Positions 1-64,000 of a DNA stretch of 64,000 nucleotides are shown piece by piece. Below the pieces are notes generated by a model, which was given only the letters and a program-made list of their open reading frames with translations, was not told the DNA's origin and did no database searches. The stretch spans positions 58,310 through 122,309 of the forward strand of contig NZ_QWJJ01000016.1 of the NCBI RefSeq assembly GCF_003575965.1, read 5' to 3'. The translations under genes and the position numbers were made by a program. The DNA comes from Pseudooceanicola sediminis (lineage in GTDB: Bacteria; Pseudomonadota; Alphaproteobacteria; Rhodobacterales; Rhodobacteraceae). Each line of letters begins with the position of its first letter. Positions within the stretch are counted from its first letter, which is position 1.

Positions 1-501
1 CATGAACTGGCCAGCCCGAACGATTACCGCCAGAACCGCCTGTCCGGTTCCCCGGTCTATTTCACGCCGGTCGATGCCGAGGCGCGCGCCGCGATCGAGG
101 GCATCTGGCAGGATCTGACGGGCGGCGACGCCGCACCGCTGGTGCTTAAGGTCAAGGGACGCGAGGTCGTGATCCCCGCTTATCGCAACGGCGTCGGGCG
201 CGCGCGCTTTCACGATCTGTGCGGCGCGATGCTGGGTCCGGGCGATTACCTGGCGGTGGCAGATGCGCTCAAAGTGCTGATCCTGGAAAATATCCCGTCG
301 CTGTCGCGCTCGAACTTCAACGAGGCAAAGCGCTTCGTCACCCTGATCGACGCGCTGTACGAGGCGCGGGTGCGCCTGATCTGCTCCGCTGCCTCCGACC
401 CCGAAACGCTCTATCTTGAGGGCGAGGGCGTGTTCGAATTCGAACGCACCGCCAGCCGGCTGCGGGAAATGCAGGATCAATCCTGGGGCGCGCCAGACTA
501 G
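1..501 (+). CDS. zapE: Cell division protein ZapE (AFG1-family ATPase), C-terminal part
   Basis: The reading frame is open from base 1 to a TAG at 499-501, giving the last 166 residues of a protein that begins before the window. The tail matches the AFG1/ZapE P-loop ATPase family: a DYR motif near the first visible residues, then a region with SNFNEAKRFVTLIDALYE, the usual C-terminal block carrying the conserved arginine before an LIDxLY helix. ZapE is an inner-membrane-associated ATPase acting at the division ring in proteobacteria; its mitochondrial relative is AFG1. The Walker motifs lie outside the window, so the call rests on the tail alone. It is followed by a convergent terminator-like hairpin and then folC on the other strand. 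Confidence 0.85.
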   Translation, partial: HELASPNDYRQNRLSGSPVYFTPVDAEARAAIEGIWQDLTGGDAAPLVLKVKGREVVIPAYRNGVGRARFHDLCGAMLGPGDYLAVADALKVLILENIPSLSRSNFNEAKRFVTLIDALYEARVRLICSAASDPETLYLEGEGVFEFERTASRLREMQDQSWGAPD

Positions 502-593
502 GGCGCCGTCACGGATCTGATGTCGGAAAAAAGATGGCGGCTAGCTGAGCTTGGGGCGATCTGCTCTCAAACCGCCTGGTCGAAAAACGGAGC

Positions 594-622
594 GGGGGTC
601 GTTGAACCGACCCCCTGATTTT
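594..622. terminator. Convergent intrinsic terminator between zapE and folC
   Basis: A perfect 8-bp stem (594-601 with 608-615) closes a 6-base loop and is followed on the plus strand by TGATTTT. On the minus strand it is followed a few bases later by a run of five T. It sits between the convergent zapE and folC genes and could serve both. Confidence 0.6.
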
Positions 623-655
623 GCCCGTTGGTCCCAAGCCTGAATGACGTCTTGC

Positions 656-858
656 GAATCGCTGTGATAGGCTGCCGATGCGATGGGCGAGACGACTGAG
701 AATGCCTGTATCTGAAAGGATATTAGGCGATATTTTTCGAATCGGTCAATACCGCGCGAATCGCTTTTGCCAAGTTTCTGCCACGATTCGCCGCGCTGAT
801 TCGGAAAGCCGAATCGGAACAGTCGCTTAGGCGTTTCCAGGCCGCGCAAAAAAGAGTC
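656..858. promoter_or_regulatory. Cluster of seven GANTC methylation sites
   Basis: GANTC, the recognition sequence of the alphaproteobacterial cell-cycle methyltransferase CcrM, occurs at 656, 739, 758, 785, 798, 811 and 854 within about 200 bases of non-coding DNA. Several sites share the context GAATCGG/GATTCGC and are arranged head to head. No convincing gene lies here: the one open frame on the minus strand resembles no protein I recognise. The region lies 3' of both flanking genes, so an ordinary promoter is unlikely. The function is unknown. Confidence 0.45.
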
Positions 859-899
859 GGATTGTCGGGGCAGGTACGTGAAACGCGGCCGCCACAGGT

Positions 900-2186
900 T
901 CAGCCGTTGGTTTCCAGCACCCTGCCGGCCAGGTACAGCGACCCGCCGATCAGGACACGGGCATCGGGGCAGGCGGCGATGATACGCTGCAAGGCGATTT
1001 CGACCGTCTCGGCGACAAAGGCTTCGTGGCCGGTGTCGCGGGCGGCGGTGGCGGTTTCCTCGGCGCTCAGCGTATTTGCCTCGCCGGGAATCGGAACTGC
1101 CGTCAGGCTTTCCACATGCGCCGCCAGCGGCCGCAGATAGCCGCGCACGTCCTTGGTGTTCAGCATCCCGCAGATCATGTGCGTGGGCCGTCCGGCCATC
1201 TGGCTCAGGTGCAGGGCCAGCGCCTCGCCCGCGGCGGGGTTATGGCCCCCGTCCAGCCACAACTCGCCCAGCGGTGCACTCTCGGCCAAGGGTCCCTTGC
1301 GCAGGCGTTGCAGGCGGGCGGGCCACTCTGCCTTGGATACCGCGGCCTCGCAGGCGGTCTCGCACGCGGCCTGGCCCAGCGTCAGCTGGCGCAGCACGGC
1401 GATGGCGGCACCGGCGTTCACGATCTGATGCGCCCCCGGCAGGTTCGGCAGCGGCAGATCCAGCAGGCCGGTTTCGTCCTGGAACACCAGGCGACCGCGC
1501 TCTTCCCAGACATGCCAGTGCTGGCCATGCACAAACAGCGGCGCGCCCAGACGTGCGGCCCGCGCCTCGATCACCTCCAGCGCGGCCTCGCTCTGCGGGG
1601 CCACGACGCAGGGCACACCCCGTTTGAGGATGCCGGCCTTTTCCGCCGCGATCTTTTCGATCGTGTCGCCCAGAAAGCCTTCGTGATCCATCGAGATCGG
1701 CGTCAGCACCGTCATCGCAGGGCGCGCGACCACGTTCGTCGCATCCAGTCGCCCGCCCAGCCCGGTTTCCAGCAGGCACCAGTCGGCGGGCTGGCGGGCA
1801 AAGCCCAGCAGCGCGGCGCAGGTGGTGATCTCGAAATAGGTGATCGGGTCGGGGCCATTGGCGACCAGGCATTCATCCAGCAAAGCACTCAGCGCCGCTT
1901 CGGAAATCAGCGCGCCGTTCAGGCGGATACGTTCATGAAACCGCACCAGGTGGGGCGAGGTATAGGCATGAACCGATGCCCCCATCCCCTCCAGTCCGGC
2001 GCGCAGCATCGCCTGGGTCGATCCCTTGCCGTTGGTTCCGGCAAGGTGGATCACCGGCGGCAGCTTTTCTTCGGGGTGATCCAGCGCAGCCAGCAACCGC
2101 CAGACGCGATCCAGCACAAGGTCGATGACCTTGGGATGCAGCCGCATCATCCGGTCCAGCAGCGCGTCAGACGGTGCGGCGGTCAC
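900..2186 (-). CDS. folC: Bifunctional folylpolyglutamate synthase / dihydrofolate synthase
   Basis: This is the Mur-ligase-family enzyme that adds glutamate to dihydropteroate and to folates in the cytoplasm. The ATP-binding loop GTNGKGS lies near residues 50-56, a [19 protein letters not shown]-type substrate region follows, and the C-terminal ligase domain contains [12 protein letters not shown]. The start is a GTG at 2186 whose last bases overlap the accD stop (GTGA), giving 428 residues, normal for FolC. A longer open frame continues upstream but only antisense to accD coding, so it was not used. It is the last gene of the minus-strand operon with accD, an arrangement common in Proteobacteria. 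Confidence 0.95.
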
Positions 2187-3244
2187 TTCTTGTCTTTCGC
2201 CTTGTCCTTGCCCGCGTCCTTGGGGACCTCTTTCGTCGCGGCCTTTGCCGGGGTCGGTGCAGCGCCTGCGGCAGGCTTGATGTCCTTGGCCTTGGCGTCG
2301 CTGACGCCAGAGGTCGGCACGACGACGGCCGCGGCTTCGGGGTCCGGCAGGGCCGCTGCCTTGTCGGGGGCGGGCAGGTCGCCGCGCACGGCGGGCGGCA
2401 GGCCCATCAACATGCGGGTGATCTGGATCAGCTCCTCGCGCATCTGGGTACGGGGGGTCACGCGGTCCAGCATGCCGTGGTCCAGCAGGTATTCGGCCCG
2501 CTGAAATCCTTCCGGCAGCTTTTCGCGGATCGTCTGTTCGATCACCCGCGGCCCGGCAAAGCAGATCAGCGCGTTCGGCTCTGCGATATGCACGTCGCCC
2601 AGCATTGCGTAGCTGGCCGTCACGCCGCCCGTGGTCGGATGCGTCAGCACCACGATATAGGGCAGACCGGCCTCTTTCAGCATCTGCACGGCGACCGTGG
2701 TGCGCGGCATCTGCATCAGGCTCAGGATGCCTTCCTGCATTCGCGCGCCGCCAGCGGCGGAAAACAGCACCAGCGGGCATTTCCGCTGCACCGCGCGTTC
2801 GGCGGCGGCCACGATGGCATTGCCGACGTACATGCCCATTGACCCGCCCATGAAGGAAAAGTCCTGCGCGGTGGCGACGATGGGCGTGCGCCCGATCTCG
2901 CCCTGCGCCACCAGCATCGCTTCGTCCTCGCCGGTCTTGCGACGGGCCTCGCGCATCCGGTCGGGATATTTCTTCTGGTCGCGGAAATGCAGCGGGTCAT
3001 TGACCGGTTCGGGCACATCGACTTCGGTAAAGATACCGCCATCGAACAGCGCCCTGAAACGGTCACGCGGTGAAATCGCCATGTGATGCCCACAAGACGT
3101 GCAGACATTCAGGTTATCGCTCAATTCCCTGTGAAACAGCATCGTGCCGCAGCTGTCGCATTTGCTCCAAAGGTTCTCGGGCGTTTCCCGCCGCGAAAAG
3201 ATAGAATTGATGCGCGGCCGGACGTAGTTGTTGATCCAGTTCAT
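2183..3244 (-). CDS. accD: Acetyl-CoA carboxylase carboxyltransferase subunit beta
   Basis: AccD pairs with AccA to form the carboxyltransferase that moves CO2 from biotin to acetyl-CoA, the first step of fatty acid synthesis. The N-terminal four-cysteine zinc ribbon is complete (C29, C32, C48, C51), followed by the crotonase-fold core with [16 protein letters not shown] and [12 protein letters not shown]. The ATG at 3244 has a GGGGG ribosome site about ten bases upstream and gives 353 residues; an earlier ATG at 3307 adds an unconserved leader. The last 60 or so residues are an Ala/Lys/Pro/Asp-rich low-complexity tail ending KDKAKDKK, probably disordered. The gene overlaps folC by four bases. 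Confidence 0.96.
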
Positions 3245-3307
3245 CGGCGATTTGCCCCCGGGGTTGCCAGTCGCGCATGAAATAAGCGGCTGCGCGCCGG
3301 ATTGCAA

Positions 3308-4231
3308 TCAACGCCTTATGGCAATGCGTGCCGCCAGCCAGGCCAAGCCGATGGTGCCCAGCTCGATGATCAGCGCCAGACTGATCAGGGGGCCCTGGGC
3401 CAGGGCCGGGTCGGCCAGGCCGTCGCTGGCCGGAAACAGAAACAGCGCCAGGCCGGAATCCGGGCCGCCGGCCTCGCCAAAGCACAGAAAAGCATAGGCA
3501 TTATTGGCCAGGTGCAGCCCGATCGCGGGGCCTAGATTGCCACTGCGCGCCGTCAGATCCGATGCGGCCAGGCCAAAGCAGAAGGCCCAGATCAGGTACT
3601 GCCAGTTGTCCACCGGCGCGGCCCCGTCCTGCCAGTGTACGGCGGCAAACGCCAGGTTCGGCACCACCATCCAGACCAGCGGCGCGCGGAATCGTGCCGC
3701 CAGCTGTTGCTGGATAAAGCCGCGATACAGCAATTCCTCGGCCCCGGTCTGCACCAGCAGCGCGGCCAGCGCAAAGGGCAGCACGGCCAGCCAGCCCGCC
3801 ATGCCACGTGCGCTTTCGGCAGCGCGGAAATCCAGCCAGGGCGGCAGCAGTTGAATCGCCACGAACACCGCCGCCGAGGCCGCAAATGCCAATGGCAGCA
3901 TCGCGCCCGCCTGCTCCGGCGGACCGGTCAGGCTGGCGAAACCGCGTTTGTTCAGCCGCCGCGCCACCAGCCAGACGGCGCCCCCCAGACACCCGTAAGA
4001 GGCCAGTTGCACCACCAGCCCCAGGGCGGTGTCGCCGTAAAACAGCGCCTTGGCCAGGTCGGGCGCAAGGTACGCCAGCCCCCCGTCAAAGGCCCAGATC
4101 CCGGCATCGAACAGCCCCTCGATCAGCACCAACCCCAACAGCAGCCGCCACACCTGGGACGAGGCGCGCGCCGGTGCGGCATAGGCCACATGCGGGGCAT
4201 AGGCGCGTGGTGTTCGCATCAACATCAGCAT
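3308..4231 (-). CDS. CPBP family intramembrane metalloprotease (first of tandem pair)
   Basis: This is a 307-residue polytopic membrane protein of the CPBP (CAAX protease and bacteriocin-processing, Rce1-like) family. The three active-site blocks are present: EELLYRG at 165-171, FAAVH with H199, and GLHLANN with H240. It also has about seven hydrophobic segments. Its substrate is unknown; family members clip prenylated or membrane peptides. The start could also be either ATG slightly downstream (4225 or 4219), since three ATG codons occur within 12 bases and no clear ribosome site separates them. It lies four bases after a paralogue and 63 bases before accD, so it is probably co-transcribed with both. 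Confidence 0.85.
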   Translation of the reverse strand: MLMLMRTPRAYAPHVAYAAPARASSQVWRLLLGLVLIEGLFDAGIWAFDGGLAYLAPDLAKALFYGDTALGLVVQLASYGCLGGAVWLVARRLNKRGFASLTGPPEQAGAMLPLAFAASAAVFVAIQLLPPWLDFRAAESARGMAGWLAVLPFALAALLVQTGAEELLYRGFIQQQLAARFRAPLVWMVVPNLAFAAVHWQDGAAPVDNWQYLIWAFCFGLAASDLTARSGNLGPAIGLHLANNAYAFLCFGEAGGPDSGLALFLFPASDGLADPALAQGPLISLALIIELGTIGLAWLAARIAIRR

Positions 4232-4235
4232 CCGC

Positions 4236-5147
4236 TCAGCGCCGCAAGGCCAGCCGGGCGGCCAGCCACAGCACCGCCGTCGTCGCCAGGTCCAGCGGCA
4301 TCAGCGGGGTCAGCGCCGGGTCCGACGCCTCCACCGGCAAATGATACAGCGCCAGCCCGCCCAGTTCGTCCCCGAATCCGATGAACAGGATGGCCAGCAC
4401 GTTGTTGATGAAATGCAGCGCCAGGGCTGGCCCCAGCGTCCCCGACCGCGCTGTCAGATCGGCGGCCGTCAGGGCAAACAGCGTCGCGCTGGCGACGAAC
4501 CACAGCCCGTTCGGCCCCGCCGCGCCCTGGTAATGCAGCGCGCCAAAGACCAGCGATGGCAGCACCATCCAGACCAGCGGGTTGGCAAATCGTGCGGATA
4601 GTCGCGATTGCAGATAACCGCGAAACAACAGCTCCTCGGCAGCGATCTGGATCAGGATCGCGGGCAGGGCAACCGGCAGCAGGCCCACCCAGGGCGCAAG
4701 GCCCAGGTGCCGCTCAGGGCGCAGGTCCGCGGGCATCGGCAGCAACCACACGATGGCCTGCAACAGGGCCACATGCCCCGCAACGCGCAGAAACTGCGCC
4801 CCCGCCAACGGCCATGGCCCGATCAGCGCCGCCAGCCCGCGCCCATGCAACAGCCGCAGCATCAGCGTCAGGGCCACCAGCGCCGCTGCGAAAGACCCCA
4901 GGAACAGCAGCGTCGCCGCCGCGCCACTTGCCAGCGCGTCTCCCCCCGCCGCGTCAGCCCCCGGCGTGCCGGTCTGCACTGCCCGGGTCGGGTCGCCCAA
5001 CCCGAACAGGCCCGCCGCGCCGATGAACCACAGCGACAGCAGCACCACATACAGCACCGTAAAGATCCCGAAGCCCGCCGCCGTGCGCCACAGCGCCGCC
5101 GGATCGTCCTGCCAGTGCGGTGCGTGCCGCTGTTCCGTTCTGCTCAT
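4236..5147 (-). CDS. CPBP family intramembrane metalloprotease (second of tandem pair)
   Basis: This is a 303-residue paralogue of the neighbouring gene. Motifs are EELLFRG at 171-177, FGALH with H205, and ALHFINN with H245. The two proteins share the stretch PLVWMV followed by the second histidine block and the block DLTARSG(T/N)LGPA, so they arose by tandem duplication, but their N-terminal halves have diverged. It is the first gene of the minus-strand operon and is divergent from ilvD across about 100 bases. A GAGG lies about 13 bases before the ATG. The role is unknown; regulated intramembrane proteolysis or membrane-stress adaptation is only an inference from the family. Confidence 0.85.
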   Translation of the reverse strand: MSRTEQRHAPHWQDDPAALWRTAAGFGIFTVLYVVLLSLWFIGAAGLFGLGDPTRAVQTGTPGADAAGGDALASGAAATLLFLGSFAAALVALTLMLRLLHGRGLAALIGPWPLAGAQFLRVAGHVALLQAIVWLLPMPADLRPERHLGLAPWVGLLPVALPAILIQIAAEELLFRGYLQSRLSARFANPLVWMVLPSLVFGALHYQGAAGPNGLWFVASATLFALTAADLTARSGTLGPALALHFINNVLAILFIGFGDELGGLALYHLPVEASDPALTPLMPLDLATTAVLWLAARLALRR

Positions 5148-5251
5148 GACGCGAAACTATCCTCGCCGTTTCGTGCCCGCAATCGCCCTTGTGCCTCTGC
5201 CGGTGGTCATTTATCCCCAAGCCAGCCAAGTTTCCGGGGGGAGCCGCACCG

Positions 5252-7009
5252 ATGACAAAGTTTGACAAATCCAAATTGCCCAGCCGCCACGTGACCGAAG
5301 GTCCGGCGCGCGCACCGCACCGGTCCTACCTCTACGCCATGGGCATCTCGGAAGAGGAAATTCACCAGCCCCTCGTTGGCGTGGCAACCTGCTGGAACGA
5401 AGCGGCCCCCTGCAATATCGCGCTCAGCCGTCAGGCACAGGCCGTCAAGCAGGGTGTGAAGGCGGCCGAGGGCACGCCGCGCGAATTCACCACCATCACC
5501 GTGACCGACGGTATCGCCATGGGCCACGAGGGGATGCGCTCCTCTCTCGCCTCGCGCGAAGCGATTGCCGACACGGTCGAGCTGACGATGCGCGGCCACT
5601 GCTATGATGCGGTCGTCGGCCTTGCGGGCTGTGACAAGTCGCTGCCGGGCATGATGATGGCGATGGTGCGTCTGAACGTGCCGTCGGTCTTCATCTACGG
5701 CGGCTCCATCCTGCCGGGCAAGGCGCCGCAGATCGAAGAGATCCCCGCCGACTTCCGCTCGCGCGATCTGACCGTGCAGGACATGTTCGAAGCCGTCGGG
5801 CGTTTCCAGAACCAGGAGATGTCCTCGGCCGCGCTCGACATGCTGGAACGTGTCGCCTGCCCGTCATCGGGGGCCTGCGGCGGCCAGTTCACCGCCAACA
5901 CCATGGCCTGCGTCTCCGAGGCGATCGGGCTGGCGCTGATGAACTCCTCCGGTATGCCAGCGCCCTATGAATCCCGCGACCAGTACGGCGAGGCCTCGGG
6001 CCGCGCCGTGATGAACCTGATCGCGAAAAACATCCGCGCCCGTGACATCGTCACCAGGGAATCGCTGATCAACGCCGCCCGCGTCGTCGCCTGCACCGGC
6101 GGCTCGACCAACGGCGGGCTGCACCTGCCCGCCATCGCGCACGAGGCCGGGATCGATTTCAACCTGACCGACGTCTGCGACATCTTCCGCGACACCCCCT
6201 ACTTCGTGAACCTGAAACCGGGCGGCGATTACGTGGCCAAGGACCTGTACGAGGCCGGCGGCGTCCCCGTCGTGCTGAAGGAACTCGACAAGGCCGGCCT
6301 GATCTATCGCGATTGCATGACGGCCAGCGGGTATTCCATCGGCGAGGAGATCGACAAGGTCACCCGCGAAGCGGACGGCAAGATCATCCACTCCATCGCG
6401 ACCCCCATCACCAGGACCGGCGGCGTTGTCGGCCTCAAGGGCAACATCGCCCCCGAAGGCGCCATCGTGAAGGTCGCGGGCATGAGCCCCGAAGAACAGG
6501 TCTTTACCGGCCCGGCGCGCGTGTTCGAATGCGAGGAAGACGCCTTCGAGGCGGTGCAGAACCGCGCCTATTCGGTCGGTGACGTCATCGTCATCCGCAA
6601 CGAAGGCCCCGCAGGCGGCCCCGGCATGCGCGAGATGCTGGCGACCACGGCGGCCCTGTCCGGCCAGGGCATGGGCAAAAAGGTCGCGCTGATCACGGAT
6701 GGCCGTTTCTCGGGCGCGACGCGCGGTTTCTGCGTCGGCCACGTCGGCCCCGAGGCGGCGCATTGCGGCCCCATCGCCCTGTTGAAGGACGGCGACATGA
6801 TCACCCTGGACGCCATCAAGGGCAGCATCGACGTCGACCTCTCCGAAGAAGAACTCGCCGCCCGCAAGGCCGAATGGACCGGCCCGCGCGATACGATCTA
6901 TGCCTCCGGCGCGCTGTGGAAATACGCCCAGCTTGTCGGCAGCACCTATCTCGGCGCCGTGACGCACCCGGGCGGCAAGGCGGAAAAGCATATCTATGCC
7001 GATCTCTGA
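5252..7009 (+). CDS. ilvD: Dihydroxy-acid dehydratase
   Basis: IlvD converts 2,3-dihydroxy-3-methylbutanoate (and the methylpentanoate) to the 2-keto acid in branched-chain amino acid synthesis. Cluster ligands are visible: C54 in PCN, C127 in GCDKSLPG, and the cysteine of [14 protein letters not shown]; three cysteines suggest a [2Fe-2S] enzyme. The C-terminal [11 protein letters not shown] and the [11 protein letters not shown] block are also present. The ATG at 5252 follows a GGGGGGAG ribosome site and gives 585 residues; an upstream ATG at 5189 is not supported. Relatives in the same family act on sugar acids, but the N-terminal sequence with [15 protein letters not shown] fits the true IlvD branch. 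Its 3' end overlaps a lipoprotein gene by 14 bases. Confidence 0.95.
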
Positions 7010-7742
7010 GCGGACAGGCCTCGGGCGCGTCCTGCGCCCGGTCGCCCTGTGTGCCATGCTCGCCCTGCTGGCGGGCTGCGAGGCAACCGGCAATGCCGGT
7101 GCCCTGGCACGCGAAGACAAGGGCCAGGCCCTCAGCTTTCTGTCCAGCGTGAACCGGTCCTCGGGCATGGTGCTGCGCAGCGCCGAGGTGGCAGGCGGCG
7201 ATGTCGTCATCCACGGCCCGGCCGGCTATTGCATCGAAGGCCGCAGCCTCAAGAAACGCGCCCGCTATGGCTTCGCGCTGCTGGCGCGCTGCGACATCCT
7301 CAGCGGTGGCAAGATCGGTACGCCTGTCGCCCTGGCCCTGCTGACCGTCACTGTCACCCCCTACGGGCAGGGGGCCGGTGATCCGGCGGACCTGCCCGAT
7401 GCCCGCACCCTGTCGCGCGAATTTCCTGCGGGCGACGTGCTTGCGGCCAGCGACGTTGCCTCTGTCCGGTTGCTGCACCTGGCGACAGGGGGGGATTCCT
7501 TTGCCCCCGGTGCCGACCCCCGGCAGTGGCGCGCGGCCTTCGTGCTGAACGGGTATCTCGTTTCCCTGGCGGCCTATGGCCCCCAGGGCAGCACCGTCGC
7601 GGACAAGGGCGGGCGGGCGCTGTTGCTCGACATGGCCAAGTCGATGCGCACCGAAAGCCCGAAAACCCCGGCTCGCGCCACGGCGGACACCCCCGCACCC
7701 GCGCCTGCGACCCCTGAAACCGAGGCGACCAAGGCGGGCTGA
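6996..7742 (+). CDS. Predicted lipoprotein of unknown function
   Basis: The 248-residue protein starts with a basic N-terminus and a hydrophobic segment ending in the lipobox LLAGC (C28), so it is likely exported and lipidated. The middle part contains no motif I recognise. The last 35 or so residues are rich in Ala, Pro and Thr (TPAPAPATP), probably a disordered linker or tail. The ATG lies inside the end of ilvD (14-base overlap), so translation is probably coupled to ilvD. It may be functionally unrelated to ilvD and simply share its transcript. Confidence 0.75.
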
Positions 7743-7810
7743 GGCGGGAAAAACATCGCCCCGTCCATTCTGCCTGTTTGTTTCGTTGAACCTTTTGCGC
7801 CTATGCTGAA

Positions 7811-7841
7811 CTCCGGGCGCATCCTGCGGGTGCGCCCGGAG
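7811..7841. terminator. Perfect 11-bp hairpin before the 7878 gene
   Basis: CTCCGGGCGCA at 7811-7821 pairs perfectly with 7831-7841 around a 9-base loop. No T-run follows on either strand, so it is not a classical intrinsic terminator. It may end the ilvD-lipoprotein transcript in a T-independent way, or form part of the leader of the downstream gene. Confidence 0.5.
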
Positions 7842-7877
7842 CGCAGGGCGATACGGTCGAATGGCCGGGCAGGGGAA

Positions 7878-8663
7878 ATGGCAGGGACCATGGCAAAGAC
7901 AGGCAGGTCGGTTCTGGGCAAATGGGTGGCCCGGCGCGAATTGCGGCGCTGGCGCGACCGCGCTGTCCTGGCCGACGGCCTCCATCTGTCGCAATTGCGG
8001 GGCCAGTGGACGCAGGCCCGCGCGCTGCGCGATGAACTGGATCGGCTGATCCATGTGGCCGACAGCAGGCTGGCGCTGCCTGCCATCGGCTCCACCGCCT
8101 TTCCTGTGCCCCATGATGCCGATTGGTTCTGGCGGCCGCAGCTCTGGCGGGCGCCGCTGCCACGTTCGGGTATCGCCTCGGTACGCTCGGGCGAACAGCT
8201 CGGCGAAGAGGTCAGCCTGTTTCACGATTGCGCCGCGTCCGAAATCTCGTTGCGCCAGATCCGCAACTTTCGCGAGGCCGACCTCGCCCCCTTTGCGCTG
8301 CGCATGGATGTCTTTGCCTTTTCCGGGTCTTTCCTGTCCATCGTCGTCGACCTGCCCGAGGCGGCGGTCACCGACCTGCGCCGCCGTCACCTGATCTGCC
8401 TCGACACCGCCGTGCAGATGGAAAAGCCGCTCGATGTCTATGCCCGTCTCAATATCCGGCACGGCCCGAACACCGAACAGATCGTCCTGCAAGTGCCGCT
8501 GAACGAGGACGAGATGACAGTCGAATTTGACCTGGCCTACAGCGCCATCAACGAAAAGCGGGTCGAAAAGGCTTGGATCGACCTGATCTTCGACGGTCCT
8601 GCAATGAACGAATTGACCTTGCGCGATCTGACCCTGTGCCGCCGCCCGCGTGCCGAACTGTGA
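7878..8663 (+). CDS. Conserved hypothetical protein (possibly DUF6478 family)
   Basis: The product is a soluble 261-residue protein with no signal peptide or membrane segment. It begins with a basic helix (GKWVARRELRRWRDRA), then a WFWRPQLWR stretch, and ends RDLTLCRRPRAEL. I associate it with a roseobacter family of unknown function seen mainly in Rhodobacteraceae, from memory and without a search. The start is uncertain: ATG codons in frame at 7803, 7878 and 7890; 7803 would put the coding region through the 11-bp hairpin and is disfavoured. The next gene, also unknown, follows after 69 bases and is probably co-transcribed. Confidence 0.7.
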   Translation: MAGTMAKTGRSVLGKWVARRELRRWRDRAVLADGLHLSQLRGQWTQARALRDELDRLIHVADSRLALPAIGSTAFPVPHDADWFWRPQLWRAPLPRSGIASVRSGEQLGEEVSLFHDCAASEISLRQIRNFREADLAPFALRMDVFAFSGSFLSIVVDLPEAAVTDLRRRHLICLDTAVQMEKPLDVYARLNIRHGPNTEQIVLQVPLNEDEMTVEFDLAYSAINEKRVEKAWIDLIFDGPAMNELTLRDLTLCRRPRAEL

Positions 8664-8732
8664 CGTGCCGATGCGGACTGTGGGACGGCGCAATCGACCA
8701 CCCAACGCAGGCCCGCCCCCTGAGGAGAGGTT

Positions 8733-9260
8733 ATGACTGACGCGACCCTGACCAAGATCCGCCTGCATTCTGGCCAATGGGAAGGGCTGCTTGTCCTGCC
8801 CGACATTGCCGCGATTGACCCGGCACCGGCCCTTTCCGGGACCGGCACGGGGACGACGGACGCGACACCCCTGCACGGGACAGCAGCAAGCGCGGGTGCC
8901 GACGCGGATACGGCCGGGGGGCGGCCCGCCGGGGTCGCCACGACCGCCAATGCCGCCGCCGGCATGATCGAGGTGCTGTTGCACAATGAACCCGTCGCAG
9001 GGGTACGCGTTACCGCCTTGGACAAGCCGGGTGAATTTGCCGTGGTCATTCCCATTCCGCCCGACGCGATTGCGGATGGCGTTCAGGTGATCCTGATCCG
9101 GCACCGCCAAAGCAACGCCGTGCTGAATGCCTTTGCCATCCTCTCCGGTGACGTGCTGGGCGACACCCTGCATACCGAGGTGTCCTTGCTGCGAGCTGAG
9201 CTGGACATGCTGAAACGCGCCTTTCGCCGTCACTGTGTGGAGGCCGGGGCGGGCGGCTGA
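8733..9260 (+). CDS. Conserved hypothetical protein
   Basis: The product has 175 residues. The start is well supported by GAGGAGAGG just upstream of the ATG. Three parts are visible: a conserved-looking N-terminus (residues 1-30, with HSGQWEGLLVLP), a low-complexity Ala/Gly/Thr/Asp linker (about 31-80), and a beta-rich C-terminal part with EVLLHNEPVAGVRVTALDKPGEFAVVIPIP that ends in a helix with LLRAELDMLKRAFRRH. The last helix could mediate self-association. No function can be assigned. It is paired with the preceding unknown gene and followed by a 500-base gap. Confidence 0.65.
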   Translation: MTDATLTKIRLHSGQWEGLLVLPDIAAIDPAPALSGTGTGTTDATPLHGTAASAGADADTAGGRPAGVATTANAAAGMIEVLLHNEPVAGVRVTALDKPGEFAVVIPIPPDAIADGVQVILIRHRQSNAVLNAFAILSGDVLGDTLHTEVSLLRAELDMLKRAFRRHCVEAGAGG

Positions 9261-9761
9261 AACCTTTGGCAGCCTCCTCGGCATGTCCGCGCAAGGCCCG
9301 ACTGGTCCGCAGCCATCGCCGATGACGCGACGCGGTGCCCCTCACCGCGCCGCACCACGCGATGCCGAACCTCGGCCTGTACCGCGCCTTCGTGCAGGCC
9401 CGCGCCCGCCTTACTGTCGGAAGGGCGCGCCGTATAGTATGGCGCCGCCCCCCGGTTTGCCGCCGACTGTTTCGCGCGCTGCGGTTTGGCGATTTCTGGC
9501 AGCCGACGCCGGGCCGAACACCGTTCAGATACCGACAGGATACCGACGTTGAAACCGATGGAAACTTGCGCCCCCACAGCCGTGCAGACGGGGCGAGCCG
9601 CTGCCCCGACGTTTGTGTCCAAATTGGAATTTCAGTGTTTCGCCGTTTCCCTGCCTTCAACGATCCTCGACAAAACCGCTTTATTGTCCGTCCCTTGCCC
9701 CCTTTCTGCCCGATTTGACGCCAATAAACGTCAGGACCATGTAGCGAGGCAGGCGTTCAGA
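9261..9761 (+). other. 500-base non-coding gap upstream of the LysR gene
   Basis: Open frames exist on both strands but none has a ribosome site or recognisable protein sequence. The gap carries the GATACCG array at 9517-9545. The last 120 bases are AT-richer and probably hold the LysR-gene promoter; no clear minus-35/minus-10 pair was identified. Confidence 0.5.
9517..9545 (+). repeat. Phased GATACCG array, copy 1 (3 units, 11-bp period)
   Basis: Units start at 9517 (AACACCG, degenerate), 9528 (GATACCG) and 9539 (GATACCG), exactly 11 bases apart with 4-base spacers TTCA and ACAG, followed by ACGTT. The stretch ACACCGTTCAGATACCG is identical to that of copy 2 inside mutL, and GATACCGACGTT ends both copies. 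Confidence 0.8.
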
Positions 9762-10667
9762 ATGGACAGGCTCACGGAAATGGAGGCATTCGCGACGGTC
9801 GTGGATCAGGGTGGATTCACCGACGCCGCGAAAAAGATGGGGATTTCCAAATCCGCCGTCTCCAAACATGTTTCCTCCCTCGAAGCCCGCCTCGGCGCGC
9901 GTCTTCTCAATCGCACCACGCGCCGCGTCGCCCCGACCGAGATCGGGTTGGCCTATTACGACCGCGCCCGCCGTGTGCTGAACGATGCCGACGAGGCGGA
10001 TGCGCTGGTCACGTCGATGCAATCGGCCCCGTCGGGTCAGCTGCGCATCTGTGTCGCAACGGATTTCGGCGTCAATCACCTCAGCCCTCTGCTTGTGGAT
10101 TTTCTAAGGGAATTTCCACAGGTTACGGTCAACATGGTGTTGGAAAACCGCCCCGTCGATCTGGTGTCCGGGAGCTTTGACATGGCGATCCGCGTCGGAG
10201 CGCCGGATGGCGCGCCCCTCACCTCGCGCAAGCTGGCCGAGACGGCGCAGCGCATGGTGGCCAGCCCCGGCTATATTGCCAGCTTCGGCCGCCCCGCACG
10301 TATCGACGACCTCAAAAATCACAAGCTGTTGCATTATTCCGACCTCGACAGCGGCAGTGTCTGGCGTCTGATCGCCCCATCCGGGGAACAACGCCAAATT
10401 CGCACGGCGGGGTGGCTTTCGGTCAATGACGGCCAATCGTTGCTGAACGCGGCCATCTCGGGGTTGGGCATTGCCTACCTGCCCAGTTTCCTGTGCGCGG
10501 ACGCCCTGAAAGAAGGACTGGTCGAGGATGCGATGCCCGACCTGGCACCGGACCTGCAAGGTATCTACGCAGTTTATCCGTCAGCGCGTTTCACCCAACC
10601 CAAGGTGCGCGCACTTGTCGATTTTCTGGTGGCCGCGTTCCGCGACAAAGGCCCGGAAAAGTGGTGA
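9762..10667 (+). CDS. LysR-family transcriptional regulator
   Basis: The 301-residue protein has an N-terminal winged helix-turn-helix (residues 1-60, with FTDAAKKMGISKSAVSKHVSSLE) and a periplasmic-binding-like effector domain from about residue 90 (GQLRICVATDFGVNHLSPLL). The sequence resembles the CrgA/DsdC-like branch with SVNDGQSLLNAAISGLGIAYLP, typical of regulators of small-molecule metabolism. The chosen ATG starts MDRLTEMEAF, the standard LysR opening; a longer frame beginning at 9486 would run through the GATACCG array and is rejected. The neighbours do not reveal the target: the gene is isolated, convergent with an OmpA-like gene. The effector is unknown. Confidence 0.9.
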   Translation: MDRLTEMEAFATVVDQGGFTDAAKKMGISKSAVSKHVSSLEARLGARLLNRTTRRVAPTEIGLAYYDRARRVLNDADEADALVTSMQSAPSGQLRICVATDFGVNHLSPLLVDFLREFPQVTVNMVLENRPVDLVSGSFDMAIRVGAPDGAPLTSRKLAETAQRMVASPGYIASFGRPARIDDLKNHKLLHYSDLDSGSVWRLIAPSGEQRQIRTAGWLSVNDGQSLLNAAISGLGIAYLPSFLCADALKEGLVEDAMPDLAPDLQGIYAVYPSARFTQPKVRALVDFLVAAFRDKGPEKW

Positions 10668-10698
10668 ATTTCAATTCGTTTCAATAGAGTACGGCGAT

Positions 10699-11760
10699 CT
10701 AGTCGAGGCTCAGCAGAACGGCTTCTACCCTGCGGTTGGCCTCCCGGCCGGCCTCGGTCAGATTGGTTGCGCGCGGTGCAAGGTAACCCGCGCCCTCGGC
10801 TGTCATCTGGCCCGAGGGCACGCCGTAGCGGCGGCTTAGTCGCTCCATCACCGCGCGTGCGCGGCGTTTGGACAGGGCGATATTGCCCGCCAGCGAACCT
10901 TCGGTATCTGTGTGCCCGACCAATGCCACGCGCCGACCTGCCCCTGCCTTGAGAAACGCCGCCAGGGCCGTCAGCGCATCATAGGGGGCCTCGGCCAGTT
11001 CGGCTGATCCGGTGGCAAAGATCAGGTCGCCCAACACGACCCGACCACCTTGCGTCAACGCGGCGGCCATGGCTGCGGCGTCAGGGTCGGTAATCGTCAC
11101 CTCATCAGCCGTGACCCCGTCCGCAGGATCACCGGGACTGTCGGCATGTGCGCCAACAAGGGAACCGCCATCGATGCCGTCTTGAGTGGCGTCCGCGGGA
11201 TCGTCTTGCGGGAACAGCGCGACCGGCGCCGGGGTGATATGTACCAACTGGATATAGCCCACCGGCCCGGCCCGACTGACCAGAAGAAAGACGTAATCGG
11301 CATCTTTGCCGACGCCACGCCGCGCCGACAACGCCCGGAAATCGAAAAGGTCGACGTTCATGTCCGGCGCCTCGATCACATCGACGGCAAAGCGAAAGTC
11401 AAAGCCACCGCAGGCGTCGGTGTCGCATTGCAGCAGCGGAACAAAGCCCATGCCTTCCAGCTTTTCGCGCAAGGGTGCCAGCAATTGCAGGGTGGTCATC
11501 TGCCCGCCCACCTGCCAGGCCATGCGGCTGACCTCTCCCTCCAGGGGCAGACTGGTCACGTTCCCGTCGGCAAACGGGGCCGTCGGCAGCGCAAAGGAAT
11601 CGATGCTGGTGACACTGTGGGTCTGACGTGCCGAAAATGGCAATTCAAAGGCCAGTGGCGCGGCCTGACCATCCAGGGCGCGCACCGCCAGCCCGAGTCC
11701 CAGCAGGGCAGCGATGACTTTGCCTTTTCTCGATATGGCGTGCCGCGCCCCTGTTTGCAT
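10699..11760 (-). CDS. OmpA-family outer membrane/peptidoglycan-binding protein
   Basis: The 353-residue protein has an N-terminal hydrophobic signal (VIAALLGLGLAVRALDGQAAP). The C-terminal OmpA-like domain spans about residues 240-350, with GDLIFATGSAEL, VALVGHTDTEGSLAGNIALSKRRA and ANRRVEAVL, the pattern that binds the diaminopimelate stem of peptidoglycan. The first 200 residues are not a recognised beta barrel; four cysteines and the segment SLPLEGEV suggest a globular periplasmic domain. Its ATG directly follows the stop of the AhpD-like gene (TGAATG), so the two are translated from one transcript. It is the last gene of the minus-strand group 13808-10699. Confidence 0.85.
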   Translation of the reverse strand: MQTGARHAISRKGKVIAALLGLGLAVRALDGQAAPLAFELPFSARQTHSVTSIDSFALPTAPFADGNVTSLPLEGEVSRMAWQVGGQMTTLQLLAPLREKLEGMGFVPLLQCDTDACGGFDFRFAVDVIEAPDMNVDLFDFRALSARRGVGKDADYVFLLVSRAGPVGYIQLVHITPAPVALFPQDDPADATQDGIDGGSLVGAHADSPGDPADGVTADEVTITDPDAAAMAAALTQGGRVVLGDLIFATGSAELAEAPYDALTALAAFLKAGAGRRVALVGHTDTEGSLAGNIALSKRRARAVMERLSRRYGVPSGQMTAEGAGYLAPRATNLTEAGREANRRVEAVLLSLD

Positions 11761-12327
11761 TCAGCGGGCCTGCCCGTGATATTCCGGGTTCGGTTGCATC
11801 TCGATGGCATTCGCGACGCGATTGGACATGTTGAAAAAGCCGGTGACATTGGCAATGTCCCAGATGTCGCGGTCCGTAAAGCCGACATCGCGCAGCGCCT
11901 GTCGGTCCGCTTCGCCGATTGTCGCGCTGTCCGTCGTGATCCGTGCGGCAAAATCCAGCATGGCGCGTTGGCGTTCAGACAGGTCGGCGGCGCGATAATT
12001 CATCACCATCATCTCGCCCAGCTCGGGGCGGCCAGACAGCTCTCTTACGGCAGCACCATGCGCGGTCAGGCAATAGAAACAGTGGTTGATTGAGCTGACG
12101 ACGACCGCGATCATTTCGCGTTCCAGCTTGCTAAGCCCGCTCTGGCCCAGCATCAGGTCATTGTAGAGCCCGGCAAAGGCATCCAGCTTGGCAATGTCGA
12201 AGGCATGGGCCTTGAGCACGTTTGGCACCATGCCGAGCTTTTCGTCGCACAGGTCGAAATACGCCTGCGTCCGTTCGGGCAAGGGTGACACCATCGGCAG
12301 ATCCAGGGCCGTAATCTTCTCGTTCAT
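11761..12327 (-). CDS. AhpD-like peroxidase-related protein (carboxymuconolactone decarboxylase fold)
   Basis: The product has 188 residues. The redox motif is complete: C83-F-Y-C86 followed by H90 in NHCFYCLTAH, as in alkylhydroperoxidase AhpD, which reduces peroxides through a CxxC pair. The length and C-terminal block DRDIWDIANVTGFFNMSNR fit the peroxidase-related subfamily. I chose the ATG at 12327 because AGGAGG lies eight bases upstream; an ATG at 12333 would be only two bases from it. It is flanked by an acetyltransferase upstream and an OmpA-like gene downstream. The physiological substrate is not evident. Confidence 0.88.
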   Translation of the reverse strand: MNEKITALDLPMVSPLPERTQAYFDLCDEKLGMVPNVLKAHAFDIAKLDAFAGLYNDLMLGQSGLSKLEREMIAVVVSSINHCFYCLTAHGAAVRELSGRPELGEMMVMNYRAADLSERQRAMLDFAARITTDSATIGEADRQALRDVGFTDRDIWDIANVTGFFNMSNRVANAIEMQPNPEYHGQAR

Positions 12328-12342
12328 GACCATCTCCTCCTG

Positions 12343-13089
12343 TCAGTCTTTCTGACGGTAATGGTAATGACCGACCTTTGTCATGCCGAGCGCAGTGTAG
12401 AGTGCGTTTGCGGCGATATTCGCCTGCGTACAGACGACCGAGAACGTGTTTGCCCCGTTCTGCGCCGCCCAGCGGGCCGCGTCGATCATCATTGCCTTGC
12501 CCATCCCACGCCCGCGCATCGCCTCCAATACCTCGAGCGCGTGCAGCATTCCGACGTGATCCGAAACCGCGACAAAGGCGGTCCCGGCGGGCGAATTGTC
12601 GAAACGTCCGATCAGGGTCGTGCGCGGCTCACCGGCGCGCAGCATCACGTCGATCCGCGCGTCACCAATGCCGCCCGTGGCCCAGATCTCGCGCTGGATG
12701 GCCAATGGTTCCCAGGTGGCCAGGCTATGCTGTTCCGGGCGCTTTTCCTGTTCAGCCAAGACGTTGACGGGGCAGGCATAGATGTTCACCGGGTCAACCA
12801 CGACATAGCCGCGCGCCGCCAGCTTGGCATCCAGCGCTTCCTGCCCGGGGCGGAGGCTGAACAACAGCGGCTGCGACATCGCACGCATCGCGGCCTCTGC
12901 TTCGACGACGTCCGCATCTGTCACAGGCCCCATCGCGGACGCAGCCGAGACGCGCTTGCCCCCACCGCCGCCACGGCGCAGCAGCCATGCGCCCTGGTGG
13001 CGCATCTGCGCGGGCGGCCAGGTCGCGTCGACAACCGCCATGTAGCGGTCGGTATTCTCGACCACGGCGGAGGAGGGGGCGGTGCTCAT
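12343..13089 (-). CDS. GNAT-family N-acetyltransferase
   Basis: The 248-residue cytoplasmic protein carries a GNAT fold in its C-terminal half: VSDHVGMLHALEVLEAMRGRGMGKAMM holds the acetyl-CoA pyrophosphate loop (R-G-R-G-M-G-K), and NIAANALYTALGM is the typical last helix. The N-terminal half (residues 20-120) looks like a degenerate second GNAT domain. Its start codon overlaps the stop of the CinA-like gene upstream by four bases (ATGA), showing translational coupling. The acceptor substrate cannot be told from sequence. Confidence 0.82.
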   Translation of the reverse strand: MSTAPSSAVVENTDRYMAVVDATWPPAQMRHQGAWLLRRGGGGGKRVSAASAMGPVTDADVVEAEAAMRAMSQPLLFSLRPGQEALDAKLAARGYVVVDPVNIYACPVNVLAEQEKRPEQHSLATWEPLAIQREIWATGGIGDARIDVMLRAGEPRTTLIGRFDNSPAGTAFVAVSDHVGMLHALEVLEAMRGRGMGKAMMIDAARWAAQNGANTFSVVCTQANIAANALYTALGMTKVGHYHYRQKD

Positions 13090-13808
13090 GCGGGAAAGCT
13101 TTCGGCCAGCCGCGACATGGCGGCGTCGATCATCGCGCCGTCGCTGCCCCGGATCACGATCGTCGCGCCATAGACGCCGTCGCGTTGGAACGGGTACGAC
13201 CCGATGGACAGATCGGGATAATCCCCTGCCAGCAGGCGCAGCGGGCCGGCGATCTCGCCCTCGCCGCGATTGATGCGCAGCGACTGGCTCAGCAGCGGCT
13301 TGCCCCCGGTCAGACGCGGCAGGATCGACGCGACCATCGCCTCGAATACGCTCGGGACACCGGCCATCACATGCACGTTGTCGACCGAAAAACCCGGCGC
13401 GATGGACACCGGGTTGTCGATCAGGGTCGCGCCATCCGGGATACGCGCCATGCGCAGGCGGGCCTCGGTGATCTCAACGCCTCGCCCGCTCCAGTGATTG
13501 ACCAGCAGGTCGCGGGCATCGTCGCGCACGTCGATATGCTGATCAAAGGCTTCGGCGATGCAATCCGCGGTGATGTCGTCATGGGTCGGGCCGATCCCGC
13601 CAGAGGTAAAGACCTCGTCATAGGCGGCCGACAGCGCCTTGACCGCCTTGATGATGGCCTTGGCGTCATCGCTGACCACGCGCACTTCCTTCAGGTCGAT
13701 GCCGACCTTGGTCAATTCGTTGGCAAGAAAGTACATGTTGGCATCCCGTGTGCGCCCCGACAGGATCTCGTCTCCGATGACGAGCATGGCAGCGGTGGGG
13801 TTTGGCAT
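13086..13808 (-). CDS. CinA-like molybdopterin-binding-domain protein
   Basis: The 240-residue protein is a stand-alone MoaB/Mog-type domain as found at the N-terminus of CinA: VIGDEILSGRTRDAN near the start, VSDDAKAII, TSGGIGPTHDDIT and VMAGVPSVFEAM are all family blocks. The C-terminal nicotinamide-nucleotide deamidase domain of full CinA is absent, so a role in NAD(P) repair or competence should not be assumed. A single-domain form is common in Alphaproteobacteria. It is the first gene of the minus operon and is divergent from sfsA across 48 bases. Confidence 0.85.
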   Translation of the reverse strand: MPNPTAAMLVIGDEILSGRTRDANMYFLANELTKVGIDLKEVRVVSDDAKAIIKAVKALSAAYDEVFTSGGIGPTHDDITADCIAEAFDQHIDVRDDARDLLVNHWSGRGVEITEARLRMARIPDGATLIDNPVSIAPGFSVDNVHVMAGVPSVFEAMVASILPRLTGGKPLLSQSLRINRGEGEIAGPLRLLAGDYPDLSIGSYPFQRDGVYGATIVIRGSDGAMIDAAMSRLAESFPA

Positions 13809-13856
13809 GGGGTCAGCCTCCTTGAGTGTGATTACAGAAATCTATAGGGCGCGCTC

Positions 13857-14576
13857 ATGCGCTTTCAAACCCCCCTTGTTCCGGCCATCTTGTTGCGACG
13901 CTACAAGCGTTTCCTTGCAGATATCCGGCTGGCGGACGGACGCGAGGTTGTCGCCCATTGTGCCAACCCCGGTTCGATGATGGGGCTGGCCGAACCAGGC
14001 AGCCGCATCTGGGTCGAAGCCAACGACGATCCCAGGAAAAAGCTGAAGTACGGCTGGCGTCTGGTCGAACATCCGGGCGGCCATTTCACCGGTGTCGACA
14101 CGTCCGTCCCCAACCGCGCCCTGCGCGAGGCGCTGTTGGCGGGGCAGGTGCCCGGCCTGCAAGGCTATGCCCAGATCCGCCCCGAACAGAAATATGGCAC
14201 TGAATCGAGCCGTATCGATTTCCTGCTGACAGACCCCGACCGCCGCGATTGTTATGTCGAGGTCAAGTCGATCACCCTGTCACGCCAGCCGGGCCTGGCC
14301 GAATTTCCCGACAGCACGACCCTGCGCGGGCAGAAACACCTGCGCGAGCTGGCCGAGGTCGCGCGTGCCGGACATCGGGCGGTGATGCTCTACCTCGTGC
14401 AGCGCACCGATGCCCGCCGGACGGCGATCGCCGCCGATATCGACCCTGTCTATGCGGCGGCCTATCGACAGGCCCGCGCTGCCGGGGTCGAGGCGCTGGC
14501 CTTTGCCTGCCATATCACACCGCAGGAAATCACGCTGGGGGCTGCGTTGCCTGCGCCGGACGTGGATGCGGCGTGA
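13857..14576 (+). CDS. sfsA: SfsA family protein (sugar fermentation stimulation / DNA-RNA nuclease)
   Basis: The 239-residue protein shows the SfsA signature blocks: RYKRFLADIRL near residue 14, CANPGSMMGL, SRIDFLL and CYVEVKSITL with the Asp...Glu-x-Lys arrangement of restriction-endonuclease-like folds, and FPDSTTLRGQKHLREL. E. coli SfsA was named for maltose gene stimulation; nuclease activity is known for family members. The ATG at 13857 gives a full-length protein. The gene stands between the divergent CinA-like gene and map and may be expressed with map. Confidence 0.93.
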   Translation: MRFQTPLVPAILLRRYKRFLADIRLADGREVVAHCANPGSMMGLAEPGSRIWVEANDDPRKKLKYGWRLVEHPGGHFTGVDTSVPNRALREALLAGQVPGLQGYAQIRPEQKYGTESSRIDFLLTDPDRRDCYVEVKSITLSRQPGLAEFPDSTTLRGQKHLRELAEVARAGHRAVMLYLVQRTDARRTAIAADIDPVYAAAYRQARAAGVEALAFACHITPQEITLGAALPAPDVDAA

Positions 14577-14738
14577 TGACACTTTGGCCCGAATGCACGT
14601 GCCTCTCTGGCATTTTGCGGCGGAATGCACTAGATCAGGCCTGTGGCGCCTGCCGGATTTCTTCGTCGTCTCGCCACACATTGGGCGAGACCGTATCGAC
14701 AAAGGCGAAATGAATTGAAACAGGAACATCGTGGTCGC

Positions 14739-15533
14739 ATGACGCGTGAAGGCATTCGCATACACGAAGCCGCCGATTTCGACGGCATGCGCAAGGCGGG
14801 CGAGGTCACGGCCCGCATTCTCGACGAAATCGCGGACCATATCTTTGTCGGCCAGACCACCGGAGAGATCGACCGCATCATCGAAGAGAAGGTGACCGAA
14901 TACGGCACCACCTCGGCGACGATCGGATACAAGGGGTACAAACATGCCTCCTGTATCTCCGTGAACCATGTCGTGTGTCATGGCATCCCCGGCGACAAGA
15001 AGCTGAAAGACGGCGATATCCTGAATATCGACGTGACCGTCATTCTGGATGGCTGGTTCGGTGACAGTTCCCGCATGTATGCCGCCGGCAACCTGCCTCG
15101 CAAGGCCGAGCGTCTGATCGAGGTGACACATGATTCCCTGATGCGGGGGATCGAGGCCGTCAAACCCGGCAATACCTTTGGTGACATCGGTCACGCCATC
15201 CAGACCTATGTCGAGGCACAGCGCATGTCGGTCGTTCGGGATTTCTGCGGACATGGTCTTGGCCGCGTGTTCCACGCACCCCCCAACGTGCTGCACTATG
15301 GTCGCCCCGGCACCGGCCCGGTGCTTGAGGAAGGCATGTTCTTCACGATCGAACCCATGGTCAACGTCGGCCGCCCGGAAACCAAGGTGCTGGCAGACGA
15401 CTGGACGGCCGTGACCCGCGACAAATCGTTGTCGGCACAGTTTGAACACTCCATCGGTGTCACTGCGGATGGGTGCGAGGTGTTTACCCTGTCGCCCGGC
15501 GGGTTGTTCCACCCGACCTACAAGCAGGGCTGA
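14739..15533 (+). CDS. map: Type I methionine aminopeptidase
   Basis: Map removes the initiator methionine from nascent proteins. The metal-binding and substrate residues are in place: CISVNHVVCHGIP with the catalytic His, NIDVTVILDGWFGDSSRM carrying the two aspartates, FCGHGLGRVFH, EEGMFFTIEP and EHSIGVT. From the ATG at 14739 it has 264 residues, standard for the family; AGGAA lies about 12 bases upstream. A TTG at 14715 in frame could add eight residues. The frame is open further upstream but without conserved sequence. Confidence 0.94.
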   Translation: MTREGIRIHEAADFDGMRKAGEVTARILDEIADHIFVGQTTGEIDRIIEEKVTEYGTTSATIGYKGYKHASCISVNHVVCHGIPGDKKLKDGDILNIDVTVILDGWFGDSSRMYAAGNLPRKAERLIEVTHDSLMRGIEAVKPGNTFGDIGHAIQTYVEAQRMSVVRDFCGHGLGRVFHAPPNVLHYGRPGTGPVLEEGMFFTIEPMVNVGRPETKVLADDWTAVTRDKSLSAQFEHSIGVTADGCEVFTLSPGGLFHPTYKQG

Positions 15534-15605
15534 TCCTGGCCCGGCGGGGTGGCGCGTGGAGATCACGCGCGACACCTTGCCAAAACCCGCGTGCCCTAAC
15601 CTGCC

Positions 15606-16166
15606 TCAGATCTTGCGCAGAAAGCTGATCGTGCTGTCGCCAAAGGGGCGCGCGTCGATCACCTCCCAGCCTTCGGGCGCTGTGACCTGCGCGCTTTCCT
15701 CCCAGACGATCAGCGCATCGCCGTCGATCCAGCCCTGTGCCAGCGCACTCCGCAACGCCGTTTCTCCCAACCCCTTGCCATAAGGCGGGTCGAGAAAGAC
15801 AAGCGTTGCCGCTGGCTCGGGGCAGGGGGGCAGCCGGATCGCATTGGCCTTGATCAGCCGCACCCGCTCCTTGATCCCCAGCGTCGCGATATTCTCGGCC
15901 ACGAGGCGCCCGGCGACCCGGCCATCATCGACAAACGTGCAGGCTTCGGCGCCCCGCGACAGCGCCTCCAGGCCAAGCGCGCCTGTTCCGGCAAACAGAT
16001 CCAGCACCTGTGCGCCCTCGATCGGGTCGCCAAAGCGCCCGCCGGACAGGATGGAAAACAGGCTCTCGCGTACCCGGTCGGTGGTCGGGCGCAGGTGCGC
16101 ACCCGCGTCGCCCTTGCCAAGCGCGGCCAGCCTGCGGCCCCTGAACTCTCCCGCAATGATGCGCAT
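15606..16166 (-). CDS. rsmD: 16S rRNA (guanine966-N2)-methyltransferase
   Basis: RsmD methylates G966 of 16S rRNA. The 186-residue protein begins MRIIAGEFRGRRL, carries the SAM-binding loop DLFAGTGALGLEALSRGA and the N-methyltransferase motif DPPYGKG, all diagnostic. Its ATG overlaps by one base the stop of the upstream flavoprotein gene (TGATG), so it is expressed from that gene's promoter. It is convergent with map across about 70 bases. Confidence 0.94.
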   Translation of the reverse strand: MRIIAGEFRGRRLAALGKGDAGAHLRPTTDRVRESLFSILSGGRFGDPIEGAQVLDLFAGTGALGLEALSRGAEACTFVDDGRVAGRLVAENIATLGIKERVRLIKANAIRLPPCPEPAATLVFLDPPYGKGLGETALRSALAQGWIDGDALIVWEESAQVTAPEGWEVIDARPFGDSTISFLRKI

Positions 16167-17374
16167 CAGGCGCGCATCAGGGTCTTGAGGTCCACGGACG
16201 CATCGGCAACCAGTGCCGGGTCCGCCGTCCTGCCGGCCTCGATCAGACGTTTTCCCACCATGTAACCGCGTGGATCATTCATCGCGTCGACCGCCAGCAA
16301 TGTGTCGCCCGCGTAGTACCAGTGGCTCACCGCGCCCTTGTCGCCATGACGCGCGACAACCCGGTCGTACCCTGTGTTCAACCCTGCGATCTGCAATTTC
16401 ACGTCGTACTGATCCGACCAGAACCAGGGTTTCGGGTCATATTCCTTGCCCGCCCCCAGCATGTTTTCCGCCACGCACTCCGCCATGTCGATGGCGTTCT
16501 GCACGCTCTCCAGCCGCAGGCGCGCGCCCTTGAACGGGAAACTGGCGCAATCACCCGCCGCCCAGATCGCGGGGTCGCTGGTGCGGCCCTGCGCGTCGCA
16601 GCGGATGCCGTTCTCGATGTCCAGCCCGGCCTCTTCGGCCAACGTCTCTCCGGGCAGGATCCCCATGCCGATGATCACGAAATCGGCTGCAATCTCGGTC
16701 CCGTCACCCAGGATCGCGCCGGCGACGTCGCTGTCTCCGACCAGCCGCTCCAGCCCCGTACGTTCGCGAATGTCGACGCCATGGCCCCTGTGCAGCGCGC
16801 GGAAATAGTCCGACGTCGCCTCGCAGGCGACACGTTGCAGGATGCGCGGTGCCATCTCGATCAACGTCACCTTCAGGCCCTTCTTGGCGGCCACCGCCGC
16901 TGCCTCCAGCCCGATGTAGCCGCCCCCGACGATCAGCACCCGCGCCCCCTCACGGAACTGCGGCTCCATCGCGTCTACATCCGCAAGGGTGCGGACAGAA
17001 AAGACATTGCCCAAAGCCCCTCCAAGCGCCTCCGGCAGATGACGCGGCACCGATCCGGTGGTCAGGGCCAGCTGGTCATAGCGGATCACCTCACCGCCCC
17101 GAAAGATCTCTTTTGCGGCGGGGGAAATCGCCTCGACCGGGGTGCCCAGCCGCAGTGTGATGCGGTTGTCGTCGTACCAATGCAGCGGGCGCAGGTACAA
17201 CCGCTCCTCTGCCATATCGCCCAGCAGGTAGGATTTCGACAGCGGCGGGCGCTGATAGGGGGGTGCGTTTTCACCGCCGATCAGGGTGATTTCCCCGTCG
17301 TGGCCAAGGCTTCTCAGCTTGGCGACCAACGATGCCCCGGCCTGTCCGGCGCCAATCACGGCGATATGCGTCAT
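16166..17374 (-). CDS. FAD-dependent oxidoreductase, ferredoxin/rubredoxin-reductase type
   Basis: The 402-residue cytoplasmic flavoprotein has an FAD-binding GAGQAGAS near residue 9, PPYQRPPLSKSYL, a second dinucleotide fold GGGYIGLEAAAVAAKKG for NAD(P)H near residue 150, and DPAIWAAGDCA. The C-terminal domain has the reductase-C pattern WFWSDQYDVKLQIAG. Enzymes of this type reduce a ferredoxin or rubredoxin for oxygenases or P450s; no such partner lies nearby. The ATG at 17374 (MTHIAVIGAG) is the natural start. It is divergent from a peroxiredoxin gene across about 90 bases, so the two may share regulation, and it is coupled to rsmD. Confidence 0.9.
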   Translation of the reverse strand: MTHIAVIGAGQAGASLVAKLRSLGHDGEITLIGGENAPPYQRPPLSKSYLLGDMAEERLYLRPLHWYDDNRITLRLGTPVEAISPAAKEIFRGGEVIRYDQLALTTGSVPRHLPEALGGALGNVFSVRTLADVDAMEPQFREGARVLIVGGGYIGLEAAAVAAKKGLKVTLIEMAPRILQRVACEATSDYFRALHRGHGVDIRERTGLERLVGDSDVAGAILGDGTEIAADFVIIGMGILPGETLAEEAGLDIENGIRCDAQGRTSDPAIWAAGDCASFPFKGARLRLESVQNAIDMAECVAENMLGAGKEYDPKPWFWSDQYDVKLQIAGLNTGYDRVVARHGDKGAVSHWYYAGDTLLAVDAMNDPRGYMVGKRLIEAGRTADPALVADASVDLKTLMRA

Positions 17375-17464
17375 CACTTTGTCCTTACTGTGTCTGGCTC
17401 CCCCCGGCGGGACAGCTATAGTCGCTGCCATGTGGAACACAAATCAATGACAGGACACAAGCAT

Positions 17465-17953
17465 ATGACCATTTCAACAGGGGATCACCTCCCCGACGCC
17501 ACCCTCGTCGCAATGACCGACTCCGGCCCGGCGCCGGTTTCGATGAAAGACAAGACCGCGGGTCGCAAGGTCGTCATCTTCGGCCTGCCCGGCGCGTTCA
17601 CCGGCACCTGCTCCACGGCGCATGTGCCCAGCTTCATCCGCACCAAGGACCAGTTCGATGCCAAGGGCGTGGACGAAATCATCTGCGTGTCGGTCAACGA
17701 TCCCTTCGTCATGGGCGCCTGGTCGGAAACGACCGGCGCAGGCGCGGCGGGCCTGACCTTTCTCGGCGACCCGTCCAGCGAATTCACCAAGGCCATCGGG
17801 ATGGAGTTCTCTGCTCCGCCTGCCGGTCTGATCGATCGTTCCAAACGCTATGCCATGCTGGTCGAAGATGGCGTGGTCAGCGTCCTCAACCTCGAAGATA
17901 ACCCCGGCGCCTGCGAGATTTCGGCCGGCGAAGGTCTGCTCGATTCGATGTGA
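17465..17953 (+). CDS. Peroxiredoxin, Prx5 type
   Basis: The 162-residue protein reduces hydrogen peroxide and organic peroxides using thiols. The peroxidatic cysteine is C49 in PGAFTGTCSTAHVPSF, followed by VNDPFVMGAW and a C-terminal LNLEDNPGACEISAGEG with a second cysteine typical of the subfamily. The ATG at 17465 is preceded by AGGA at suitable distance; an ATG six codons earlier is in frame but less well placed. It is divergent from a flavin reductase, and downstream lies the candidate small RNA on the other strand. Confidence 0.93.
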   Translation: MTISTGDHLPDATLVAMTDSGPAPVSMKDKTAGRKVVIFGLPGAFTGTCSTAHVPSFIRTKDQFDAKGVDEIICVSVNDPFVMGAWSETTGAGAAGLTFLGDPSSEFTKAIGMEFSAPPAGLIDRSKRYAMLVEDGVVSVLNLEDNPGACEISAGEGLLDSM

Positions 17954-18036
17954 TCTGGACGAAACCGGGTCATGCAGCTTTTGGGGGGTGGGGTGAACCT
18001 GCCCCCCATCATGCCGATGATCAGGCGCGTTAATCA

Positions 18037-18070
18037 GAAAACCCGAAGCCTCATCCCCAAGGCTTCGGGC
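18037..18070 (-). terminator. Intrinsic terminator on the minus strand
   Basis: A perfect 10-bp stem (CCCGAAGCCT at 18043-18052 with 18061-18070) with an 8-base loop, followed on the minus strand by TTTTCTG. It would also stop read-through from the phosphatase gene 220 bases upstream. Confidence 0.7.
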
Positions 18071-18182
18071 CGGTACAGCAGGTGCGTTCTGCCCCGATGC
18101 TGCGACTTCTACCCCATTCCCCTTATCGACCCAGCAATGGTATCGAGCGTCTTGGTTTTGGAACGGCATGTGCTTGACGCTA
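18037..18182 (-). ncRNA. Candidate small RNA with own promoter, operator and terminator
   Basis: Between the peroxiredoxin and phosphatase genes lies a minus-strand unit with no convincing protein: a TTGACA minus-35 element at 18217-18212, a 17-base spacer, TACGGT at 18194-18189, then about 145 bases ending in a perfect 10-bp stem (18070-18061 with 18052-18043) followed by TTTTCTG. An open frame exists through it but it also runs through the terminator and antisense to the peroxiredoxin gene, so it is not a gene. The transcript would contain a G-rich single-stranded stretch (GGGGAATGGGGTAG). I do not recognise it as a known small RNA. The promoter's minus-10 is weak, and the call rests on sequence signals only. 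Confidence 0.5.
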
Positions 18183-18217
18183 ACGTAAACCGTATCTGCA
18201 TGACAAATTAATGTCAA
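18174..18217 (-). promoter_or_regulatory. Promoter with overlapping palindromic operator for the small RNA
   Basis: TTGACA, 17 bases, TACGGT, immediately overlapped by TTTACGTTAGCGTCAA (18189-18174), an imperfect palindrome matching at 6 of 8 positions between arms. The layout (operator at minus-10 to plus-8) resembles sites for MerR-type regulators such as LiuR, whose sites contain ACGT-AAA/TTGACG elements, but the match is from memory. Confidence 0.45.
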
Positions 18218-18289
18218 CGAAATGAGTCCCCATCAGGCGCGCGTTGGCATCACCCGACGCGCCTTCTCCGCGGTGCGGTGCGGCCCCTG

Positions 18290-18883
18290 CTAAGACGGGG
18301 CGTCGCGCATCGGAAAGCGGTCCGCGCCAAGGGGGGAGCGCGCGTGCAACCATGCGATCTGGACATCACTTTCGACCGCCTCGGGAAAGGCGCGACGGAC
18401 ATGGGCGATGGCCTGATCTGCCGGCATTCCGCGTTCGATCAACACCAGCGCGGTGACCAGACCACTGCGCCCAGCCCCGTACTGGCAGGTGATGGCGAAG
18501 GTGCCGCCCCGGTTCAGCATCGCATGCAGGCGTTGCCGCAGCACCTGCCAACGGCCCAGAAAGGCCGCGTCCGGCGCGGCGTAATCGCGGATCGGCAGCA
18601 GGATGGCGTCGATCCCCGCGTGCACCAGCGCATCGTAACCCTGTTGCAGCGCACCTTCGGGCAGTTCGCCGGGTTCGGGCAGCAGCAAACAGACCTCTGC
18701 ACCCATGGCGCTGATGCGGTGCAGCGTCAGTTCCATCCGTGCGGGATCTATATAGGCGCGCCCGTCGATCCCGCTGTCCAGGCCCGGAAAGCCCGCCATC
18801 ACCACGTTGCCGCCACCCGGAATCGCGACGCGGGCGCGCACGGATCCCTCGTCAGGGTTGTCGGTGTCGAGGGGCTGGGTCAC
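18290..18883 (-). CDS. Protein-tyrosine-phosphatase-like protein
   Basis: The 197-residue cytoplasmic protein has the P-loop C-x5-R signature at C133 (CQYGAGRSG), preceded by LPIRDYAAP in which D100 could be the general acid, and a region DARMELTLHRI-like with residues of dual-specificity folds. The C-x5-R-S/T core shows it can bind phosphate; whether the substrate is protein, lipid or nucleotide is unknown. The GTG at 18883 with AGGA about nine bases upstream is the best start; ATG codons further upstream lie inside the divergent GntR gene. It shares a 125-base promoter region holding a palindromic operator with that regulator, which probably controls it. Confidence 0.78.
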   Translation of the reverse strand: MTQPLDTDNPDEGSVRARVAIPGGGNVVMAGFPGLDSGIDGRAYIDPARMELTLHRISAMGAEVCLLLPEPGELPEGALQQGYDALVHAGIDAILLPIRDYAAPDAAFLGRWQVLRQRLHAMLNRGGTFAITCQYGAGRSGLVTALVLIERGMPADQAIAHVRRAFPEAVESDVQIAWLHARSPLGADRFPMRDAPS

Positions 18884-18936
18884 GGGCCTATCCTTGTTTC
18901 GGGCGGCTGGGTCGTTTCCAGATCTTAACGTTTGGT

Positions 18937-18950
18937 ATACAGTCGTGTAT
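18937..18950. promoter_or_regulatory. Palindromic operator between phosphatase and GntR genes
   Basis: ATACA-GTCG-TGTAT is a perfect 5-bp inverted repeat in the divergent promoter region, extended by GGT on one side. GntR/FCD regulators typically bind short palindromes of the form (T)TGTATACA, so this is a good candidate for autoregulation by the adjacent GntR protein. Confidence 0.5.
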
Positions 18951-19007
18951 CGCCTTGATAACGCTTTTTTGGCGCCAGTTGCGCCGCACAACCAGGTTAG
19001 TACACCA

Positions 19008-19616
19008 ATGAGACAAAACAGCAGCGACATTGCGGCGGTGATCCGCGAACGGATCTGCCTGCATGCCGGTGCCGAAGAGATGGTGTTGCACGAAGGCCAG
19101 CTGGCCACCGAGTTCGGCGTATCCCGCACCCCCATTCGGCAGGTCCTGCAGATGCTGGCGTACGAAAGCCTGGTTGAAACCCGTTCGGGCATCGGCACCA
19201 TCGTGCCCCCGTTGCTGGCGGCGTCGCGGGACCGCGATGAAACGGCCTTTCGCGCGATACTTGCCGCCGCGGCGGCCTGTCCGTCACCGCACGGCCACAT
19301 CCCGGAAACCGTGCGCCTCAGGCTGGGCGAGGGTCGCCGCGCCCTGCGCGACACCAGGATGTCCGAGGCTCAGGCGCTGTTTGCAAGCCTCGCCGCCCTG
19401 CTGGATGCCACCGTGGCGCTGATCGGGGATCATATCGTCGTTACCGCGCTGCGGGCGGCATATTGGCGTCACATCCGCTGGACCATCGCCCAGGATAGCA
19501 CGACGCGCGCCGCCGCCCTGACCCGACTGCGCCAGTTGATTGCCGATTCCGAAGGTCTGGCAGACGCTGACGATCTGCCCGGCCTGTTGATGCTGCTGAC
19601 GCGCAACGCGATCTGA
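19008..19616 (+). CDS. GntR-family transcriptional regulator
   Basis: The 202-residue protein has an N-terminal winged helix (residues 5-70: IRERICLH, LATEFGVSRTPIRQVLQMLAYESLVETR) and a helical C-terminal FCD-like ligand domain that is somewhat short. The ATG at 19008 gives MRQNSSDIAAV; an open frame continues upstream into the divergent phosphatase and is not used. No strong ribosome site is visible. It lies opposite a phosphatase-like gene across a region with a palindromic site, suggesting that it regulates itself and that gene. The effector is unknown. Confidence 0.86.
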   Translation: MRQNSSDIAAVIRERICLHAGAEEMVLHEGQLATEFGVSRTPIRQVLQMLAYESLVETRSGIGTIVPPLLAASRDRDETAFRAILAAAAACPSPHGHIPETVRLRLGEGRRALRDTRMSEAQALFASLAALLDATVALIGDHIVVTALRAAYWRHIRWTIAQDSTTRAAALTRLRQLIADSEGLADADDLPGLLMLLTRNAI

Positions 19617-19624
19617 AAACGAAA

Positions 19625-19666
19625 ATGCGCCCCGGCCCTGTGTTCGCAAACGCGGGCGGGGCGCAT
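19625..19666. terminator. Bidirectional terminator between GntR and mscS genes
   Basis: ATGCGCCCCG (19625-19634) pairs perfectly with 19657-19666. On the minus strand it is followed by TTTTCGTTTTC, a good terminator for mscS; on the plus strand by CTTGTC, a weaker tail for the GntR gene. Confidence 0.7.
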
Positions 19667-19700
19667 CTTGTCATGCGGTCCAAGGGGCATTCCCGGCAGG

Positions 19701-20585
19701 TCAGTCCACGGTGTTGGCCGTCGATCCCGGTTCGCCGCTGGGCTGCTGCAAAAGGGTCCGCGTGGGGAAGGGGATGTCGATCCCGCCCGCATCCAGCGCT
19801 TCCTTGACCTTGCGCTTCATGTCGGCCTGAAACTGGAACAGCTCGGCACGATCGCACCAGACCCGGACCAGAAAATCGACCGAGAAATCCCCGAGGTTGT
19901 TCACCTGGATAAAGGGCGCGGGCTCTGCGTGGCTGCGCGGATCGGACATGATCGTGTCACGGATGATGTCTTCGGCCTGCTTGAGGTTGCTGCCATAGCC
20001 GACGCCAAAGACCCACTCCGCACGGCGTGTCGGATAGATCGAATAGTTGACGATCGTATTGCCCCACACCTCGCTGTTGGGGATGATGATCTGTGTATTC
20101 GACAGGCTCGCCAGTTCGGTGAAGTTCAGAGAGATGTTCTTGACCGTCCCCATCTGCCCGTTCACTTCGACAAAATCGCCGTTCTTGATCGGGCGGAAAA
20201 AGATGATCATCACGCCGGCGGCAATGTTCGACAGCGTGCCCTGCAGCGCCAGACCGATGGCCAGACCGGCGGCACCGATGACGGCGACCACCGATGTCGT
20301 CTGCACACCAAAGGTGTTCAGCACGAACAGGAACGCAAAGGCGATGATCGCATAACTCAGGATCGAGCCGAGGAATTCGAACAGCGTCTCGTCCAGCCGT
20401 TCGTGGCGCTTGGACAGGTTGGTGATACGACGCTTGGCCCATCCGGCCAGGAACAGGCCCGCCAGCAGGATCAGGACGGCGGCAAGGACATTGCCAAACA
20501 AACTCGCCAAAAAATCCAGCGTCAACAGATCGCCAATGCTCTTGCCGTTCAGGATCTCGGTATTCAGTAAAGTGTCTAGGTTCAT
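19701..20585 (-). CDS. Small-conductance mechanosensitive channel (MscS family)
   Basis: The 294-residue inner-membrane protein has three N-terminal membrane segments (about 25-45, 70-90, 95-125). The third is the Gly/Ala-rich pore helix, [28 protein letters not shown]. It is followed by the beta domain [25 protein letters not shown] and the cytoplasmic vestibule with [17 protein letters not shown]. It opens on membrane tension to release solutes in hypo-osmotic shock. The length matches E. coli MscS. Its start overlaps the phhB stop by four bases, so it belongs to the minus operon from 22070. Confidence 0.94.
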
Positions 20586-20878
20586 GTCAGGATCTGATCC
20601 ATCTTTCTTGCCAGTTTCGCGTCCAGGGCCGTGACCCCGCCCACGTCATGCGTGGTCAGCCTGACCGTAACCTTGTTGTACCCATTGCTCCAGTCCGGGT
20701 GGTGATCCCACTTTTCCGCCCAGAGCGCGGCACGGGTCATGAAGGCGAAGGCTTCGGTGAAATCCGCGAACTTGAATGTCTTTTTCAGGACGTCCTTTTC
20801 AGCGTCGAGTTCCCAGCCTGTCTCATACAACGGGGCCAGCAGCGTCTCGCGGCCGGATTCGCTCAGTTTCTCAGTCAT
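20582..20878 (-). CDS. phhB: 4a-hydroxytetrahydrobiopterin dehydratase (pterin-4a-carbinolamine dehydratase)
   Basis: The 98-residue protein has the family's hallmark block [30 protein letters not shown], with the conserved histidine pair that dehydrates the 4a-carbinolamine. The enzyme recycles pterin cofactor for aromatic amino acid hydroxylases or participates in molybdopterin and pterin chemistry. No phenylalanine hydroxylase gene is in this window. The ATG at 20878 gives the normal length; it overlaps the upstream acyltransferase gene by eight bases and mscS by four. Confidence 0.93.
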
Positions 20879-22070
20879 CTTGTTCCTCCTGTGTGTCGCG
20901 GCGGAAAGGTCCATAGGCGGTCAGCACCTCGATATCCTCGTCCACCGCGCGGGCCTCGGCCTGAAGAAATTCTTCGATGGCGTGGGCAAGGCCCGGATTT
21001 GCAATCCAATGCAGTGAATGCGTGTGGGCGGGCAGGTATCCGCGCGCCAGCTTGTGTTCGCCCTGGGCGCCCGCCTCGACGCGCGCCTTACCATGCGCGA
21101 TGGCATAGTCGATGGCCTGATAGTAGCACAATTCGAAATGCAGGCAGGGGTGGTGTTCGGTGCAGCCCCAGTACCGCCCAAATAACACCTCGCGCCCGAT
21201 GAAATTCAGCGCCCCCGCAACATAGCGCCCGTCGCGTTCTGCCAGCACCAGCAGCACGTCGTCGCGCATCGTTTCCTGCACCGCATCGAAGAAGGCCCGC
21301 GTCAGGTAGGGCGTGCCCCACTTGCGATTGCCCGTGTCCGTGTAAAACCGCCAGAAGGCATCCCAATGCTCGGGCTGGATGTCGTCGCCGCTCAGGGCGT
21401 GGATGGTGCCGCCAAAGGCCTGCGCCTGCGCACGTTCCTTGCGGATGTTCTTGCGCTTGCGCGACGACAGACTGGCGAGAAATCCGTCGAAATCCGCGTA
21501 GCCGTCGTTATGCCAGTGGAACTGCTGCGAATGGCGGCGCATCAGTCCCATCGCCTCGCCCGCCTCGGCCTCGGCCTCGGTGCAAAAGGTCACATGCACG
21601 CCCGAAAGATCGTTGTCCGAGGCAAGCTGCACAGCCCCCTGGACAAGCGCCGCTGTTGCCGTCGTCTCGTATGCGGGTTTGACCAGGAACCGCCGCCCGG
21701 TGGCGGGTGTGAACGGCACCGCGATCTGAAGCTTTGGGTAATAGCGCCCGCCCGCCCGTTCAAACGCATCGGCCCAGCTGAAATCAAAGATGTATTCGCC
21801 CTGGCTGTGACCCTTGGCAAACAGGGGTGCGGTGCCGATCAGCGTCTCGCCATCATAGGCCGCAAGGTAATGGGCCTCCCAGCCGGTGCGAGGCCCGACC
21901 GACCCGCTGATCTCCAGCGCGTTCAGGAAACGCCAGGTTGTGAACGGGTCGTTGGGGCGTCCGCCATCGGCCGCTTCGGGGCAGGCGCAGGCATCCCATT
22001 CCGCTTCCTCCAGCCCGCTGATCGCGGACAGGGTGCGGATTTCAATCGTGGTTTCCGGGGCTTTATCCAT
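20871..22070 (-). CDS. GNAT-superfamily acyltransferase, FemAB/COG3146-like
   Basis: The 399-residue cytoplasmic protein matches the conserved proteobacterial family once described as peptidoglycan-related acyltransferase-like: [10 protein letters not shown]-type N-terminus, [47 protein letters not shown], and [33 protein letters not shown] near the C-terminus. The fold is two tandem GNAT-like domains as in Fem transferases, but the substrate is not established. The first gene of the minus operon with phhB and mscS. Confidence 0.82.
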
Positions 22071-22103
22071 GCCCCGGACTATCTGTGCCGCGCCGGGGCA
22101 GGA

Positions 22104-22877
22104 TCAAGCGGGAATGGCCGCCGCATAGCCTTCAAAGGTCACATTGTCGGCAAGTTGGCGCGCGTCGGCCTCGGCTGCGGCACTGCGGATCGTCCAGCAC
22201 AGCACCGGCCAGCCCTGTTGGGCAATCTCGCGGACGCGCGCGCGCCCCAGATCTGGCGCGTGGTGGCTGATGAACGATGCGCCCGTGCGCTCCATGTCGG
22301 GGATCGCGGCCAGACGCGCGCAGGTCTCGGGCGACAGCATCGTCCAGTCGCGCGGATCGTAGGCGGCGGTGATCAACCCGCGCGGGGTGTCGGGCATCAG
22401 CTCCGCCATCCGTGCCACGCTATGCGGATTGAACGACATGAAGGCCAGCGGCCCGTCATAGCCCCGCGCGGTTTCGGCGGCCGCCGCTTCAAGTGCGCCG
22501 ATCGCGTCGCCCATCTGCCCGTCCTGATCCTTGATCTCGACCAGCAGCGGCACCCGGCCTGCCACGATCTCAAGCGCTTCGGCAAAGGTCGGAATGCCGC
22601 TGGGGCCATCGTTCAGCAGGGTCGTTGCCAGATCGGCGGCACTCCGGCCCTTGATCGGGCCGGTGTCACCGGTCAGCCGGTCCAGCGTGTTGTCGTGAAA
22701 CACCATCGCCACCCCGTCAGAGGAAGGCTGAAGGTCGATCTCGATTCCGTAACCCGCCGCCACCGCGGCTGCGATGGCCTCGCGGCTGTTTTCCGGTCGC
22801 CCCGCCGCGCGGTCGTGCAGCGCACGGTGGGCGATCGGGGCATGCAGAAAGCTCTGCGGCAGCGGCGGGCGTTGCAT
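22104..22877 (-). CDS. Glycerophosphodiester phosphodiesterase family protein
   Basis: The 257-residue cytoplasmic protein has the GDPD TIM-barrel motifs: AHRALHDRAAGRPENS with the catalytic His, GIEIDLQPSSDG with metal-binding Glu and Asp, MVFHDNTLDRLTG with the second His, and LLVEIKDQDG. It hydrolyses glycerophosphodiesters from phospholipid turnover to glycerol-3-phosphate. There is no signal peptide, so it is the cytoplasmic UgpQ-like type. Its ATG overlaps the RidA stop by one base (TGATG), so the two are co-translated. Confidence 0.9.
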   Translation of the reverse strand: MQRPPLPQSFLHAPIAHRALHDRAAGRPENSREAIAAAVAAGYGIEIDLQPSSDGVAMVFHDNTLDRLTGDTGPIKGRSAADLATTLLNDGPSGIPTFAEALEIVAGRVPLLVEIKDQDGQMGDAIGALEAAAAETARGYDGPLAFMSFNPHSVARMAELMPDTPRGLITAAYDPRDWTMLSPETCARLAAIPDMERTGASFISHHAPDLGRARVREIAQQGWPVLCWTIRSAAAEADARQLADNVTFEGYAAAIPA

Positions 22878-23341
22878 CAGGCGATCTCGAAGATGGCTTC
22901 GATTTCGACGGCGACGCCAAACGGCAGGGCAGCGGCGGATACGGCCGAGCGTGAATGACGGCCCGCGTCGCCCAGCACCTCGACCAGGAAATCCGAGGCG
23001 CCGTTCACCACCTTGGGCTGATCGCCGAAATCGCCGGTAGAGTTGACGAAACCCGTCAGCTTGATCACGCGCTTGAACCTGCTCAGGTCGCCGCCGCAGG
23101 CGGCCTTGGCCTGGGCCAGCAGGCCGATGGCACACAGTTTGGCGGCGGCGGCACCGGCCTCGACATCCATCGTGTCGCCCAGCTTGCCCTGGACCAGGCC
23201 GGTGGCGTCCTGGCTGACCTGACCCGAGACAAAGACCATGTTGCCGACGGTCACGAAAGGCACGTAGTTCGCGGCAGGCGCTGCGGCGACGGGCAGGGTG
23301 ACGCCAAGCTCTGCGAGGCGGGATTCGATGGCATTGGTCAT
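22877..23341 (-). CDS. RidA/YjgF-family protein (longer subfamily)
   Basis: The 154-residue protein belongs to the RidA superfamily, whose founding member deaminates reactive enamine/imine intermediates. Blocks seen: FVTVGNMVFVSGQVSQD, FKRVIKLTGFVNSTGDF and the C-terminal HSRSAVSAAALPFGVAVEIEAIFE. It lacks the arginine in the usual place of RidA proper near residue 105 (the Arg is in GRHSRSA), as in the longer paralogous subgroup, so deaminase activity is uncertain. The ATG at 23341 is preceded by GGAG. The longer frame upstream has no conserved sequence. First gene of a two-gene operon with the GDPD gene. Confidence 0.88.
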   Translation of the reverse strand: MTNAIESRLAELGVTLPVAAAPAANYVPFVTVGNMVFVSGQVSQDATGLVQGKLGDTMDVEAGAAAAKLCAIGLLAQAKAACGGDLSRFKRVIKLTGFVNSTGDFGDQPKVVNGASDFLVEVLGDAGRHSRSAVSAAALPFGVAVEIEAIFEIA

Positions 23342-23691
23342 GGTGTTCTCCGTGTTGGGGCGCTGGATGGTCGCGCCGCTTGCGCGGACGCTACAATCCG
23401 GGGCCGGGATTGCAACCGTCAATGCACCGATTGTCCGCCTCCCTGCCCTGAGGCGCGCGTATCGGATGGCCAGCGGGCCGGGTGCAGGGGCGCAACCCTT
23501 TAGGCACCTGTGTCGTGGTGGCGGCAAACGGGCTCGCCCTGCTGCTGCATGATCGCTTTGCGGCCATTGGCACCGTGCAACACGCGCCTGGTCGCGCAAA
23601 GCCAAGGTGACGACGCGGCGGGCTTGACCGCGATACCTGCGCCGCGGGTTGTGGCGTGGTCAGATGCGGCGCCCACTGCGCGCCCCGGCAC
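23342..23691. other. 350-base gap between RidA and type I secretion genes
   Basis: Both flanking genes are on the minus strand, so the gap holds the RidA-gene promoter and the 3' end of the HlyD gene's transcript. Overlapping open frames on both strands show no recognisable protein and no ribosome site. No clear terminator was seen. Confidence 0.4.
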
Positions 23692-25071
23692 CTAGCCCTC
23701 GCGCATCGCCTTGGCAAAATAATCCGTCAGCGGTTTCAGCAGGTAGGCCAGTGGTGTCCGGTCCTCGGTGCGCAAATAGGCCTCGACCGGCATCCCCGGC
23801 AGCAGGGTCAGGCCCGCAGGCAGCTTGGCCAGGGCGGCCTCGTCCAGCCGGATCTCGACGCGGAAATAGGTCCGCCCCGTCGCCTCGTCGCGGAACGCAT
23901 CCGCAGAGATGCGTGTCAGGTGGCCGGCCAGTTCGGGTGTCGTGCGCCGGTCGAAGGCGGGAAAGCGCAGCATCACCTCCTGCTCCAGATGCAGCGCATC
24001 GATGTGTATGGGCTCGACCTGCGCGGCAATGACCAGGGGGCGGTCCTGCGGCACGAGATACATCAGCGGTTCTGCCGGGCGCAGCACCGATTGCGGCGCA
24101 AAGACGCTGAGGTCATAGACCAGCCCGGCAACGGGCGCAGTGATCTGCAACTTGTCGAGGCGCGCACGCAGGGCACGTCGACGCTCGGCCAGTTCCATTT
24201 CGCGATAGGTCAGGTCGCGCAGGGTTGTGATCGCGCTCTCCTGTCGCTCGGTTTCAAGCTTCAGCAGGTCGAGACCGATCTCGGTGATGCGCCCCTCCGC
24301 CTGGGCTTTCTGGGCGGTCAGGTCACCGATGGCGCCGCGCAAGCGGGCCTCTTCGCGTTGCAGGGCCTGCACGCGGGCAACCTGCGACAACCCCTTTCCC
24401 AGCAGAACGCGCTGTGTTGCCAGTTCCTGTGCGATCAGCGTCAGCTGCGTGTCCAACGCCTGCGACTGGGCCGCGATTCCGGCGATCTGGCTGTTGACCT
24501 GCTGAACGCGCTCATGCACCTGGCTGACCTGTTGCAGCTGGGCCGCGCGCCGCGCCACCAGCAATCGCTCCTGCCCGCTCAGCAGGTCGGCAACCTCGGG
24601 CTGCCGGGTCGCGGCCTCGGCCAGCAGCGGGGGCGGCACCAGGTGGCGCAGCCCGTCGCGCTCGGCCTCCAGACGCGCATGGCGGGCCATCAACTCGAAC
24701 AGCTGCCCCTCGACGATGGCAAGGTCCGACCCGAGGGCGTCTGGTGCCAGCCGCACCAGGACCTCTCCGGCTTCGACCCGCTGGCCTTCGGCAACCAGTA
24801 CGGCCTCCACCACGCCGCCCTCGGGGTGCTGCACCACCTGGCGATTGCGCTCGACCTCCAACTGGCCGGGGGCGACGATTGCCCCGGCGATCCGGGTCAG
24901 CGCCGACCAGCTGCCGAACCCCGCCAGCAGGATCAGCAATGTCACCCCGCCCAACAGCAGCGGAAACCGCACCGAAAACGACCTGTCGCGCCTGCCGTTC
25001 AGGCCGGACCCCTTTGGCAAAGGCGCATCCGGGCTGCCTGACCGGGGTGGTGTCCTTGCGTCACCCGTCAT
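23692..25071 (-). CDS. Type I secretion periplasmic adaptor (HlyD/PrtE family)
   Basis: The 459-residue membrane-fusion protein links the inner-membrane ABC exporter to a TolC-like channel. It has one N-terminal membrane segment (about 36-58, PLLLGGVTLLILLAGFG), a lipoyl-like half QHPEGGVVEAVLVAEGQRV, a long coiled coil (about 130-320 with Q/L/E/A-rich heptads), the second lipoyl half LDKLQITAPVAGLVYDL and the beta-barrel region with LTLLPGMPVEAYL. The start overlaps the exporter stop by four bases (ATGA), confirming a pair. The secreted substrate is not encoded nearby. Confidence 0.92.
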   Translation of the reverse strand: MTGDARTPPRSGSPDAPLPKGSGLNGRRDRSFSVRFPLLLGGVTLLILLAGFGSWSALTRIAGAIVAPGQLEVERNRQVVQHPEGGVVEAVLVAEGQRVEAGEVLVRLAPDALGSDLAIVEGQLFELMARHARLEAERDGLRHLVPPPLLAEAATRQPEVADLLSGQERLLVARRAAQLQQVSQVHERVQQVNSQIAGIAAQSQALDTQLTLIAQELATQRVLLGKGLSQVARVQALQREEARLRGAIGDLTAQKAQAEGRITEIGLDLLKLETERQESAITTLRDLTYREMELAERRRALRARLDKLQITAPVAGLVYDLSVFAPQSVLRPAEPLMYLVPQDRPLVIAAQVEPIHIDALHLEQEVMLRFPAFDRRTTPELAGHLTRISADAFRDEATGRTYFRVEIRLDEAALAKLPAGLTLLPGMPVEAYLRTEDRTPLAYLLKPLTDYFAKAMREG

Positions 25072-26825
25072 TGCACACCCCCCTGCATGCCGCCCTGCAC
25101 GGCACTGCGCCGGATCTGGTCGTGGTTCTGCACCACTTTCCGCAACACGTCGTCACGCGGACCGAAGGCCACGCGATTGCCATCCTCCAGCATCAGCAAA
25201 AGATCGCATTCCTGAATGGCAGCCGGGCGGTGTGCCATGATCATCACCGCGCGCCCCTCGGCCTTCATCGCCCGGATCGCGGTGTTCAGCGCCTCGCTGC
25301 CCTCGTTGTCCAGGTTGGAGTTCGGCTCATCCAGAACCAGCAGCACCGGCGCGCCGTACATCGCCCGCGCCAGGCCGATCCGTTGGATCTGGCCGCCGGA
25401 CAGGCGCGTGCCATGTGGGCGCACGGCCGTGTCATAGCCCTCGGGCATGCGCAGGATCATGTCGTGTGCGTCGGCCGCCCGCGCCGCGGCGACGACCGCC
25501 GCATCGTCCGGAACCTCGGCCATGCGGGCGATATTCTCGGCAATCGTGCCCTCGAACAGCTCCACTCGCTGCGGCAGATAGCCGATCAGCTGGCCCCGCA
25601 CCGTCGCGTCGTAATGCTCCAGCGATGCGCCATCCAGCCGAATGCAGCCGCCCGCGCAGGGCCAGGCGGCGGTCATCGCCCGGGCCAGCGTGGATTTCCC
25701 CGCCCCGGACGGCCCGATCACACCAAGCGCCTGACCGGGCCCGATCGAAAACGTCAGCATCCGCAACGCCGCCATGGAGTGCCCGGGCGGGATCACGGTG
25801 GCTTGCACGACCTCGATATGTGCCTTGGGATGGGGCAGCCCGGTGCGTGGGGCTATGACCGGGACCGCGCCCAGCAAGCGGGCAAGGTTCTGCCAGGCCT
25901 GCCGGGCGCGCAATGCCAGCGGCCATTGCGAAATCAGCATCTCGATCGGCGTCAGCGCCCGCCCCAGCAGGATCGAGCCCGAGATCATGGCCCCCCCCGT
26001 CACTTCGCCGCGCAAAACCAGCCAGGCACCAAGGCCCAGCATCCCCGATTGCAACGCCAGGCGCAGCGACCGCGTCAGCACGGAAAATCCCGCCGTGACA
26101 TCCGTCGCCATGATCTGCTGCGTCAGCGCGCGTCGGCGCATCCGGTGCCAGCGCGCAAAGGCTGCGTCGCCCATTCCCATGGCCCGGATCATGCCGGCCT
26201 CCGTGCGCATCTGGTCGGCCTGCGCCTGGGCGGTGATCGCCGCCCGCAGCGCCTCTTTCTGGGGGGCCTGGCTGCGCATCCTGCTCAGGGCGGCCACCCC
26301 GATCAGCACGGCGCCCCCGCCCAGGGCCATCAGGCCCAGCAGGGGGTGAAACAGGGCGATTGCCCCCAGGAAAAGCGGTGTGAAAGGCAGGTCGAACAGG
26401 GCCGCCGGCACCGGAGAGGCCAGCAAACGCTGGATCGCCTCCACGTCTTGCAGGGCGGTGTCGGCATCCGGGTCGCGTTGTATCGCGCTCTGACGCAGCG
26501 CCGCGTCATAGGCACGCGGATCCAGCGTCGCCTGAAACCGAGCACCGATCCGCGACAGGATTCGCCCCCGCACCAGGTCCAGCACCCCCATGTTCAGATA
26601 CAGGAATGCGGCCAGGATCGTCAGGGCCAGCAGCGTCTCGACGGAACGCGAGGTCAGAACCCGGTCGTAGACCAGCAACATGTACAGCGGGCCGGTCAGC
26701 ATCAACAGGTTGGCAAACACCGAAAACAGCCCCGCAGCCCAGTACAGGCCCCGGCTCCTGCGCCGCAGGTCGCGCAATTCCTGCGCCCCGGCTTCGGTTT
26801 TGCGATCTCGGTTTTGCTGCCGCAC
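25068..26825 (-). CDS. Type I secretion ABC exporter, ATPase/permease (PrtD-like)
   Basis: The 585-residue protein fuses six membrane helices (about 30-310) to a nucleotide-binding domain with Walker A GPSGAGKST near 370, signature LSGGQ near 473, and Walker B VLLVLDEP near 493 followed by NSNLD and a MAHRPAAI H-loop. No N-terminal C39 peptidase domain is present, so it belongs to the RTX-protein exporter type (PrtD, AprD), which recognises C-terminal uncleaved signals. It is divergent from mlaA. Neither a TolC gene nor an RTX cargo is in the window. Confidence 0.93.
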   Translation of the reverse strand: MRQQNRDRKTEAGAQELRDLRRRSRGLYWAAGLFSVFANLLMLTGPLYMLLVYDRVLTSRSVETLLALTILAAFLYLNMGVLDLVRGRILSRIGARFQATLDPRAYDAALRQSAIQRDPDADTALQDVEAIQRLLASPVPAALFDLPFTPLFLGAIALFHPLLGLMALGGGAVLIGVAALSRMRSQAPQKEALRAAITAQAQADQMRTEAGMIRAMGMGDAAFARWHRMRRRALTQQIMATDVTAGFSVLTRSLRLALQSGMLGLGAWLVLRGEVTGGAMISGSILLGRALTPIEMLISQWPLALRARQAWQNLARLLGAVPVIAPRTGLPHPKAHIEVVQATVIPPGHSMAALRMLTFSIGPGQALGVIGPSGAGKSTLARAMTAAWPCAGGCIRLDGASLEHYDATVRGQLIGYLPQRVELFEGTIAENIARMAEVPDDAAVVAAARAADAHDMILRMPEGYDTAVRPHGTRLSGGQIQRIGLARAMYGAPVLLVLDEPNSNLDNEGSEALNTAIRAMKAEGRAVMIMAHRPAAIQECDLLLMLEDGNRVAFGPRDDVLRKVVQNHDQIRRSAVQGGMQGGVQ

Positions 26826-27057
26826 GATATGCGCCTTTCCGCCTATTCAGATTTCCGGGTTTCCCGTCATATGCCATCGCAATAGACTGCGCCTGCGGCA
26901 TGCCGTACTGGCTCGGGCCGATCCGATTTGTCGCCAATTGGCCACAGGAATCGCGCTCGCCCACTATTGCTATGGCCCCAATGCGCTTAAGGATTAGATA
27001 AACGTGGGCCGCAATTGGCGGCGCGCTCATATGGGATTTAACACGAATGTTCTCTGC

Positions 27058-27903
27058 ATGATTTCACGCACCGCTCTCCGCGCGACCCGTACTGCCCTGA
27101 CCTCGCCCCGTGCCGTCCTGTCCGTGATCCTTGTCGCGGCGACACTGGCGTCGGCGGGCTGCACGCGTCCGGCGCCCGAGGCCGCGACGCAGCAGTATTT
27201 CGACCCCTACGAGGCGCGCAATCGCAAGATCCACAACTTCAACAAGGGCCTGGACAAGGCCGTGCTGCGCCCCGTCGGTGTGGCCTACGCCACCGTGGTC
27301 CCCGAAGAATTCGCGACCCTGGTGACGAACTTCGGTGAAAACCTCGCCACCCCGGCGGACGTGGTCAACGATGTCCTCCAGTTCCGGCTCAAGGATGCCT
27401 TCGTCAACACGGTTCGCTTCACGATGAACTCGACCATCGGCCTTGGCGGGCTGATCGACGCGGCGACCCTGTGGGGCATTCCGGCGCGCGACACGGACTT
27501 CGGCGAAACGCTGTATGTCTGGGGTGTGCCCGAAGGCGCCTACATGGAGCTTCCGATCCGTGGCCCGTCCACCGAACGCGACACCGCCGGGCGCATCGTC
27601 GACTTCTTTACCAATCCGCTTGGATATGTCCTTGACTCGCCTGAGAAATCCTATGGAACGCAGGCCCGTGTCGTCAGCGCGATCGGGTATCGCGGCCGCT
27701 ATGCGGACACGGTTGACTCCGTGCTCTACGACAGCGCCGACAGCTATGCGCAGTCGCGGTCGATCTACCTGCAACGGCGGCATTACCAACTGGGCGACAT
27801 CGCTGCGACCTCGCAAGCCGAAGATGCCTATACCGACCCCTATGGCGCCCCTGCGGCGTCCAACACTTACGACGACCCTTATGGTGACCCCTATGCTGAA
27901 TGA
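27058..27903 (+). CDS. mlaA: MlaA/VacJ-family outer-membrane lipoprotein
   Basis: MlaA removes surface-exposed phospholipid from the outer leaflet in the Mla lipid-asymmetry pathway. The protein has a signal ending LASAGC (lipobox), then the family blocks DPYEARNRKIHNFNKGLDKAVLRPV, FGENLATPADVVNDVLQ, STIGLGGLIDAATLWG and DFGETLYVWGVPEGAYMELP. After about residue 250 there is a short repeat-like tail DPYGDPYAE that resembles DDPYG units. The ATG at 27058 is chosen; 27031 is also possible. Its stop overlaps mlaC by 11 bases. The ATPase/permease genes mlaF, mlaE and mlaD are not in the window. Confidence 0.92.
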   Translation: MISRTALRATRTALTSPRAVLSVILVAATLASAGCTRPAPEAATQQYFDPYEARNRKIHNFNKGLDKAVLRPVGVAYATVVPEEFATLVTNFGENLATPADVVNDVLQFRLKDAFVNTVRFTMNSTIGLGGLIDAATLWGIPARDTDFGETLYVWGVPEGAYMELPIRGPSTERDTAGRIVDFFTNPLGYVLDSPEKSYGTQARVVSAIGYRGRYADTVDSVLYDSADSYAQSRSIYLQRRHYQLGDIAATSQAEDAYTDPYGAPAASNTYDDPYGDPYAE

Positions 27904-28504
27904 CCTGACCCGGCGCCGCTTTGTCGGCGGTGCACTGGCGCTGGCGATCGCGCCGCTCTTCCTCTCTCCCCGTGCCGCTCTCGCGCTCAGCGATGCGCAG
28001 GCCAAGTCCATGGTCGACAGCCTCGTCGCGCGGATCAACCAGGTGATCGCCTCGGGCAAATCCGAGGCGGCGATCATCCGGGATTTCGAACAGATCTTCG
28101 ACCAGTACGCCGATGTCTCGATCATCGCGCAATCCTGCCTCGGGCCGGCGGCACGCGGCCTGTCAGGGGCGCAGCTGGCGGCCTACACAGCGGCCTTTCG
28201 CGGGTACATCACCCGCAAGTACGGCAAGCGGTTCCGCGAATTCGTCGGTGGCCGGATCGAGGTCAACGACGCTCGCGAGGTCAAGACCTGGCACGAGGTG
28301 ATCACCACCGCCTACCTGCGTGGCGAAGCCCCGTTCGAGGTCAAGTTCCTGGTGTCCGACCGGTCCGGCCGGGACCTGTTCTTCGACATGTTCATCGAAG
28401 GCATTTCGATGCGCCTGACGGAACGAGAGGAAATCGGCGCCATGCTTGACCGCAACCGTGGTGACATCGCCGCCCTGACCGCAGACCTGCAACGCGCCGG
28501 CTAA
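27893..28504 (+). CDS. mlaC: MlaC-family periplasmic phospholipid-binding protein
   Basis: MlaC shuttles phospholipid between MlaA and the inner-membrane complex. The 203-residue protein starts MLNDLTRRRFVGG, an RR-containing signal (Tat-like) followed by a hydrophobic stretch ALALAIAPLFL, then mature sequence with YFIRDFEQ-like IIRDFEQIFDQYADV, GPAARGLSGAQLAAYTAAFRGYI and FEVKFLVSDRSGRDLFFDMFIEG. The start is inside the end of mlaA. A terminator follows 43 bases after the stop. Confidence 0.92.
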   Translation: MLNDLTRRRFVGGALALAIAPLFLSPRAALALSDAQAKSMVDSLVARINQVIASGKSEAAIIRDFEQIFDQYADVSIIAQSCLGPAARGLSGAQLAAYTAAFRGYITRKYGKRFREFVGGRIEVNDAREVKTWHEVITTAYLRGEAPFEVKFLVSDRSGRDLFFDMFIEGISMRLTEREEIGAMLDRNRGDIAALTADLQRAG

Positions 28505-28547
28505 CGGACAGGCGGATTTTCGGCCCACGACAGGGCCGCCCTGAAAG

Positions 28548-28581
28548 AAAGCCCCGAATGGTCCACGCCATTCGGGGCTTT
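28548..28581. terminator. Bidirectional terminator between mlaC and the PBP gene
   Basis: A perfect 14-bp stem (28548-28561 with 28568-28581) with a 6-base loop and A/T-flanked ends, between convergent genes. It is preceded by AAA and followed by TTTCGCGTTT. Confidence 0.85.
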
Positions 28582-28644
28582 CGCGTTTCGGGCCCTTCCC
28601 GACCGCACAATGTGCAGATCAGGAAGGAGAGGCGTGGGCAGCAA

Positions 28645-30930
28645 TCAGTTCAGGCCAAAGATATCCTTCAACGCCTTCTGGATGATCGTGTCCAGGCGTT
28701 GCGGTTGCTGCTGGCTCTGCCTGGCGTTGTCGCTGCTGGCGGCGACATTGCGCCCGGCGTTGGGGTCGGGCCGCAGCATGGGCAGGGGTTTGGGTTCGAC
28801 CCCGTCCTCGACCCGGCTCATCACCTCGTGAAAGATCTCGGCGGGCAGGCCGCTGCCGGTCACGCCGGTCAGCGGGGTGTTGTCGTCATAGCCCATCCAG
28901 ACGCCGGCCACGTAATCGGCCGAGAACCCGATGAACCACGCGTCCCGCGTGGATGATGTCGTTCCGGTCTTGCCGGCGATTTCGTGATCGTCCAGCCCGG
29001 CGCGCGTACCGGTCCCGTGCAGCACCACCTGGCGCATCATGTAGATCAGTTCCTGCGCGGCACCTTCGCTGATGACACGCTCGCCGATCCCGCCGTCGCT
29101 GCCCATCAGGGGCTGGCTGTCGCCCTGCAATGTCACCGATTCGATGCCATAGGGTTCCACGGACGACCCGCCATTCAGGATACCGGCATAGCCGCCGACC
29201 ATCTCGATCAGCGTCGATTCCGAGGCCCCGAGGGCCAGCGCCGGCCCCTGCGCCAGGTCGCTCTCGATGCCGAAATCCGATGCGACCTTGCGCACGTTGT
29301 CCAGCCCGGCGGCCTCGGCCAGCCGTACCGCGGGGATGTTCAGCGACTTCATCAACGCCTCTTCCAGCGTCACCGGGCCGCGGAACTTGTGGTCATAGTT
29401 CTCGGGTTTCCACGGGCCTGATCCCGGCACGTTGATCGTCAGCGGTTCATCCTGCACGACATCGTTGTAATGCCACCCGAGGTCCAGCGCCGCCCCGTAG
29501 ACGAACGGTTTGAACGCCGATCCGGTCTGACGCAGCGCCTGCGTGGCCCGGTTGAACACACCCTTCACCCGCGTGTCACGGCCGCCGACCATCGCGCGCA
29601 CTGCGCCGTCCGGCCCCATGACGACGATGGCGGCCTGCGCCTTCGACGTGTCCTTCACCTTTTCTTCAAAGATGTACTTCATCGCTTCTTCGGCGGCCTT
29701 CTGGATCCGCTGATCCAGTGTCGTCCTGAAAATCACGTCCTGCGTCGATTTCTTGGTCAGGAAATCCGGCCCGGACGACATCACCCAATCCGCGAAATAC
29801 CCCCCCGACTGTGCCTCGGCCGCGGCGGACAGACCGGCAGGATGAGCAATGGCGTTGCGCGCCTGCGTGCTGTCCAGATACCCCTGCTCCTGCATCAGGC
29901 CGACGATCACGTTGGCGCGGTTCTGCGATCGTGCCAGGTTGTTGGTCGGGGCATAGCGCGTCGGTGCCTTCAGCAGCCCGGCCAGCATCGCGGCCTCGGC
30001 CGGGGTGACATTGGCGGCGGATTTGCCGAAATAGCGCTGGCTGGCGGCTTCGAAACCACGGGTGCCCTCGCCCAGGTAGGCGCGGTTCATGTAGACGGTC
30101 AGGATCTCGTCCTTGGAATAGCGCATCTCCATGCCGATGGCATAGACGGCCTCCTTGACCTTGCGCCACAGCGTCGTCTGGCGACAGTCGTCCTCATACG
30201 CGGTTTCGTTCTTCCACTGCTTCGGATCGTAGGGCGTGCCGAGGCACAGCAGTTTTGCCGTCTGCTGGGTGATGGTCGACCCGCCATGTCCATCCAGCGG
30301 CCCCCGCCCTTCGCTCAGGTTGATGCGGATGGCCCCGGCCACGCCGCGCGGGCTGACGCCAAAGTGCTTGTAGAACCGGCGGTCCTCGGTCGCGACGATG
30401 GCATGGCGCAGGTTGGGCGACACGCTCTGCGCATCCACCACGCCGCCGAACTGGTCACCGCGCCAGGCAAAGACCTGGCCATGCGTGTCCTGCATCGTCA
30501 CGGACCCGCGCGCGCGCCCGTCGAACAGGTCGTCCACGGGCGGCAGCGTCGCCGCGACATAGGCCGAGGCCAGCAGCACCAGCGCGACACTGACCGCCGT
30601 CAGCCGCCAGACGAACCGCCAGATCAGCGCGATGATCCCGCGCAGCAGACGCACGATGGGGTTGCGCGACCCGCCGCCGCCACCACCCCGGCCGCCACGC
30701 CCCTTGCGCGGGGGCTTGCGGGGCGGTTGCTGGCGCGATGCGGGTTTCGCAGACCGCGCGGCAGGTTTGGCCGTCTTCGCCGAGGGCTTGCTGGCGGCCT
30801 TCGCCGCGCCCGATTTGGAGGCATTTGCACGGGATCCGGTCTTGCCTGTCCCCGATGTGCGGCCTGCACGCGGCCCGCCCACTCGCCTGTCCGCCACGAG
30901 TGGCGGTTTGCGACGTCCTGAATCACTCAT
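28645..30930 (-). CDS. Class A penicillin-binding protein (PBP1A type)
   Basis: The 761-residue bifunctional enzyme polymerises and cross-links peptidoglycan. In order: a basic Ala/Lys/Arg/Pro low-complexity region (about residues 15-90, histone-H1-like), one membrane segment (about 95-120), the transglycosylase domain with EDRRFYKHFG, GGSTITQQTAK and KEAVYAIGMEMRYSKDEIL, and the transpeptidase domain with the SxxK serine in TGSAFKPF (about 467), SLN, and KTGTTSSTRDAWF (about 658). The basic cytoplasmic N-terminus is longer than in E. coli PBP1A and might contact nucleic acid or membrane, which is inference. Convergent with mlaC, divergent from glnK. Confidence 0.94.
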   Translation of the reverse strand: MSDSGRRKPPLVADRRVGGPRAGRTSGTGKTGSRANASKSGAAKAASKPSAKTAKPAARSAKPASRQQPPRKPPRKGRGGRGGGGGGSRNPIVRLLRGIIALIWRFVWRLTAVSVALVLLASAYVAATLPPVDDLFDGRARGSVTMQDTHGQVFAWRGDQFGGVVDAQSVSPNLRHAIVATEDRRFYKHFGVSPRGVAGAIRINLSEGRGPLDGHGGSTITQQTAKLLCLGTPYDPKQWKNETAYEDDCRQTTLWRKVKEAVYAIGMEMRYSKDEILTVYMNRAYLGEGTRGFEAASQRYFGKSAANVTPAEAAMLAGLLKAPTRYAPTNNLARSQNRANVIVGLMQEQGYLDSTQARNAIAHPAGLSAAAEAQSGGYFADWVMSSGPDFLTKKSTQDVIFRTTLDQRIQKAAEEAMKYIFEEKVKDTSKAQAAIVVMGPDGAVRAMVGGRDTRVKGVFNRATQALRQTGSAFKPFVYGAALDLGWHYNDVVQDEPLTINVPGSGPWKPENYDHKFRGPVTLEEALMKSLNIPAVRLAEAAGLDNVRKVASDFGIESDLAQGPALALGASESTLIEMVGGYAGILNGGSSVEPYGIESVTLQGDSQPLMGSDGGIGERVISEGAAQELIYMMRQVVLHGTGTRAGLDDHEIAGKTGTTSSTRDAWFIGFSADYVAGVWMGYDDNTPLTGVTGSGLPAEIFHEVMSRVEDGVEPKPLPMLRPDPNAGRNVAASSDNARQSQQQPQRLDTIIQKALKDIFGLN

Positions 30931-31021
30931 TTTTTACTGCCCGGAGCTTTTTGCTTTTCGACACTTTACAGACTTTGCCCGCGAATGTTGAGGCAGAAGC
31001 GCAAGGCTGAAGAGTTTTTGA

Positions 31022-31060
31022 TTTGCCCAATTTTTGTGCTTATTTTGAAATACGGGCAAA
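31022..31060. promoter_or_regulatory. AT-rich region with inverted repeat upstream of glnK
   Basis: TTTGCCC (31022-31028) is matched by GGGCAAA (31054-31060) around a 25-base A/T-rich loop, about 130 bases before glnK. The surroundings (31009-31085) are strikingly AT-rich. Nitrogen-regulated glnK-amtB operons are usually controlled by NtrC; a dyad here would be a candidate site, but it does not match a consensus I can state. Confidence 0.35.
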
Positions 31061-31186
31061 AAAACGGCATCCGATACGCAATTTACCCTAGCCAACTCGG
31101 CCCATTGTTCCGCATTCCGGGCAGGGACGGCTTATCTGCGGGTGCCAAACTGTGGACCCGTGTCCGCAACAAGGAAGGGGAAAGTA

Positions 31187-31525
31187 GTGAAACTCATTAT
31201 CGCAACAATCAAACCGTTCAAGCTTGAGGAGGTCCGCGAGGCGCTGACCGAAATCGGCGTGCGCGGGATGATGGTGACGGAAATCAAGGGCTTCGGCTCT
31301 CAATCGGGCCATACTGAAATCTACCGTGGTGCGGAATACGCGGTGAATTTCGTCCCGAAAATCAAGCTCGAGATCGCCGTGACGGCCGCGATGGCCGATC
31401 AGGTTGTCGAGACGATCACGACGACTGCCAAGACCGGGAAAATCGGCGACGGCAAGATCTTCGTGCTGGATATCCAACAGGCGGTTCGGGTGCGGACCGG
31501 CGAAACCAACGACGACGCACTCTGA
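31187..31525 (+). CDS. glnK: Nitrogen regulatory protein PII (GlnK)
   Basis: The 112-residue PII protein senses 2-oxoglutarate and ATP/ADP and controls the adjacent ammonium channel. The start is GTG at 31187 with AAGGAAGGGG upstream, giving MKLIIATIKPFKLEEV. Tyr51 in the T-loop (GAEYAVNF), the uridylylation site, is present, as are the B-loop TGKIGDGKIF and C-loop residues. Its place directly upstream of amtB identifies it as the GlnK-type PII rather than GlnB. Confidence 0.96.
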   Translation: MKLIIATIKPFKLEEVREALTEIGVRGMMVTEIKGFGSQSGHTEIYRGAEYAVNFVPKIKLEIAVTAAMADQVVETITTTAKTGKIGDGKIFVLDIQQAVRVRTGETNDDAL

Positions 31526-31557
31526 ACTGCGACCGGACAGGGGAAAGGACTCACTCT

Positions 31558-32880
31558 ATGAAAACCGTTACCAAATTTGGCCTGGCTGCCGCGTTGATCG
31601 CGCTGCCCAGTCTCGGCCTTGCGCAAGAGGCTGACACGACGCCTCCGATCGAAGAAATCGGCTATATCTTCACCACGTTCATGTTCCTCGTCACCGGCTT
31701 CCTGGTGATGTTCATGGGCGCGGGCTTCGCCATGCTCGAAGCCGGCCTCGTGCGTCAGAAGAACGCCACGATGCAGCTGATGAAGAACGTCGCGCTCTTC
31801 GCGATTGCAGCGATCATGTACTACCTCGTCGGCTACAACCTGATGTACCCGGGCGACGGCTGGACCGTCCTCAACGTCATCGGTGCCTTCGGGACCGCCG
31901 TGATGGAACCCGTCGGCCTGGCAGACACCGAAACCGACCTGACCTATGCGTCGGTTGGCTCGGACTTCTTCTTCCAGCTGATGTTCTGCGCCACCACCTG
32001 CTCGATCGTTTCCGGCACCCTGGCCGAGCGTATCAAGCTGTGGCCCTTCCTGATCTTCTGCGTCGTGCTGGCAGGCTTCCTCTACCCGATCCAGGCATCC
32101 TGGAAATGGGGCGGCGGCTTCCTGAACGAAGCGGGCTTCCTCGACTTCGCCGGTTCCACCGTCGTGCACTCGGTCGGTGGCTGGTGTGCCCTGACCGGCG
32201 CGCTGATCCTCGGCCCGCGTATCGGCAAGTACAAGAACGGCACCGTCACCCCGTTCCCCGGTTCGAACCTGACGCTCGCCACTCTGGGTACGTTCATCCT
32301 GTGGCTGGGTTGGTTCGGCTTCAACGGCGGTTCGCAGCTCTACATGGACACGGCTGCCAACGTTGCTGACATCTCGCGCATCTTCGCAAACACCAACACG
32401 GCTGCGGCCGGCGGTGCCATCGCGGCGATGATCCTGACGCAGATCCTGTACAAGAAACCCGACCTCACCATGGTGCTGAACGGCGCCCTGGCCGGCCTCG
32501 TGTCGATCACTGCCGAACCCCTGACCCCCGGTCTGGGCGCGGCAACGATCATCGGTGCCATCGGTGGTATCCTGGCCGTCCTGGCCGTGCCGATGCTGGA
32601 CAAACTGAAGATCGACGACGTTGTCGGCGCGATCCCGGTTCACCTGGTCTGCGGTATCTGGGGCACCATCGCGGTTGTCTTCACCAACGGTGACGCAACC
32701 ATCGGCGCACAGCTCTACGGCATCATCACCGTGGGTATCTTCACGCTGGTGGCCTCTGCCGTCGTCTGGTTGATCCTCAAGGTCATCGTCGGCCTGCGGG
32801 TCTCCGAGGAAGACGAGATCATGGGCCTCGACATGGCCGAGCTGGGCATGGAAGCCTACCCCGAGTTCTCCAAGGGCTGA
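31558..32880 (+). CDS. amtB: Ammonium transporter
   Basis: The 440-residue inner-membrane channel has a cleavable signal (KTVTKFGLAAALIALPSLGLAQ region, residues 2-23) and about eleven membrane helices. Conserved features: AGFAMLEAGLVRQKN, GTLAERIKLWPF, VVHSVGGW with the first pore histidine, GTFILWLGWFGFNGGS, and VHLVCGIWGTIAVVF with the second pore-region histidine. It is 32 bases after glnK and co-transcribed; GlnK blocks it when nitrogen is plentiful. A terminator follows. Confidence 0.96.
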   Translation: MKTVTKFGLAAALIALPSLGLAQEADTTPPIEEIGYIFTTFMFLVTGFLVMFMGAGFAMLEAGLVRQKNATMQLMKNVALFAIAAIMYYLVGYNLMYPGDGWTVLNVIGAFGTAVMEPVGLADTETDLTYASVGSDFFFQLMFCATTCSIVSGTLAERIKLWPFLIFCVVLAGFLYPIQASWKWGGGFLNEAGFLDFAGSTVVHSVGGWCALTGALILGPRIGKYKNGTVTPFPGSNLTLATLGTFILWLGWFGFNGGSQLYMDTAANVADISRIFANTNTAAAGGAIAAMILTQILYKKPDLTMVLNGALAGLVSITAEPLTPGLGAATIIGAIGGILAVLAVPMLDKLKIDDVVGAIPVHLVCGIWGTIAVVFTNGDATIGAQLYGIITVGIFTLVASAVVWLILKVIVGLRVSEEDEIMGLDMAELGMEAYPEFSKG

Positions 32881-32909
32881 GCTTCCCCTCCTGAAACGGA
32901 CTGAGATCG

Positions 32910-32935
32910 GCCCGGGCGTTCGCGCCCGGGCTTTT
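32910..32935 (+). terminator. amtB terminator
   Basis: A perfect 9-bp GC stem (32910-32918 with 32923-32931) around a TTCG tetraloop, followed by TTTT. A textbook intrinsic terminator 29 bases after the amtB stop. Confidence 0.92.
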
Positions 32936-33078
32936 GCATGTCCGTCGTCCGGGCGGTGGCGTGGCAAACCGGCTCATGTCGTCACGACAAAGGCGATCCC
33001 GCCGCGCCGGGCAATTGCCGCACCGCCAAATCCGTGGTTAGGATTCCTGCAAAGACCAAGAACAAGGGAACGGGACAG

Positions 33079-34299
33079 ATGTACGACATCGCGGCCATCG
33101 GGGCCTGGCTGGAATTTGCTGTGCGCTGGCTGCACGTGATCACCGCCATCGCCTGGATCGGATCTTCCTTCTATTTCATCGCGCTCGACCTCGGGCTGCA
33201 CCGCGACCGCAACCTCGCCTCCGGCGCGGATGGCGAAGAATGGCAGGTCCACGGCGGCGGCTTCTACCATATCCAGAAATACCTGATCGCGCCCGACGCG
33301 ATGCCCGCCCACCTCGTCTGGTTCAAGTGGGAGGCCTATTCGACCTGGCTCTCCGGGTTCTTCCTGCTGGCGCTGGTCTACTACCTCGGCTCCGACTTCT
33401 ATCTGATCGACCCGGCGGTCATGGACCTTGCCCCCTGGCAGGCCATCGCGATTTCGCTCGCCTCGCTCGGCCTCGGCTGGCTGGCCTATGACACCATCTG
33501 CAAATCGAAGTTCGGGGATGACAACACCCGCCTGATGATCGGCCTCTACGCCATCCTCGTCTGCCTGGCGTATTTCTATACGCATGTCTTCTCGGGCCGT
33601 GCTGCCCTGCTGCATCTCGGGGCCTTCACCGCCACGATCATGAGCGCGAACGTCTTCTTCATCATCATGCCGAACCAGCGCATCGTGATTGCCGACCTCA
33701 AGGCGGGCCGCAAACCCGATGCGAAATACGGCAAGATCGCCAAGCAGCGGTCGACCCATAACAACTACCTGACGCTGCCGGTCATCTTCATGATGCTGTC
33801 CAACCACTATCCGCTGGCGTTTTCCACCCAGAACACCTGGATCATCGCGTCGCTGGTGTTCCTGATGGGCGTCACGATCCGGCATTTCTTCAACACCATG
33901 CACATGCGCAAGGGCACGCCCTACTGGACCTGGCTGGTGACCGCGATCATCTTCCTTGCCATCGCATGGCTGTCGACCGCGCCGATGTTCCGTGCCGATG
34001 AAGACCCCGAGGCCGGCATCGTCACCCGTTTTGCCGAGGCCGAGGGATTCGCGCATGTCACCGACATCGTCATGGGCCGCTGTTCGATGTGCCATAACGC
34101 CGAACCCTTCTATGACGGCATCCTCTGGGCGCCTAAGGGGGTGCGGCTGGATACCCCCGCCAATATCACCCGCAATGCCCGCATGATCTATCTGCAGGCC
34201 GGGCTCAGCCACGCCATGCCCCCGGCCAACGTCAGCTTCATCGAACCGGCGGAACGTCAGGCGATCATCGACTGGTACGCGGCGGCAACCAAGGGCTAG
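33079..34299 (+). CDS. puuD: Urate hydroxylase PuuD (membrane-anchored, cytochrome c domain)
   Basis: The 406-residue inner-membrane protein has about eight helices in the N-terminal 310 residues (VRWLHVITAIAWIGSSFYFIALD, GGGFYHIQKY, NFFNTMHMRKGTPYW-like) and a C-terminal soluble domain with the heme-binding CSMCH near residue 334 and a later methionine in GLSHAMPP as likely axial ligand. PuuD oxidises urate using the cytochrome rather than oxygen. The ATG at 33079 follows GGGA with MYDIAAIG; the upstream frame is unconserved. Other purine-degradation genes are absent here, though an M20 amidohydrolase of the allantoate type lies 3.4 kb downstream. Confidence 0.9.
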   Translation: MYDIAAIGAWLEFAVRWLHVITAIAWIGSSFYFIALDLGLHRDRNLASGADGEEWQVHGGGFYHIQKYLIAPDAMPAHLVWFKWEAYSTWLSGFFLLALVYYLGSDFYLIDPAVMDLAPWQAIAISLASLGLGWLAYDTICKSKFGDDNTRLMIGLYAILVCLAYFYTHVFSGRAALLHLGAFTATIMSANVFFIIMPNQRIVIADLKAGRKPDAKYGKIAKQRSTHNNYLTLPVIFMMLSNHYPLAFSTQNTWIIASLVFLMGVTIRHFFNTMHMRKGTPYWTWLVTAIIFLAIAWLSTAPMFRADEDPEAGIVTRFAEAEGFAHVTDIVMGRCSMCHNAEPFYDGILWAPKGVRLDTPANITRNARMIYLQAGLSHAMPPANVSFIEPAERQAIIDWYAAATKG

Positions 34300-34346
34300 G
34301 GCGTGGGCACCCCGCCTCGGGCAGCGCACGCGCGGCGGGACGGGGC

Positions 34347-34364
34347 GGCGGGGTGAACCCCGCC
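34347..34364. terminator. GC hairpin after puuD
   Basis: GCGGGG and CCCCGC pair around TGAA, with one further G-C pair outside, 50 bases after the puuD stop. There is no T-run, so termination is uncertain. Confidence 0.4.
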
Positions 34365-34468
34365 CTGCGGCCCGCCCGACCCGCCCACAAGATCCATCCA
34401 CAGCAAACCACCGCCAGCGGCGTTTCCCCCCGTTCCCGACTCATCACAGACATGCTAAGTCTTGGGTT

Positions 34469-36394
34469 ATGCACCGCCCAGACCCCAACATACGCGACAC
34501 CCAACCTGTCATTCGCCAACTCGACGACTCCGCGATCAACCGCATCGCGGCGGGCGAGGTGGTCGAACGCCCTGCCTCCGTGGTCAAGGAACTGGTCGAA
34601 AATGCGCTCGACGCCGGGGCCACCCGGATCGAGGTGACCATCGCGGATGGCGGCAAGACCCTGATCCGCGTGCGCGACGACGGCTGCGGCATCACCCCCG
34701 ATGCGCTGCCGCTGGCCCTGTCGCGCCACGCCACCTCCAAGATCGACGGCTCCGACCTGCTCAACATCCACAGCTTCGGATTCCGGGGCGAGGCGCTGCC
34801 CTCCCTCGGTGCGGTCGGTCGCCTGACCCTGACCTCACGCGCGCGCGGATACGAGGCCGCCGAGATCCGCGTCAGCGGTGGCCGTACCGATCCCGTCCGC
34901 CCTGCCGCGCTCAACTCCGGCACCGTGGCCGAACTGCGCGATCTGTTCTATGCCACGCCCGCCCGCCTGAAATTCCTGCGCACCGACCGCGCTGAAACAC
35001 AGGCGGTCACCGACATCATCAAACGCCTCGCCATGGCGGAACCCTTCACCGGCTTTACCCTGCGCGATGCCTCGGGCGGCGGCGAGGGGCGCGTGCTGTT
35101 CCGCGCCGACCCCGAGACGGGCGACATGTTCGACGCACTGCATGGCCGCCTCGCCACTGTGCTGGGCCGCGAATTTGCCGAAAACGCGCTGGCGATTGAT
35201 GCCGAACGTGAAGGCCTGCACATGACCGGCTACGCCGCCCTGCCGACCTATTCACGTGGCGCGGCGGTGGCGCAGTTCCTCTTCGTCAATGGCCGCCCGG
35301 TGCGGGACAAGCTGTTGATGGGCGCGCTGCGCGCCGCCTATTTCGATTTCCTTTCGCGGGACCGCCACCCGGCGGCGGCGCTGTTCATCGATTGCGACCC
35401 GGTGCTGGTCGACGTCAACGTCCATCCCGCGAAATCCGAGGTCCGCTTTCGCGACCCGGCCGTCGCGCGCGGCCTGATCGTGTCGGGCCTGCGTCACGCG
35501 CTGGCGAACGCCGGGCACCGTGCCTCGACCACCGTCGCAGGCGCGACCCTCGGGGCCTTCCGCCCCGAGCGTCCGTCGCAGGCGGCCCTCGGCGCTGCGC
35601 AACAGGCCCTGGCGCCGGAAGATCACGATGCGCCGCGCGTCTATCAATACGACCCGCGACACCGTTCAGATACCGCTCAGATACCGTCCGGATACCGACG
35701 TTCGAATCCTGGCTTTTCAGACACTTACGCCGACATGCTGCCCAGTCTGACACCGACACCCTCTGCGCGCGCCGAACTGCCGGTGGAAAATGACACCCAG
35801 ACCCCGCTCGAAGCATACCCCCTCGGGGCGGCCCGCGCGCAGGTGCACGAGAATTACATCATCGCCCAGACGACGCGCGGCATGGTCGTCGTCGATCAGC
35901 ACGCCGCCCACGAACGGCTGGTCTATGAAAAGCTGAAGGCGCAGATGGCGGCCAGTGGCGTGCCCTCGCAGGCCCTGCTAATCCCGGAAATTGTCGAGCT
36001 TTCTCAATCGGATGCCGCCCGCCTTCTGGACGCTGCGGACGACCTCGCACGCTTTGGCCTGCATATCGAAGCCTTCGGCGGGGGCGCCATCGCGGTGCGC
36101 GAAACCCCCGCGATCCTGGGCGAAATCAACGCCGAGGCGCTGATCCGCGACGTGCTGGACGAGCTCACCGATCAGGATGACAGCATGGCCCTTCAGGCGC
36201 GGGTCGAGGCGATCCTGTCGCGGGTCGCCTGTCATGGGTCGATCCGTTCGGGTCGCCGTATGCAAGTCGCTGAAATGAATGAACTTTTGCGGCAGATGGA
36301 GGCAACCCCCCATTCCGGTCAGTGCAACCATGGCCGCCCCACCTACGTGGAGCTGCAACTCTCTGATATCGAACGGCTTTTCGGGCGCACATGA
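34469..36394 (+). CDS. mutL: DNA mismatch repair endonuclease MutL
   Basis: The 641-residue MutL couples MutS mismatch recognition to strand incision. The N-terminal GHKL ATPase has VKELVENALDAGATRIEV, DDGCGI, RHATSKI and GFRGEALPS, followed by the transducer domain to about residue 330. The C-terminal domain has DQHAAHERLVYE, the metal-binding endonuclease motif, plus ACHGSIRSGRRM and CNHGRPTYVEL. The linker (about 340-460) is variable and contains an array of the dispersed GATACCG element in frame, coding HRSDTAQIPSGYRRSN. No ribosome site is obvious. Its stop overlaps rmuC by four bases. Confidence 0.95.
   Translation: MHRPDPNIRDTQPVIRQLDDSAINRIAAGEVVERPASVVKELVENALDAGATRIEVTIADGGKTLIRVRDDGCGITPDALPLALSRHATSKIDGSDLLNIHSFGFRGEALPSLGAVGRLTLTSRARGYEAAEIRVSGGRTDPVRPAALNSGTVAELRDLFYATPARLKFLRTDRAETQAVTDIIKRLAMAEPFTGFTLRDASGGGEGRVLFRADPETGDMFDALHGRLATVLGREFAENALAIDAEREGLHMTGYAALPTYSRGAAVAQFLFVNGRPVRDKLLMGALRAAYFDFLSRDRHPAAALFIDCDPVLVDVNVHPAKSEVRFRDPAVARGLIVSGLRHALANAGHRASTTVAGATLGAFRPERPSQAALGAAQQALAPEDHDAPRVYQYDPRHRSDTAQIPSGYRRSNPGFSDTYADMLPSLTPTPSARAELPVENDTQTPLEAYPLGAARAQVHENYIIAQTTRGMVVVDQHAAHERLVYEKLKAQMAASGVPSQALLIPEIVELSQSDAARLLDAADDLARFGLHIEAFGGGAIAVRETPAILGEINAEALIRDVLDELTDQDDSMALQARVEAILSRVACHGSIRSGRRMQVAEMNELLRQMEATPHSGQCNHGRPTYVELQLSDIERLFGRT
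35658..35697 (+). repeat. Phased GATACCG array, copy 2 (4 units, 11-bp period), inside mutL
   Basis: Units start at 35658 (GACACCG), 35669, 35680 and 35691 (all GATACCG), 11 bases apart with spacers TTCA, CTCA and TCCG, followed by ACGTT. It sits in the non-conserved MutL linker in frame. In another reading frame one 33-bp cycle codes an 11-residue unit starting DTVQIP, which explains open frames around such arrays. Confidence 0.88.
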
Positions 36395-37626
36395 TCCAGA
36401 TCGGTTCCCTCACGCTGGATACCTCCGATCCGCTGACCCTCGTAATACTCGGTGGCGCGGCGGGCTTTGTCATCCTGTTGATTCTGCTGATCTTTTCGCT
36501 GCGCGCTGCCGCTCGCGCCTCTGATCCGCTGATCTGGCAGATGACCCAATTGTCGCGTCATGTCGAAGGGCTGGGCCGCGGTCAGGAACAACTCGCCGGG
36601 AATTTGTCCAACGTTTCCAACGCACAAACGACAGGGCAGGCACAGATGCTGCAATCGATGGAGGCTCGTCTGGCCCACGTCCAGCAGCAGATGAACGACC
36701 GGCTGCACGAAAACGCCATGCGCCAGGCCCGCTCTCTCTCCGAGATGCAGGAGAAGATGAACGCCCAGCTGCGCGGCGGCTCCGAGAACACCGTCAAGAG
36801 CCTGAGCGCCCTGCAAGAGCGGTTGCAAACGATTGACAAGGCTCAGGAAAATATCACGAAGCTGTCCGGTGACGTGCTGTCGTTGCAGGATATCCTGTCC
36901 AACAAGCAGACCCGTGGCGCCTTTGGCGAGATCCAGTTGAACGATATCGTCTCCAAGGCGCTGCCACCCGACAGTTATACGCTTCAGGCCAAGCTCTCCA
37001 ACGACCGCCGCGCCGATTGCCTGATCCATCTGCCGAACCCGCCCGGTCCCATCGTCGTCGATGCCAAGTTCCCGCTTGAGGCCTACGAGGCCCTGCGCCG
37101 CGCTGATACGACTGAGCAGAAGGCCCGCGCGGCGCAGATGTTTCGACAGTCCGTCCGCCATCATATCCGTGCGATTTCAGACCGTTATATCATCGAGGGC
37201 GAGACTGCGGACGGTGCGCTGATGTTCCTGCCCTCCGAAGCGGTCTATGCGGAACTGCACGCCAATTTCACGGATGTGGTGCGCGAAAGTTTCAACGCCC
37301 GTGTCTGGATCGTCTCGCCCACGACCTGCATGGCGACGCTGAACACCATGCGTGCCATCCTGAAAGATGCCCGGATGCGCGAACAGGCGGGTGCCATCCG
37401 CAAGACCCTGCACCTGCTGCATCGCGACGTCGAACTGGTGGTCGAACGCGTCGGAAAGCTGGAAACGCACTTCGATCAGGCGCGCCGTGACCTGGATGGT
37501 ATAGGCACCGCCGCCGAACGCGCCGGTAAACGTGCGCTGCGCCTCGATAATTTCGACTTCGAAGAGCTGACGTCAGAGGATGCGACGCCGCTGGAAAGCC
37601 TGGCGCAGGCGCCGTCAAACGGGTGA
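36391..37626 (+). CDS. rmuC: DNA recombination protein RmuC
   Basis: RmuC limits inversion-type recombination at short inverted repeats and carries a nuclease-like fold. The 411-residue protein has an N-terminal membrane segment (about 15-38), a coiled coil (about 50-160), and the RmuC domain: KQTRGAFGEIQLNDIVSKALPP, PPGPIVVDAKFPLEAYEAL with the Asp-Ala-Lys core, MFLPSEAVYAEL and WIVSPTTCMATLNTMRAIL. It overlaps the mutL stop by four bases (ATGA), an operon of two DNA-maintenance genes. Confidence 0.94.
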   Translation: MIQIGSLTLDTSDPLTLVILGGAAGFVILLILLIFSLRAAARASDPLIWQMTQLSRHVEGLGRGQEQLAGNLSNVSNAQTTGQAQMLQSMEARLAHVQQQMNDRLHENAMRQARSLSEMQEKMNAQLRGGSENTVKSLSALQERLQTIDKAQENITKLSGDVLSLQDILSNKQTRGAFGEIQLNDIVSKALPPDSYTLQAKLSNDRRADCLIHLPNPPGPIVVDAKFPLEAYEALRRADTTEQKARAAQMFRQSVRHHIRAISDRYIIEGETADGALMFLPSEAVYAELHANFTDVVRESFNARVWIVSPTTCMATLNTMRAILKDARMREQAGAIRKTLHLLHRDVELVVERVGKLETHFDQARRDLDGIGTAAERAGKRALRLDNFDFEELTSEDATPLESLAQAPSNG

Positions 37627-37725
37627 AATTGGCGCCGATCACCGCAGGGGCTTCCGCCGGGGGCATTTGCGTTCCAGGCCAAAGCTGTGGTCTTAGGTGA
37701 CTGACCCGTAGCACCGGAGGCCCCC

Positions 37726-38928
37726 ATGATTCCCGTTGATCCAGACCGATTTCTGGCTGATTTGCACCATCTGCGCAGCTTTGGCGCCTCTGGCGTCGGC
37801 AAGGGCGTGGTGCGCCAGGCCTATTCCGACGCCGACATCGCCGCGCGTGAATGGCTGGCCGCGCAATACGCCGAGGCCGGATTGCAGGCCACCATCGACC
37901 CGCTGGGTACGGTCTGGGGGCTGGCACCCGGGAAATCCCTTCTGGTCGGGTCGCACAGTGATACCCAACCCGAAGGCGGCTGGCTGGACGGTGCGCTTGG
38001 GGTGATCTGCGGGCTGGAACTGGCGCGGGCGGGGGTACAGGCTGGCCTCCCGATCTCTGCAGTGTCCTTTCAGGACGAAGAGGGCCGCTTTGGTGTCATG
38101 ACCGGCAGCCGCGTCTGGTCGGGCCGAACGACCCTGGCCGATGCGGATGCGCTGCGCGATTCCGGCGGTGTCACCTTTGCCGAGGGCCGTGCCCGAATGG
38201 CCCACATGGTCACGGGCGAGGTCGACCCCTCCAGGTTCTCCGGCTTTGTTGAATGCCATATCGAACAGGGCCCGTGGTTGGATGAGGCACAGGAGGCCGT
38301 GGGCGTTGTCACTGATATCGTTGGGATTCGTGACCTGACCATCACGTTTTCCGGTGAACAGAACCACGCGGGAACGACACCGATGCACCGCCGAAAGGAT
38401 GCCTTGAAAGGCATGTTGCGCTTTCAGTCCCTGATCGAAGAGCGGTTCCGCAACGTTGTGACCCCGCAAACGGTCTGGACGACTGGGCATGTGGATTTGC
38501 ACCCCGGATCGCACTCCATCGTTCCTGGGCGATGCAGTTTTTCGATGCAGTGGAGGGACGGTGACGCGGCACGCCTGGACCGAATGGAGACGATCGTGCG
38601 GGCAAGCGCGGCAGACGTCGCGGAAGAAACCGGGCTGACGCTTGAGATGTCGCAGATGCTGGGGCTGGAACCTGTGCCGATGGACCCTGCCTTGCAGGCT
38701 GCGTTGGCGATGGCCGCAGAGGGTCAGCTCCCGGGCCGCTGGCGCAAGATGCAATCGGGGGCCCTGCATGATGCGGCCAGCCTGTCGCGCCTGATGCCTG
38801 TGGCCATGCTGTTCGTGCCGTCGATCAACGGGATCAGCCACGCCTTTGCAGAAGACACCGAGGAGGCGGATCTTGTCGCGGGGCTGAAGGTGCTCGCCGA
38901 CGCTGTCGAGGCGATTGCCACCGCTTGA
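37726..38928 (+). CDS. M20-family amidohydrolase (allantoate / N-carbamoyl-amino-acid amidohydrolase type)
   Basis: The 400-residue cytoplasmic metallohydrolase has the dinuclear metal ligands of the M20/AmaB group: [19 protein letters not shown] (His, Asp), QDEEGRFGV (Glu), ECHIEQG (His) and [12 protein letters not shown] (His). The lid domain has [16 protein letters not shown]. The family hydrolyses allantoate, N-carbamoyl-L-amino acids or beta-ureidopropionate; sequence alone does not decide. The presence of puuD nearby hints at purine degradation. It stands alone, 99 bases after rmuC. An ATG at 37726 is supported by GGAGG upstream. Confidence 0.87.
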
Positions 38929-38959
38929 TGTGCGTCAGATGAGTGCCGGCCAGGCCGCG

Positions 38960-39667
38960 CTAGCCCCAGGTGACATCGCCTAGAAAGATATACCCCGCGC
39001 CGTAGATCGTCTTGATCAGGCGTGGGTTTTTCGTGTCTTCGCGCAATTTGGTACGTAGTCGAGAGATCCGCACATCCATCGCACGATCAAAACTTTCACC
39101 TGCGGCGCCGCCCAGAACCTCCTGCATGGTGGCCCGTGACACGAGGCGTTTCGGGCGTTCGAGGAACAGGCGCAACACTTCTGCTTCGGCATGGGAAAAC
39201 GGCGTCTCCTCTCCGTCTGCATCCTCTAGCGAGAAGCGGTCGAAATGGGCAGTCCAGCCGTTGAAGTGCGCGATCTGACCTGCGCCCGACCCCGTGACAA
39301 GGTGATCCCGACGCAGGCGTGCACGAATGCGCGCCACGACTTCGCCAGGGTCGAAGGGCTTGATGATGTAGTCGTCAGCACCGAGTTCCAGGCCGGTTAC
39401 CCGATCCTGCACTTGTGCACGGCCTGAAATGATGATGATCGTCGCCCCTTTTTCCAGCGCCAGGCGATGCACCAGGGTCAGACCGTCACGGTCGGGCAGG
39501 GACAGGTCGACCAGGCAAACATCGGGAGTGATGGTTTTCAGAGCAGCTTCGAAGTCTGTCGCGCGGGCAAAGGCGCGCGTCCGAAAACCTGCCTGTTCCA
39601 GCGCGGTGACAAGGATATCGCGGATTTCGGGTTCGTCATCCAGGATCGTGACCAGGGGGCTACTCAT
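38960..39667 (-). CDS. OmpR-family response regulator
   Basis: The 235-residue protein has a receiver domain with phosphoacceptor D54 (VDLSLPDRDG), acidic pair D10-D11, K in the IIKPFD loop, and a C-terminal winged helix (about 140-230, FSHAEAEVLRLFLERPKRLVSRATMQEVL, RAMDVRISRLRTKLRED, IYGAGYIF). It is immediately downstream of, and overlaps by four bases, a hybrid histidine kinase gene, so the two form a two-component system. Its target is probably the divergent operon beginning at 41815. Confidence 0.93.
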   Translation of the reverse strand: MSSPLVTILDDEPEIRDILVTALEQAGFRTRAFARATDFEAALKTITPDVCLVDLSLPDRDGLTLVHRLALEKGATIIIISGRAQVQDRVTGLELGADDYIIKPFDPGEVVARIRARLRRDHLVTGSGAGQIAHFNGWTAHFDRFSLEDADGEETPFSHAEAEVLRLFLERPKRLVSRATMQEVLGGAAGESFDRAMDVRISRLRTKLREDTKNPRLIKTIYGAGYIFLGDVTWG

Positions 39668-41577
39668 TCGACGCGCGCTCCTTCTTGCAGGAATGTACGT
39701 AGCTGGGTGGCATCGAAAGGCTTTTGCAGGACAGGGCCACGGGCCCGCGCGGCCCTGTGCAGGCCGTGGTCGGGGCGCAGCGAGGTCATCATGACAAAGG
39801 GCGGCGCAGCGGCCGGCAGCGCATCAAGCAGATCCAGGCCGGTCGCGCTGCCCTCAAGCGACAGATCGCTGAGGATCAATGCCAGATCGTCGAGATCCGC
39901 GATGATTTCCAGCGCTTCGGCGGCGGTGGGGGCCTCGATCACGGAATAGCCTGTCTCGACCAGCATCTGCCGGATCGATTGGCGCAGGTCGGTGCTGTCT
40001 TCGACCAAAAGCGCCAGACCTCCCGGAGAGGCCATTTGCGGCAATTCTCGCCAAGGTAGCGAAAGTATGACCTCCGCTCCCGAGGGGTGGTTTGCGATCC
40101 GCATGCGGCCACCGGCGCGCTGCGTCATGTCATAGACCATCGAAAGACCCAGCCCCGAGCCCTCCTTTCCCTTGGTGGTAAAGAAAGGGTCTGTCGCCTT
40201 TTTCAGTGCCGTGGCGGCAAAGCCGGGGCCGCTGTCCGACACCCGGATCTGCAACCATGTCCCCTGGACGTTGCCGCAGGTGATCACGATCCGCCCCGGT
40301 CCGTCGCCGATCGCGTCGCGGGCATTCAGGACGAGGTTCAGCAGACTGTCTTGCAGCATACCCGAATCCAGCCAAAGCCGTTGCGCCTTTGCGGTGTTGT
40401 CGATTGTGAGGTGCACGTTCACCGGCAGGGCAGAGCGGGCAAGCGTGGCGAAATCCGCCAGAAAGGCCGCCCAATCCGTCGGGCCGGGGCTGTGTTCGCG
40501 CCCCCCGGTCATGTCCGCGATCCGGTTGAGCAGGTCACCACCGCGCTTGGCCGCCCGCTGAGTCGCGGAGACCAGCGTCTGTGCCGCATCTGGAAGGTCT
40601 TGGCGCGCGAGTTGCGATTGCAGTCCAAGGATGATTGTCAGCAGGTTGGAAAAATCGTGCGCCATGCCTGATGTGACCTGCGCCGCCAGTTCTCTCCGTC
40701 GGGTCTGCGTCAGGGCGGCACGGGTCTGGCTTTCTTCGGTGACATCCATCGACATGATATAGACGCCTTCGGTGCCATTCGGTGTCAGGGCGGTCCGGAT
40801 GCGGCGGCTGCTGGATTCGTCCGTGAACTCAAACGCGGCGGCGCGCCCCTGCATCGCGGAATCGATATAGGGCCGCACGGCCTGGTGCACCTGGTGACCC
40901 AGAACATCCGCGATATGCAGCCCGACGATATGCGATGGTCGGCCGGGCAGAATGGTGTTCAGACGGCGGTTTGAATAGGTGTAGATCCGCTGCGGAGAGA
41001 TATGGGCGATATGGGCGGGCAGCATCTCGGTCGTCAGTCGTATGCGAGCCTCCATTTCCGTCAGGCCGCGACGCGCCTCCTCAAGCCGGGAATTTGCCGC
41101 CTTAAGCTGGCGGTTGGTGGCGGCCAGCTCTTCGGCGCGGGTCAACAGTTGGTCTGACAGCTCTTCGGAGCGGGCGCGAAGCAAGGCTTCCTGCCGTTTG
41201 GTGTCCGTGATGTCGGTATAGACGGCAACCCAACCGCCCTGCGGCAAGGGCGCACCTTCGACACTGACAACCCGACCGTTGGCACGTGTTCGTTCCATGT
41301 AATGTGGCTGAAAGGCGCGCGCAGTCTCGACCCGCTGGCGAATCGCCGCCTCGATATCATCAAGGGGGCCGTATTCGCCGCTGATGCAGAGGTGGCGGAT
41401 TGTATCTTCGAACCGGGCACCGGTGCGCACAAGTTCGGGCGGCAGATCGAACATCGCGCGAAACTGGCGATTGGATTGCACGAGGCGAAGATCCTGATCG
41501 TAAACGGAAAGTGCCTGCTGAATCAGGTTCAGACCGGCCATGGTCATCGTCTCTTTCTGCGATGCGCTGGTGTTCAA
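39664..41577 (-). CDS. Hybrid sensor histidine kinase with PAS domains
   Basis: The 637-residue protein lacks membrane segments, so it is cytoplasmic. Layout: two PAS-like regions (about 14-130 and 180-290), a coiled coil (about 130-180), HisKA with the phosphoacceptor in GMAHDFSNLL (about 307), an ATPase with NLVLNARDAIGDGPG, VSDSGPGF and GSGLGLSMVYDMTQRAGG, and a C-terminal receiver (about 520-635) with D572 in LSDLSLEG. The C-terminal receiver and the separate response regulator suggest a phosphorelay with internal transfer. It is divergent from the CoA ligase operon across 237 bases and probably senses a metabolite related to it. Confidence 0.9.
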   Translation of the reverse strand: MNTSASQKETMTMAGLNLIQQALSVYDQDLRLVQSNRQFRAMFDLPPELVRTGARFEDTIRHLCISGEYGPLDDIEAAIRQRVETARAFQPHYMERTRANGRVVSVEGAPLPQGGWVAVYTDITDTKRQEALLRARSEELSDQLLTRAEELAATNRQLKAANSRLEEARRGLTEMEARIRLTTEMLPAHIAHISPQRIYTYSNRRLNTILPGRPSHIVGLHIADVLGHQVHQAVRPYIDSAMQGRAAAFEFTDESSSRRIRTALTPNGTEGVYIMSMDVTEESQTRAALTQTRRRELAAQVTSGMAHDFSNLLTIILGLQSQLARQDLPDAAQTLVSATQRAAKRGGDLLNRIADMTGGREHSPGPTDWAAFLADFATLARSALPVNVHLTIDNTAKAQRLWLDSGMLQDSLLNLVLNARDAIGDGPGRIVITCGNVQGTWLQIRVSDSGPGFAATALKKATDPFFTTKGKEGSGLGLSMVYDMTQRAGGRMRIANHPSGAEVILSLPWRELPQMASPGGLALLVEDSTDLRQSIRQMLVETGYSVIEAPTAAEALEIIADLDDLALILSDLSLEGSATGLDLLDALPAAAPPFVMMTSLRPDHGLHRAARARGPVLQKPFDATQLRTFLQEGARVE

Positions 41578-41776
41578 ATGCCGTCCTCCTCTGCCATCGC
41601 TAGCGGGGAACGGGCTCCGGCGAAAGGGTGCCGCAGCGCAACCGCAGCGAGATCTCTTCGCAGGCGCAGTACCCGTAACAATTCGTTAGGTTTTGGAAAT
41701 GATCCAGTAAAAATTGCCGACAAGGCTGGCTTTGTCGCTAGGGTGATCCCCTGCGATCCGCTTTGAGGAGAGCGGC

Positions 41777-41798
41777 GTCCGGCTTGGGAGGGCCGGAC
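41777..41798. promoter_or_regulatory. Inverted repeat just upstream of the CoA ligase gene
   Basis: GTCCGGC (41777-41783) is perfectly matched by GCCGGAC (41792-41798) with 8 bases between, 17 bases before the GTG start of the operon's first gene and overlapping the GGAGG ribosome-site area. It could be a leader hairpin controlling translation or an operator. Confidence 0.4.
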
Positions 41799-41814
41799 TA
41801 CGGGAGGACAAAGA

Positions 41815-43791
41815 GTGACGGCAAATGCCCATGACGCGGGCGGGGCGGCGCAATCTATGCCGGCCCTGCTGGATCGCAACGCCAAGGCGTACCCAAAGAA
41901 GGCAGCCTATCGCGAGAAAGAGTTCGGGATCTGGCAAAGCTGGACCTGGGCCGAGACCCGCGAAGAGATCCGCATGCTGGCGCTTGGGCTGCTGGACCTT
42001 GGTGTGCAACGTGGCGATTTCATCGCGATCATCGGGGCGAACCGCCCACATCTTTATTGGTCCATCGTTGCGGCCCAGATGATCGGAGCGGTCCCGGTTC
42101 CCCTGTATGCCGACAGCGCGGCTGACGAAATGGCCTATGTCCTGGATCACTGCGGCGCGCGCTTTGTCATCGCAGAAGATCAGGAACAGGTCGACAAGAT
42201 CAGCGATATCCGGGCGCAGCTGGGCGCGCTTGAGGAGGTGATCTATCTGGATCCTAAGGGGATGCGCAAATACGACCATTCGCATCTGCATGACTTTGTC
42301 GGAATTCAGACCCGCGGCAATGCCGCACGCGGCACACTTCTGGTGGAGCTGGAGCGGCGCCAGGGCGACATCACTTATGACGACATATGTGTCATGCTGT
42401 ACACGTCCGGCACGACGGGCAAGCCCAAGGGGGTGGTGCTGTCGAACCGCAATATCATCGAGACGTCGAAAAACTCCTCTGATTTTGACAACTTGGGGCC
42501 GGGGGACGAGGTCTTGGCCTATCTGCCGATGGCCTGGGTCGGCGATTTCATCTTTTCCATCGGGCAGGCGTACTGGACCGGTTTCTGTGTCAATTGCCCA
42601 GAGAGCGAGACGACGCTGATCACCGATCTGCGCGAGATCGGGCCGACCTATTATTTCGCGCCGCCACGGGTGTTCGAGACGCAGCTGACCAACGTCATGA
42701 TCCGCATGGAGGATGCCGGGCGTCTGAAGAAAAAGCTGTTCGATCATTTCATGGGGCTGGCCCGGCGGGTGGGGGGCGACATTCTGGATGGCAAACCCGT
42801 GGGGGTGCTGGATCGCTTGCGATACCGGCTTGGCAGCGTCCTGATCTATGGTCCGCTTAAGGATACGCTCGGGTTGGGCCGGGTGCGGGTGGGCTATACG
42901 GCGGGCGAGGCGATCGGCCCTGAAATCTTTGATTTCTATCGCTCTCTCGGGATCAACCTGAAACAGCTGTATGGGCAGACCGAGGCCAGCGTCTTTATCA
43001 CGCAACAACCCGACGGTCAGGTGCGCAGCGATACGGTGGGGGTCGCCTCGCCCGGTGTCGAGATTCGCATCGGGGACAGTGGCGAGGTGTATTATCGCGG
43101 TCCGGGAGTTTTCGAGTATTATTACAAGAACGCCGAGAGCACGGCCTCGACCAAGGATGCGGAGGGGTGGGTGGCTACAGGGGATGCCGGTTTCATCGAA
43201 GAGGAGACCGGACATCTGCGTATCATCGACCGCGCCAAGGACGTGGGCAAGATGGCGGACGGGCGCCTCTTTGCGCCAAAGTACGTTGAAAATAAACTGA
43301 AATTCTATCCCAATATTCTCGAAGCCGTGGTTTTTGGCAACGGTCGCGACTGCTGCACCGCCTTCATCAACATCGACCTGAACGCGGTTGGCAACTGGGC
43401 GGAGCGCAGGAATATCGCCTATTCCAGCTATCAGGAACTGGCGGGGCACCCCCAGGTGCTGGATGCCATTCAGGGGCACGTCGAAGCGATCAATGCCTCG
43501 ATCGCGGAGGATGAGATGCTGTCCGGCTGCCAGATCCACAGGTTCTTGATATTGCACAAGGAACTGGACGCCGACGATGGCGAGATGACCCGAACGCGCA
43601 AGGTGCGGCGGCGGATCATCGAGGAGAAATACAAGGACCTGATCCAGGCCCTGTACAGTGACGCACAACAGGTCAGCACGCGCACCGAGGTGACCTACGA
43701 AGACGGGCGCAAGGGGCATATCGCGGCCACTCTGGTGCTGCGCGATGCCGCTGTGACGACGCCTGCACAACCACGGGTGGCCGCAGAATGA
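41815..43791 (+). CDS. AMP-dependent acyl-CoA ligase (FAA1/long-chain type)
   Basis: The 658-residue cytoplasmic ligase activates a carboxylic acid with ATP and CoA. Motifs: YTSGTTGKPKGVV near 196, AWVGDFIFSIGQAYWTG, LYGQTEAS, GWVATGDAGF and IIDRAKDVGKMADGRLFAPKYVENK with a catalytic Lys region. The start is GTG at 41815 with GGAGG eight bases upstream. A RefSeq-type label would be long-chain fatty-acid CoA ligase, but in this genomic context (with a Liv-type importer) the true substrate is open. First gene of the operon; overlaps the ATPase gene by four bases. Confidence 0.88.
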   Translation: MTANAHDAGGAAQSMPALLDRNAKAYPKKAAYREKEFGIWQSWTWAETREEIRMLALGLLDLGVQRGDFIAIIGANRPHLYWSIVAAQMIGAVPVPLYADSAADEMAYVLDHCGARFVIAEDQEQVDKISDIRAQLGALEEVIYLDPKGMRKYDHSHLHDFVGIQTRGNAARGTLLVELERRQGDITYDDICVMLYTSGTTGKPKGVVLSNRNIIETSKNSSDFDNLGPGDEVLAYLPMAWVGDFIFSIGQAYWTGFCVNCPESETTLITDLREIGPTYYFAPPRVFETQLTNVMIRMEDAGRLKKKLFDHFMGLARRVGGDILDGKPVGVLDRLRYRLGSVLIYGPLKDTLGLGRVRVGYTAGEAIGPEIFDFYRSLGINLKQLYGQTEASVFITQQPDGQVRSDTVGVASPGVEIRIGDSGEVYYRGPGVFEYYYKNAESTASTKDAEGWVATGDAGFIEEETGHLRIIDRAKDVGKMADGRLFAPKYVENKLKFYPNILEAVVFGNGRDCCTAFINIDLNAVGNWAERRNIAYSSYQELAGHPQVLDAIQGHVEAINASIAEDEMLSGCQIHRFLILHKELDADDGEMTRTRKVRRRIIEEKYKDLIQALYSDAQQVSTRTEVTYEDGRKGHIAATLVLRDAAVTTPAQPRVAAE

Positions 43792-44639
43792 GCCTTGCAG
43801 AACAATATGTTGCGGATGATGTCGCAGAGACTTCGGATGGGTATGTCACCGCTGATGGGCGCAAGATCGGCGGGGTGATGATGGAGATGCGCAACATCAC
43901 CCTGAAGTTTGGCGGTGTCGTGGCGATCAAGGATATCTCGTTCGACATCCGGCAGGGCGAGATCCGCGCAATCATCGGGCCGAACGGCGCGGGCAAGTCC
44001 AGTATGCTGAATGTTATCAGTGGCTTTTACCACCCGCAGGAGGGCGAAGTCTGGTACAACGGGGCCCGCCGCGCGCCGCTGCGCCCCTATCAGGTGGCAC
44101 GTCAGGGGATCGCGCGGACCTTTCAGAACATCGCGCTGTTCGAAGGCATGACGGTGCTGGACAACGTCATGACGGGGCGGCTGAACTTCATGAACACCAA
44201 CCTGCTGCAACAGGCGGTCTGGCGCGGCAAGGCGGCGCGGGAAGAGGTGCATAACCGTGAATTCGTTGAAAAAATCATTGATTTTCTTGAGATTCAGGCG
44301 ATCCGAAAGACCCCCGTGTCGCGGCTACCTTATGGGCTGAAAAAACGGGTGGAGCTGGCGCGGGCGCTGGCGGCGGAGCCGCATCTGCTGCTGCTGGATG
44401 AACCGATGGCAGGCATGAACGTCGAGGAAAAAGAGGACATGTCGCGCTTTATCCTGAACGCGAATGACGAATTCGGGACGACGATTGCGCTGATCGAGCA
44501 TGACATGGGCGTGGTCATGGACCTGAGCGACCGGGTGGTCGTGATGGACTATGGCAAGAAGATCGGGGATGGCACGCCGGACGAGGTCCGCAACGATCAG
44601 GCGGTAATCGACGCCTATCTGGGGGTGGCACATGATTGA
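43788..44639 (+). CDS. ABC transporter ATP-binding protein (LivG-like)
   Basis: The 283-residue ATPase has Walker A GPNGAGKSS near 64-72, Q-loop RTFQNIALFEGMTV, signature LPYGLKKR (a degenerate C-loop typical of LivG), and Walker B LLLLDEPMAGMN. The C-terminal part has IEHDMGVVMDLSDRVVVMDYG. It begins with an N-terminal extension of about 20 residues (LAEQYVADDVAE). Together with the LivF-like protein it powers import by the LivH/LivM pair. It overlaps the CoA ligase gene. Confidence 0.92.
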   Translation: MSLAEQYVADDVAETSDGYVTADGRKIGGVMMEMRNITLKFGGVVAIKDISFDIRQGEIRAIIGPNGAGKSSMLNVISGFYHPQEGEVWYNGARRAPLRPYQVARQGIARTFQNIALFEGMTVLDNVMTGRLNFMNTNLLQQAVWRGKAAREEVHNREFVEKIIDFLEIQAIRKTPVSRLPYGLKKRVELARALAAEPHLLLLDEPMAGMNVEEKEDMSRFILNANDEFGTTIALIEHDMGVVMDLSDRVVVMDYGKKIGDGTPDEVRNDQAVIDAYLGVAHD

Positions 44640-44685
44640 TCGCCGCGCCGCAGCAAGTCCTTTGGAAACATGGAAAAATGCCTGT

Positions 44686-44725
44686 CGGTATCTGTACGGT
44701 ATCGGAGCGGTATCACGTCGGTGCC
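44686..44725 (-). repeat. Phased GATACCG array, copy 3 (4 units, 11-bp period)
   Basis: Read on the minus strand, units begin at 44725 (GGCACCG), 44714, 44703 and 44692 (GATACCG), 11 bases apart with spacers ACGT, CTCC and TACA, then ACAG and GCATTTT. This order and orientation mirror copies 1 and 2: a degenerate first unit followed by perfect ones. Confidence 0.85.
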
Positions 44726-44783
44726 GCAGTGCGGAAACCGCGTCAGGTCTGCTGACATATATCGGCGCCACCACGGCGTGCCC

Positions 44784-44818
44784 CCGGGGCAGTGACGCGG
44801 GCCGCCGGGGCAGTGACG
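44784..44818 (+). repeat. Direct repeat, 14 bases with 21-base period
   Basis: CCGGGGCAGTGACG occurs at 44784-44797 and again at 44805-44818, just before the LivH-like start at 44832. The second copy ends in GGGGAGGGG, which contributes to the ribosome site. Confidence 0.6.
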
Positions 44819-44831
44819 GGGAGGGGATCTG

Positions 44832-45818
44832 ATGCCGGATCAGCTGCTATTCGCGATGGAGGTCCTGCTGAACGGGCTGATGGCGGGGGTGCTGTATGCG
44901 CTGGTCGCCCTTGGCTTTGTGCTGATCTACAAGGCCAGCGGGATCTTCAATTATGCACAGGGCGTGATGGCGCTGTTCGCTGCCATGACACTGGTCGGGA
45001 TCATGGAGGGGCAGGTGCCCTTCGCACATCTGATCAACGCGGCCTTTGGCACGGACCTGCATGTCTTTGGCTGGCAATTGTCGGGGCTGGTCGGGATCGT
45101 TCTGACGGCGCTGATCATGATCGCTCTGGCATGGGCCGTGAACCACCTGATCTTTCGCCATCTGGTCAATCAAGAGCCGATCATCCTGTTCATGGCGACC
45201 ATCGGGCTGGCCTACTTCATGGAGGGGCTGGGCGATCTGATGTGGGGTGCGGACATCAAGAAACTGGATGTCGGGCTGCCGCAGGGGATCAACGGCTGGA
45301 TCGACACGGTGACCTTTGATGCCTTCGGTTACGGGTTCTTCATCGACAACCTGGATATCTGGGCGACGGTGATCGCCGCCGTGCTGGTAATCGCCCTGAT
45401 GATCTTTTCGCAATATTCCAAGCAGGGGCGGGCGCTGCGGGCGGTGGCGGATGATCATCAGGCGGCGCTGTCGGTCGGGATCAGCCTGAATTTCATCTGG
45501 GTGCTGGTGTGGTCCATCGCCGGGTTCGTGGCGCTGGTCGCAGGCATCATGTGGGGCACCAAGAGCGGGGTTCAGTTCAGCCTGAGCCTGATCGCGCTGA
45601 AAGCCTTGCCGGTGCTGATGCTGGGGGGCTTCACCTCGATCCCCGGCGCGATCGTCGGCGGGCTGATCATCGGGGTCGGTGAGAAACTGTTCGAATTTGC
45701 CATCGGGCCGATGGTGGGGGGCGCGACCGAAAACTGGTTCGCCTATGTTCTGGCGCTACTTTTTCTTGTGTTCCGCCCGCAAGGGTTGTTCGGTGAAAGA
45801 CTGATCGAACGGGTGTGA
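44832..45818 (+). CDS. Branched-chain-amino-acid-type ABC permease (LivH-like)
   Basis: The 328-residue inner-membrane permease has about eight helices. Family features: FVLIYKASGIFNYAQGVMALF near residues 30-50, VNHLIFRHLVNQEPIILFMATIG, and the C-terminal EAA-like segment GRALRAVADDHQAALSVGISLN. The start ATG has GGGGAGGGG upstream. Forms the channel with the LivM-like protein downstream. The 192-base spacer upstream is unusual for this operon. Confidence 0.93.
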   Translation: MPDQLLFAMEVLLNGLMAGVLYALVALGFVLIYKASGIFNYAQGVMALFAAMTLVGIMEGQVPFAHLINAAFGTDLHVFGWQLSGLVGIVLTALIMIALAWAVNHLIFRHLVNQEPIILFMATIGLAYFMEGLGDLMWGADIKKLDVGLPQGINGWIDTVTFDAFGYGFFIDNLDIWATVIAAVLVIALMIFSQYSKQGRALRAVADDHQAALSVGISLNFIWVLVWSIAGFVALVAGIMWGTKSGVQFSLSLIALKALPVLMLGGFTSIPGAIVGGLIIGVGEKLFEFAIGPMVGGATENWFAYVLALLFLVFRPQGLFGERLIERV

Positions 45819-45953
45819 GGGGCGCGCAGGAGGAGCGTGCCCGTCAGGAGAGGCCCGGGAAGATCGACTGCGCGCTGCGCGCGACACCCGCCCCCCCGGA
45901 TCCATACCGTTGGGGGCAGGGTGACAACCATCAAGACTCTGGGAGGAGTGACG

Positions 45954-46181
45954 ATGACCAAGACGATGATGGACAGGACGATGATGGTCGGAGCGGCCGT
46001 GACCTGGAGCGCATTCTGGGTGTTCTGCTACTGGGCTGCGGCCAATGCCCCGATGAAGGAACGCCATGAGATCGTGATCGCGGTGCTGACCGGATTGGGC
46101 GTGTTGGGGGCGATCTTTGCCTACAAGCTGATCTGCGCCGGCATAGACTGGATCGGGCAGGCCCCCGATCAGGGCGTCTGA
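45954..46181 (+). CDS. Small membrane protein inside the transporter operon
   Basis: The 75-residue protein has two hydrophobic segments (about 10-28 and 38-60: TWSAFWVFCYWAA and VIAVLTGLGVLGAIFAYKLICAGI). The GGGAGGAG ribosome site seven bases upstream of the ATG strongly supports translation. No known motif; it lies between the two permease genes and its stop is two bases before the next start, so it is tightly coupled. It may be an accessory subunit of this importer or a small stabilising protein. The preceding 135 bases show no other gene. Confidence 0.7.
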   Translation: MTKTMMDRTMMVGAAVTWSAFWVFCYWAAANAPMKERHEIVIAVLTGLGVLGAIFAYKLICAGIDWIGQAPDQGV

Positions 46182-46182
46182 C

Positions 46183-47259
46183 GTGCTGTACCGCGAGGCC
46201 GGCGATTTCAAGACCAGCTATGAGGAGGACAGCCAGACCTTTCCGATCCGGTTCGACCGGTTGGCCTATCATGGCGCCCTTGTCGTGGCCTTTGCCATCG
46301 TGCCGTTCTTTATAAACGATTACTGGGCCAACGCCGTCGCGCTGCCGTTCCTGATCTATGCGATTGCGGCCATCGGGCTGAACATCCTTGTCGGGTTCTG
46401 CGGGCAGGTGAGTCTGGGCACCGGCGGTTTCATGGCCGTGGGGGCCTATGCCACCTACAAGCTGATGACGGCCTTTCCCGAGGTGAACATCTTTTTTCAC
46501 GTGCTGATCGCGGGCGGAATCACGGCGCTGGTCGGTATGCTGTTCGGTCTGCCCAGCCTGCGGATCAAGGGGTTCTATCTGGCGGTGGCGACGCTGGCGG
46601 CGCAGTTTTTCCTGGTCTGGCTGTTCAACCGGGTGCCGTGGTTTTACAACCACTCGGCCTCGGGGCAGATTTCCGCGCCCGAGCGTACGGTGATCGGCGT
46701 GCCGGTGACCGGGCCGCATACCGAGGCCTGGGCGACCTATCTGTTCTGCCTGGTGTTTCTGGCCGGGTCCGCCCTGATCGCGCGCAACCTGACGCGCGGG
46801 GCGACGGGGCGCAAATGGATGGCGATCCGCGACATGGACATCGCCGCCGAGATCATCGGGGTGAACCCGTTGCGCGCCAAGCTGAGCGCCTTTGCCGTGT
46901 CGAGCTTTTTCATCGGGATCGCGGGGGCGCTGTTCTTCAGCGTCTACCTGGGCGCAGTCGAGGTGGGCGAGGCCTTTGGCATCAACAAGAGCTTTCTGGT
47001 GCTGTTCATGGTGATCATCGGCGGGCTGGGGCGGATCTTTGGCTCGCTCGCCGGGGCGGCGTTTCTGGTGCTGTTGCCGGTGCTGCTGAAAAACACGCTG
47101 GTTGGCACATTGGGCTGGCCGACGGATCTGGCGGCGCATCTTGAGATCATGATCGTCGGCGCGCTGATCGTCATTTTCCTGGTCGCGGAACCGCACGGGC
47201 TGGCGCAGCTGTGGCGGATCACCAAGGAAAAACTGCGGCTCTGGCCCTTTCCGCATTAG
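46183..47259 (+). CDS. Branched-chain-amino-acid-type ABC permease (LivM-like)
   Basis: The 358-residue permease starts at GTG 46183, two bases after the previous stop. It has a longer N-terminus (about 35 residues before the first helix, with acidic YEEDSQTF) and about nine helices. Family block: GLNILVGFCGQVSLGTGGFMAVGAYATYKL and the cytoplasmic loop GRKWMAIRDMDIAAEIIGVNPLRAKLSAFAVSSFFIGIAG. It pairs with the LivH-like protein. Confidence 0.92.
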   Translation: MLYREAGDFKTSYEEDSQTFPIRFDRLAYHGALVVAFAIVPFFINDYWANAVALPFLIYAIAAIGLNILVGFCGQVSLGTGGFMAVGAYATYKLMTAFPEVNIFFHVLIAGGITALVGMLFGLPSLRIKGFYLAVATLAAQFFLVWLFNRVPWFYNHSASGQISAPERTVIGVPVTGPHTEAWATYLFCLVFLAGSALIARNLTRGATGRKWMAIRDMDIAAEIIGVNPLRAKLSAFAVSSFFIGIAGALFFSVYLGAVEVGEAFGINKSFLVLFMVIIGGLGRIFGSLAGAAFLVLLPVLLKNTLVGTLGWPTDLAAHLEIMIVGALIVIFLVAEPHGLAQLWRITKEKLRLWPFPH

Positions 47260-47336
47260 GGCCGGGGATCGCGCCGGGAGAGGAGGCCCGGCGCGCAAGA
47301 AGAAACATCGCAACATCACTGGGAGGAGATGAAAAG

Positions 47337-48617
47337 ATGAAGAAAGTTCTCGTAAGTGCCGTGGCGGCCGCGCTGGTGGCCGGACCGGCCGCGGCGGATC
47401 TGGTGTTCCCCGATCTGAGCTATCGCACCGGGCCATATGCGGCAAACGGCATTCCGTTTTCCGACGGCTATCAGGATTACATGACCCTGCTGAACGAACG
47501 CGATGGCGGCATCGGTGGCGAGATGATCAAGGTCATCGAATGCGAAACCGGGTATAACACCGAGAAGGGCGTCGAGTGCTACGAGGCGACCAAGGGCGAG
47601 GGCGCGCTGCTGTACCAGCCGCTGTCGACCGGCATCACCTATCAGCTGATCCCCAAGGCAACGGCGGATGGCATTCCCGTGCACTCAATGGGCTATGGGC
47701 GCACCAGTGCCAAGAATGGCGAGGTGTTTCACAACATCTTCAACTACCCGGCCAACTACTGGGACGGTGCCAGCCATGCCATCACGCAGATCCTGAACGA
47801 GAACGAAGGCGATATTGCGGATCTGAAGATCGCGCTGGTCTATCACAACTCGGCCTACGGCAAGGAGCCGATCCGCACGCTGGAGGAACTGTCGAAGAAG
47901 CACGGCTACGAGCTGAGCCTGCTGCCCGTCGACAGCCCCGGACAGGAGCAGAAAAGCCAGTGGTTGCAGATCCGCCGGGAACGCCCCGATTACGTGATCA
48001 TGTGGGGCTGGGGTGTGATGAACCAGGTCGCCATCCAGGAAGCGGTGAACATCCGCTATCCGATGGACCACTTCATCGGCATCTGGTGGTCTGGGTCTGA
48101 GAACGATGTGCTGCCGGCGGGCGAGGCCGCGGATGGCTACAAGGCACTGACGTTTCACAACCTCGGCAGCGATTACCCGGTCTACGACGATCTGAAAAAG
48201 TACGTTGTCGACGCTGGCAAGGCGGCGGGCGCGGGCGATCAGCTGGGAACCGCGCTCTATTCCCGCGGCATGTACGCGGCGATGCTGGCGACCGAGGCCG
48301 CGCGCACCGCGCAGGACATGTTCGACACCAAGGCGCTGACGCCGGCGCAGATGCGCGATGGCATGGAAAACCTCGAGATGACGGAGGCGAAGATGGCGGC
48401 GCTCGGCCTGCCGAACTTCGGCCCCGAATTCAAGGTGACCTGCTCCAACCACGGTGGCGACGGCCTGGGCGCCGTGGCGCAATGGGACGCGAAGGCAAGG
48501 GAATGGTCGTTGATCACCGACTACTTCCCGGCGGATGAGGAGGTTCTGAACCCCCTGATCACCGCCGACAGCATGGCCTTTGCCGAGGAAAACAACATCA
48601 CCCCCGGGTGCATGTGA
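47337..48617 (+). CDS. Periplasmic substrate-binding protein of the Liv-type importer
   Basis: The 426-residue protein has an N-terminal signal (KKVLVSAVAAALVAGPAAA, cleavage near residue 20) and a type I periplasmic-binding fold (LNERDGGIGGEMIKVIECETGYNTEKGVECYE; IALVYHNSAYGKEPIRTLEELSKKHGYELSLLPV). It belongs to the Leu/Ile/Val-binding superfamily, but the pocket is too divergent to name the ligand. The GGGAGGAG ribosome site is excellent. It is encoded with two permeases and two ATPases, so the importer is complete. Confidence 0.92.
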   Translation: MKKVLVSAVAAALVAGPAAADLVFPDLSYRTGPYAANGIPFSDGYQDYMTLLNERDGGIGGEMIKVIECETGYNTEKGVECYEATKGEGALLYQPLSTGITYQLIPKATADGIPVHSMGYGRTSAKNGEVFHNIFNYPANYWDGASHAITQILNENEGDIADLKIALVYHNSAYGKEPIRTLEELSKKHGYELSLLPVDSPGQEQKSQWLQIRRERPDYVIMWGWGVMNQVAIQEAVNIRYPMDHFIGIWWSGSENDVLPAGEAADGYKALTFHNLGSDYPVYDDLKKYVVDAGKAAGAGDQLGTALYSRGMYAAMLATEAARTAQDMFDTKALTPAQMRDGMENLEMTEAKMAALGLPNFGPEFKVTCSNHGGDGLGAVAQWDAKAREWSLITDYFPADEEVLNPLITADSMAFAEENNITPGCM

Positions 48618-48668
48618 CACCACGCGCACCCCGGCCTGCCTGGCGGGTCGGGGGCATTTGAACGGGGG

Positions 48669-49502
48669 ATGGCCGGAATGCTGGATGCAGGCAAGGCGCA
48701 GGACAACCTGCTGGAAGTGAACAACATCGAGGTGATCTACAACCACGTGATCCTGGTGCTCAAGGGCGTCAGCCTGTCGGTGCCCAAGGGCGGCATTACT
48801 GCCCTGTTGGGCGGCAATGGCGCGGGCAAGACGACGACGCTGAAGGCGATTTCCAACCTGCTGCATTCAGAGCGTGGCGAGGTCACAAAGGGATCGGTGC
48901 TGTACCACGGCAAGACGGTGCAGCACCGCGACCCGGCCAGCCTGGTCAAGGCGGGCGTCATCCAGGTGATGGAGGGTCGGCACTGCTTCGAGCATCTGAC
49001 GGTCGAGGAAAACCTTCTGACCGGCAGCTATACCCGCGCGGCCAGCCGGGCCGAGATCGAACAGGATCTGGAACTGGTCTACAGCTATTTCCCCCGCCTC
49101 AAGCTGCGCCGCAAGAGCCAGGCGGGCTATACCTCGGGCGGGGAACAGCAGATGATCGCCATCGGTCGCGCACTGATGAGCCGCCCCGAGACGATCCTGC
49201 TGGACGAGCCGTCGATGGGCCTGGCGCCGCAGTTGGTCGAGGAAATCTTTACCATCGTGAAAAACCTGAACGAAGAGGAGGGGACGACCTTCCTGCTGGC
49301 GGAACAGAACACCAACGTGGCCCTGCGCTATGCCCACTACGGCTATATCCTGGAATCGGGGCGCATCGTGATGGATGGCCCGGCCGCAGAGCTGCGTGAA
49401 AACCCCGACGTCAAGGAATTCTACCTCGGCATGTCCGACGAAGGGCGCAAGAGCTTTCGTGACGTGCGTTCCTACCGGCGGCGCAAACGGTGGCTGTCGT
49501 GA
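48669..49502 (+). CDS. ABC transporter ATP-binding protein (LivF-like)
   Basis: The 277-residue ATPase has Walker A GGNGAGKTTT near 48, GVIQVMEGRHCFEHLTVEENL, signature YTSGGEQQM, Walker B TILLDEPSMGLAPQLVEEIF, and the switch region LLAEQNTNVALRYA. The C-terminus is extended with a basic tail RSYRRRKRWLS. It is the second ATPase of the importer and is followed after 52 bases by the second CoA ligase gene. Confidence 0.92.
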   Translation: MAGMLDAGKAQDNLLEVNNIEVIYNHVILVLKGVSLSVPKGGITALLGGNGAGKTTTLKAISNLLHSERGEVTKGSVLYHGKTVQHRDPASLVKAGVIQVMEGRHCFEHLTVEENLLTGSYTRAASRAEIEQDLELVYSYFPRLKLRRKSQAGYTSGGEQQMIAIGRALMSRPETILLDEPSMGLAPQLVEEIFTIVKNLNEEEGTTFLLAEQNTNVALRYAHYGYILESGRIVMDGPAAELRENPDVKEFYLGMSDEGRKSFRDVRSYRRRKRWLS

Positions 49503-49554
49503 TCGGCCTCCCCCGGGTGCCGGGCGCGCACTACAGATCCTGAGAGGCGAAACC

Positions 49555-50775
49555 ATGTCGCAACATTTCGATACGCTTGAGACCCGCAGCATGGAGGCCC
49601 GCGAAGCGGCCCTGGCCACGGATCTGCCCCGCCAGATCGCGGCGGCGCAGCGTCTTGCGGGGTATGGCGACCGGCTGGCCGGCATCGACGCGGCCCGGAT
49701 CGCTTCGGTCGGCGCGCTGGCGACACTGCCCATCCTCAGAAAATCCGACCTGGTGGCGGCGCAGAGCGCCAGCGCCCCTTTGGGCGGGCTGACCACCCTG
49801 CCGATCAGCGGATTCGCGCATGTGTTTCAGAGCCCGGGTCCGATCTACGAACCCGGCGGGGCCTCGCATGACTGGTGGCGAATGGGGCGGTTCCTGCACG
49901 CCTGCGGTATCGGCAAGGGCGACATCGTGCAGAACTGCTTCGGCTATCACCTGACGCCTGCCGGGATGATCTTTGAAAACGGTGCGCGCGCGGTCGGGGC
50001 CTCGGTGCTGCCCGCAGGCACCGGCCAGACCGACCTGCAGGCGCGGGCCGCCCATGACCTTGGCATTACCGCCTATGCGGGGACACCGGATTACCTCAAG
50101 GTGATTCTGGACCGGGCAGAGGCGCTGCACCTGCCGCTGAAAGTCACCCGTGCCGCAGTGGGCGGCGGCGCGCTGTTCCCCAGCTTGCGCGCCGAATATG
50201 CGGACCGCGGCATCGCCTGCCTGCAATGCTATGCCACGGCGGACCTCGGCAACATCGCCTATGAAAGTGCTGCGATGGAGGGGATGATCGCCGACGAGGG
50301 CGTGATCATCGAAATCGTCCGCCCCGGCACGGGCGATCCGGTCGCCCCCGGCGAGGTCGGCGAGGTGGTGGTGACCACCCTGAACCCGGATTATCCGTTG
50401 ATCCGCTTCGCCACCGGTGACCTCAGCGCGGTACTTCCCGGCATCAGCCCCTGCGGGCGGACAAACCTGCGCATCAAGGGCTGGATGGGGCGTGCCGACC
50501 AGACAACCAAGATCAAGGGCATGTTCGTGCGCCCCGAACAGGTCGCCGATTTCGTGCGCCAGCACGCCGATGTCAGCCGCGCCCGCGTCATCGCCCGACG
50601 CGAGGGCGAGATGGACATCATGATCCTGCGCATCGAAAGCGACGGCGGCGACAGCGCCCGCTACCAGCCGAGCGCACTTCAGACCCTGAAACTGAAGGCC
50701 GAGATCGAGATCGTCGCCAGGGGTTCCCTGCCCAACGACGGCCTGGTGATCGAGGATCAGCGCGTTTACGACTAG
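49555..50775 (+). CDS. Phenylacetate-CoA-ligase-like adenylate-forming enzyme
   Basis: The 406-residue protein matches the PaaK-type branch of adenylate-forming enzymes: CFGYHLTPAGMIFENGARAVGASVLPAGTGQTD near 120-155, AVGGGALFPSLRAEYADRGIACLQCYATADLG near 205-235, GEVGEVVVTTLNPDYPLIRFATGDLS, and a C-terminal region GRADQTTKIKGMFVRPEQVADFV that aligns with the PaaK C-domain. Canonical SSGTTG is missing; the expected phosphate-binding stretch near residue 75 is replaced by FAHVFQSPGP, so activity and cofactor use may differ. The substrate is unknown. Last gene of the operon. Confidence 0.83.
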   Translation: MSQHFDTLETRSMEAREAALATDLPRQIAAAQRLAGYGDRLAGIDAARIASVGALATLPILRKSDLVAAQSASAPLGGLTTLPISGFAHVFQSPGPIYEPGGASHDWWRMGRFLHACGIGKGDIVQNCFGYHLTPAGMIFENGARAVGASVLPAGTGQTDLQARAAHDLGITAYAGTPDYLKVILDRAEALHLPLKVTRAAVGGGALFPSLRAEYADRGIACLQCYATADLGNIAYESAAMEGMIADEGVIIEIVRPGTGDPVAPGEVGEVVVTTLNPDYPLIRFATGDLSAVLPGISPCGRTNLRIKGWMGRADQTTKIKGMFVRPEQVADFVRQHADVSRARVIARREGEMDIMILRIESDGGDSARYQPSALQTLKLKAEIEIVARGSLPNDGLVIEDQRVYD

Positions 50776-50876
50776 GCGCGCGCCCGCTCGCTCATCTGGC
50801 CGGAAATACCCCCGCCGGAGGCTCCCGTCTGCGGTGCCAGGTGCAGCCCGCGCCGCCCGGCACTCCCCCTGGGGAC

Positions 50877-50958
50877 AGGGCCGTCAAGCAACAGAGCCGT
50901 CAAGCAAAAGGGCCGCGAAGGAAAAAGGGCTGCCAAAGAAAAAGGGCCGCCAAAAGCG
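50877..50958. repeat. Five tandem 16-17-bp degenerate repeats
   Basis: Units starting near 50877, 50893, 50909, 50926 and 50943 have the pattern AGGGCCGNCAAGNAAA with periods of 16, 16, 17 and 17. They lie downstream of rpmJ on the minus strand, and the last unit (50943) is part of the rpmJ terminator stem, so the array looks like amplification of the terminator's 3' arm plus T-tract. Confidence 0.7.
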
Positions 50959-50965
50959 ACCCTTT
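50941..50965 (-). terminator. rpmJ terminator
   Basis: Read on the minus strand, AAAGGGTCGC (50965-50956) pairs with GCGGCCCTTT (50950-50941) around TTTTG, including one T-G wobble, and is followed by TTCTTTGG. It lies 40 bases after the rpmJ stop. Confidence 0.75.
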
Positions 50966-51004
50966 CCGGTAAGTCTTGTGCTGCTGTCGCGGCACCCGGG
51001 GCAA

Positions 51005-51130
51005 TCAGCCCTGGCGTGCCTTGAAGCGAGGCTGCGTCTTGTTGATCACGTAAACGCGGCCTTTACGGCGCACGACGCGGCAATCGCGGTGGCGCTGCTT
51101 CAGCGAGCGGAGCGAGTTACGAACCTTCAT
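51005..51130 (-). CDS. rpmJ: 50S ribosomal protein L36, zinc-independent form
   Basis: A 41-residue basic protein: [20 protein letters not shown] at the N-terminus, then a basic middle with [11 protein letters not shown], ending RFKARQG. It has only one cysteine, so the zinc-binding CxxC pairs of classical L36 are missing, as in the YkgO-type form found in Alphaproteobacteria. The AGGAG ribosome site lies seven bases before the ATG at 51130. The gene is short, but the sequence is unmistakable. It is followed by a terminator and tandem repeats. Confidence 0.95.
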
Positions 51131-51206
51131 GGTCATCTCCTCTTGTCGCGGCGCGGCTAGCGCCAGTGTTTCGCGGTTGGCAATCAGACGATTACCGATG
51201 AATTCA

Positions 51207-51281
51207 TGGTGGGCGATACAAGGTTCGAACTTGTGACCCCTTCGATGTCAACGAAGTGCTCTACCACTGAGCTAATCACCC
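51207..51281 (-). tRNA. tRNA-Val (GAC anticodon)
   Basis: On the minus strand the cloverleaf begins GGGTGAT at 51281 and ends ATCGCCC-A-CCA at 51207. The anticodon stem CTTCG/CGAAG encloses TTGACAT, giving anticodon GAC (valine, GUC codons). The D-arm AGCTCAGTGGTAGAGC and T-arm with GGTTCGAACC-type loop (TTCGAAC) are standard. CCA is encoded. Confidence 0.95.
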
Positions 51282-51345
51282 ATGACCGGTTTGGCCCCTG
51301 CCCCTTTTAACCAAAAGGAGCGCGGAGTTCCGCGCCGGTTCGGGT

Positions 51346-51374
51346 CGTATAAAAGGAGTCGATGGCGGGATCAA
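51346..51374 (-). promoter_or_regulatory. Promoter of tRNA-Val
   Basis: TTGATC (51374-51369), a 17-base spacer and TATACG (51351-51346) on the minus strand, followed by a GC-rich discriminator (ACCCGAACC), as expected of stringently controlled stable-RNA promoters. Transcription would start about 60 bases before the tRNA. Confidence 0.65.
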
Positions 51375-51428
51375 GGGGCTTTTGGCATTCCTTTTTTGGG
51401 GTAGTATCAGGGCGCATCCGGAGTTGTC

Positions 51429-52289
51429 ATGACACGATCCGCCTTTGAACTGTTTCGCCCCGTTCGCCTTGGGACCAGTGTGGTTTTCGCGTCGCCCCAT
51501 TCCGGGCGCGACTACCCCGACGATCTGATGCAAAGGACCCGTCTGGACAGGCATCAGGTGCGCTCCTCCGAGGATGCCTTCATCGACCGTCTGTTTGCTT
51601 CGGCACCGGATGTCGGGGCACCGCTGCTCTGCGCGACGGCGCCCCGGGCCTATGTCGACATGAACCGCGCGATCGACGAGTTGGACCCCGCGCTGGTCGA
51701 GGGTGTCCGGCGCCGTGGGCATAACCCGCGAATCGCGTCCGGCCTCGGTGTGATTCCGCGCGTCGTGGCGGGCGGAATGCCGATTTATCACGGAAAACTG
51801 ACGCTGGAGGAGGCCGAGGCGCGGCTGGAACGCACCTGGAAGCCGTATCACGCCACGCTGCAAAGCCTGCTGAACGAGGCCCGCGCGGCCTTTGGCGAGG
51901 CGATCCTGCTGGATTGCCATTCGATGCCGCACGAGGCGCTGGACGGGGTGGCGCGCAATGCCCGGCGTCGCCCGGAGGTGGTGATCGGGGACCGGTTCGG
52001 TGCTTCGGCCGACAGTTTCCTGATCGACCGGATCGAGGCCGCCTTCGTGAATGCCGGGCTGAACGTGGTACGCAATGCGCCCTTTGCGGGGGCCTATGTC
52101 ACGCAGCACTATGGCCGTCCCGCGCGGGCCCAGCACGCGGTGCAGATCGAGATCGACCGCGCCATCTACATGGACGAAGCCCGCATCGAGCCGCTGCCGC
52201 GATTCGATGCCTTTGCCGAAGTGATTCGCGGTGTGGTGGCGGAAATTGCCGATCTGGGGCGCAGCGGGGTGCCGCTGGCCGCCGAATAG
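51429..52289 (+). CDS. N-formylglutamate amidohydrolase family protein
   Basis: The 286-residue cytoplasmic protein matches the FGase family that hydrolyses N-formylglutamate (last step of one histidine-degradation route) or related N-formyl amino acids. Blocks: FASPHSGRDYPDDL near the N-terminus, SSEDAFIDRLF, YVDMNRAIDELD, ILLDCHSMPHEAL with metal-binding residues, and APFAGAYVTQHYGRP. No hut genes are adjacent, so the substrate may differ. It starts 147 bases after tRNA-Val, on the opposite strand. Confidence 0.88.
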   Translation: MTRSAFELFRPVRLGTSVVFASPHSGRDYPDDLMQRTRLDRHQVRSSEDAFIDRLFASAPDVGAPLLCATAPRAYVDMNRAIDELDPALVEGVRRRGHNPRIASGLGVIPRVVAGGMPIYHGKLTLEEAEARLERTWKPYHATLQSLLNEARAAFGEAILLDCHSMPHEALDGVARNARRRPEVVIGDRFGASADSFLIDRIEAAFVNAGLNVVRNAPFAGAYVTQHYGRPARAQHAVQIEIDRAIYMDEARIEPLPRFDAFAEVIRGVVAEIADLGRSGVPLAAE

Positions 52290-52403
52290 CTCGGGGCCCC
52301 AGCGACACGAGATCATTTCTCAGGCAGATCGAAACTCAGGCAATTCGCAGGGATCGCCGGGCGCTTTCGGGGTGGGCTGCGCGGGCGGGGTGGGCTGCGC
52401 GGG

Positions 52404-53669
52404 CTAGCGCAGCGCCCGTCCCTTGCGGATGGCATCGGGGCCGAAGCGGGCGCGAATAGCATCTGTGGCGCGCTCGGCCTCGCTGCGGCGGGCCGCGTTC
52501 GGGTCCAGCAGGTCGGGGGCGCGATCGGCCTCGGCGTCGGACGTCAGATCGGTCAGTCCGACCCCGATCAGGCGAAACGGCCCCTGGTCGCCCAGGGCAT
52601 CGAACAACGCGCGCGATTCGCGGTACAGGCGGTCGGCCATCTGGGTGCTGTCGCGCAGCGCATGGCGGCGGGTGATCAGTGAAAAGTTGGCGCGTTTCAG
52701 CTTCAGCACCACCACGCGGCCCGCCAGATCCTTGGCCTTGGCGCGGTCTGCGACCTTTTCGGCCAGCCGCCACAGGTGACCGTCCAGCAAATCCGGGTCC
52801 GAGGTATCCTCGAAAAACGTCGTCTCGTTCGAGATGGATTTCATCGGGGCGTGGGCGGTGACGCGTCGCATGTCCTCGCCCCGTGCGAGGTGCCAGAGGC
52901 GGTCGCCCATGGAACCGAACCGCGCCGCCAGATCCCGCTGGTCCCAGCGACGGAGATCGGCAAAGGTCTGGATTCCGGCCTTGTCGAGCGAGGCCTGCCC
53001 GGCCGCCCCGACACCCCAGATGAGGCGCACTGGTTTGGGGGCAAGGAAATCCTGCGTTTCGGCCTTGCCGATCACTGAAAACCCGTGCGGCTTGTCCATG
53101 TCCGAGGCGATCTTGGCCAGGAACTTGTTGTGGCTGAGGCCGATGGAGCCGGTCAGGCCGAGTTCGTCGCGCATCCGCTTTACCAGACGCGCCAGCATCA
53201 CCGCAGGGGCATGGCCATGCAGGCGGAGAGTGCCGGTCAGATCGAGAAACGCCTCGTCCAGCGACAGGGGTTCGATGGCCGGCGTCATCTCTTCCATCAT
53301 GGCGCGGATGGCGCGCGATGCCTCGACATAGGCCGACATGCGCGGTTTGATGACCACCGCGTCGGGGCAGAGTTTCAGGGCCTGGAACATCGGCATGGCG
53401 GATCGCACGCCACGGATGCGCGCCACGTAGCAGGCGGTCGAGACCACGCCGCGCCTGCCGCCGCCGATGATGACGGGTTTGCCCGCCAGATCCGGGTTGT
53501 CGCGCTTTTCGACAGAGGCATAGAAGGCATCGCAATCCATATGCGCGATGGAGAGCGACATCAGTTCGTCATGCGCGATCACCCGCGGGCTGCGGCAGGC
53601 GGGGCAGCGCAGGTGCGACGCGCGCGGCGCGTCGAAATCGGTGAGGCAGTCGCGGCAGAGTGCGTGCAT
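52404..53669 (-). CDS. dinB: DNA polymerase IV with N-terminal zinc ribbon
   Basis: The 421-residue Y-family polymerase performs error-prone lesion bypass. Catalytic residues are in SIAHMDCDAFYASVE (Asp), SLDEAFLDLTG (Asp-Glu), and the little-finger domain follows the RLIWGVGAAGQASLDKAGI hairpin. The first 35 residues form a C4 zinc-ribbon-like module (C5, C8, C22, C25), which is not present in E. coli DinB but is seen in Rhodobacterales. The start at 53669 includes it; ATG codons further upstream (53744, 53804) are less likely. Divergent from a NUDIX gene with about 90 bases between. Confidence 0.93.
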   Translation of the reverse strand: MHALCRDCLTDFDAPRASHLRCPACRSPRVIAHDELMSLSIAHMDCDAFYASVEKRDNPDLAGKPVIIGGGRRGVVSTACYVARIRGVRSAMPMFQALKLCPDAVVIKPRMSAYVEASRAIRAMMEEMTPAIEPLSLDEAFLDLTGTLRLHGHAPAVMLARLVKRMRDELGLTGSIGLSHNKFLAKIASDMDKPHGFSVIGKAETQDFLAPKPVRLIWGVGAAGQASLDKAGIQTFADLRRWDQRDLAARFGSMGDRLWHLARGEDMRRVTAHAPMKSISNETTFFEDTSDPDLLDGHLWRLAEKVADRAKAKDLAGRVVVLKLKRANFSLITRRHALRDSTQMADRLYRESRALFDALGDQGPFRLIGVGLTDLTSDAEADRAPDLLDPNAARRSEAERATDAIRARFGPDAIRKGRALR

Positions 53670-53758
53670 GGGGGCCTGCGGGGCGGGAAATGGGGCGCGA
53701 CGCCGGTCGGGCGCCTGCGTCTTGGTGCAATTGGCTGGGGGCATGATATACCGCTGCC

Positions 53759-54229
53759 ATGGACAGGCAAACCGACATTTCCCCCGGGGCGTTCGACCGC
53801 GCACGCGATGTATACGGCGCCAAGCTGCTGATCCTGTTCGGCACGCGAATGCCGGTGATCCTGCGCGACAACCGATCCGATATTCCCGATCCGAACAAGC
53901 TGGACCTGCCGGGGGGCGGGCGCGAGGCAGGCGAAAGCGCAGTCGAGTGCGTGCTGCGCGAAACGCGCGAAGAGCTGAGCCTGGGGTTGGCGCCGCGTGA
54001 TCTGCACTATGGGCGCGCCTATCGCAACGGGGCGGGGCGCGAGGTCTGGTTTTTTGCCGCGCACCTGGACTATGCGCGGCTGGACGAGATTGCCCTGGGC
54101 GACGAGGGGCAGAGTTGGCATCTGATGCAGATGGCCGAGTATCTGTCCCACGCCAGCGGCATCGTGGCGTTTCAGGATCGGCTGGCGGACTACCTGGCGT
54201 GGGCGGGCGCGCGGGTTCCGCCGCGCTGA
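53759..54229 (+). CDS. NUDIX hydrolase
   Basis: The 156-residue cytoplasmic protein carries the Nudix box GGGREAGESAVECVLRETREEL (residues about 52-73), matching G-x5-E-x7-R-E-x2-E-E apart from a threonine and a serine at normally hydrophobic/glycine positions at its end. Nudix enzymes hydrolyse nucleoside diphosphates linked to another group, including oxidised dNTPs; the substrate here is unknown. It is divergent from dinB, so a nucleotide-pool sanitising role is suggestive. Convergent with pyrF. Confidence 0.88.
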   Translation: MDRQTDISPGAFDRARDVYGAKLLILFGTRMPVILRDNRSDIPDPNKLDLPGGGREAGESAVECVLRETREELSLGLAPRDLHYGRAYRNGAGREVWFFAAHLDYARLDEIALGDEGQSWHLMQMAEYLSHASGIVAFQDRLADYLAWAGARVPPR

Positions 54230-54257
54230 AGCATGCTGCGCCGATCCGGGGGCCGGA

Positions 54258-54974
54258 TCAGAGCCGGGCGATTTCGGACAGGATGGCCTGTGTCGCGGCG
54301 CGGGGATCGGTGGCGCGCCAGATCGGGCGACCGACGACGATATGATCGGCCCCGTCGCGGATGGCGTTGGCCGGGGTGGCGATGCGTTTCTGGTCATCGG
54401 AGGCATCGCTCTCGGGGCGGATGCCGGGTGTGACGATCAGGCGGCCCGCCGCCTGCGGAAGGGCACGGATCATCGCGGCCTCTTGCGCAGAGGCGATGAC
54501 GCCATGCGCACCGGCCTCGAATGCGCGGGCGGCGCGTTCGGCCACCAGATCGGCGGTGTCACCCGGCTTGAGGCAGCTTGCATCCAGATCGCCGCGATCA
54601 AGCGAGGTCAGGATCGTCACGGCGAGGATCTTGAGGTCGGTGCCTGCGGCGCCTTCGCGGGCGGCGCGCACGACATGGGGGTCGCCGTGGACAGTCAGGA
54701 AATCCAGATCGAACTGCGCCAGGCCCCGCACCGCTGCTTCGACCGTGGCGCCGATGTCGAAGAGTTTCATGTCGAGGAAGATACGCTTGCCTTGTTCCTG
54801 CTTGAGTTCGTTGGCGAGGCCGAGGCCGCCGCCGGTCAGCATCCCCAGCCCGATCTTGTAGAAGGAGACGGCATCGCCCAGCTGTTCGGCCAGGTGCAGC
54901 CCGGCAACCGCATTCGGGACGTCCATGGCGACGATCAGCCGGTCGTCGGAGGGTTGAGTGTGAGCGTGCGTCAT
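54258..54974 (-). CDS. pyrF: Orotidine 5'-phosphate decarboxylase
   Basis: The 238-residue enzyme makes UMP, the last step of de novo pyrimidine synthesis. The catalytic DMKLFDIGATV (D-x-K-x-x-D) block is near residue 68, VTPGIRPESDASDDQKR near residue 180 is the phosphate loop, and DHIVVGRPIWRA is the C-terminal signature. AAGGGG precedes the ATG by eight bases. About 160 bases upstream is a terminator-like hairpin on the same strand, possibly an attenuator. Confidence 0.95.
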   Translation of the reverse strand: MTHAHTQPSDDRLIVAMDVPNAVAGLHLAEQLGDAVSFYKIGLGMLTGGGLGLANELKQEQGKRIFLDMKLFDIGATVEAAVRGLAQFDLDFLTVHGDPHVVRAAREGAAGTDLKILAVTILTSLDRGDLDASCLKPGDTADLVAERAARAFEAGAHGVIASAQEAAMIRALPQAAGRLIVTPGIRPESDASDDQKRIATPANAIRDGADHIVVGRPIWRATDPRAATQAILSEIARL

Positions 54975-55905
54975 CTGGTGGCCCCTTCTGTGTGCAGCGC
55001 CCTGTCGGGCAGGGCAGGGCCGTCATGCGCAGCAGAACGCCGCGCGTCAAGGGTGTCGCGGCATGCGGTGATGGTCGGGTGGCGCGCCTGGCGTGTTTGC
55101 GGGGCGCGGCACCGGGGGGAGGGCGCAGAGGCAAAAAGGGGTCCGGGCATGTCTGGTCGGCAGCCGTCGTCCCGGACCCTAGACGCGCACGGTGGAACAT
55201 CCTGTACCAGAACCGGCCGGTTGAGGCGTCAACCTGGTCTGGCCGCGCGCACCGTCATGAGACAATGCCGGGGCGCGCGATAAGCGGATGCGCCGTGCGC
55301 ATGCGTGAAGAAGCCGAATGCCGCGACACGGCGGCAGGTCAGGGGCCGGGCGGAGATTGTCCGGTGGCATTGGTCAGAAGGAGATGCGCCCGAGAATGCG
55401 GGCAGGTCTGATCAAAAAAGAGGGCGGATGGAAAATCGCCCGTGGCGCCCCTCAGGCTTCAATTAGGGAATTTCGGTCATTGCTATTGTTTCGCCAGAGC
55501 GATGCGCCGTTGCATGAATTGCAATCTGTGGCGCGGTAATCTGGCAGTTCTACCCATAGTTATGTTTTTGTACTTTGGGGTAATCTTAATTCTTGAGAAT
55601 CTGAATGTAAAGCGGGTGCAGCAATTGCACTGCATTTACAGGGCATGCATTGGGGGCTTTTCCGTGCGACTCATATGTCCCTCGCGCCCGACCGTGTCGG
55701 CCAAGAACGGCCGGCCGGAAACGACGGCAATATCCGAAGGGGTGTGACCAGAACGCGGGCACGCACCGCGTTGAATGAGGCCGCTGTGGAGCTGTTCGCG
55801 CCGTGGAAAACCGCGTGCTTTTCCGCACGCTGGCGAAGAGTCGTCCTGTGGCGGCGCGGTCGGCCTGCGGTTCACGCGGGTTGGGGCCAACAGGGGCCAG
55901 TCAGG
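54975..55905. other. 930-base non-coding gap, AT-richer in the middle
   Basis: Between pyrF and the hypothetical gene at 55906. Several overlapping open frames on both strands have no ribosome site and no recognisable protein. The segment 55440-55680 is visibly lower in GC and includes an imperfect hairpin (TGTAAA...GTGCA/TGCAC...TTTACA, about 55606-55640). Together with the minus-strand terminator at 55138-55179 the gap may hold an untranslated RNA or the pyrF leader. Confidence 0.4.
55138..55179 (-). terminator. Terminator-like hairpin upstream of pyrF
   Basis: Read on the minus strand, GGGTCCGGG (55179-55171) pairs with CCCGGACCC (55147-55139) around a 23-base loop and is followed by CTTTTTGC. 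It lies about 165 bases before the pyrF start on the same strand. It either ends a transcript from further upstream or attenuates pyrF. Confidence 0.65.
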
Positions 55906-56214
55906 TCAGGCCGCGCGGCGCAGCAGGCGATCCCACAGGGCGTTGGTGGCCTGGTGCACGATTGCGGGCAGGCTGTCAAAGCTGTGCATGTCGGGGCGAC
56001 GGGCGCGCATCGTGCTATCCTGCCGGGTGTGGCGACGCTGGGCCATGTCGACGACGGCGATGCTGACATCGGCATAATCCATCGTTATCGGTGCCCGCAG
56101 GGAAATCGGGTAGGTGAAGGCTTCGCCCCGGTCGAACAAAGTGACGCAGGCCTCGAAGGCCCGTTCGGCGGGGTTGTAACGGATCGTGGAAATGCGTGTT
56201 TTGGTCGTCGTCAT
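55906..56214 (-). CDS. Conserved hypothetical protein next to clpB
   Basis: The 102-residue soluble protein starts MTTTKTRISTIRYNPAERAF at an ATG with AGGAGG five bases upstream. It looks like an orthologous orphan: FDRGEAFTYPISLRAPITMDYADVSIAVVDMAQRR in the middle and SLPAIVHQATNALWDRLLRRAA at the end. No motif or localisation signal is recognised. It is divergent from clpB and may share the 207-base control region containing the heat-shock promoter. I believe it is a genuine gene but cannot assign a function. Confidence 0.7.
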   Translation of the reverse strand: MTTTKTRISTIRYNPAERAFEACVTLFDRGEAFTYPISLRAPITMDYADVSIAVVDMAQRRHTRQDSTMRARRPDMHSFDSLPAIVHQATNALWDRLLRRAA

Positions 56215-56313
56215 GAGGACCTCCTGCTCGCTGGTTATCTGTTCTGTGCCTGTCCTTTGCAGGGAATAAACGGATTGGGGTGCAGGAGAGTTCCGTTTGC
56301 CGTTCTGGGGCGG

Positions 56314-56350
56314 CTTGAACCCGCCGATGGCATCCCCCATCTTTGATACG
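56314..56350 (+). promoter_or_regulatory. Heat-shock (RpoH) promoter of clpB
   Basis: CTTGAA at 56314-56319, a 15-base spacer and CCCCAT at 56335-56340 followed by CT match the sigma-32/RpoH consensus (CTTGAA, 11-16 bases, CCCCATnT). It ends about 80 bases before the clpB start. Confidence 0.8.
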
Positions 56351-56421
56351 GAGGTTCCAAGCCAGGTATGCCTATTAAGGGTGCCGGACAGCGGAACGCT
56401 TGTTGAAAAGGAGAGAGACCC

Positions 56422-59029
<2,608 letters not shown>

Positions 59030-59040
<11 letters not shown>

Positions 59041-59068
59041 GGCGGTGCACTGAGGCGGTGCACTGAGA
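59030..59068. repeat. 13-bp tandem repeat through the clpB stop codon
   Basis: CGGTGCACTGAGG occurs at 59030, 59043 and (with GAG instead of GG at the end) 59056. The first copy covers the last codons and the TGA stop of clpB. Extra copies would add in-frame stops, so the protein end is protected. Replication slippage is the likely origin. Confidence 0.7.
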
Positions 59069-59119
59069 GGCGAGAGGCCCCGAGCCGATCACCCGACTTC
59101 GGGCGTGATCTGACCTTGG

Positions 59120-59149
59120 GACCGCGGCGCAGTCCCCTGCGCCGCGGTC
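59120..59149 (+). terminator. Strong hairpin after clpB
   Basis: A perfect 13-bp stem (59120-59132 with 59137-59149) around TCCC. No T-run follows (ATTGCAGG), so it is a poor intrinsic terminator but the strongest hairpin downstream of clpB. Confidence 0.5.
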
Positions 59150-59250
59150 ATTGCAGGTTTCCGCAATTGCGCCACCGCCGTAGATTCGGCACATTGCGCC
59201 GCGTAGGGACACCGAATTCCTGCATCCTCATTTCAAGCAATTTATTTTAC

Positions 59251-59277
59251 AGTGGCGGCCTGAAGTCGGCCGCCACT
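59251..59277. terminator. Hairpin before the LuxR gene's 3' end
   Basis: AGTGGCGGCC (59251-59260) and 59268-59277 form a perfect 10-bp stem with a 7-base loop, flanked by TTTATTTTAC and TATTTGTC. It lies between convergent clpB and the LuxR gene and may stop both. Confidence 0.5.
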
Positions 59278-59357
59278 TATTTGTCAGGCGTAAGGGCCGC
59301 CGAGGGCCTTTCGCGGCGATCCTTGCAATCGCGCTCTTTCGGGCAGGTGGACCGGTC

Positions 59358-60113
59358 TCAAAGCACCTGCATCTTGATTGCAATGGCAACGGCCTGTGCA
59401 TTGCTGCGCGCGCCCAGCTTTGAGCGCATGGCGGAAAGGTGATGCGCCGCGGTACGATCTGCCAAGGTCAGATGATCCGCGATCTGTTGCACCTGAAGCC
59501 CCTCTGCCAGCAAACTGAGAACGTCATATTCGCGGTCGCTGAGCTTGTAATGGTGGCGCGACAGCTCTCCGAAGCTGAGGCTGGTCATCAGGTGTTCGCA
59601 GATAGAGCGGATGGTGGACTGCTGGGCCAGGAAGGCGCGATCATGCTCTTCGCCCGAATCCGTGGGATCCTGCACCAGGCTCATCCCGGCGCTGAAGATA
59701 CCGTCGCCATAGGGAACGCGACGCAGACGCACGGTGACACCGGCCCGCAGGCCGTGGTCGCTGATATGGCGGATCTTGTAGCGGTGCTTTTCCGTCATGT
59801 CGGGCGAGTAATAGTCCAGCGGCAGTTCGGACCACAGCTTTGGCCTGCCAGAGCTGCGACAGTGCGTGACGAACGGGTCTTCCATCTTGTGCGCTTCGGC
59901 CTGGACGCTTTTGCGATATTCGGCACCCATCCCGGAAAAGGTGGCGGTATCCAGAATCTGCCCGTCTTTCTTGAGGTAGGCCTGGGTATAGTGGAACCGG
60001 GTGTATCCGTAGGGCCGCACCACCTCGGCCAGGACCGCGAAGCTTTCTTCGACGGATCGCACGGCTGCAAACCGGTCCGAGATATCTGTGTGGAAATTGG
60101 CAAGCTGGTTCAT
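59358..60113 (-). CDS. LuxR-family regulator with autoinducer-binding domain (LuxR solo)
   Basis: The 251-residue protein has an N-terminal autoinducer-binding region (FHYTQAYLKKDG, ELPLDYYSPDMTEKHRYKIR, HGLRAGVTVRLRR) and a C-terminal GerE helix-turn-helix (KLSDREYDVLSLLAEGLQVQQIADHLTLADRTAAHHLSAMRSKLG). No luxI-type synthase is nearby, so it is a solo regulator responding to acyl-homoserine lactones or to other ligands. The ATG at 60113 gives MNQLANFHTD; a start at 60152 adds an unconserved leader. No strong ribosome site is visible. Confidence 0.87.
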   Translation of the reverse strand: MNQLANFHTDISDRFAAVRSVEESFAVLAEVVRPYGYTRFHYTQAYLKKDGQILDTATFSGMGAEYRKSVQAEAHKMEDPFVTHCRSSGRPKLWSELPLDYYSPDMTEKHRYKIRHISDHGLRAGVTVRLRRVPYGDGIFSAGMSLVQDPTDSGEEHDRAFLAQQSTIRSICEHLMTSLSFGELSRHHYKLSDREYDVLSLLAEGLQVQQIADHLTLADRTAAHHLSAMRSKLGARSNAQAVAIAIKMQVL

Positions 60114-60348
60114 ATGGAACGATACTGTTTTCGGGTGTGCCGGCAAAATCAATGCCTGCGCCTGTCCGTGTTTCCGATCACTCTGGCGGACAGGGGCGCC
60201 TTATTCATCGGATGTTTTCAAAGTGCTATGGTTTCATTCAGGCGAAAAACGCACGGCTGTCAAGATTTCGCAGAGTTGCGGTTGCTGCGCCCAGACCTGT
60301 CCGACATGGTGATCCGAAGGCGGAGAATCCGCGAAAGGGAGTCGGAGT

Positions 60349-61893
60349 ATGGAGCTGGTCGCCCCGGTGATTGAATGGCTGATCGTGGCCTTTGTGTTCG
60401 CGATCGGCATCGCGGTGCTGGCCGTGGTGGTGATGTTCCTGCTGGATATCAGCCAGCGAGAGGATGCCGTGCGGCGCAATTACCCGGTGATCGGGCGGTT
60501 TCGTGCCATCTTTACGAAGCTGGGCGAGTTCTTTCGCCAATACTTCTTTGCCATGGATCGCGAGGAGATGCCGTTCAACCGGGCTCAGCGCGACTGGGTC
60601 TATACGGCGGCAAAGGGGCAGGGGAACACGGTTGCGTTCGGGTCGACCAAGAACCTGTCGATCCCCGGCACCCCGATCTTTGTCAACGCGGTGTTTCCGC
60701 CGCTGGACGACCAGTTTGCGATGACCAAACCGCTGCAGATCGGCCCGTATGCGCGCCACCCCTACATGGCGCCGTCGATCTTCAATATCTCAGGCATGTC
60801 CTTTGGGGCGCTGTCCCAGCCGGCGGTCGAGGCCCTGAGCATGGGCGCAAAGGAGGCCGGGATCTGGCTGAACACCGGCGAGGGCGGGTTGTCACCGCAT
60901 CACCTGGTGGCGGAATGCGATATCGTGTTCCAGATCGGAACGGCGAAGTTCGGTGTGCGCGATCACGCGGGAAACCTGAGCGACGAAAAACTGCGCGCCG
61001 TCGCGTCCAAACCGCAGGTCAAGATGTTCGAGCTGAAACTGGCGCAGGGCGCCAAGCCCGGCAAGGGCGGCATTCTGCCCGCCGCCAAGATCGACGAGGA
61101 GGTCGCGGAGATTCGCGGTGTGCCAATGGGGGTGGACGCCGTTTCGCCCAACCGCCACGCCGAGATCGATGATTTCGGTGACCTGCTGGACGTGATCGGC
61201 CATATCCGCGAGGTGACGGGCAAACCGGTAGGGTTCAAAACCGTGATCGGATCATCGGACGCCTACGAGGAGCTGTTCGAGATGATCCGCACGCGGGGTC
61301 CGGAAAGCGCGCCGGATTTCATCACGATCGACGGCGGCGAGGGGGGCACCGGTGCGGCACCGATGCCGCTGATGGACATGGTGGGGATGCCCCTGCGCGA
61401 GGCGCTGCTGCGCATGGTCGACATGCGCGACAAATACGGCCTCAAGAACCGCATTCGCATTATTGCCAGCGGCAAGATGGTGAATCCCGGCGATGTTGCC
61501 TGGGCCATCTGCGCCGGTGCGGATTTCGTCACCTCTGCGCGCGGGTTCATGTTCTCGCTCGGCTGTATTCAGGCGCTCAAGTGCAACAAGAACACCTGTC
61601 CGACCGGCATCACCACCCACGACCCGCATCTGCAACGCGGGCTGGTGCCCGAGAGAAAGTTCATGAAGGTCGCGAATTTCGCCCGCGCCGTGGTCAAGGA
61701 AGTCGAGATGATCGCGCATTCCGTCGGCGTGGCCGAACCCCGCCTGATGCGCCGCCGCCATGTCCGGATCGTCCAGGCGAACGGCGATTCCATCGTGCTG
61801 CGTCACATTCGCCCCAGTTTCGGGGGTGACGACCTGCCGGCCGAGGCCAGCCCGAACAAGATGCCGGTGCAGGCCCCGGATTCGCGTAAGTGA
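60349..61893 (+). CDS. Membrane-anchored FMN-binding glutamate synthase-like protein
   Basis: The 514-residue protein has an N-terminal membrane segment (about 8-33, EWLIVAFVFAIGIAVLAVVVMFLL) followed by a stand-alone GltS-type TIM-barrel domain: SGMSFGALSQPAVEALSMGAKEAG, GTGEGGL-like NTGEGGLSPHH, IDGGEGGTGAAPMPLMDMVGMP, RIIASGKMVNPGDVAWAICAGADFVTSARGFMF, and a cysteine cluster KCNKNTCPTGITTHD. FMN and possibly an iron-sulfur cluster are inferred from the family. Lacking the glutamine-amidotransferase part of GltB, it may act with ammonia or a different acceptor. Divergent from LuxR and 148 bases before msrP. Confidence 0.85.
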   Translation: MELVAPVIEWLIVAFVFAIGIAVLAVVVMFLLDISQREDAVRRNYPVIGRFRAIFTKLGEFFRQYFFAMDREEMPFNRAQRDWVYTAAKGQGNTVAFGSTKNLSIPGTPIFVNAVFPPLDDQFAMTKPLQIGPYARHPYMAPSIFNISGMSFGALSQPAVEALSMGAKEAGIWLNTGEGGLSPHHLVAECDIVFQIGTAKFGVRDHAGNLSDEKLRAVASKPQVKMFELKLAQGAKPGKGGILPAAKIDEEVAEIRGVPMGVDAVSPNRHAEIDDFGDLLDVIGHIREVTGKPVGFKTVIGSSDAYEELFEMIRTRGPESAPDFITIDGGEGGTGAAPMPLMDMVGMPLREALLRMVDMRDKYGLKNRIRIIASGKMVNPGDVAWAICAGADFVTSARGFMFSLGCIQALKCNKNTCPTGITTHDPHLQRGLVPERKFMKVANFARAVVKEVEMIAHSVGVAEPRLMRRRHVRIVQANGDSIVLRHIRPSFGGDDLPAEASPNKMPVQAPDSRK

Positions 61894-62040
61894 CATGTCG
61901 CCGCTTTCGGGTGAGATGTTTCGCCTGATCCGGGTCAAATGTTTCGGGAATGCCACGCAGACGTTATCAATCCTCATTTTGACGAAACCGAAAGCCGGGT
62001 TAGGACGTACCTGAACCGAGAGTTACGACAGGAGGACCTC

Positions 62041-62949
62041 ATGGCGCGGAACTGGAACGGCAAACTGACCGAAAACGACGTGACCCCAGAAGGGTTGTAC
62101 CTGAACCGGCGGCAGATCATGGCGGGTGCGATGGCCGGGCTTGGCCTCGGCTCGATCGCGGGCCCGGCACTGGCCGCGCCCACCGGGCTGACGCCGAACA
62201 CGCTGGAAGAGATCACCAACTACAACAACTACTACGAATTCGGCACCGGCAAGGAAGACCCCGCAGAATACGCCCATAACCTGACGACCGCGCCCTGGAG
62301 CGTGGAGATCAACGGCATGGTCGACAAACCCGGCACTTACGCGCTTGAGGATATCGTCAAGGGCAAGGACATCGAGGAGCGGATCTATCGCCTGCGTTGC
62401 GTCGAAGCCTGGTCGATGGTCATCCCCTGGAACGGCTTTCAGCTGAGCGCGCTGCTGGACCAGGTCGGTGTGCAGTCGGGTGCGAAATACGTGGCGTTCG
62501 AAACGGCCTATCGCCCGGACGAGATGATCGGCGCGTCGCGCCCCGTGCTGGACTGGCCTTATCGCGAAGGTCTGCGGCTGGACGAGGCGATGAATCCGCT
62601 GACGCTGCTGGCGACCGGGATCTATGGCAAGGACCTGCTGGGCCAGAACGGTGCCCCGCTGCGTCTGGTGGTGCCGTGGAAATACGGCTTCAAGTCCATC
62701 AAGTCGATCGTGCGCATCACCCTGCAGGAAGAGCAGCCCTTTACCAGCTGGAAGGATGCCAATCACCGCGAATACGGGTTCTACAGCAACGTGAACCCCA
62801 CAGTGGACCATCCCCGCTGGAGCCAGGCCACCGAACGGGTGATCGGTGCCGGCCTGTTCGGCAGCCGACGCGAGACGGATATGTTCAACGGCTATGGCGA
62901 CGAGGTGGCCGGCATGTATTCGGATCTGGATCTGCAGAAGAACTTCTGA
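62041..62949 (+). CDS. msrP: Periplasmic methionine-sulfoxide reductase catalytic subunit
   Basis: MsrP repairs oxidised methionines of envelope proteins using a molybdopterin cofactor. The 302-residue protein carries a Tat signal with LNRRQIMAG, a cysteine in YRLRCVEAWSMVIPWNGF that ligands Mo, and PFTSWKDANHREYGFYSNVNP near the C-terminus. The ATG at 62041 has GACAGGAGGAC upstream; the frame before it is unconserved. The next gene encodes the membrane electron donor MsrQ. Confidence 0.95.
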   Translation: MARNWNGKLTENDVTPEGLYLNRRQIMAGAMAGLGLGSIAGPALAAPTGLTPNTLEEITNYNNYYEFGTGKEDPAEYAHNLTTAPWSVEINGMVDKPGTYALEDIVKGKDIEERIYRLRCVEAWSMVIPWNGFQLSALLDQVGVQSGAKYVAFETAYRPDEMIGASRPVLDWPYREGLRLDEAMNPLTLLATGIYGKDLLGQNGAPLRLVVPWKYGFKSIKSIVRITLQEEQPFTSWKDANHREYGFYSNVNPTVDHPRWSQATERVIGAGLFGSRRETDMFNGYGDEVAGMYSDLDLQKNF

Positions 62950-62956
62950 GGTGGCG

Positions 62957-63592
62957 ATGTCTCTTCCCCTCTTGCCCGGCGTGATCGCAGACCCGGTAAA
63001 CCGCACCCTGCGCAAGGTGCCGGCCTGGCCGCTCTATATACTGGGGGCGATTCCGCCGGTGGTCTTGTTCTGGGCTGGTGTCACCGGGCGGCTGGGTGTC
63101 GACCCGGTCAAGGATATGGAGCACCAGATGGGCGAATGGGGGCTTTGGCTGCTGATCGCCGGTCTGTGCGTCACACCGATGCGCCGTTACGCCGGGATCA
63201 GCCTGCTGAAGTATCGTCGGGCGTTCGGATTGCTCGCCTTTTTCTATATACTGGGGCATCTGCTGATCTGGCTGGTGCTGGACGTTCAGATCCTGTCGCA
63301 GATCTGGGCGGATATCGTGAAGCGCCCCTATATCACCGTGGGGATGGGGGCCTTCGTGCTGATGATTCCGCTGGCGGTGACCTCCAACAACGCGTCGATC
63401 CGTCGGCTGGGCAAGACATGGCGCCGACTTCACAAGCTGGTCTATGCGATCGCCCTGCTGGGGTCGCTGCATTTCGTGCTGCTGGTGAAGGGCTTTCAGA
63501 TCGAACCCTATATCTACATGGCGGTGATCCTGGCCCTTCTGGCGCTGAGACTGCCCCGCACGGGCAAGCGCCGCAGTCTGCGCGCAGCCTGA
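62957..63592 (+). CDS. msrQ: MsrQ heme-binding membrane subunit
   Basis: MsrQ delivers electrons from quinol or flavin to MsrP. The 211-residue inner-membrane protein has about six helices of the ferric-reductase-like fold; histidines sit in FYILGHLLIWLV and RRLHKLVYAIALLGSLHFVLL. The start is ATG 62957 with GAGG upstream (GTG at 62951 is an alternative). It lies directly downstream of msrP and is followed by a terminator. Confidence 0.94.
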   Translation: MSLPLLPGVIADPVNRTLRKVPAWPLYILGAIPPVVLFWAGVTGRLGVDPVKDMEHQMGEWGLWLLIAGLCVTPMRRYAGISLLKYRRAFGLLAFFYILGHLLIWLVLDVQILSQIWADIVKRPYITVGMGAFVLMIPLAVTSNNASIRRLGKTWRRLHKLVYAIALLGSLHFVLLVKGFQIEPYIYMAVILALLALRLPRTGKRRSLRAA

Positions 63593-63607
63593 TGGAGAGA
63601 GGGAAGG

Positions 63608-63646
63608 ACCGGGCGGAGTGCACAAGCGGTTCGCCCGGTTCTCTTT
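63608..63646 (+). terminator. msrP-msrQ terminator
   Basis: ACCGGGCG (63608-63615) pairs with CGCCCGGT (63632-63639) with a 16-base loop, followed by TCTCTTT. Confidence 0.65.
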
Positions 63647-64000
63647 CCGGGCCGCGAAACAGGACGTTGGGAGCAAAAGGTCGCAAGCGCCGGCCGGTGC
63701 AGGGGCGCACAAGAGGCCCGGGGCAGCGCGCAATGCCTGCGAGTCTGTGGAGAACTTGTGATTCACCGTTCCATGGCCGGGTTGGGCGCCTGTTACAGGC
63801 GGAAATTCACTTTCTTTTCGTCTCTAAGTGTATGTTATGGTTGGGTAATTCAGATAGTTTCAGGTTTTATGACGTTTTCATTGAAAAAGGGGTTGCGGGT
63901 TTAGGTGGTAAACTCTAGAACCCCCTTCACCGGCGGCGCTGAGGCGCACGACGGGACGCGAGACGGGGCGGACGGAACGGGTGGCGGTGCTGCTTTGTGA
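63640..64000. other. Non-coding tail of the window
   Basis: After msrQ no convincing gene is seen. Segment 63800-63920 is clearly AT-richer than the surroundings and resembles promoter DNA for a plus-strand gene starting beyond the window. Open frames across it lack ribosome sites. The final 80 bases are GC-rich and would fit the edge of a coding region but do not contain a recognisable start. Confidence 0.35.

Follow-up and report, generated by a model that had tools for sequence, protein, structure and literature searches.

Background

In KOPS the orientation of the motif follows the leading strand, and a G-rich strand is the usual sign of a leading strand. Tus-Ter elements are orientation-dependent and act as polar fork traps. 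Plasmid iteron origins carry phased direct repeats beside an AT-rich segment, and the skew leads away from them on one side. AIMS are described as strand-biased octamers of the leading strand (PMC5993296). PHO boxes and other OmpR-family operators are described as tandem 11-nt direct repeats with 7 conserved and 4 variable positions, sometimes with several units per operator (PMC4415409). Local GC-skew peaks of Rhodobacterales lie in core-gene-rich regions and have been attributed largely to codon choice (PMC9836097).

The arrays of Pseudooceanicola sediminis described here repeat the heptamer GATACCG at 11 bp. With PHO boxes they have the 11-nt, 7+4 tandem repeat in common and differ in core sequence, in their dozens of non-promoter sites and in an orientation tied to strand composition. 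As in AIMS and KOPS they are biased to one replication strand, with local strand composition as the proxy; judged by skew they are oriented with the leading strand, the CGGTATC units lying on the G-rich strand. Unlike those octamers they come as phased arrays, 2-5 units each and spaced at about one per 45-65 kb (the Pseudooceanicola spongiae genome as a whole has 95 strict pairs), and they have a one-sided skew domain. Phased direct repeats and one-sided skew are shared with iteron origins, as perhaps is a somewhat AT-rich neighbouring segment, whereas the arrays occur in tens of chromosomal copies, have a putative role in replication and lack a common adjacent initiator gene, no gene family being present at more than three array sites when neighbouring genes were compared with each other. 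They are orientation-dependent like Tus-Ter, but are spread over most of the chromosome and have the stronger skew on the side that a polar trap does not predict. Local skew regions within one chromosome are found both here and in PMC9836097; in the sections of that paper considered here no sequence element is linked to them, whereas the present skew is tied to the array and follows the strand in all codon families. No description of arrays of this kind was found in the titles and abstract openings of the open-access papers surveyed, where absence is no proof.

Array structure and occurrence

The window, the whole stretch of 64 kb that was analysed, is C12:58310-122309 of the P. sediminis genome (4.44 Mb, 54 contigs). 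All three arrays of the sequence-only reading were found in it with the same coordinates and strands. Copy 1 (9517..9545, plus strand) reads AACACCG-N4-GATACCG-N4-GATACCG followed by ACGT and is intergenic, upstream of a LysR-type gene (9762-10667). Copy 2 (35658..35697, plus strand) has four units, GACACCG and three GATACCG, again followed by ACGT, and lies within mutL (34469..36394, plus strand) in the linker that precedes the C-terminal dimerisation domain. Its tail, ACGTTCGAATCCTGGCTTTTCAGACACTTAC (35698..35728, plus strand), resembled by eye many other P. sediminis array tails among the 80 listed. The next gene after mutL is of the RmuC family (36391-37626); in E. coli, rmuC has been linked to the limiting of inversions. 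Copy 3 (44686..44725, minus strand) has GGCACCG and three GATACCG. It is antisense to both of its neighbours, an ABC ATPase gene of the branched-chain amino acid type (43788-44639) and a permease gene (44832-45818), and lies in the gap between them.

The pattern GRYACCG-N4-GRYACCG was present 8 times in the window compared to 0.01 expected from dinucleotide shuffles. Seven of the eight pairs belong to the three arrays and the eighth (61345) is a lone pair. Across the genome GATACCG-N4-GATACCG had 130 matches (77 plus, 53 minus) and the reversed pattern none. The counts are therefore far from those of shuffled sequence, the comparison that the sequence-only reading had called for. When 80 loci around mutL from other genomes (1.28 Mb) were scanned without specifying a heptamer, period 11 gave 9 three-unit arrays, and the control periods 8, 10, 13, 14, 16 and 17 gave 0-2 each. 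By eye, four of the nine were of the GATACCG kind and the rest were variants or unrelated repeats. The genome, shuffle and control-period counts rule out a chance or tandem-repeat artefact as the origin of the arrays. A structured RNA reading was dropped: at gathering thresholds neither the window nor 9 array loci gave an Rfam match other than a tRNA at 51210-51281.

Two array definitions were used: strict pairs (GATACCG-N4-GATACCG), or additionally phased ACCG triples of which one unit or more is TACCG. The P. sediminis list of at least 80 arrays was drawn from loci around the first 100 of the 130 strict pairs. The commonest array is chiefly intergenic and has a CACCG-type opening unit, then two or three GATACCG at a step of 11 bp. 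Among 75 P. sediminis arrays, in which contiguous phased ACCG units were counted as far as the final strict heptamer, 41 had four units, 24 three and 10 two. The degenerate first unit remarked on in the window is a general trait, with GCACCG as the majority form in P. sediminis, P. spongiae and the genomes G217 and G261. The common ends of copies 1 and 2 are the most frequent form in the genome, an ACGT quartet following the last heptamer at 53/75 P. sediminis arrays. Spacers vary by species: P. sediminis has TCAA/TTCA-type and others, P. spongiae TTCA and AC-type, G217 ACGC/ACGT and G261 mostly ACGT. The proposal of a dispersed, direction-bearing and helically phased family with the anatomy of a protein-binding site was supported.

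The tail 3' of the array is somewhat AT-richer than the outer flanks in P. sediminis. In P. sediminis and P. spongiae AT content was 0.42-0.52 in the tail, 0.28-0.35 in the outer flanks and 0.38-0.47 in the array itself. The rise in the tail is modest and little above the AT of the array, which counts against a replication reading; in G217 (tail AT 0.31-0.39) it is hardly present. By eye, some P. sediminis tails finish in a TCAA-N-GRCTTG-like stretch and others in GTTAAC at about +25, with a second GTTAAC upstream. Around 77 P. sediminis arrays GTTAAC had 13, 8, 5 and 3 sites in the 50-bp bins from -100, 0, +50 and +100, the distant level being 0.14 per bin. Some P. sediminis and P. spongiae arrays have GTTAAC(C) on either side, at about -67 and +25 from the last heptamer. 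The 64-kb window contains no GTTAAC.

The nearest named relative is P. spongiae HQ09 (NZ_CP045201.1), with a MutL 94% identical. Strict pairs were present in 6/23 genomes of the genus, P. sediminis included, and in 17/248 genomes of the family. A slightly different pattern matched 26/394 family genomes, again including P. sediminis, with 22-42 matches in five genera other than Pseudooceanicola and 19 in one more. Class-wide, four ACCG units at 11 bp matched in 12/385 genomes. Nine of these lie outside the family and had no TACCG units among the matches listed, which were mostly tandem copies. An 11-bp-phased array with the core AAACCG / AAGCCG was seen near 529 of L168 (Rhodobacteraceae bacterium UBA1957) and is perhaps a diverged dialect. 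P. spongiae C1 0.92-1.56 Mb contained one strict array (1156159) in ~0.64 Mb, compared to roughly one per 65 kb chromosome-wide.

Strand composition around the arrays

Array orientation is linked to strand composition, an unexpected result that was absent from the earlier reading. The cumulative GC skew of the window has its minimum in the 37-38 kb bin, between the plus-strand arrays at 9.5 and 35.7 kb and the minus-strand array at 44.7 kb. The plus strand is mostly C-rich over 1..37900, where both arrays are on plus, and mostly G-rich over 37901..64000, where the array is on minus. Within ±1450 bp, excluding the nearest 100 bp, the array strand was C-rich at 60/70 P. sediminis arrays, 40/43 in P. 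spongiae, 12/12 in G217 and 7/7 in G242, G151 and G176. In G671, of another genus, the 5' part of 3-kb loci was C-rich in 27/30 rows, or 22/24 distinct loci. The 3' part was alike within 1.5 kb (26/30 rows), which counts against a one-sided replication reading. The mean for 32 arrays in contiguous stretches was -0.071 compared to 0.002 (sd 0.012) by circular shifts, and 0/1000 trials reached it. Orientations were uniform over some long stretches of two chromosomes and mixed elsewhere: 13 of the 14 arrays up to 0.92 Mb of P. spongiae are minus, and 8 consecutive arrays at 1.13-1.87 Mb of G671 are plus. Whole-chromosome replichore polarity was rejected, being true over these parts only.

The sides of the array were compared in a long-flank set of 75 arrays from four genomes of two genera (P. 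sediminis 14, P. spongiae 40, G217 13, G261 8). Three of these were short of fourfold-degenerate sites on the 5' side, leaving 72 scorable. Array orientation predicted the C-rich strand on this side out to 8 kb: at fourfold-degenerate sites 0.5-8 kb 5' of the array, the array strand was C-rich at 72/72 (mean -0.184, sd 0.089), including 14/14 in P. sediminis (mean -0.125). On the 3' side the mean was -0.080 and 70% were C-rich; from 1-2 kb on this side is close to the background level of the region, -0.075 in the shift control. Of 74 arrays scored within 2 kb, 65 were C-rich. The paired difference between sides was significant (70 pairs, p = 4.3e-9). The arrays of P. sediminis and P. spongiae are largely orthologous, and the tests were therefore rerun without P. 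sediminis; all 58 pairs were negative on the 5' side (58/58, p = 3.9e-8). Single genomes, one of them from another genus, gave p = 2.6e-5 (P. spongiae), p = 0.0012 (G217) and p = 0.0078 (G261). Raw skew at 4-10 kb was also one-sided over 65 arrays (5' -0.057, 3' -0.023, paired p = 4.7e-5). In P. sediminis alone it was not (12 arrays, p = 0.91), and this counts against the replication reading.

When balanced for gene strand the skew stayed near -0.2 between -4 and +1 kb, weakened to -0.11 over +1 to +2 kb and lay at -0.06 to -0.08 between +3 and +6 kb; the 3' drop thus falls at the passage from the 0-1 kb to the 1-2 kb bin. Going outward on the 5' side, values were about -0.22 for 1-3 kb and -0.155 for 6-10 kb. 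Genes of either orientation were negative there in the pooled data. Single codon families differed widely between gene orientations; the strand-balanced 5' means were -0.16 to -0.20 in each of the 8 fourfold families. Codon choice was rejected as the cause of the skew on this agreement. Lone GATACCG away from arrays (n = 150) were negative in 48% of cases, and 56 permuted heptamers had a mean of 0.002 with a lowest value of -0.076. Circular shifts on 20-kb pieces, a conservative control that keeps regional skew, gave a 5' mean of -0.093 and a highest share negative of 0.886. No singular guiding octamer was found in the 5' flank, the best of all octamers counted having z 4.9.

Proposed role in DNA replication

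The arrays are real, are kept in place and stand at one edge of a 5'-side domain of ~10 kb or longer whose G-rich strand is the CGGTATC strand. Rather than chance repeats, they appear to be direction marks for the copying of DNA. Heptamers that are phased, tolerant of spacer sequence and conserved in place point to a protein that binds along a single DNA face. The preferred explanation, given a little less than an even chance, is that the array is a strand-polar multi-unit site for a putative sequence-specific protein which sits on one DNA face and works with DNA replication. Such a protein would bind the units cooperatively. From the sign of the skew, the CGGTATC strand on the 5' side would behave as a leading strand running away from the array. 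The complex may start or restart unidirectional DNA synthesis, or may otherwise fix fork direction, and the DNA 5' of the array would then be copied mainly from the array outward. Here we infer the protein, the replication step and the causality alike.

Of the active mechanisms, the best fit is initiation or restart directed toward the 5' side. A polar fork barrier was rejected by reasoning, as it would make the 3' side purer, the opposite of what was observed. The sign change on the 3' side that a bidirectional origin should give was seen at some arrays only (23/73 positive at 3-8 kb, 10 of them above 0.1). Site-specific inversion at the arrays was likewise rejected by reasoning, as it would keep the polarity between array and flank on both sides, and P. 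sediminis and P. spongiae are colinear. The strongest form of the replication proposal is rather unlikely. It takes the arrays as sites of unidirectional initiation or restart, where dozens of local polar starts would have written the mosaic of strand-asymmetric domains in array-rich Rhodobacteraceae. To our knowledge, a bacterial chromosome with tens of local initiation points would be without precedent. If arrays do start or restart DNA synthesis, the one-origin rule for bacterial chromosomes would be broken. Through the arrays, the factors that set strand-asymmetric mutation, and possibly fork direction, in a bacterial chromosome become directly accessible.

Relatives without arrays

Two genomes of the same genus, G258 and G257, lack strict pairs altogether, and the 200 kb analysed of each contained no phased triple. 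They were compared around four P. sediminis arrays (three with 5' coverage in G257). Over the same genes the 5'-flank skew was -0.079 in G258 compared to -0.178 in P. sediminis, and -0.017 in G257 compared to -0.153. P. spongiae had -0.159 and -0.139 compared to -0.049 (G258) and -0.038 (G257). The sd of 4-kb skews was about half, at 0.086 in G258 and 0.077 in G257 compared to 0.146-0.164. An excess was also present on the 3' side (P. sediminis -0.089 compared to 0.006 in G258, and -0.065 compared to -0.024 in G257), which counts against a purely one-sided effect. G258 keeps -0.11 5' of mutL without an array. Both results count against the replication reading.

The same two genomes served as outgroups for changes since the split of P. 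sediminis and P. spongiae. In 5' flanks, on the array strand, G>C was 0.167 and C>G 0.106 with G258, and 0.160 and 0.116 with G257. The 3' flanks, some of which extend into the 5' flank of the following array, gave 0.173 and 0.122 (G258) and 0.178 and 0.148 (G257). The direction was reversed in the domain of opposite skew (0.112 vs 0.155; 0.136 vs 0.153). The substitution asymmetry seems to be maintained at present, by a moderate margin, because parsimony error alone yields a G>C/C>G ratio of about 1.15 by rough estimate. It is a G/C transversion asymmetry, unlike the C-to-T change expected of simple deamination, and it extends to 3' flanks; these two points and the contribution of parsimony error count against the replication reading; C>T and G>A among the flank changes did not show a deamination pattern.

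These comparisons bear on the main rival, a passive KOPS-like or AIMS-like direction mark in a rearranged chromosome, which is possible at clearly less than an even chance. Arrays would have been selected for one orientation relative to a normal single-origin fork, small inversions would later have flipped array and skew together, and breakpoints would cluster on the 3' side, perhaps as forks stall there. The long runs of uniform orientation in P. spongiae and G671 are in its favor, and so is the excess skew over array-less relatives lying partly on both sides. Synteny with G257 and G258 breaks at 38905-38972 of the window, ~1 kb from the cumulative-skew minimum, as rearrangement predicts. Skew sign changes in Rhodobacterales have also been read as inversions (PMC9836097). 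By itself the mosaic does not give 72/72 on one side with background on the other. The colinearity of P. sediminis and P. spongiae across several flips, the opposite substitution asymmetry in two neighbouring domains and a skew amplitude about twice that of the two array-less relatives also argue against it. If the arrays are a direction mark read by a translocase, they would form a novel type of chromosome-polarity signal that is easy to find. On either reading, replication site or passive mark, they offer an alternative to codon choice as the source of local skew in Rhodobacterales.

Gene neighbourhood

Genes around the arrays were called with a codon-usage script and not with a standard gene finder. 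Predicted genes contain 5 of the 80 listed P. sediminis arrays, most arrays being intergenic, in agreement with the suggestion that arrays are tolerated in coding and non-coding DNA. Within 700 bp of arrays there were 84 gene 3' ends vs 60 gene 5' ends in P. sediminis, and 44 vs 38 in P. spongiae.

The absence of a gene family common to many array neighbours weighs against oriT-like or rolling-circle nick sites, an improbable explanation for which dozens of chromosomal sites would also be unusual. A protein would nick the CGGTATC strand in the array, the strand would be displaced toward the 5' side for transfer or repair, and strand-asymmetric mutations fading over ~10 kb would be left behind. 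The sign and the one-sided decay fit this, from the -0.22 and -0.155 of the 5' side to about -0.07 beyond 3 kb 3'. The direct repeats also count for it, since oriTs usually have direct repeats adjoining the nick.

An operator of an OmpR/PhoB-type response regulator acting on neighbouring genes is quite improbable. The arrays have the 7+4 architecture of PHO boxes (PMC4415409) and some are upstream of genes. Their placement is not promoter-like by the counts of gene ends, with arrays also inside mutL and antisense between two co-directional genes, and a promoter operator was rejected on this placement. It also leaves the link with strand composition unexplained.

Conservation of array position

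Colinear stretches of P. sediminis and P. spongiae contained 13 P. sediminis arrays, of which 11 were comparable and two lay at contig ends. Ten of the 11, including that in the MutL linker, were at the same place and in the same orientation in P. spongiae. The eleventh, at C2 108284, appears decayed there. No clean empty site was found among the 11. A two-unit array at C2 158583, outside that array definition, also has a partner in P. spongiae. By flank homology 20/43 P. spongiae arrays paired with one of the at least 80 listed P. sediminis arrays. Copy 1 is kept in P. spongiae where the immediate flanks are unalignable, the 3' alignment resuming beyond ~90 bp. Copy 3 keeps its place and orientation in P. 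spongiae and likewise in another genus (L097); a few array sites are common to different genera. This conservation of place looks like purifying selection acting on the array itself.

Linker arrays were also present in the MutL of P. spongiae (L128) and Pseudooceanicola sp. HF7 (L132), with other spacers. In alignment the linker with an array was no longer than in relatives without one. The mobility suggested earlier was not borne out: over the time scale tested the arrays do not move. Synteny in all relatives, the opposite expectation, held for the sister species P. spongiae and failed across the genus, where just 6/23 genomes have strict pairs.

An old interspersed repeat of the REP or MITE kind without present function is very improbable: the arrays are dispersed, chiefly intergenic, sporadic among genera and tandemly amplified in places, but they are polar, copy 1 outlasted the alignment of its immediate flanks, and the single absence among the arrays compared looks like decay and not like the empty sites by which a mobile repeat is recognised between close relatives. 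The tandem amplification was seen at contig ends, where arrays are repeated with their flanks every ~80-91 bp (L060 1437-1625, at the end of C27; L020 9-108, at the start of C6). Other tandem repeats of the window, unrelated to the arrays, are located at 50877-50953 (16-17 bp x4.7), 52368-52404 (18 bp x2.1) and 59030-59067 (13 bp x2.9).
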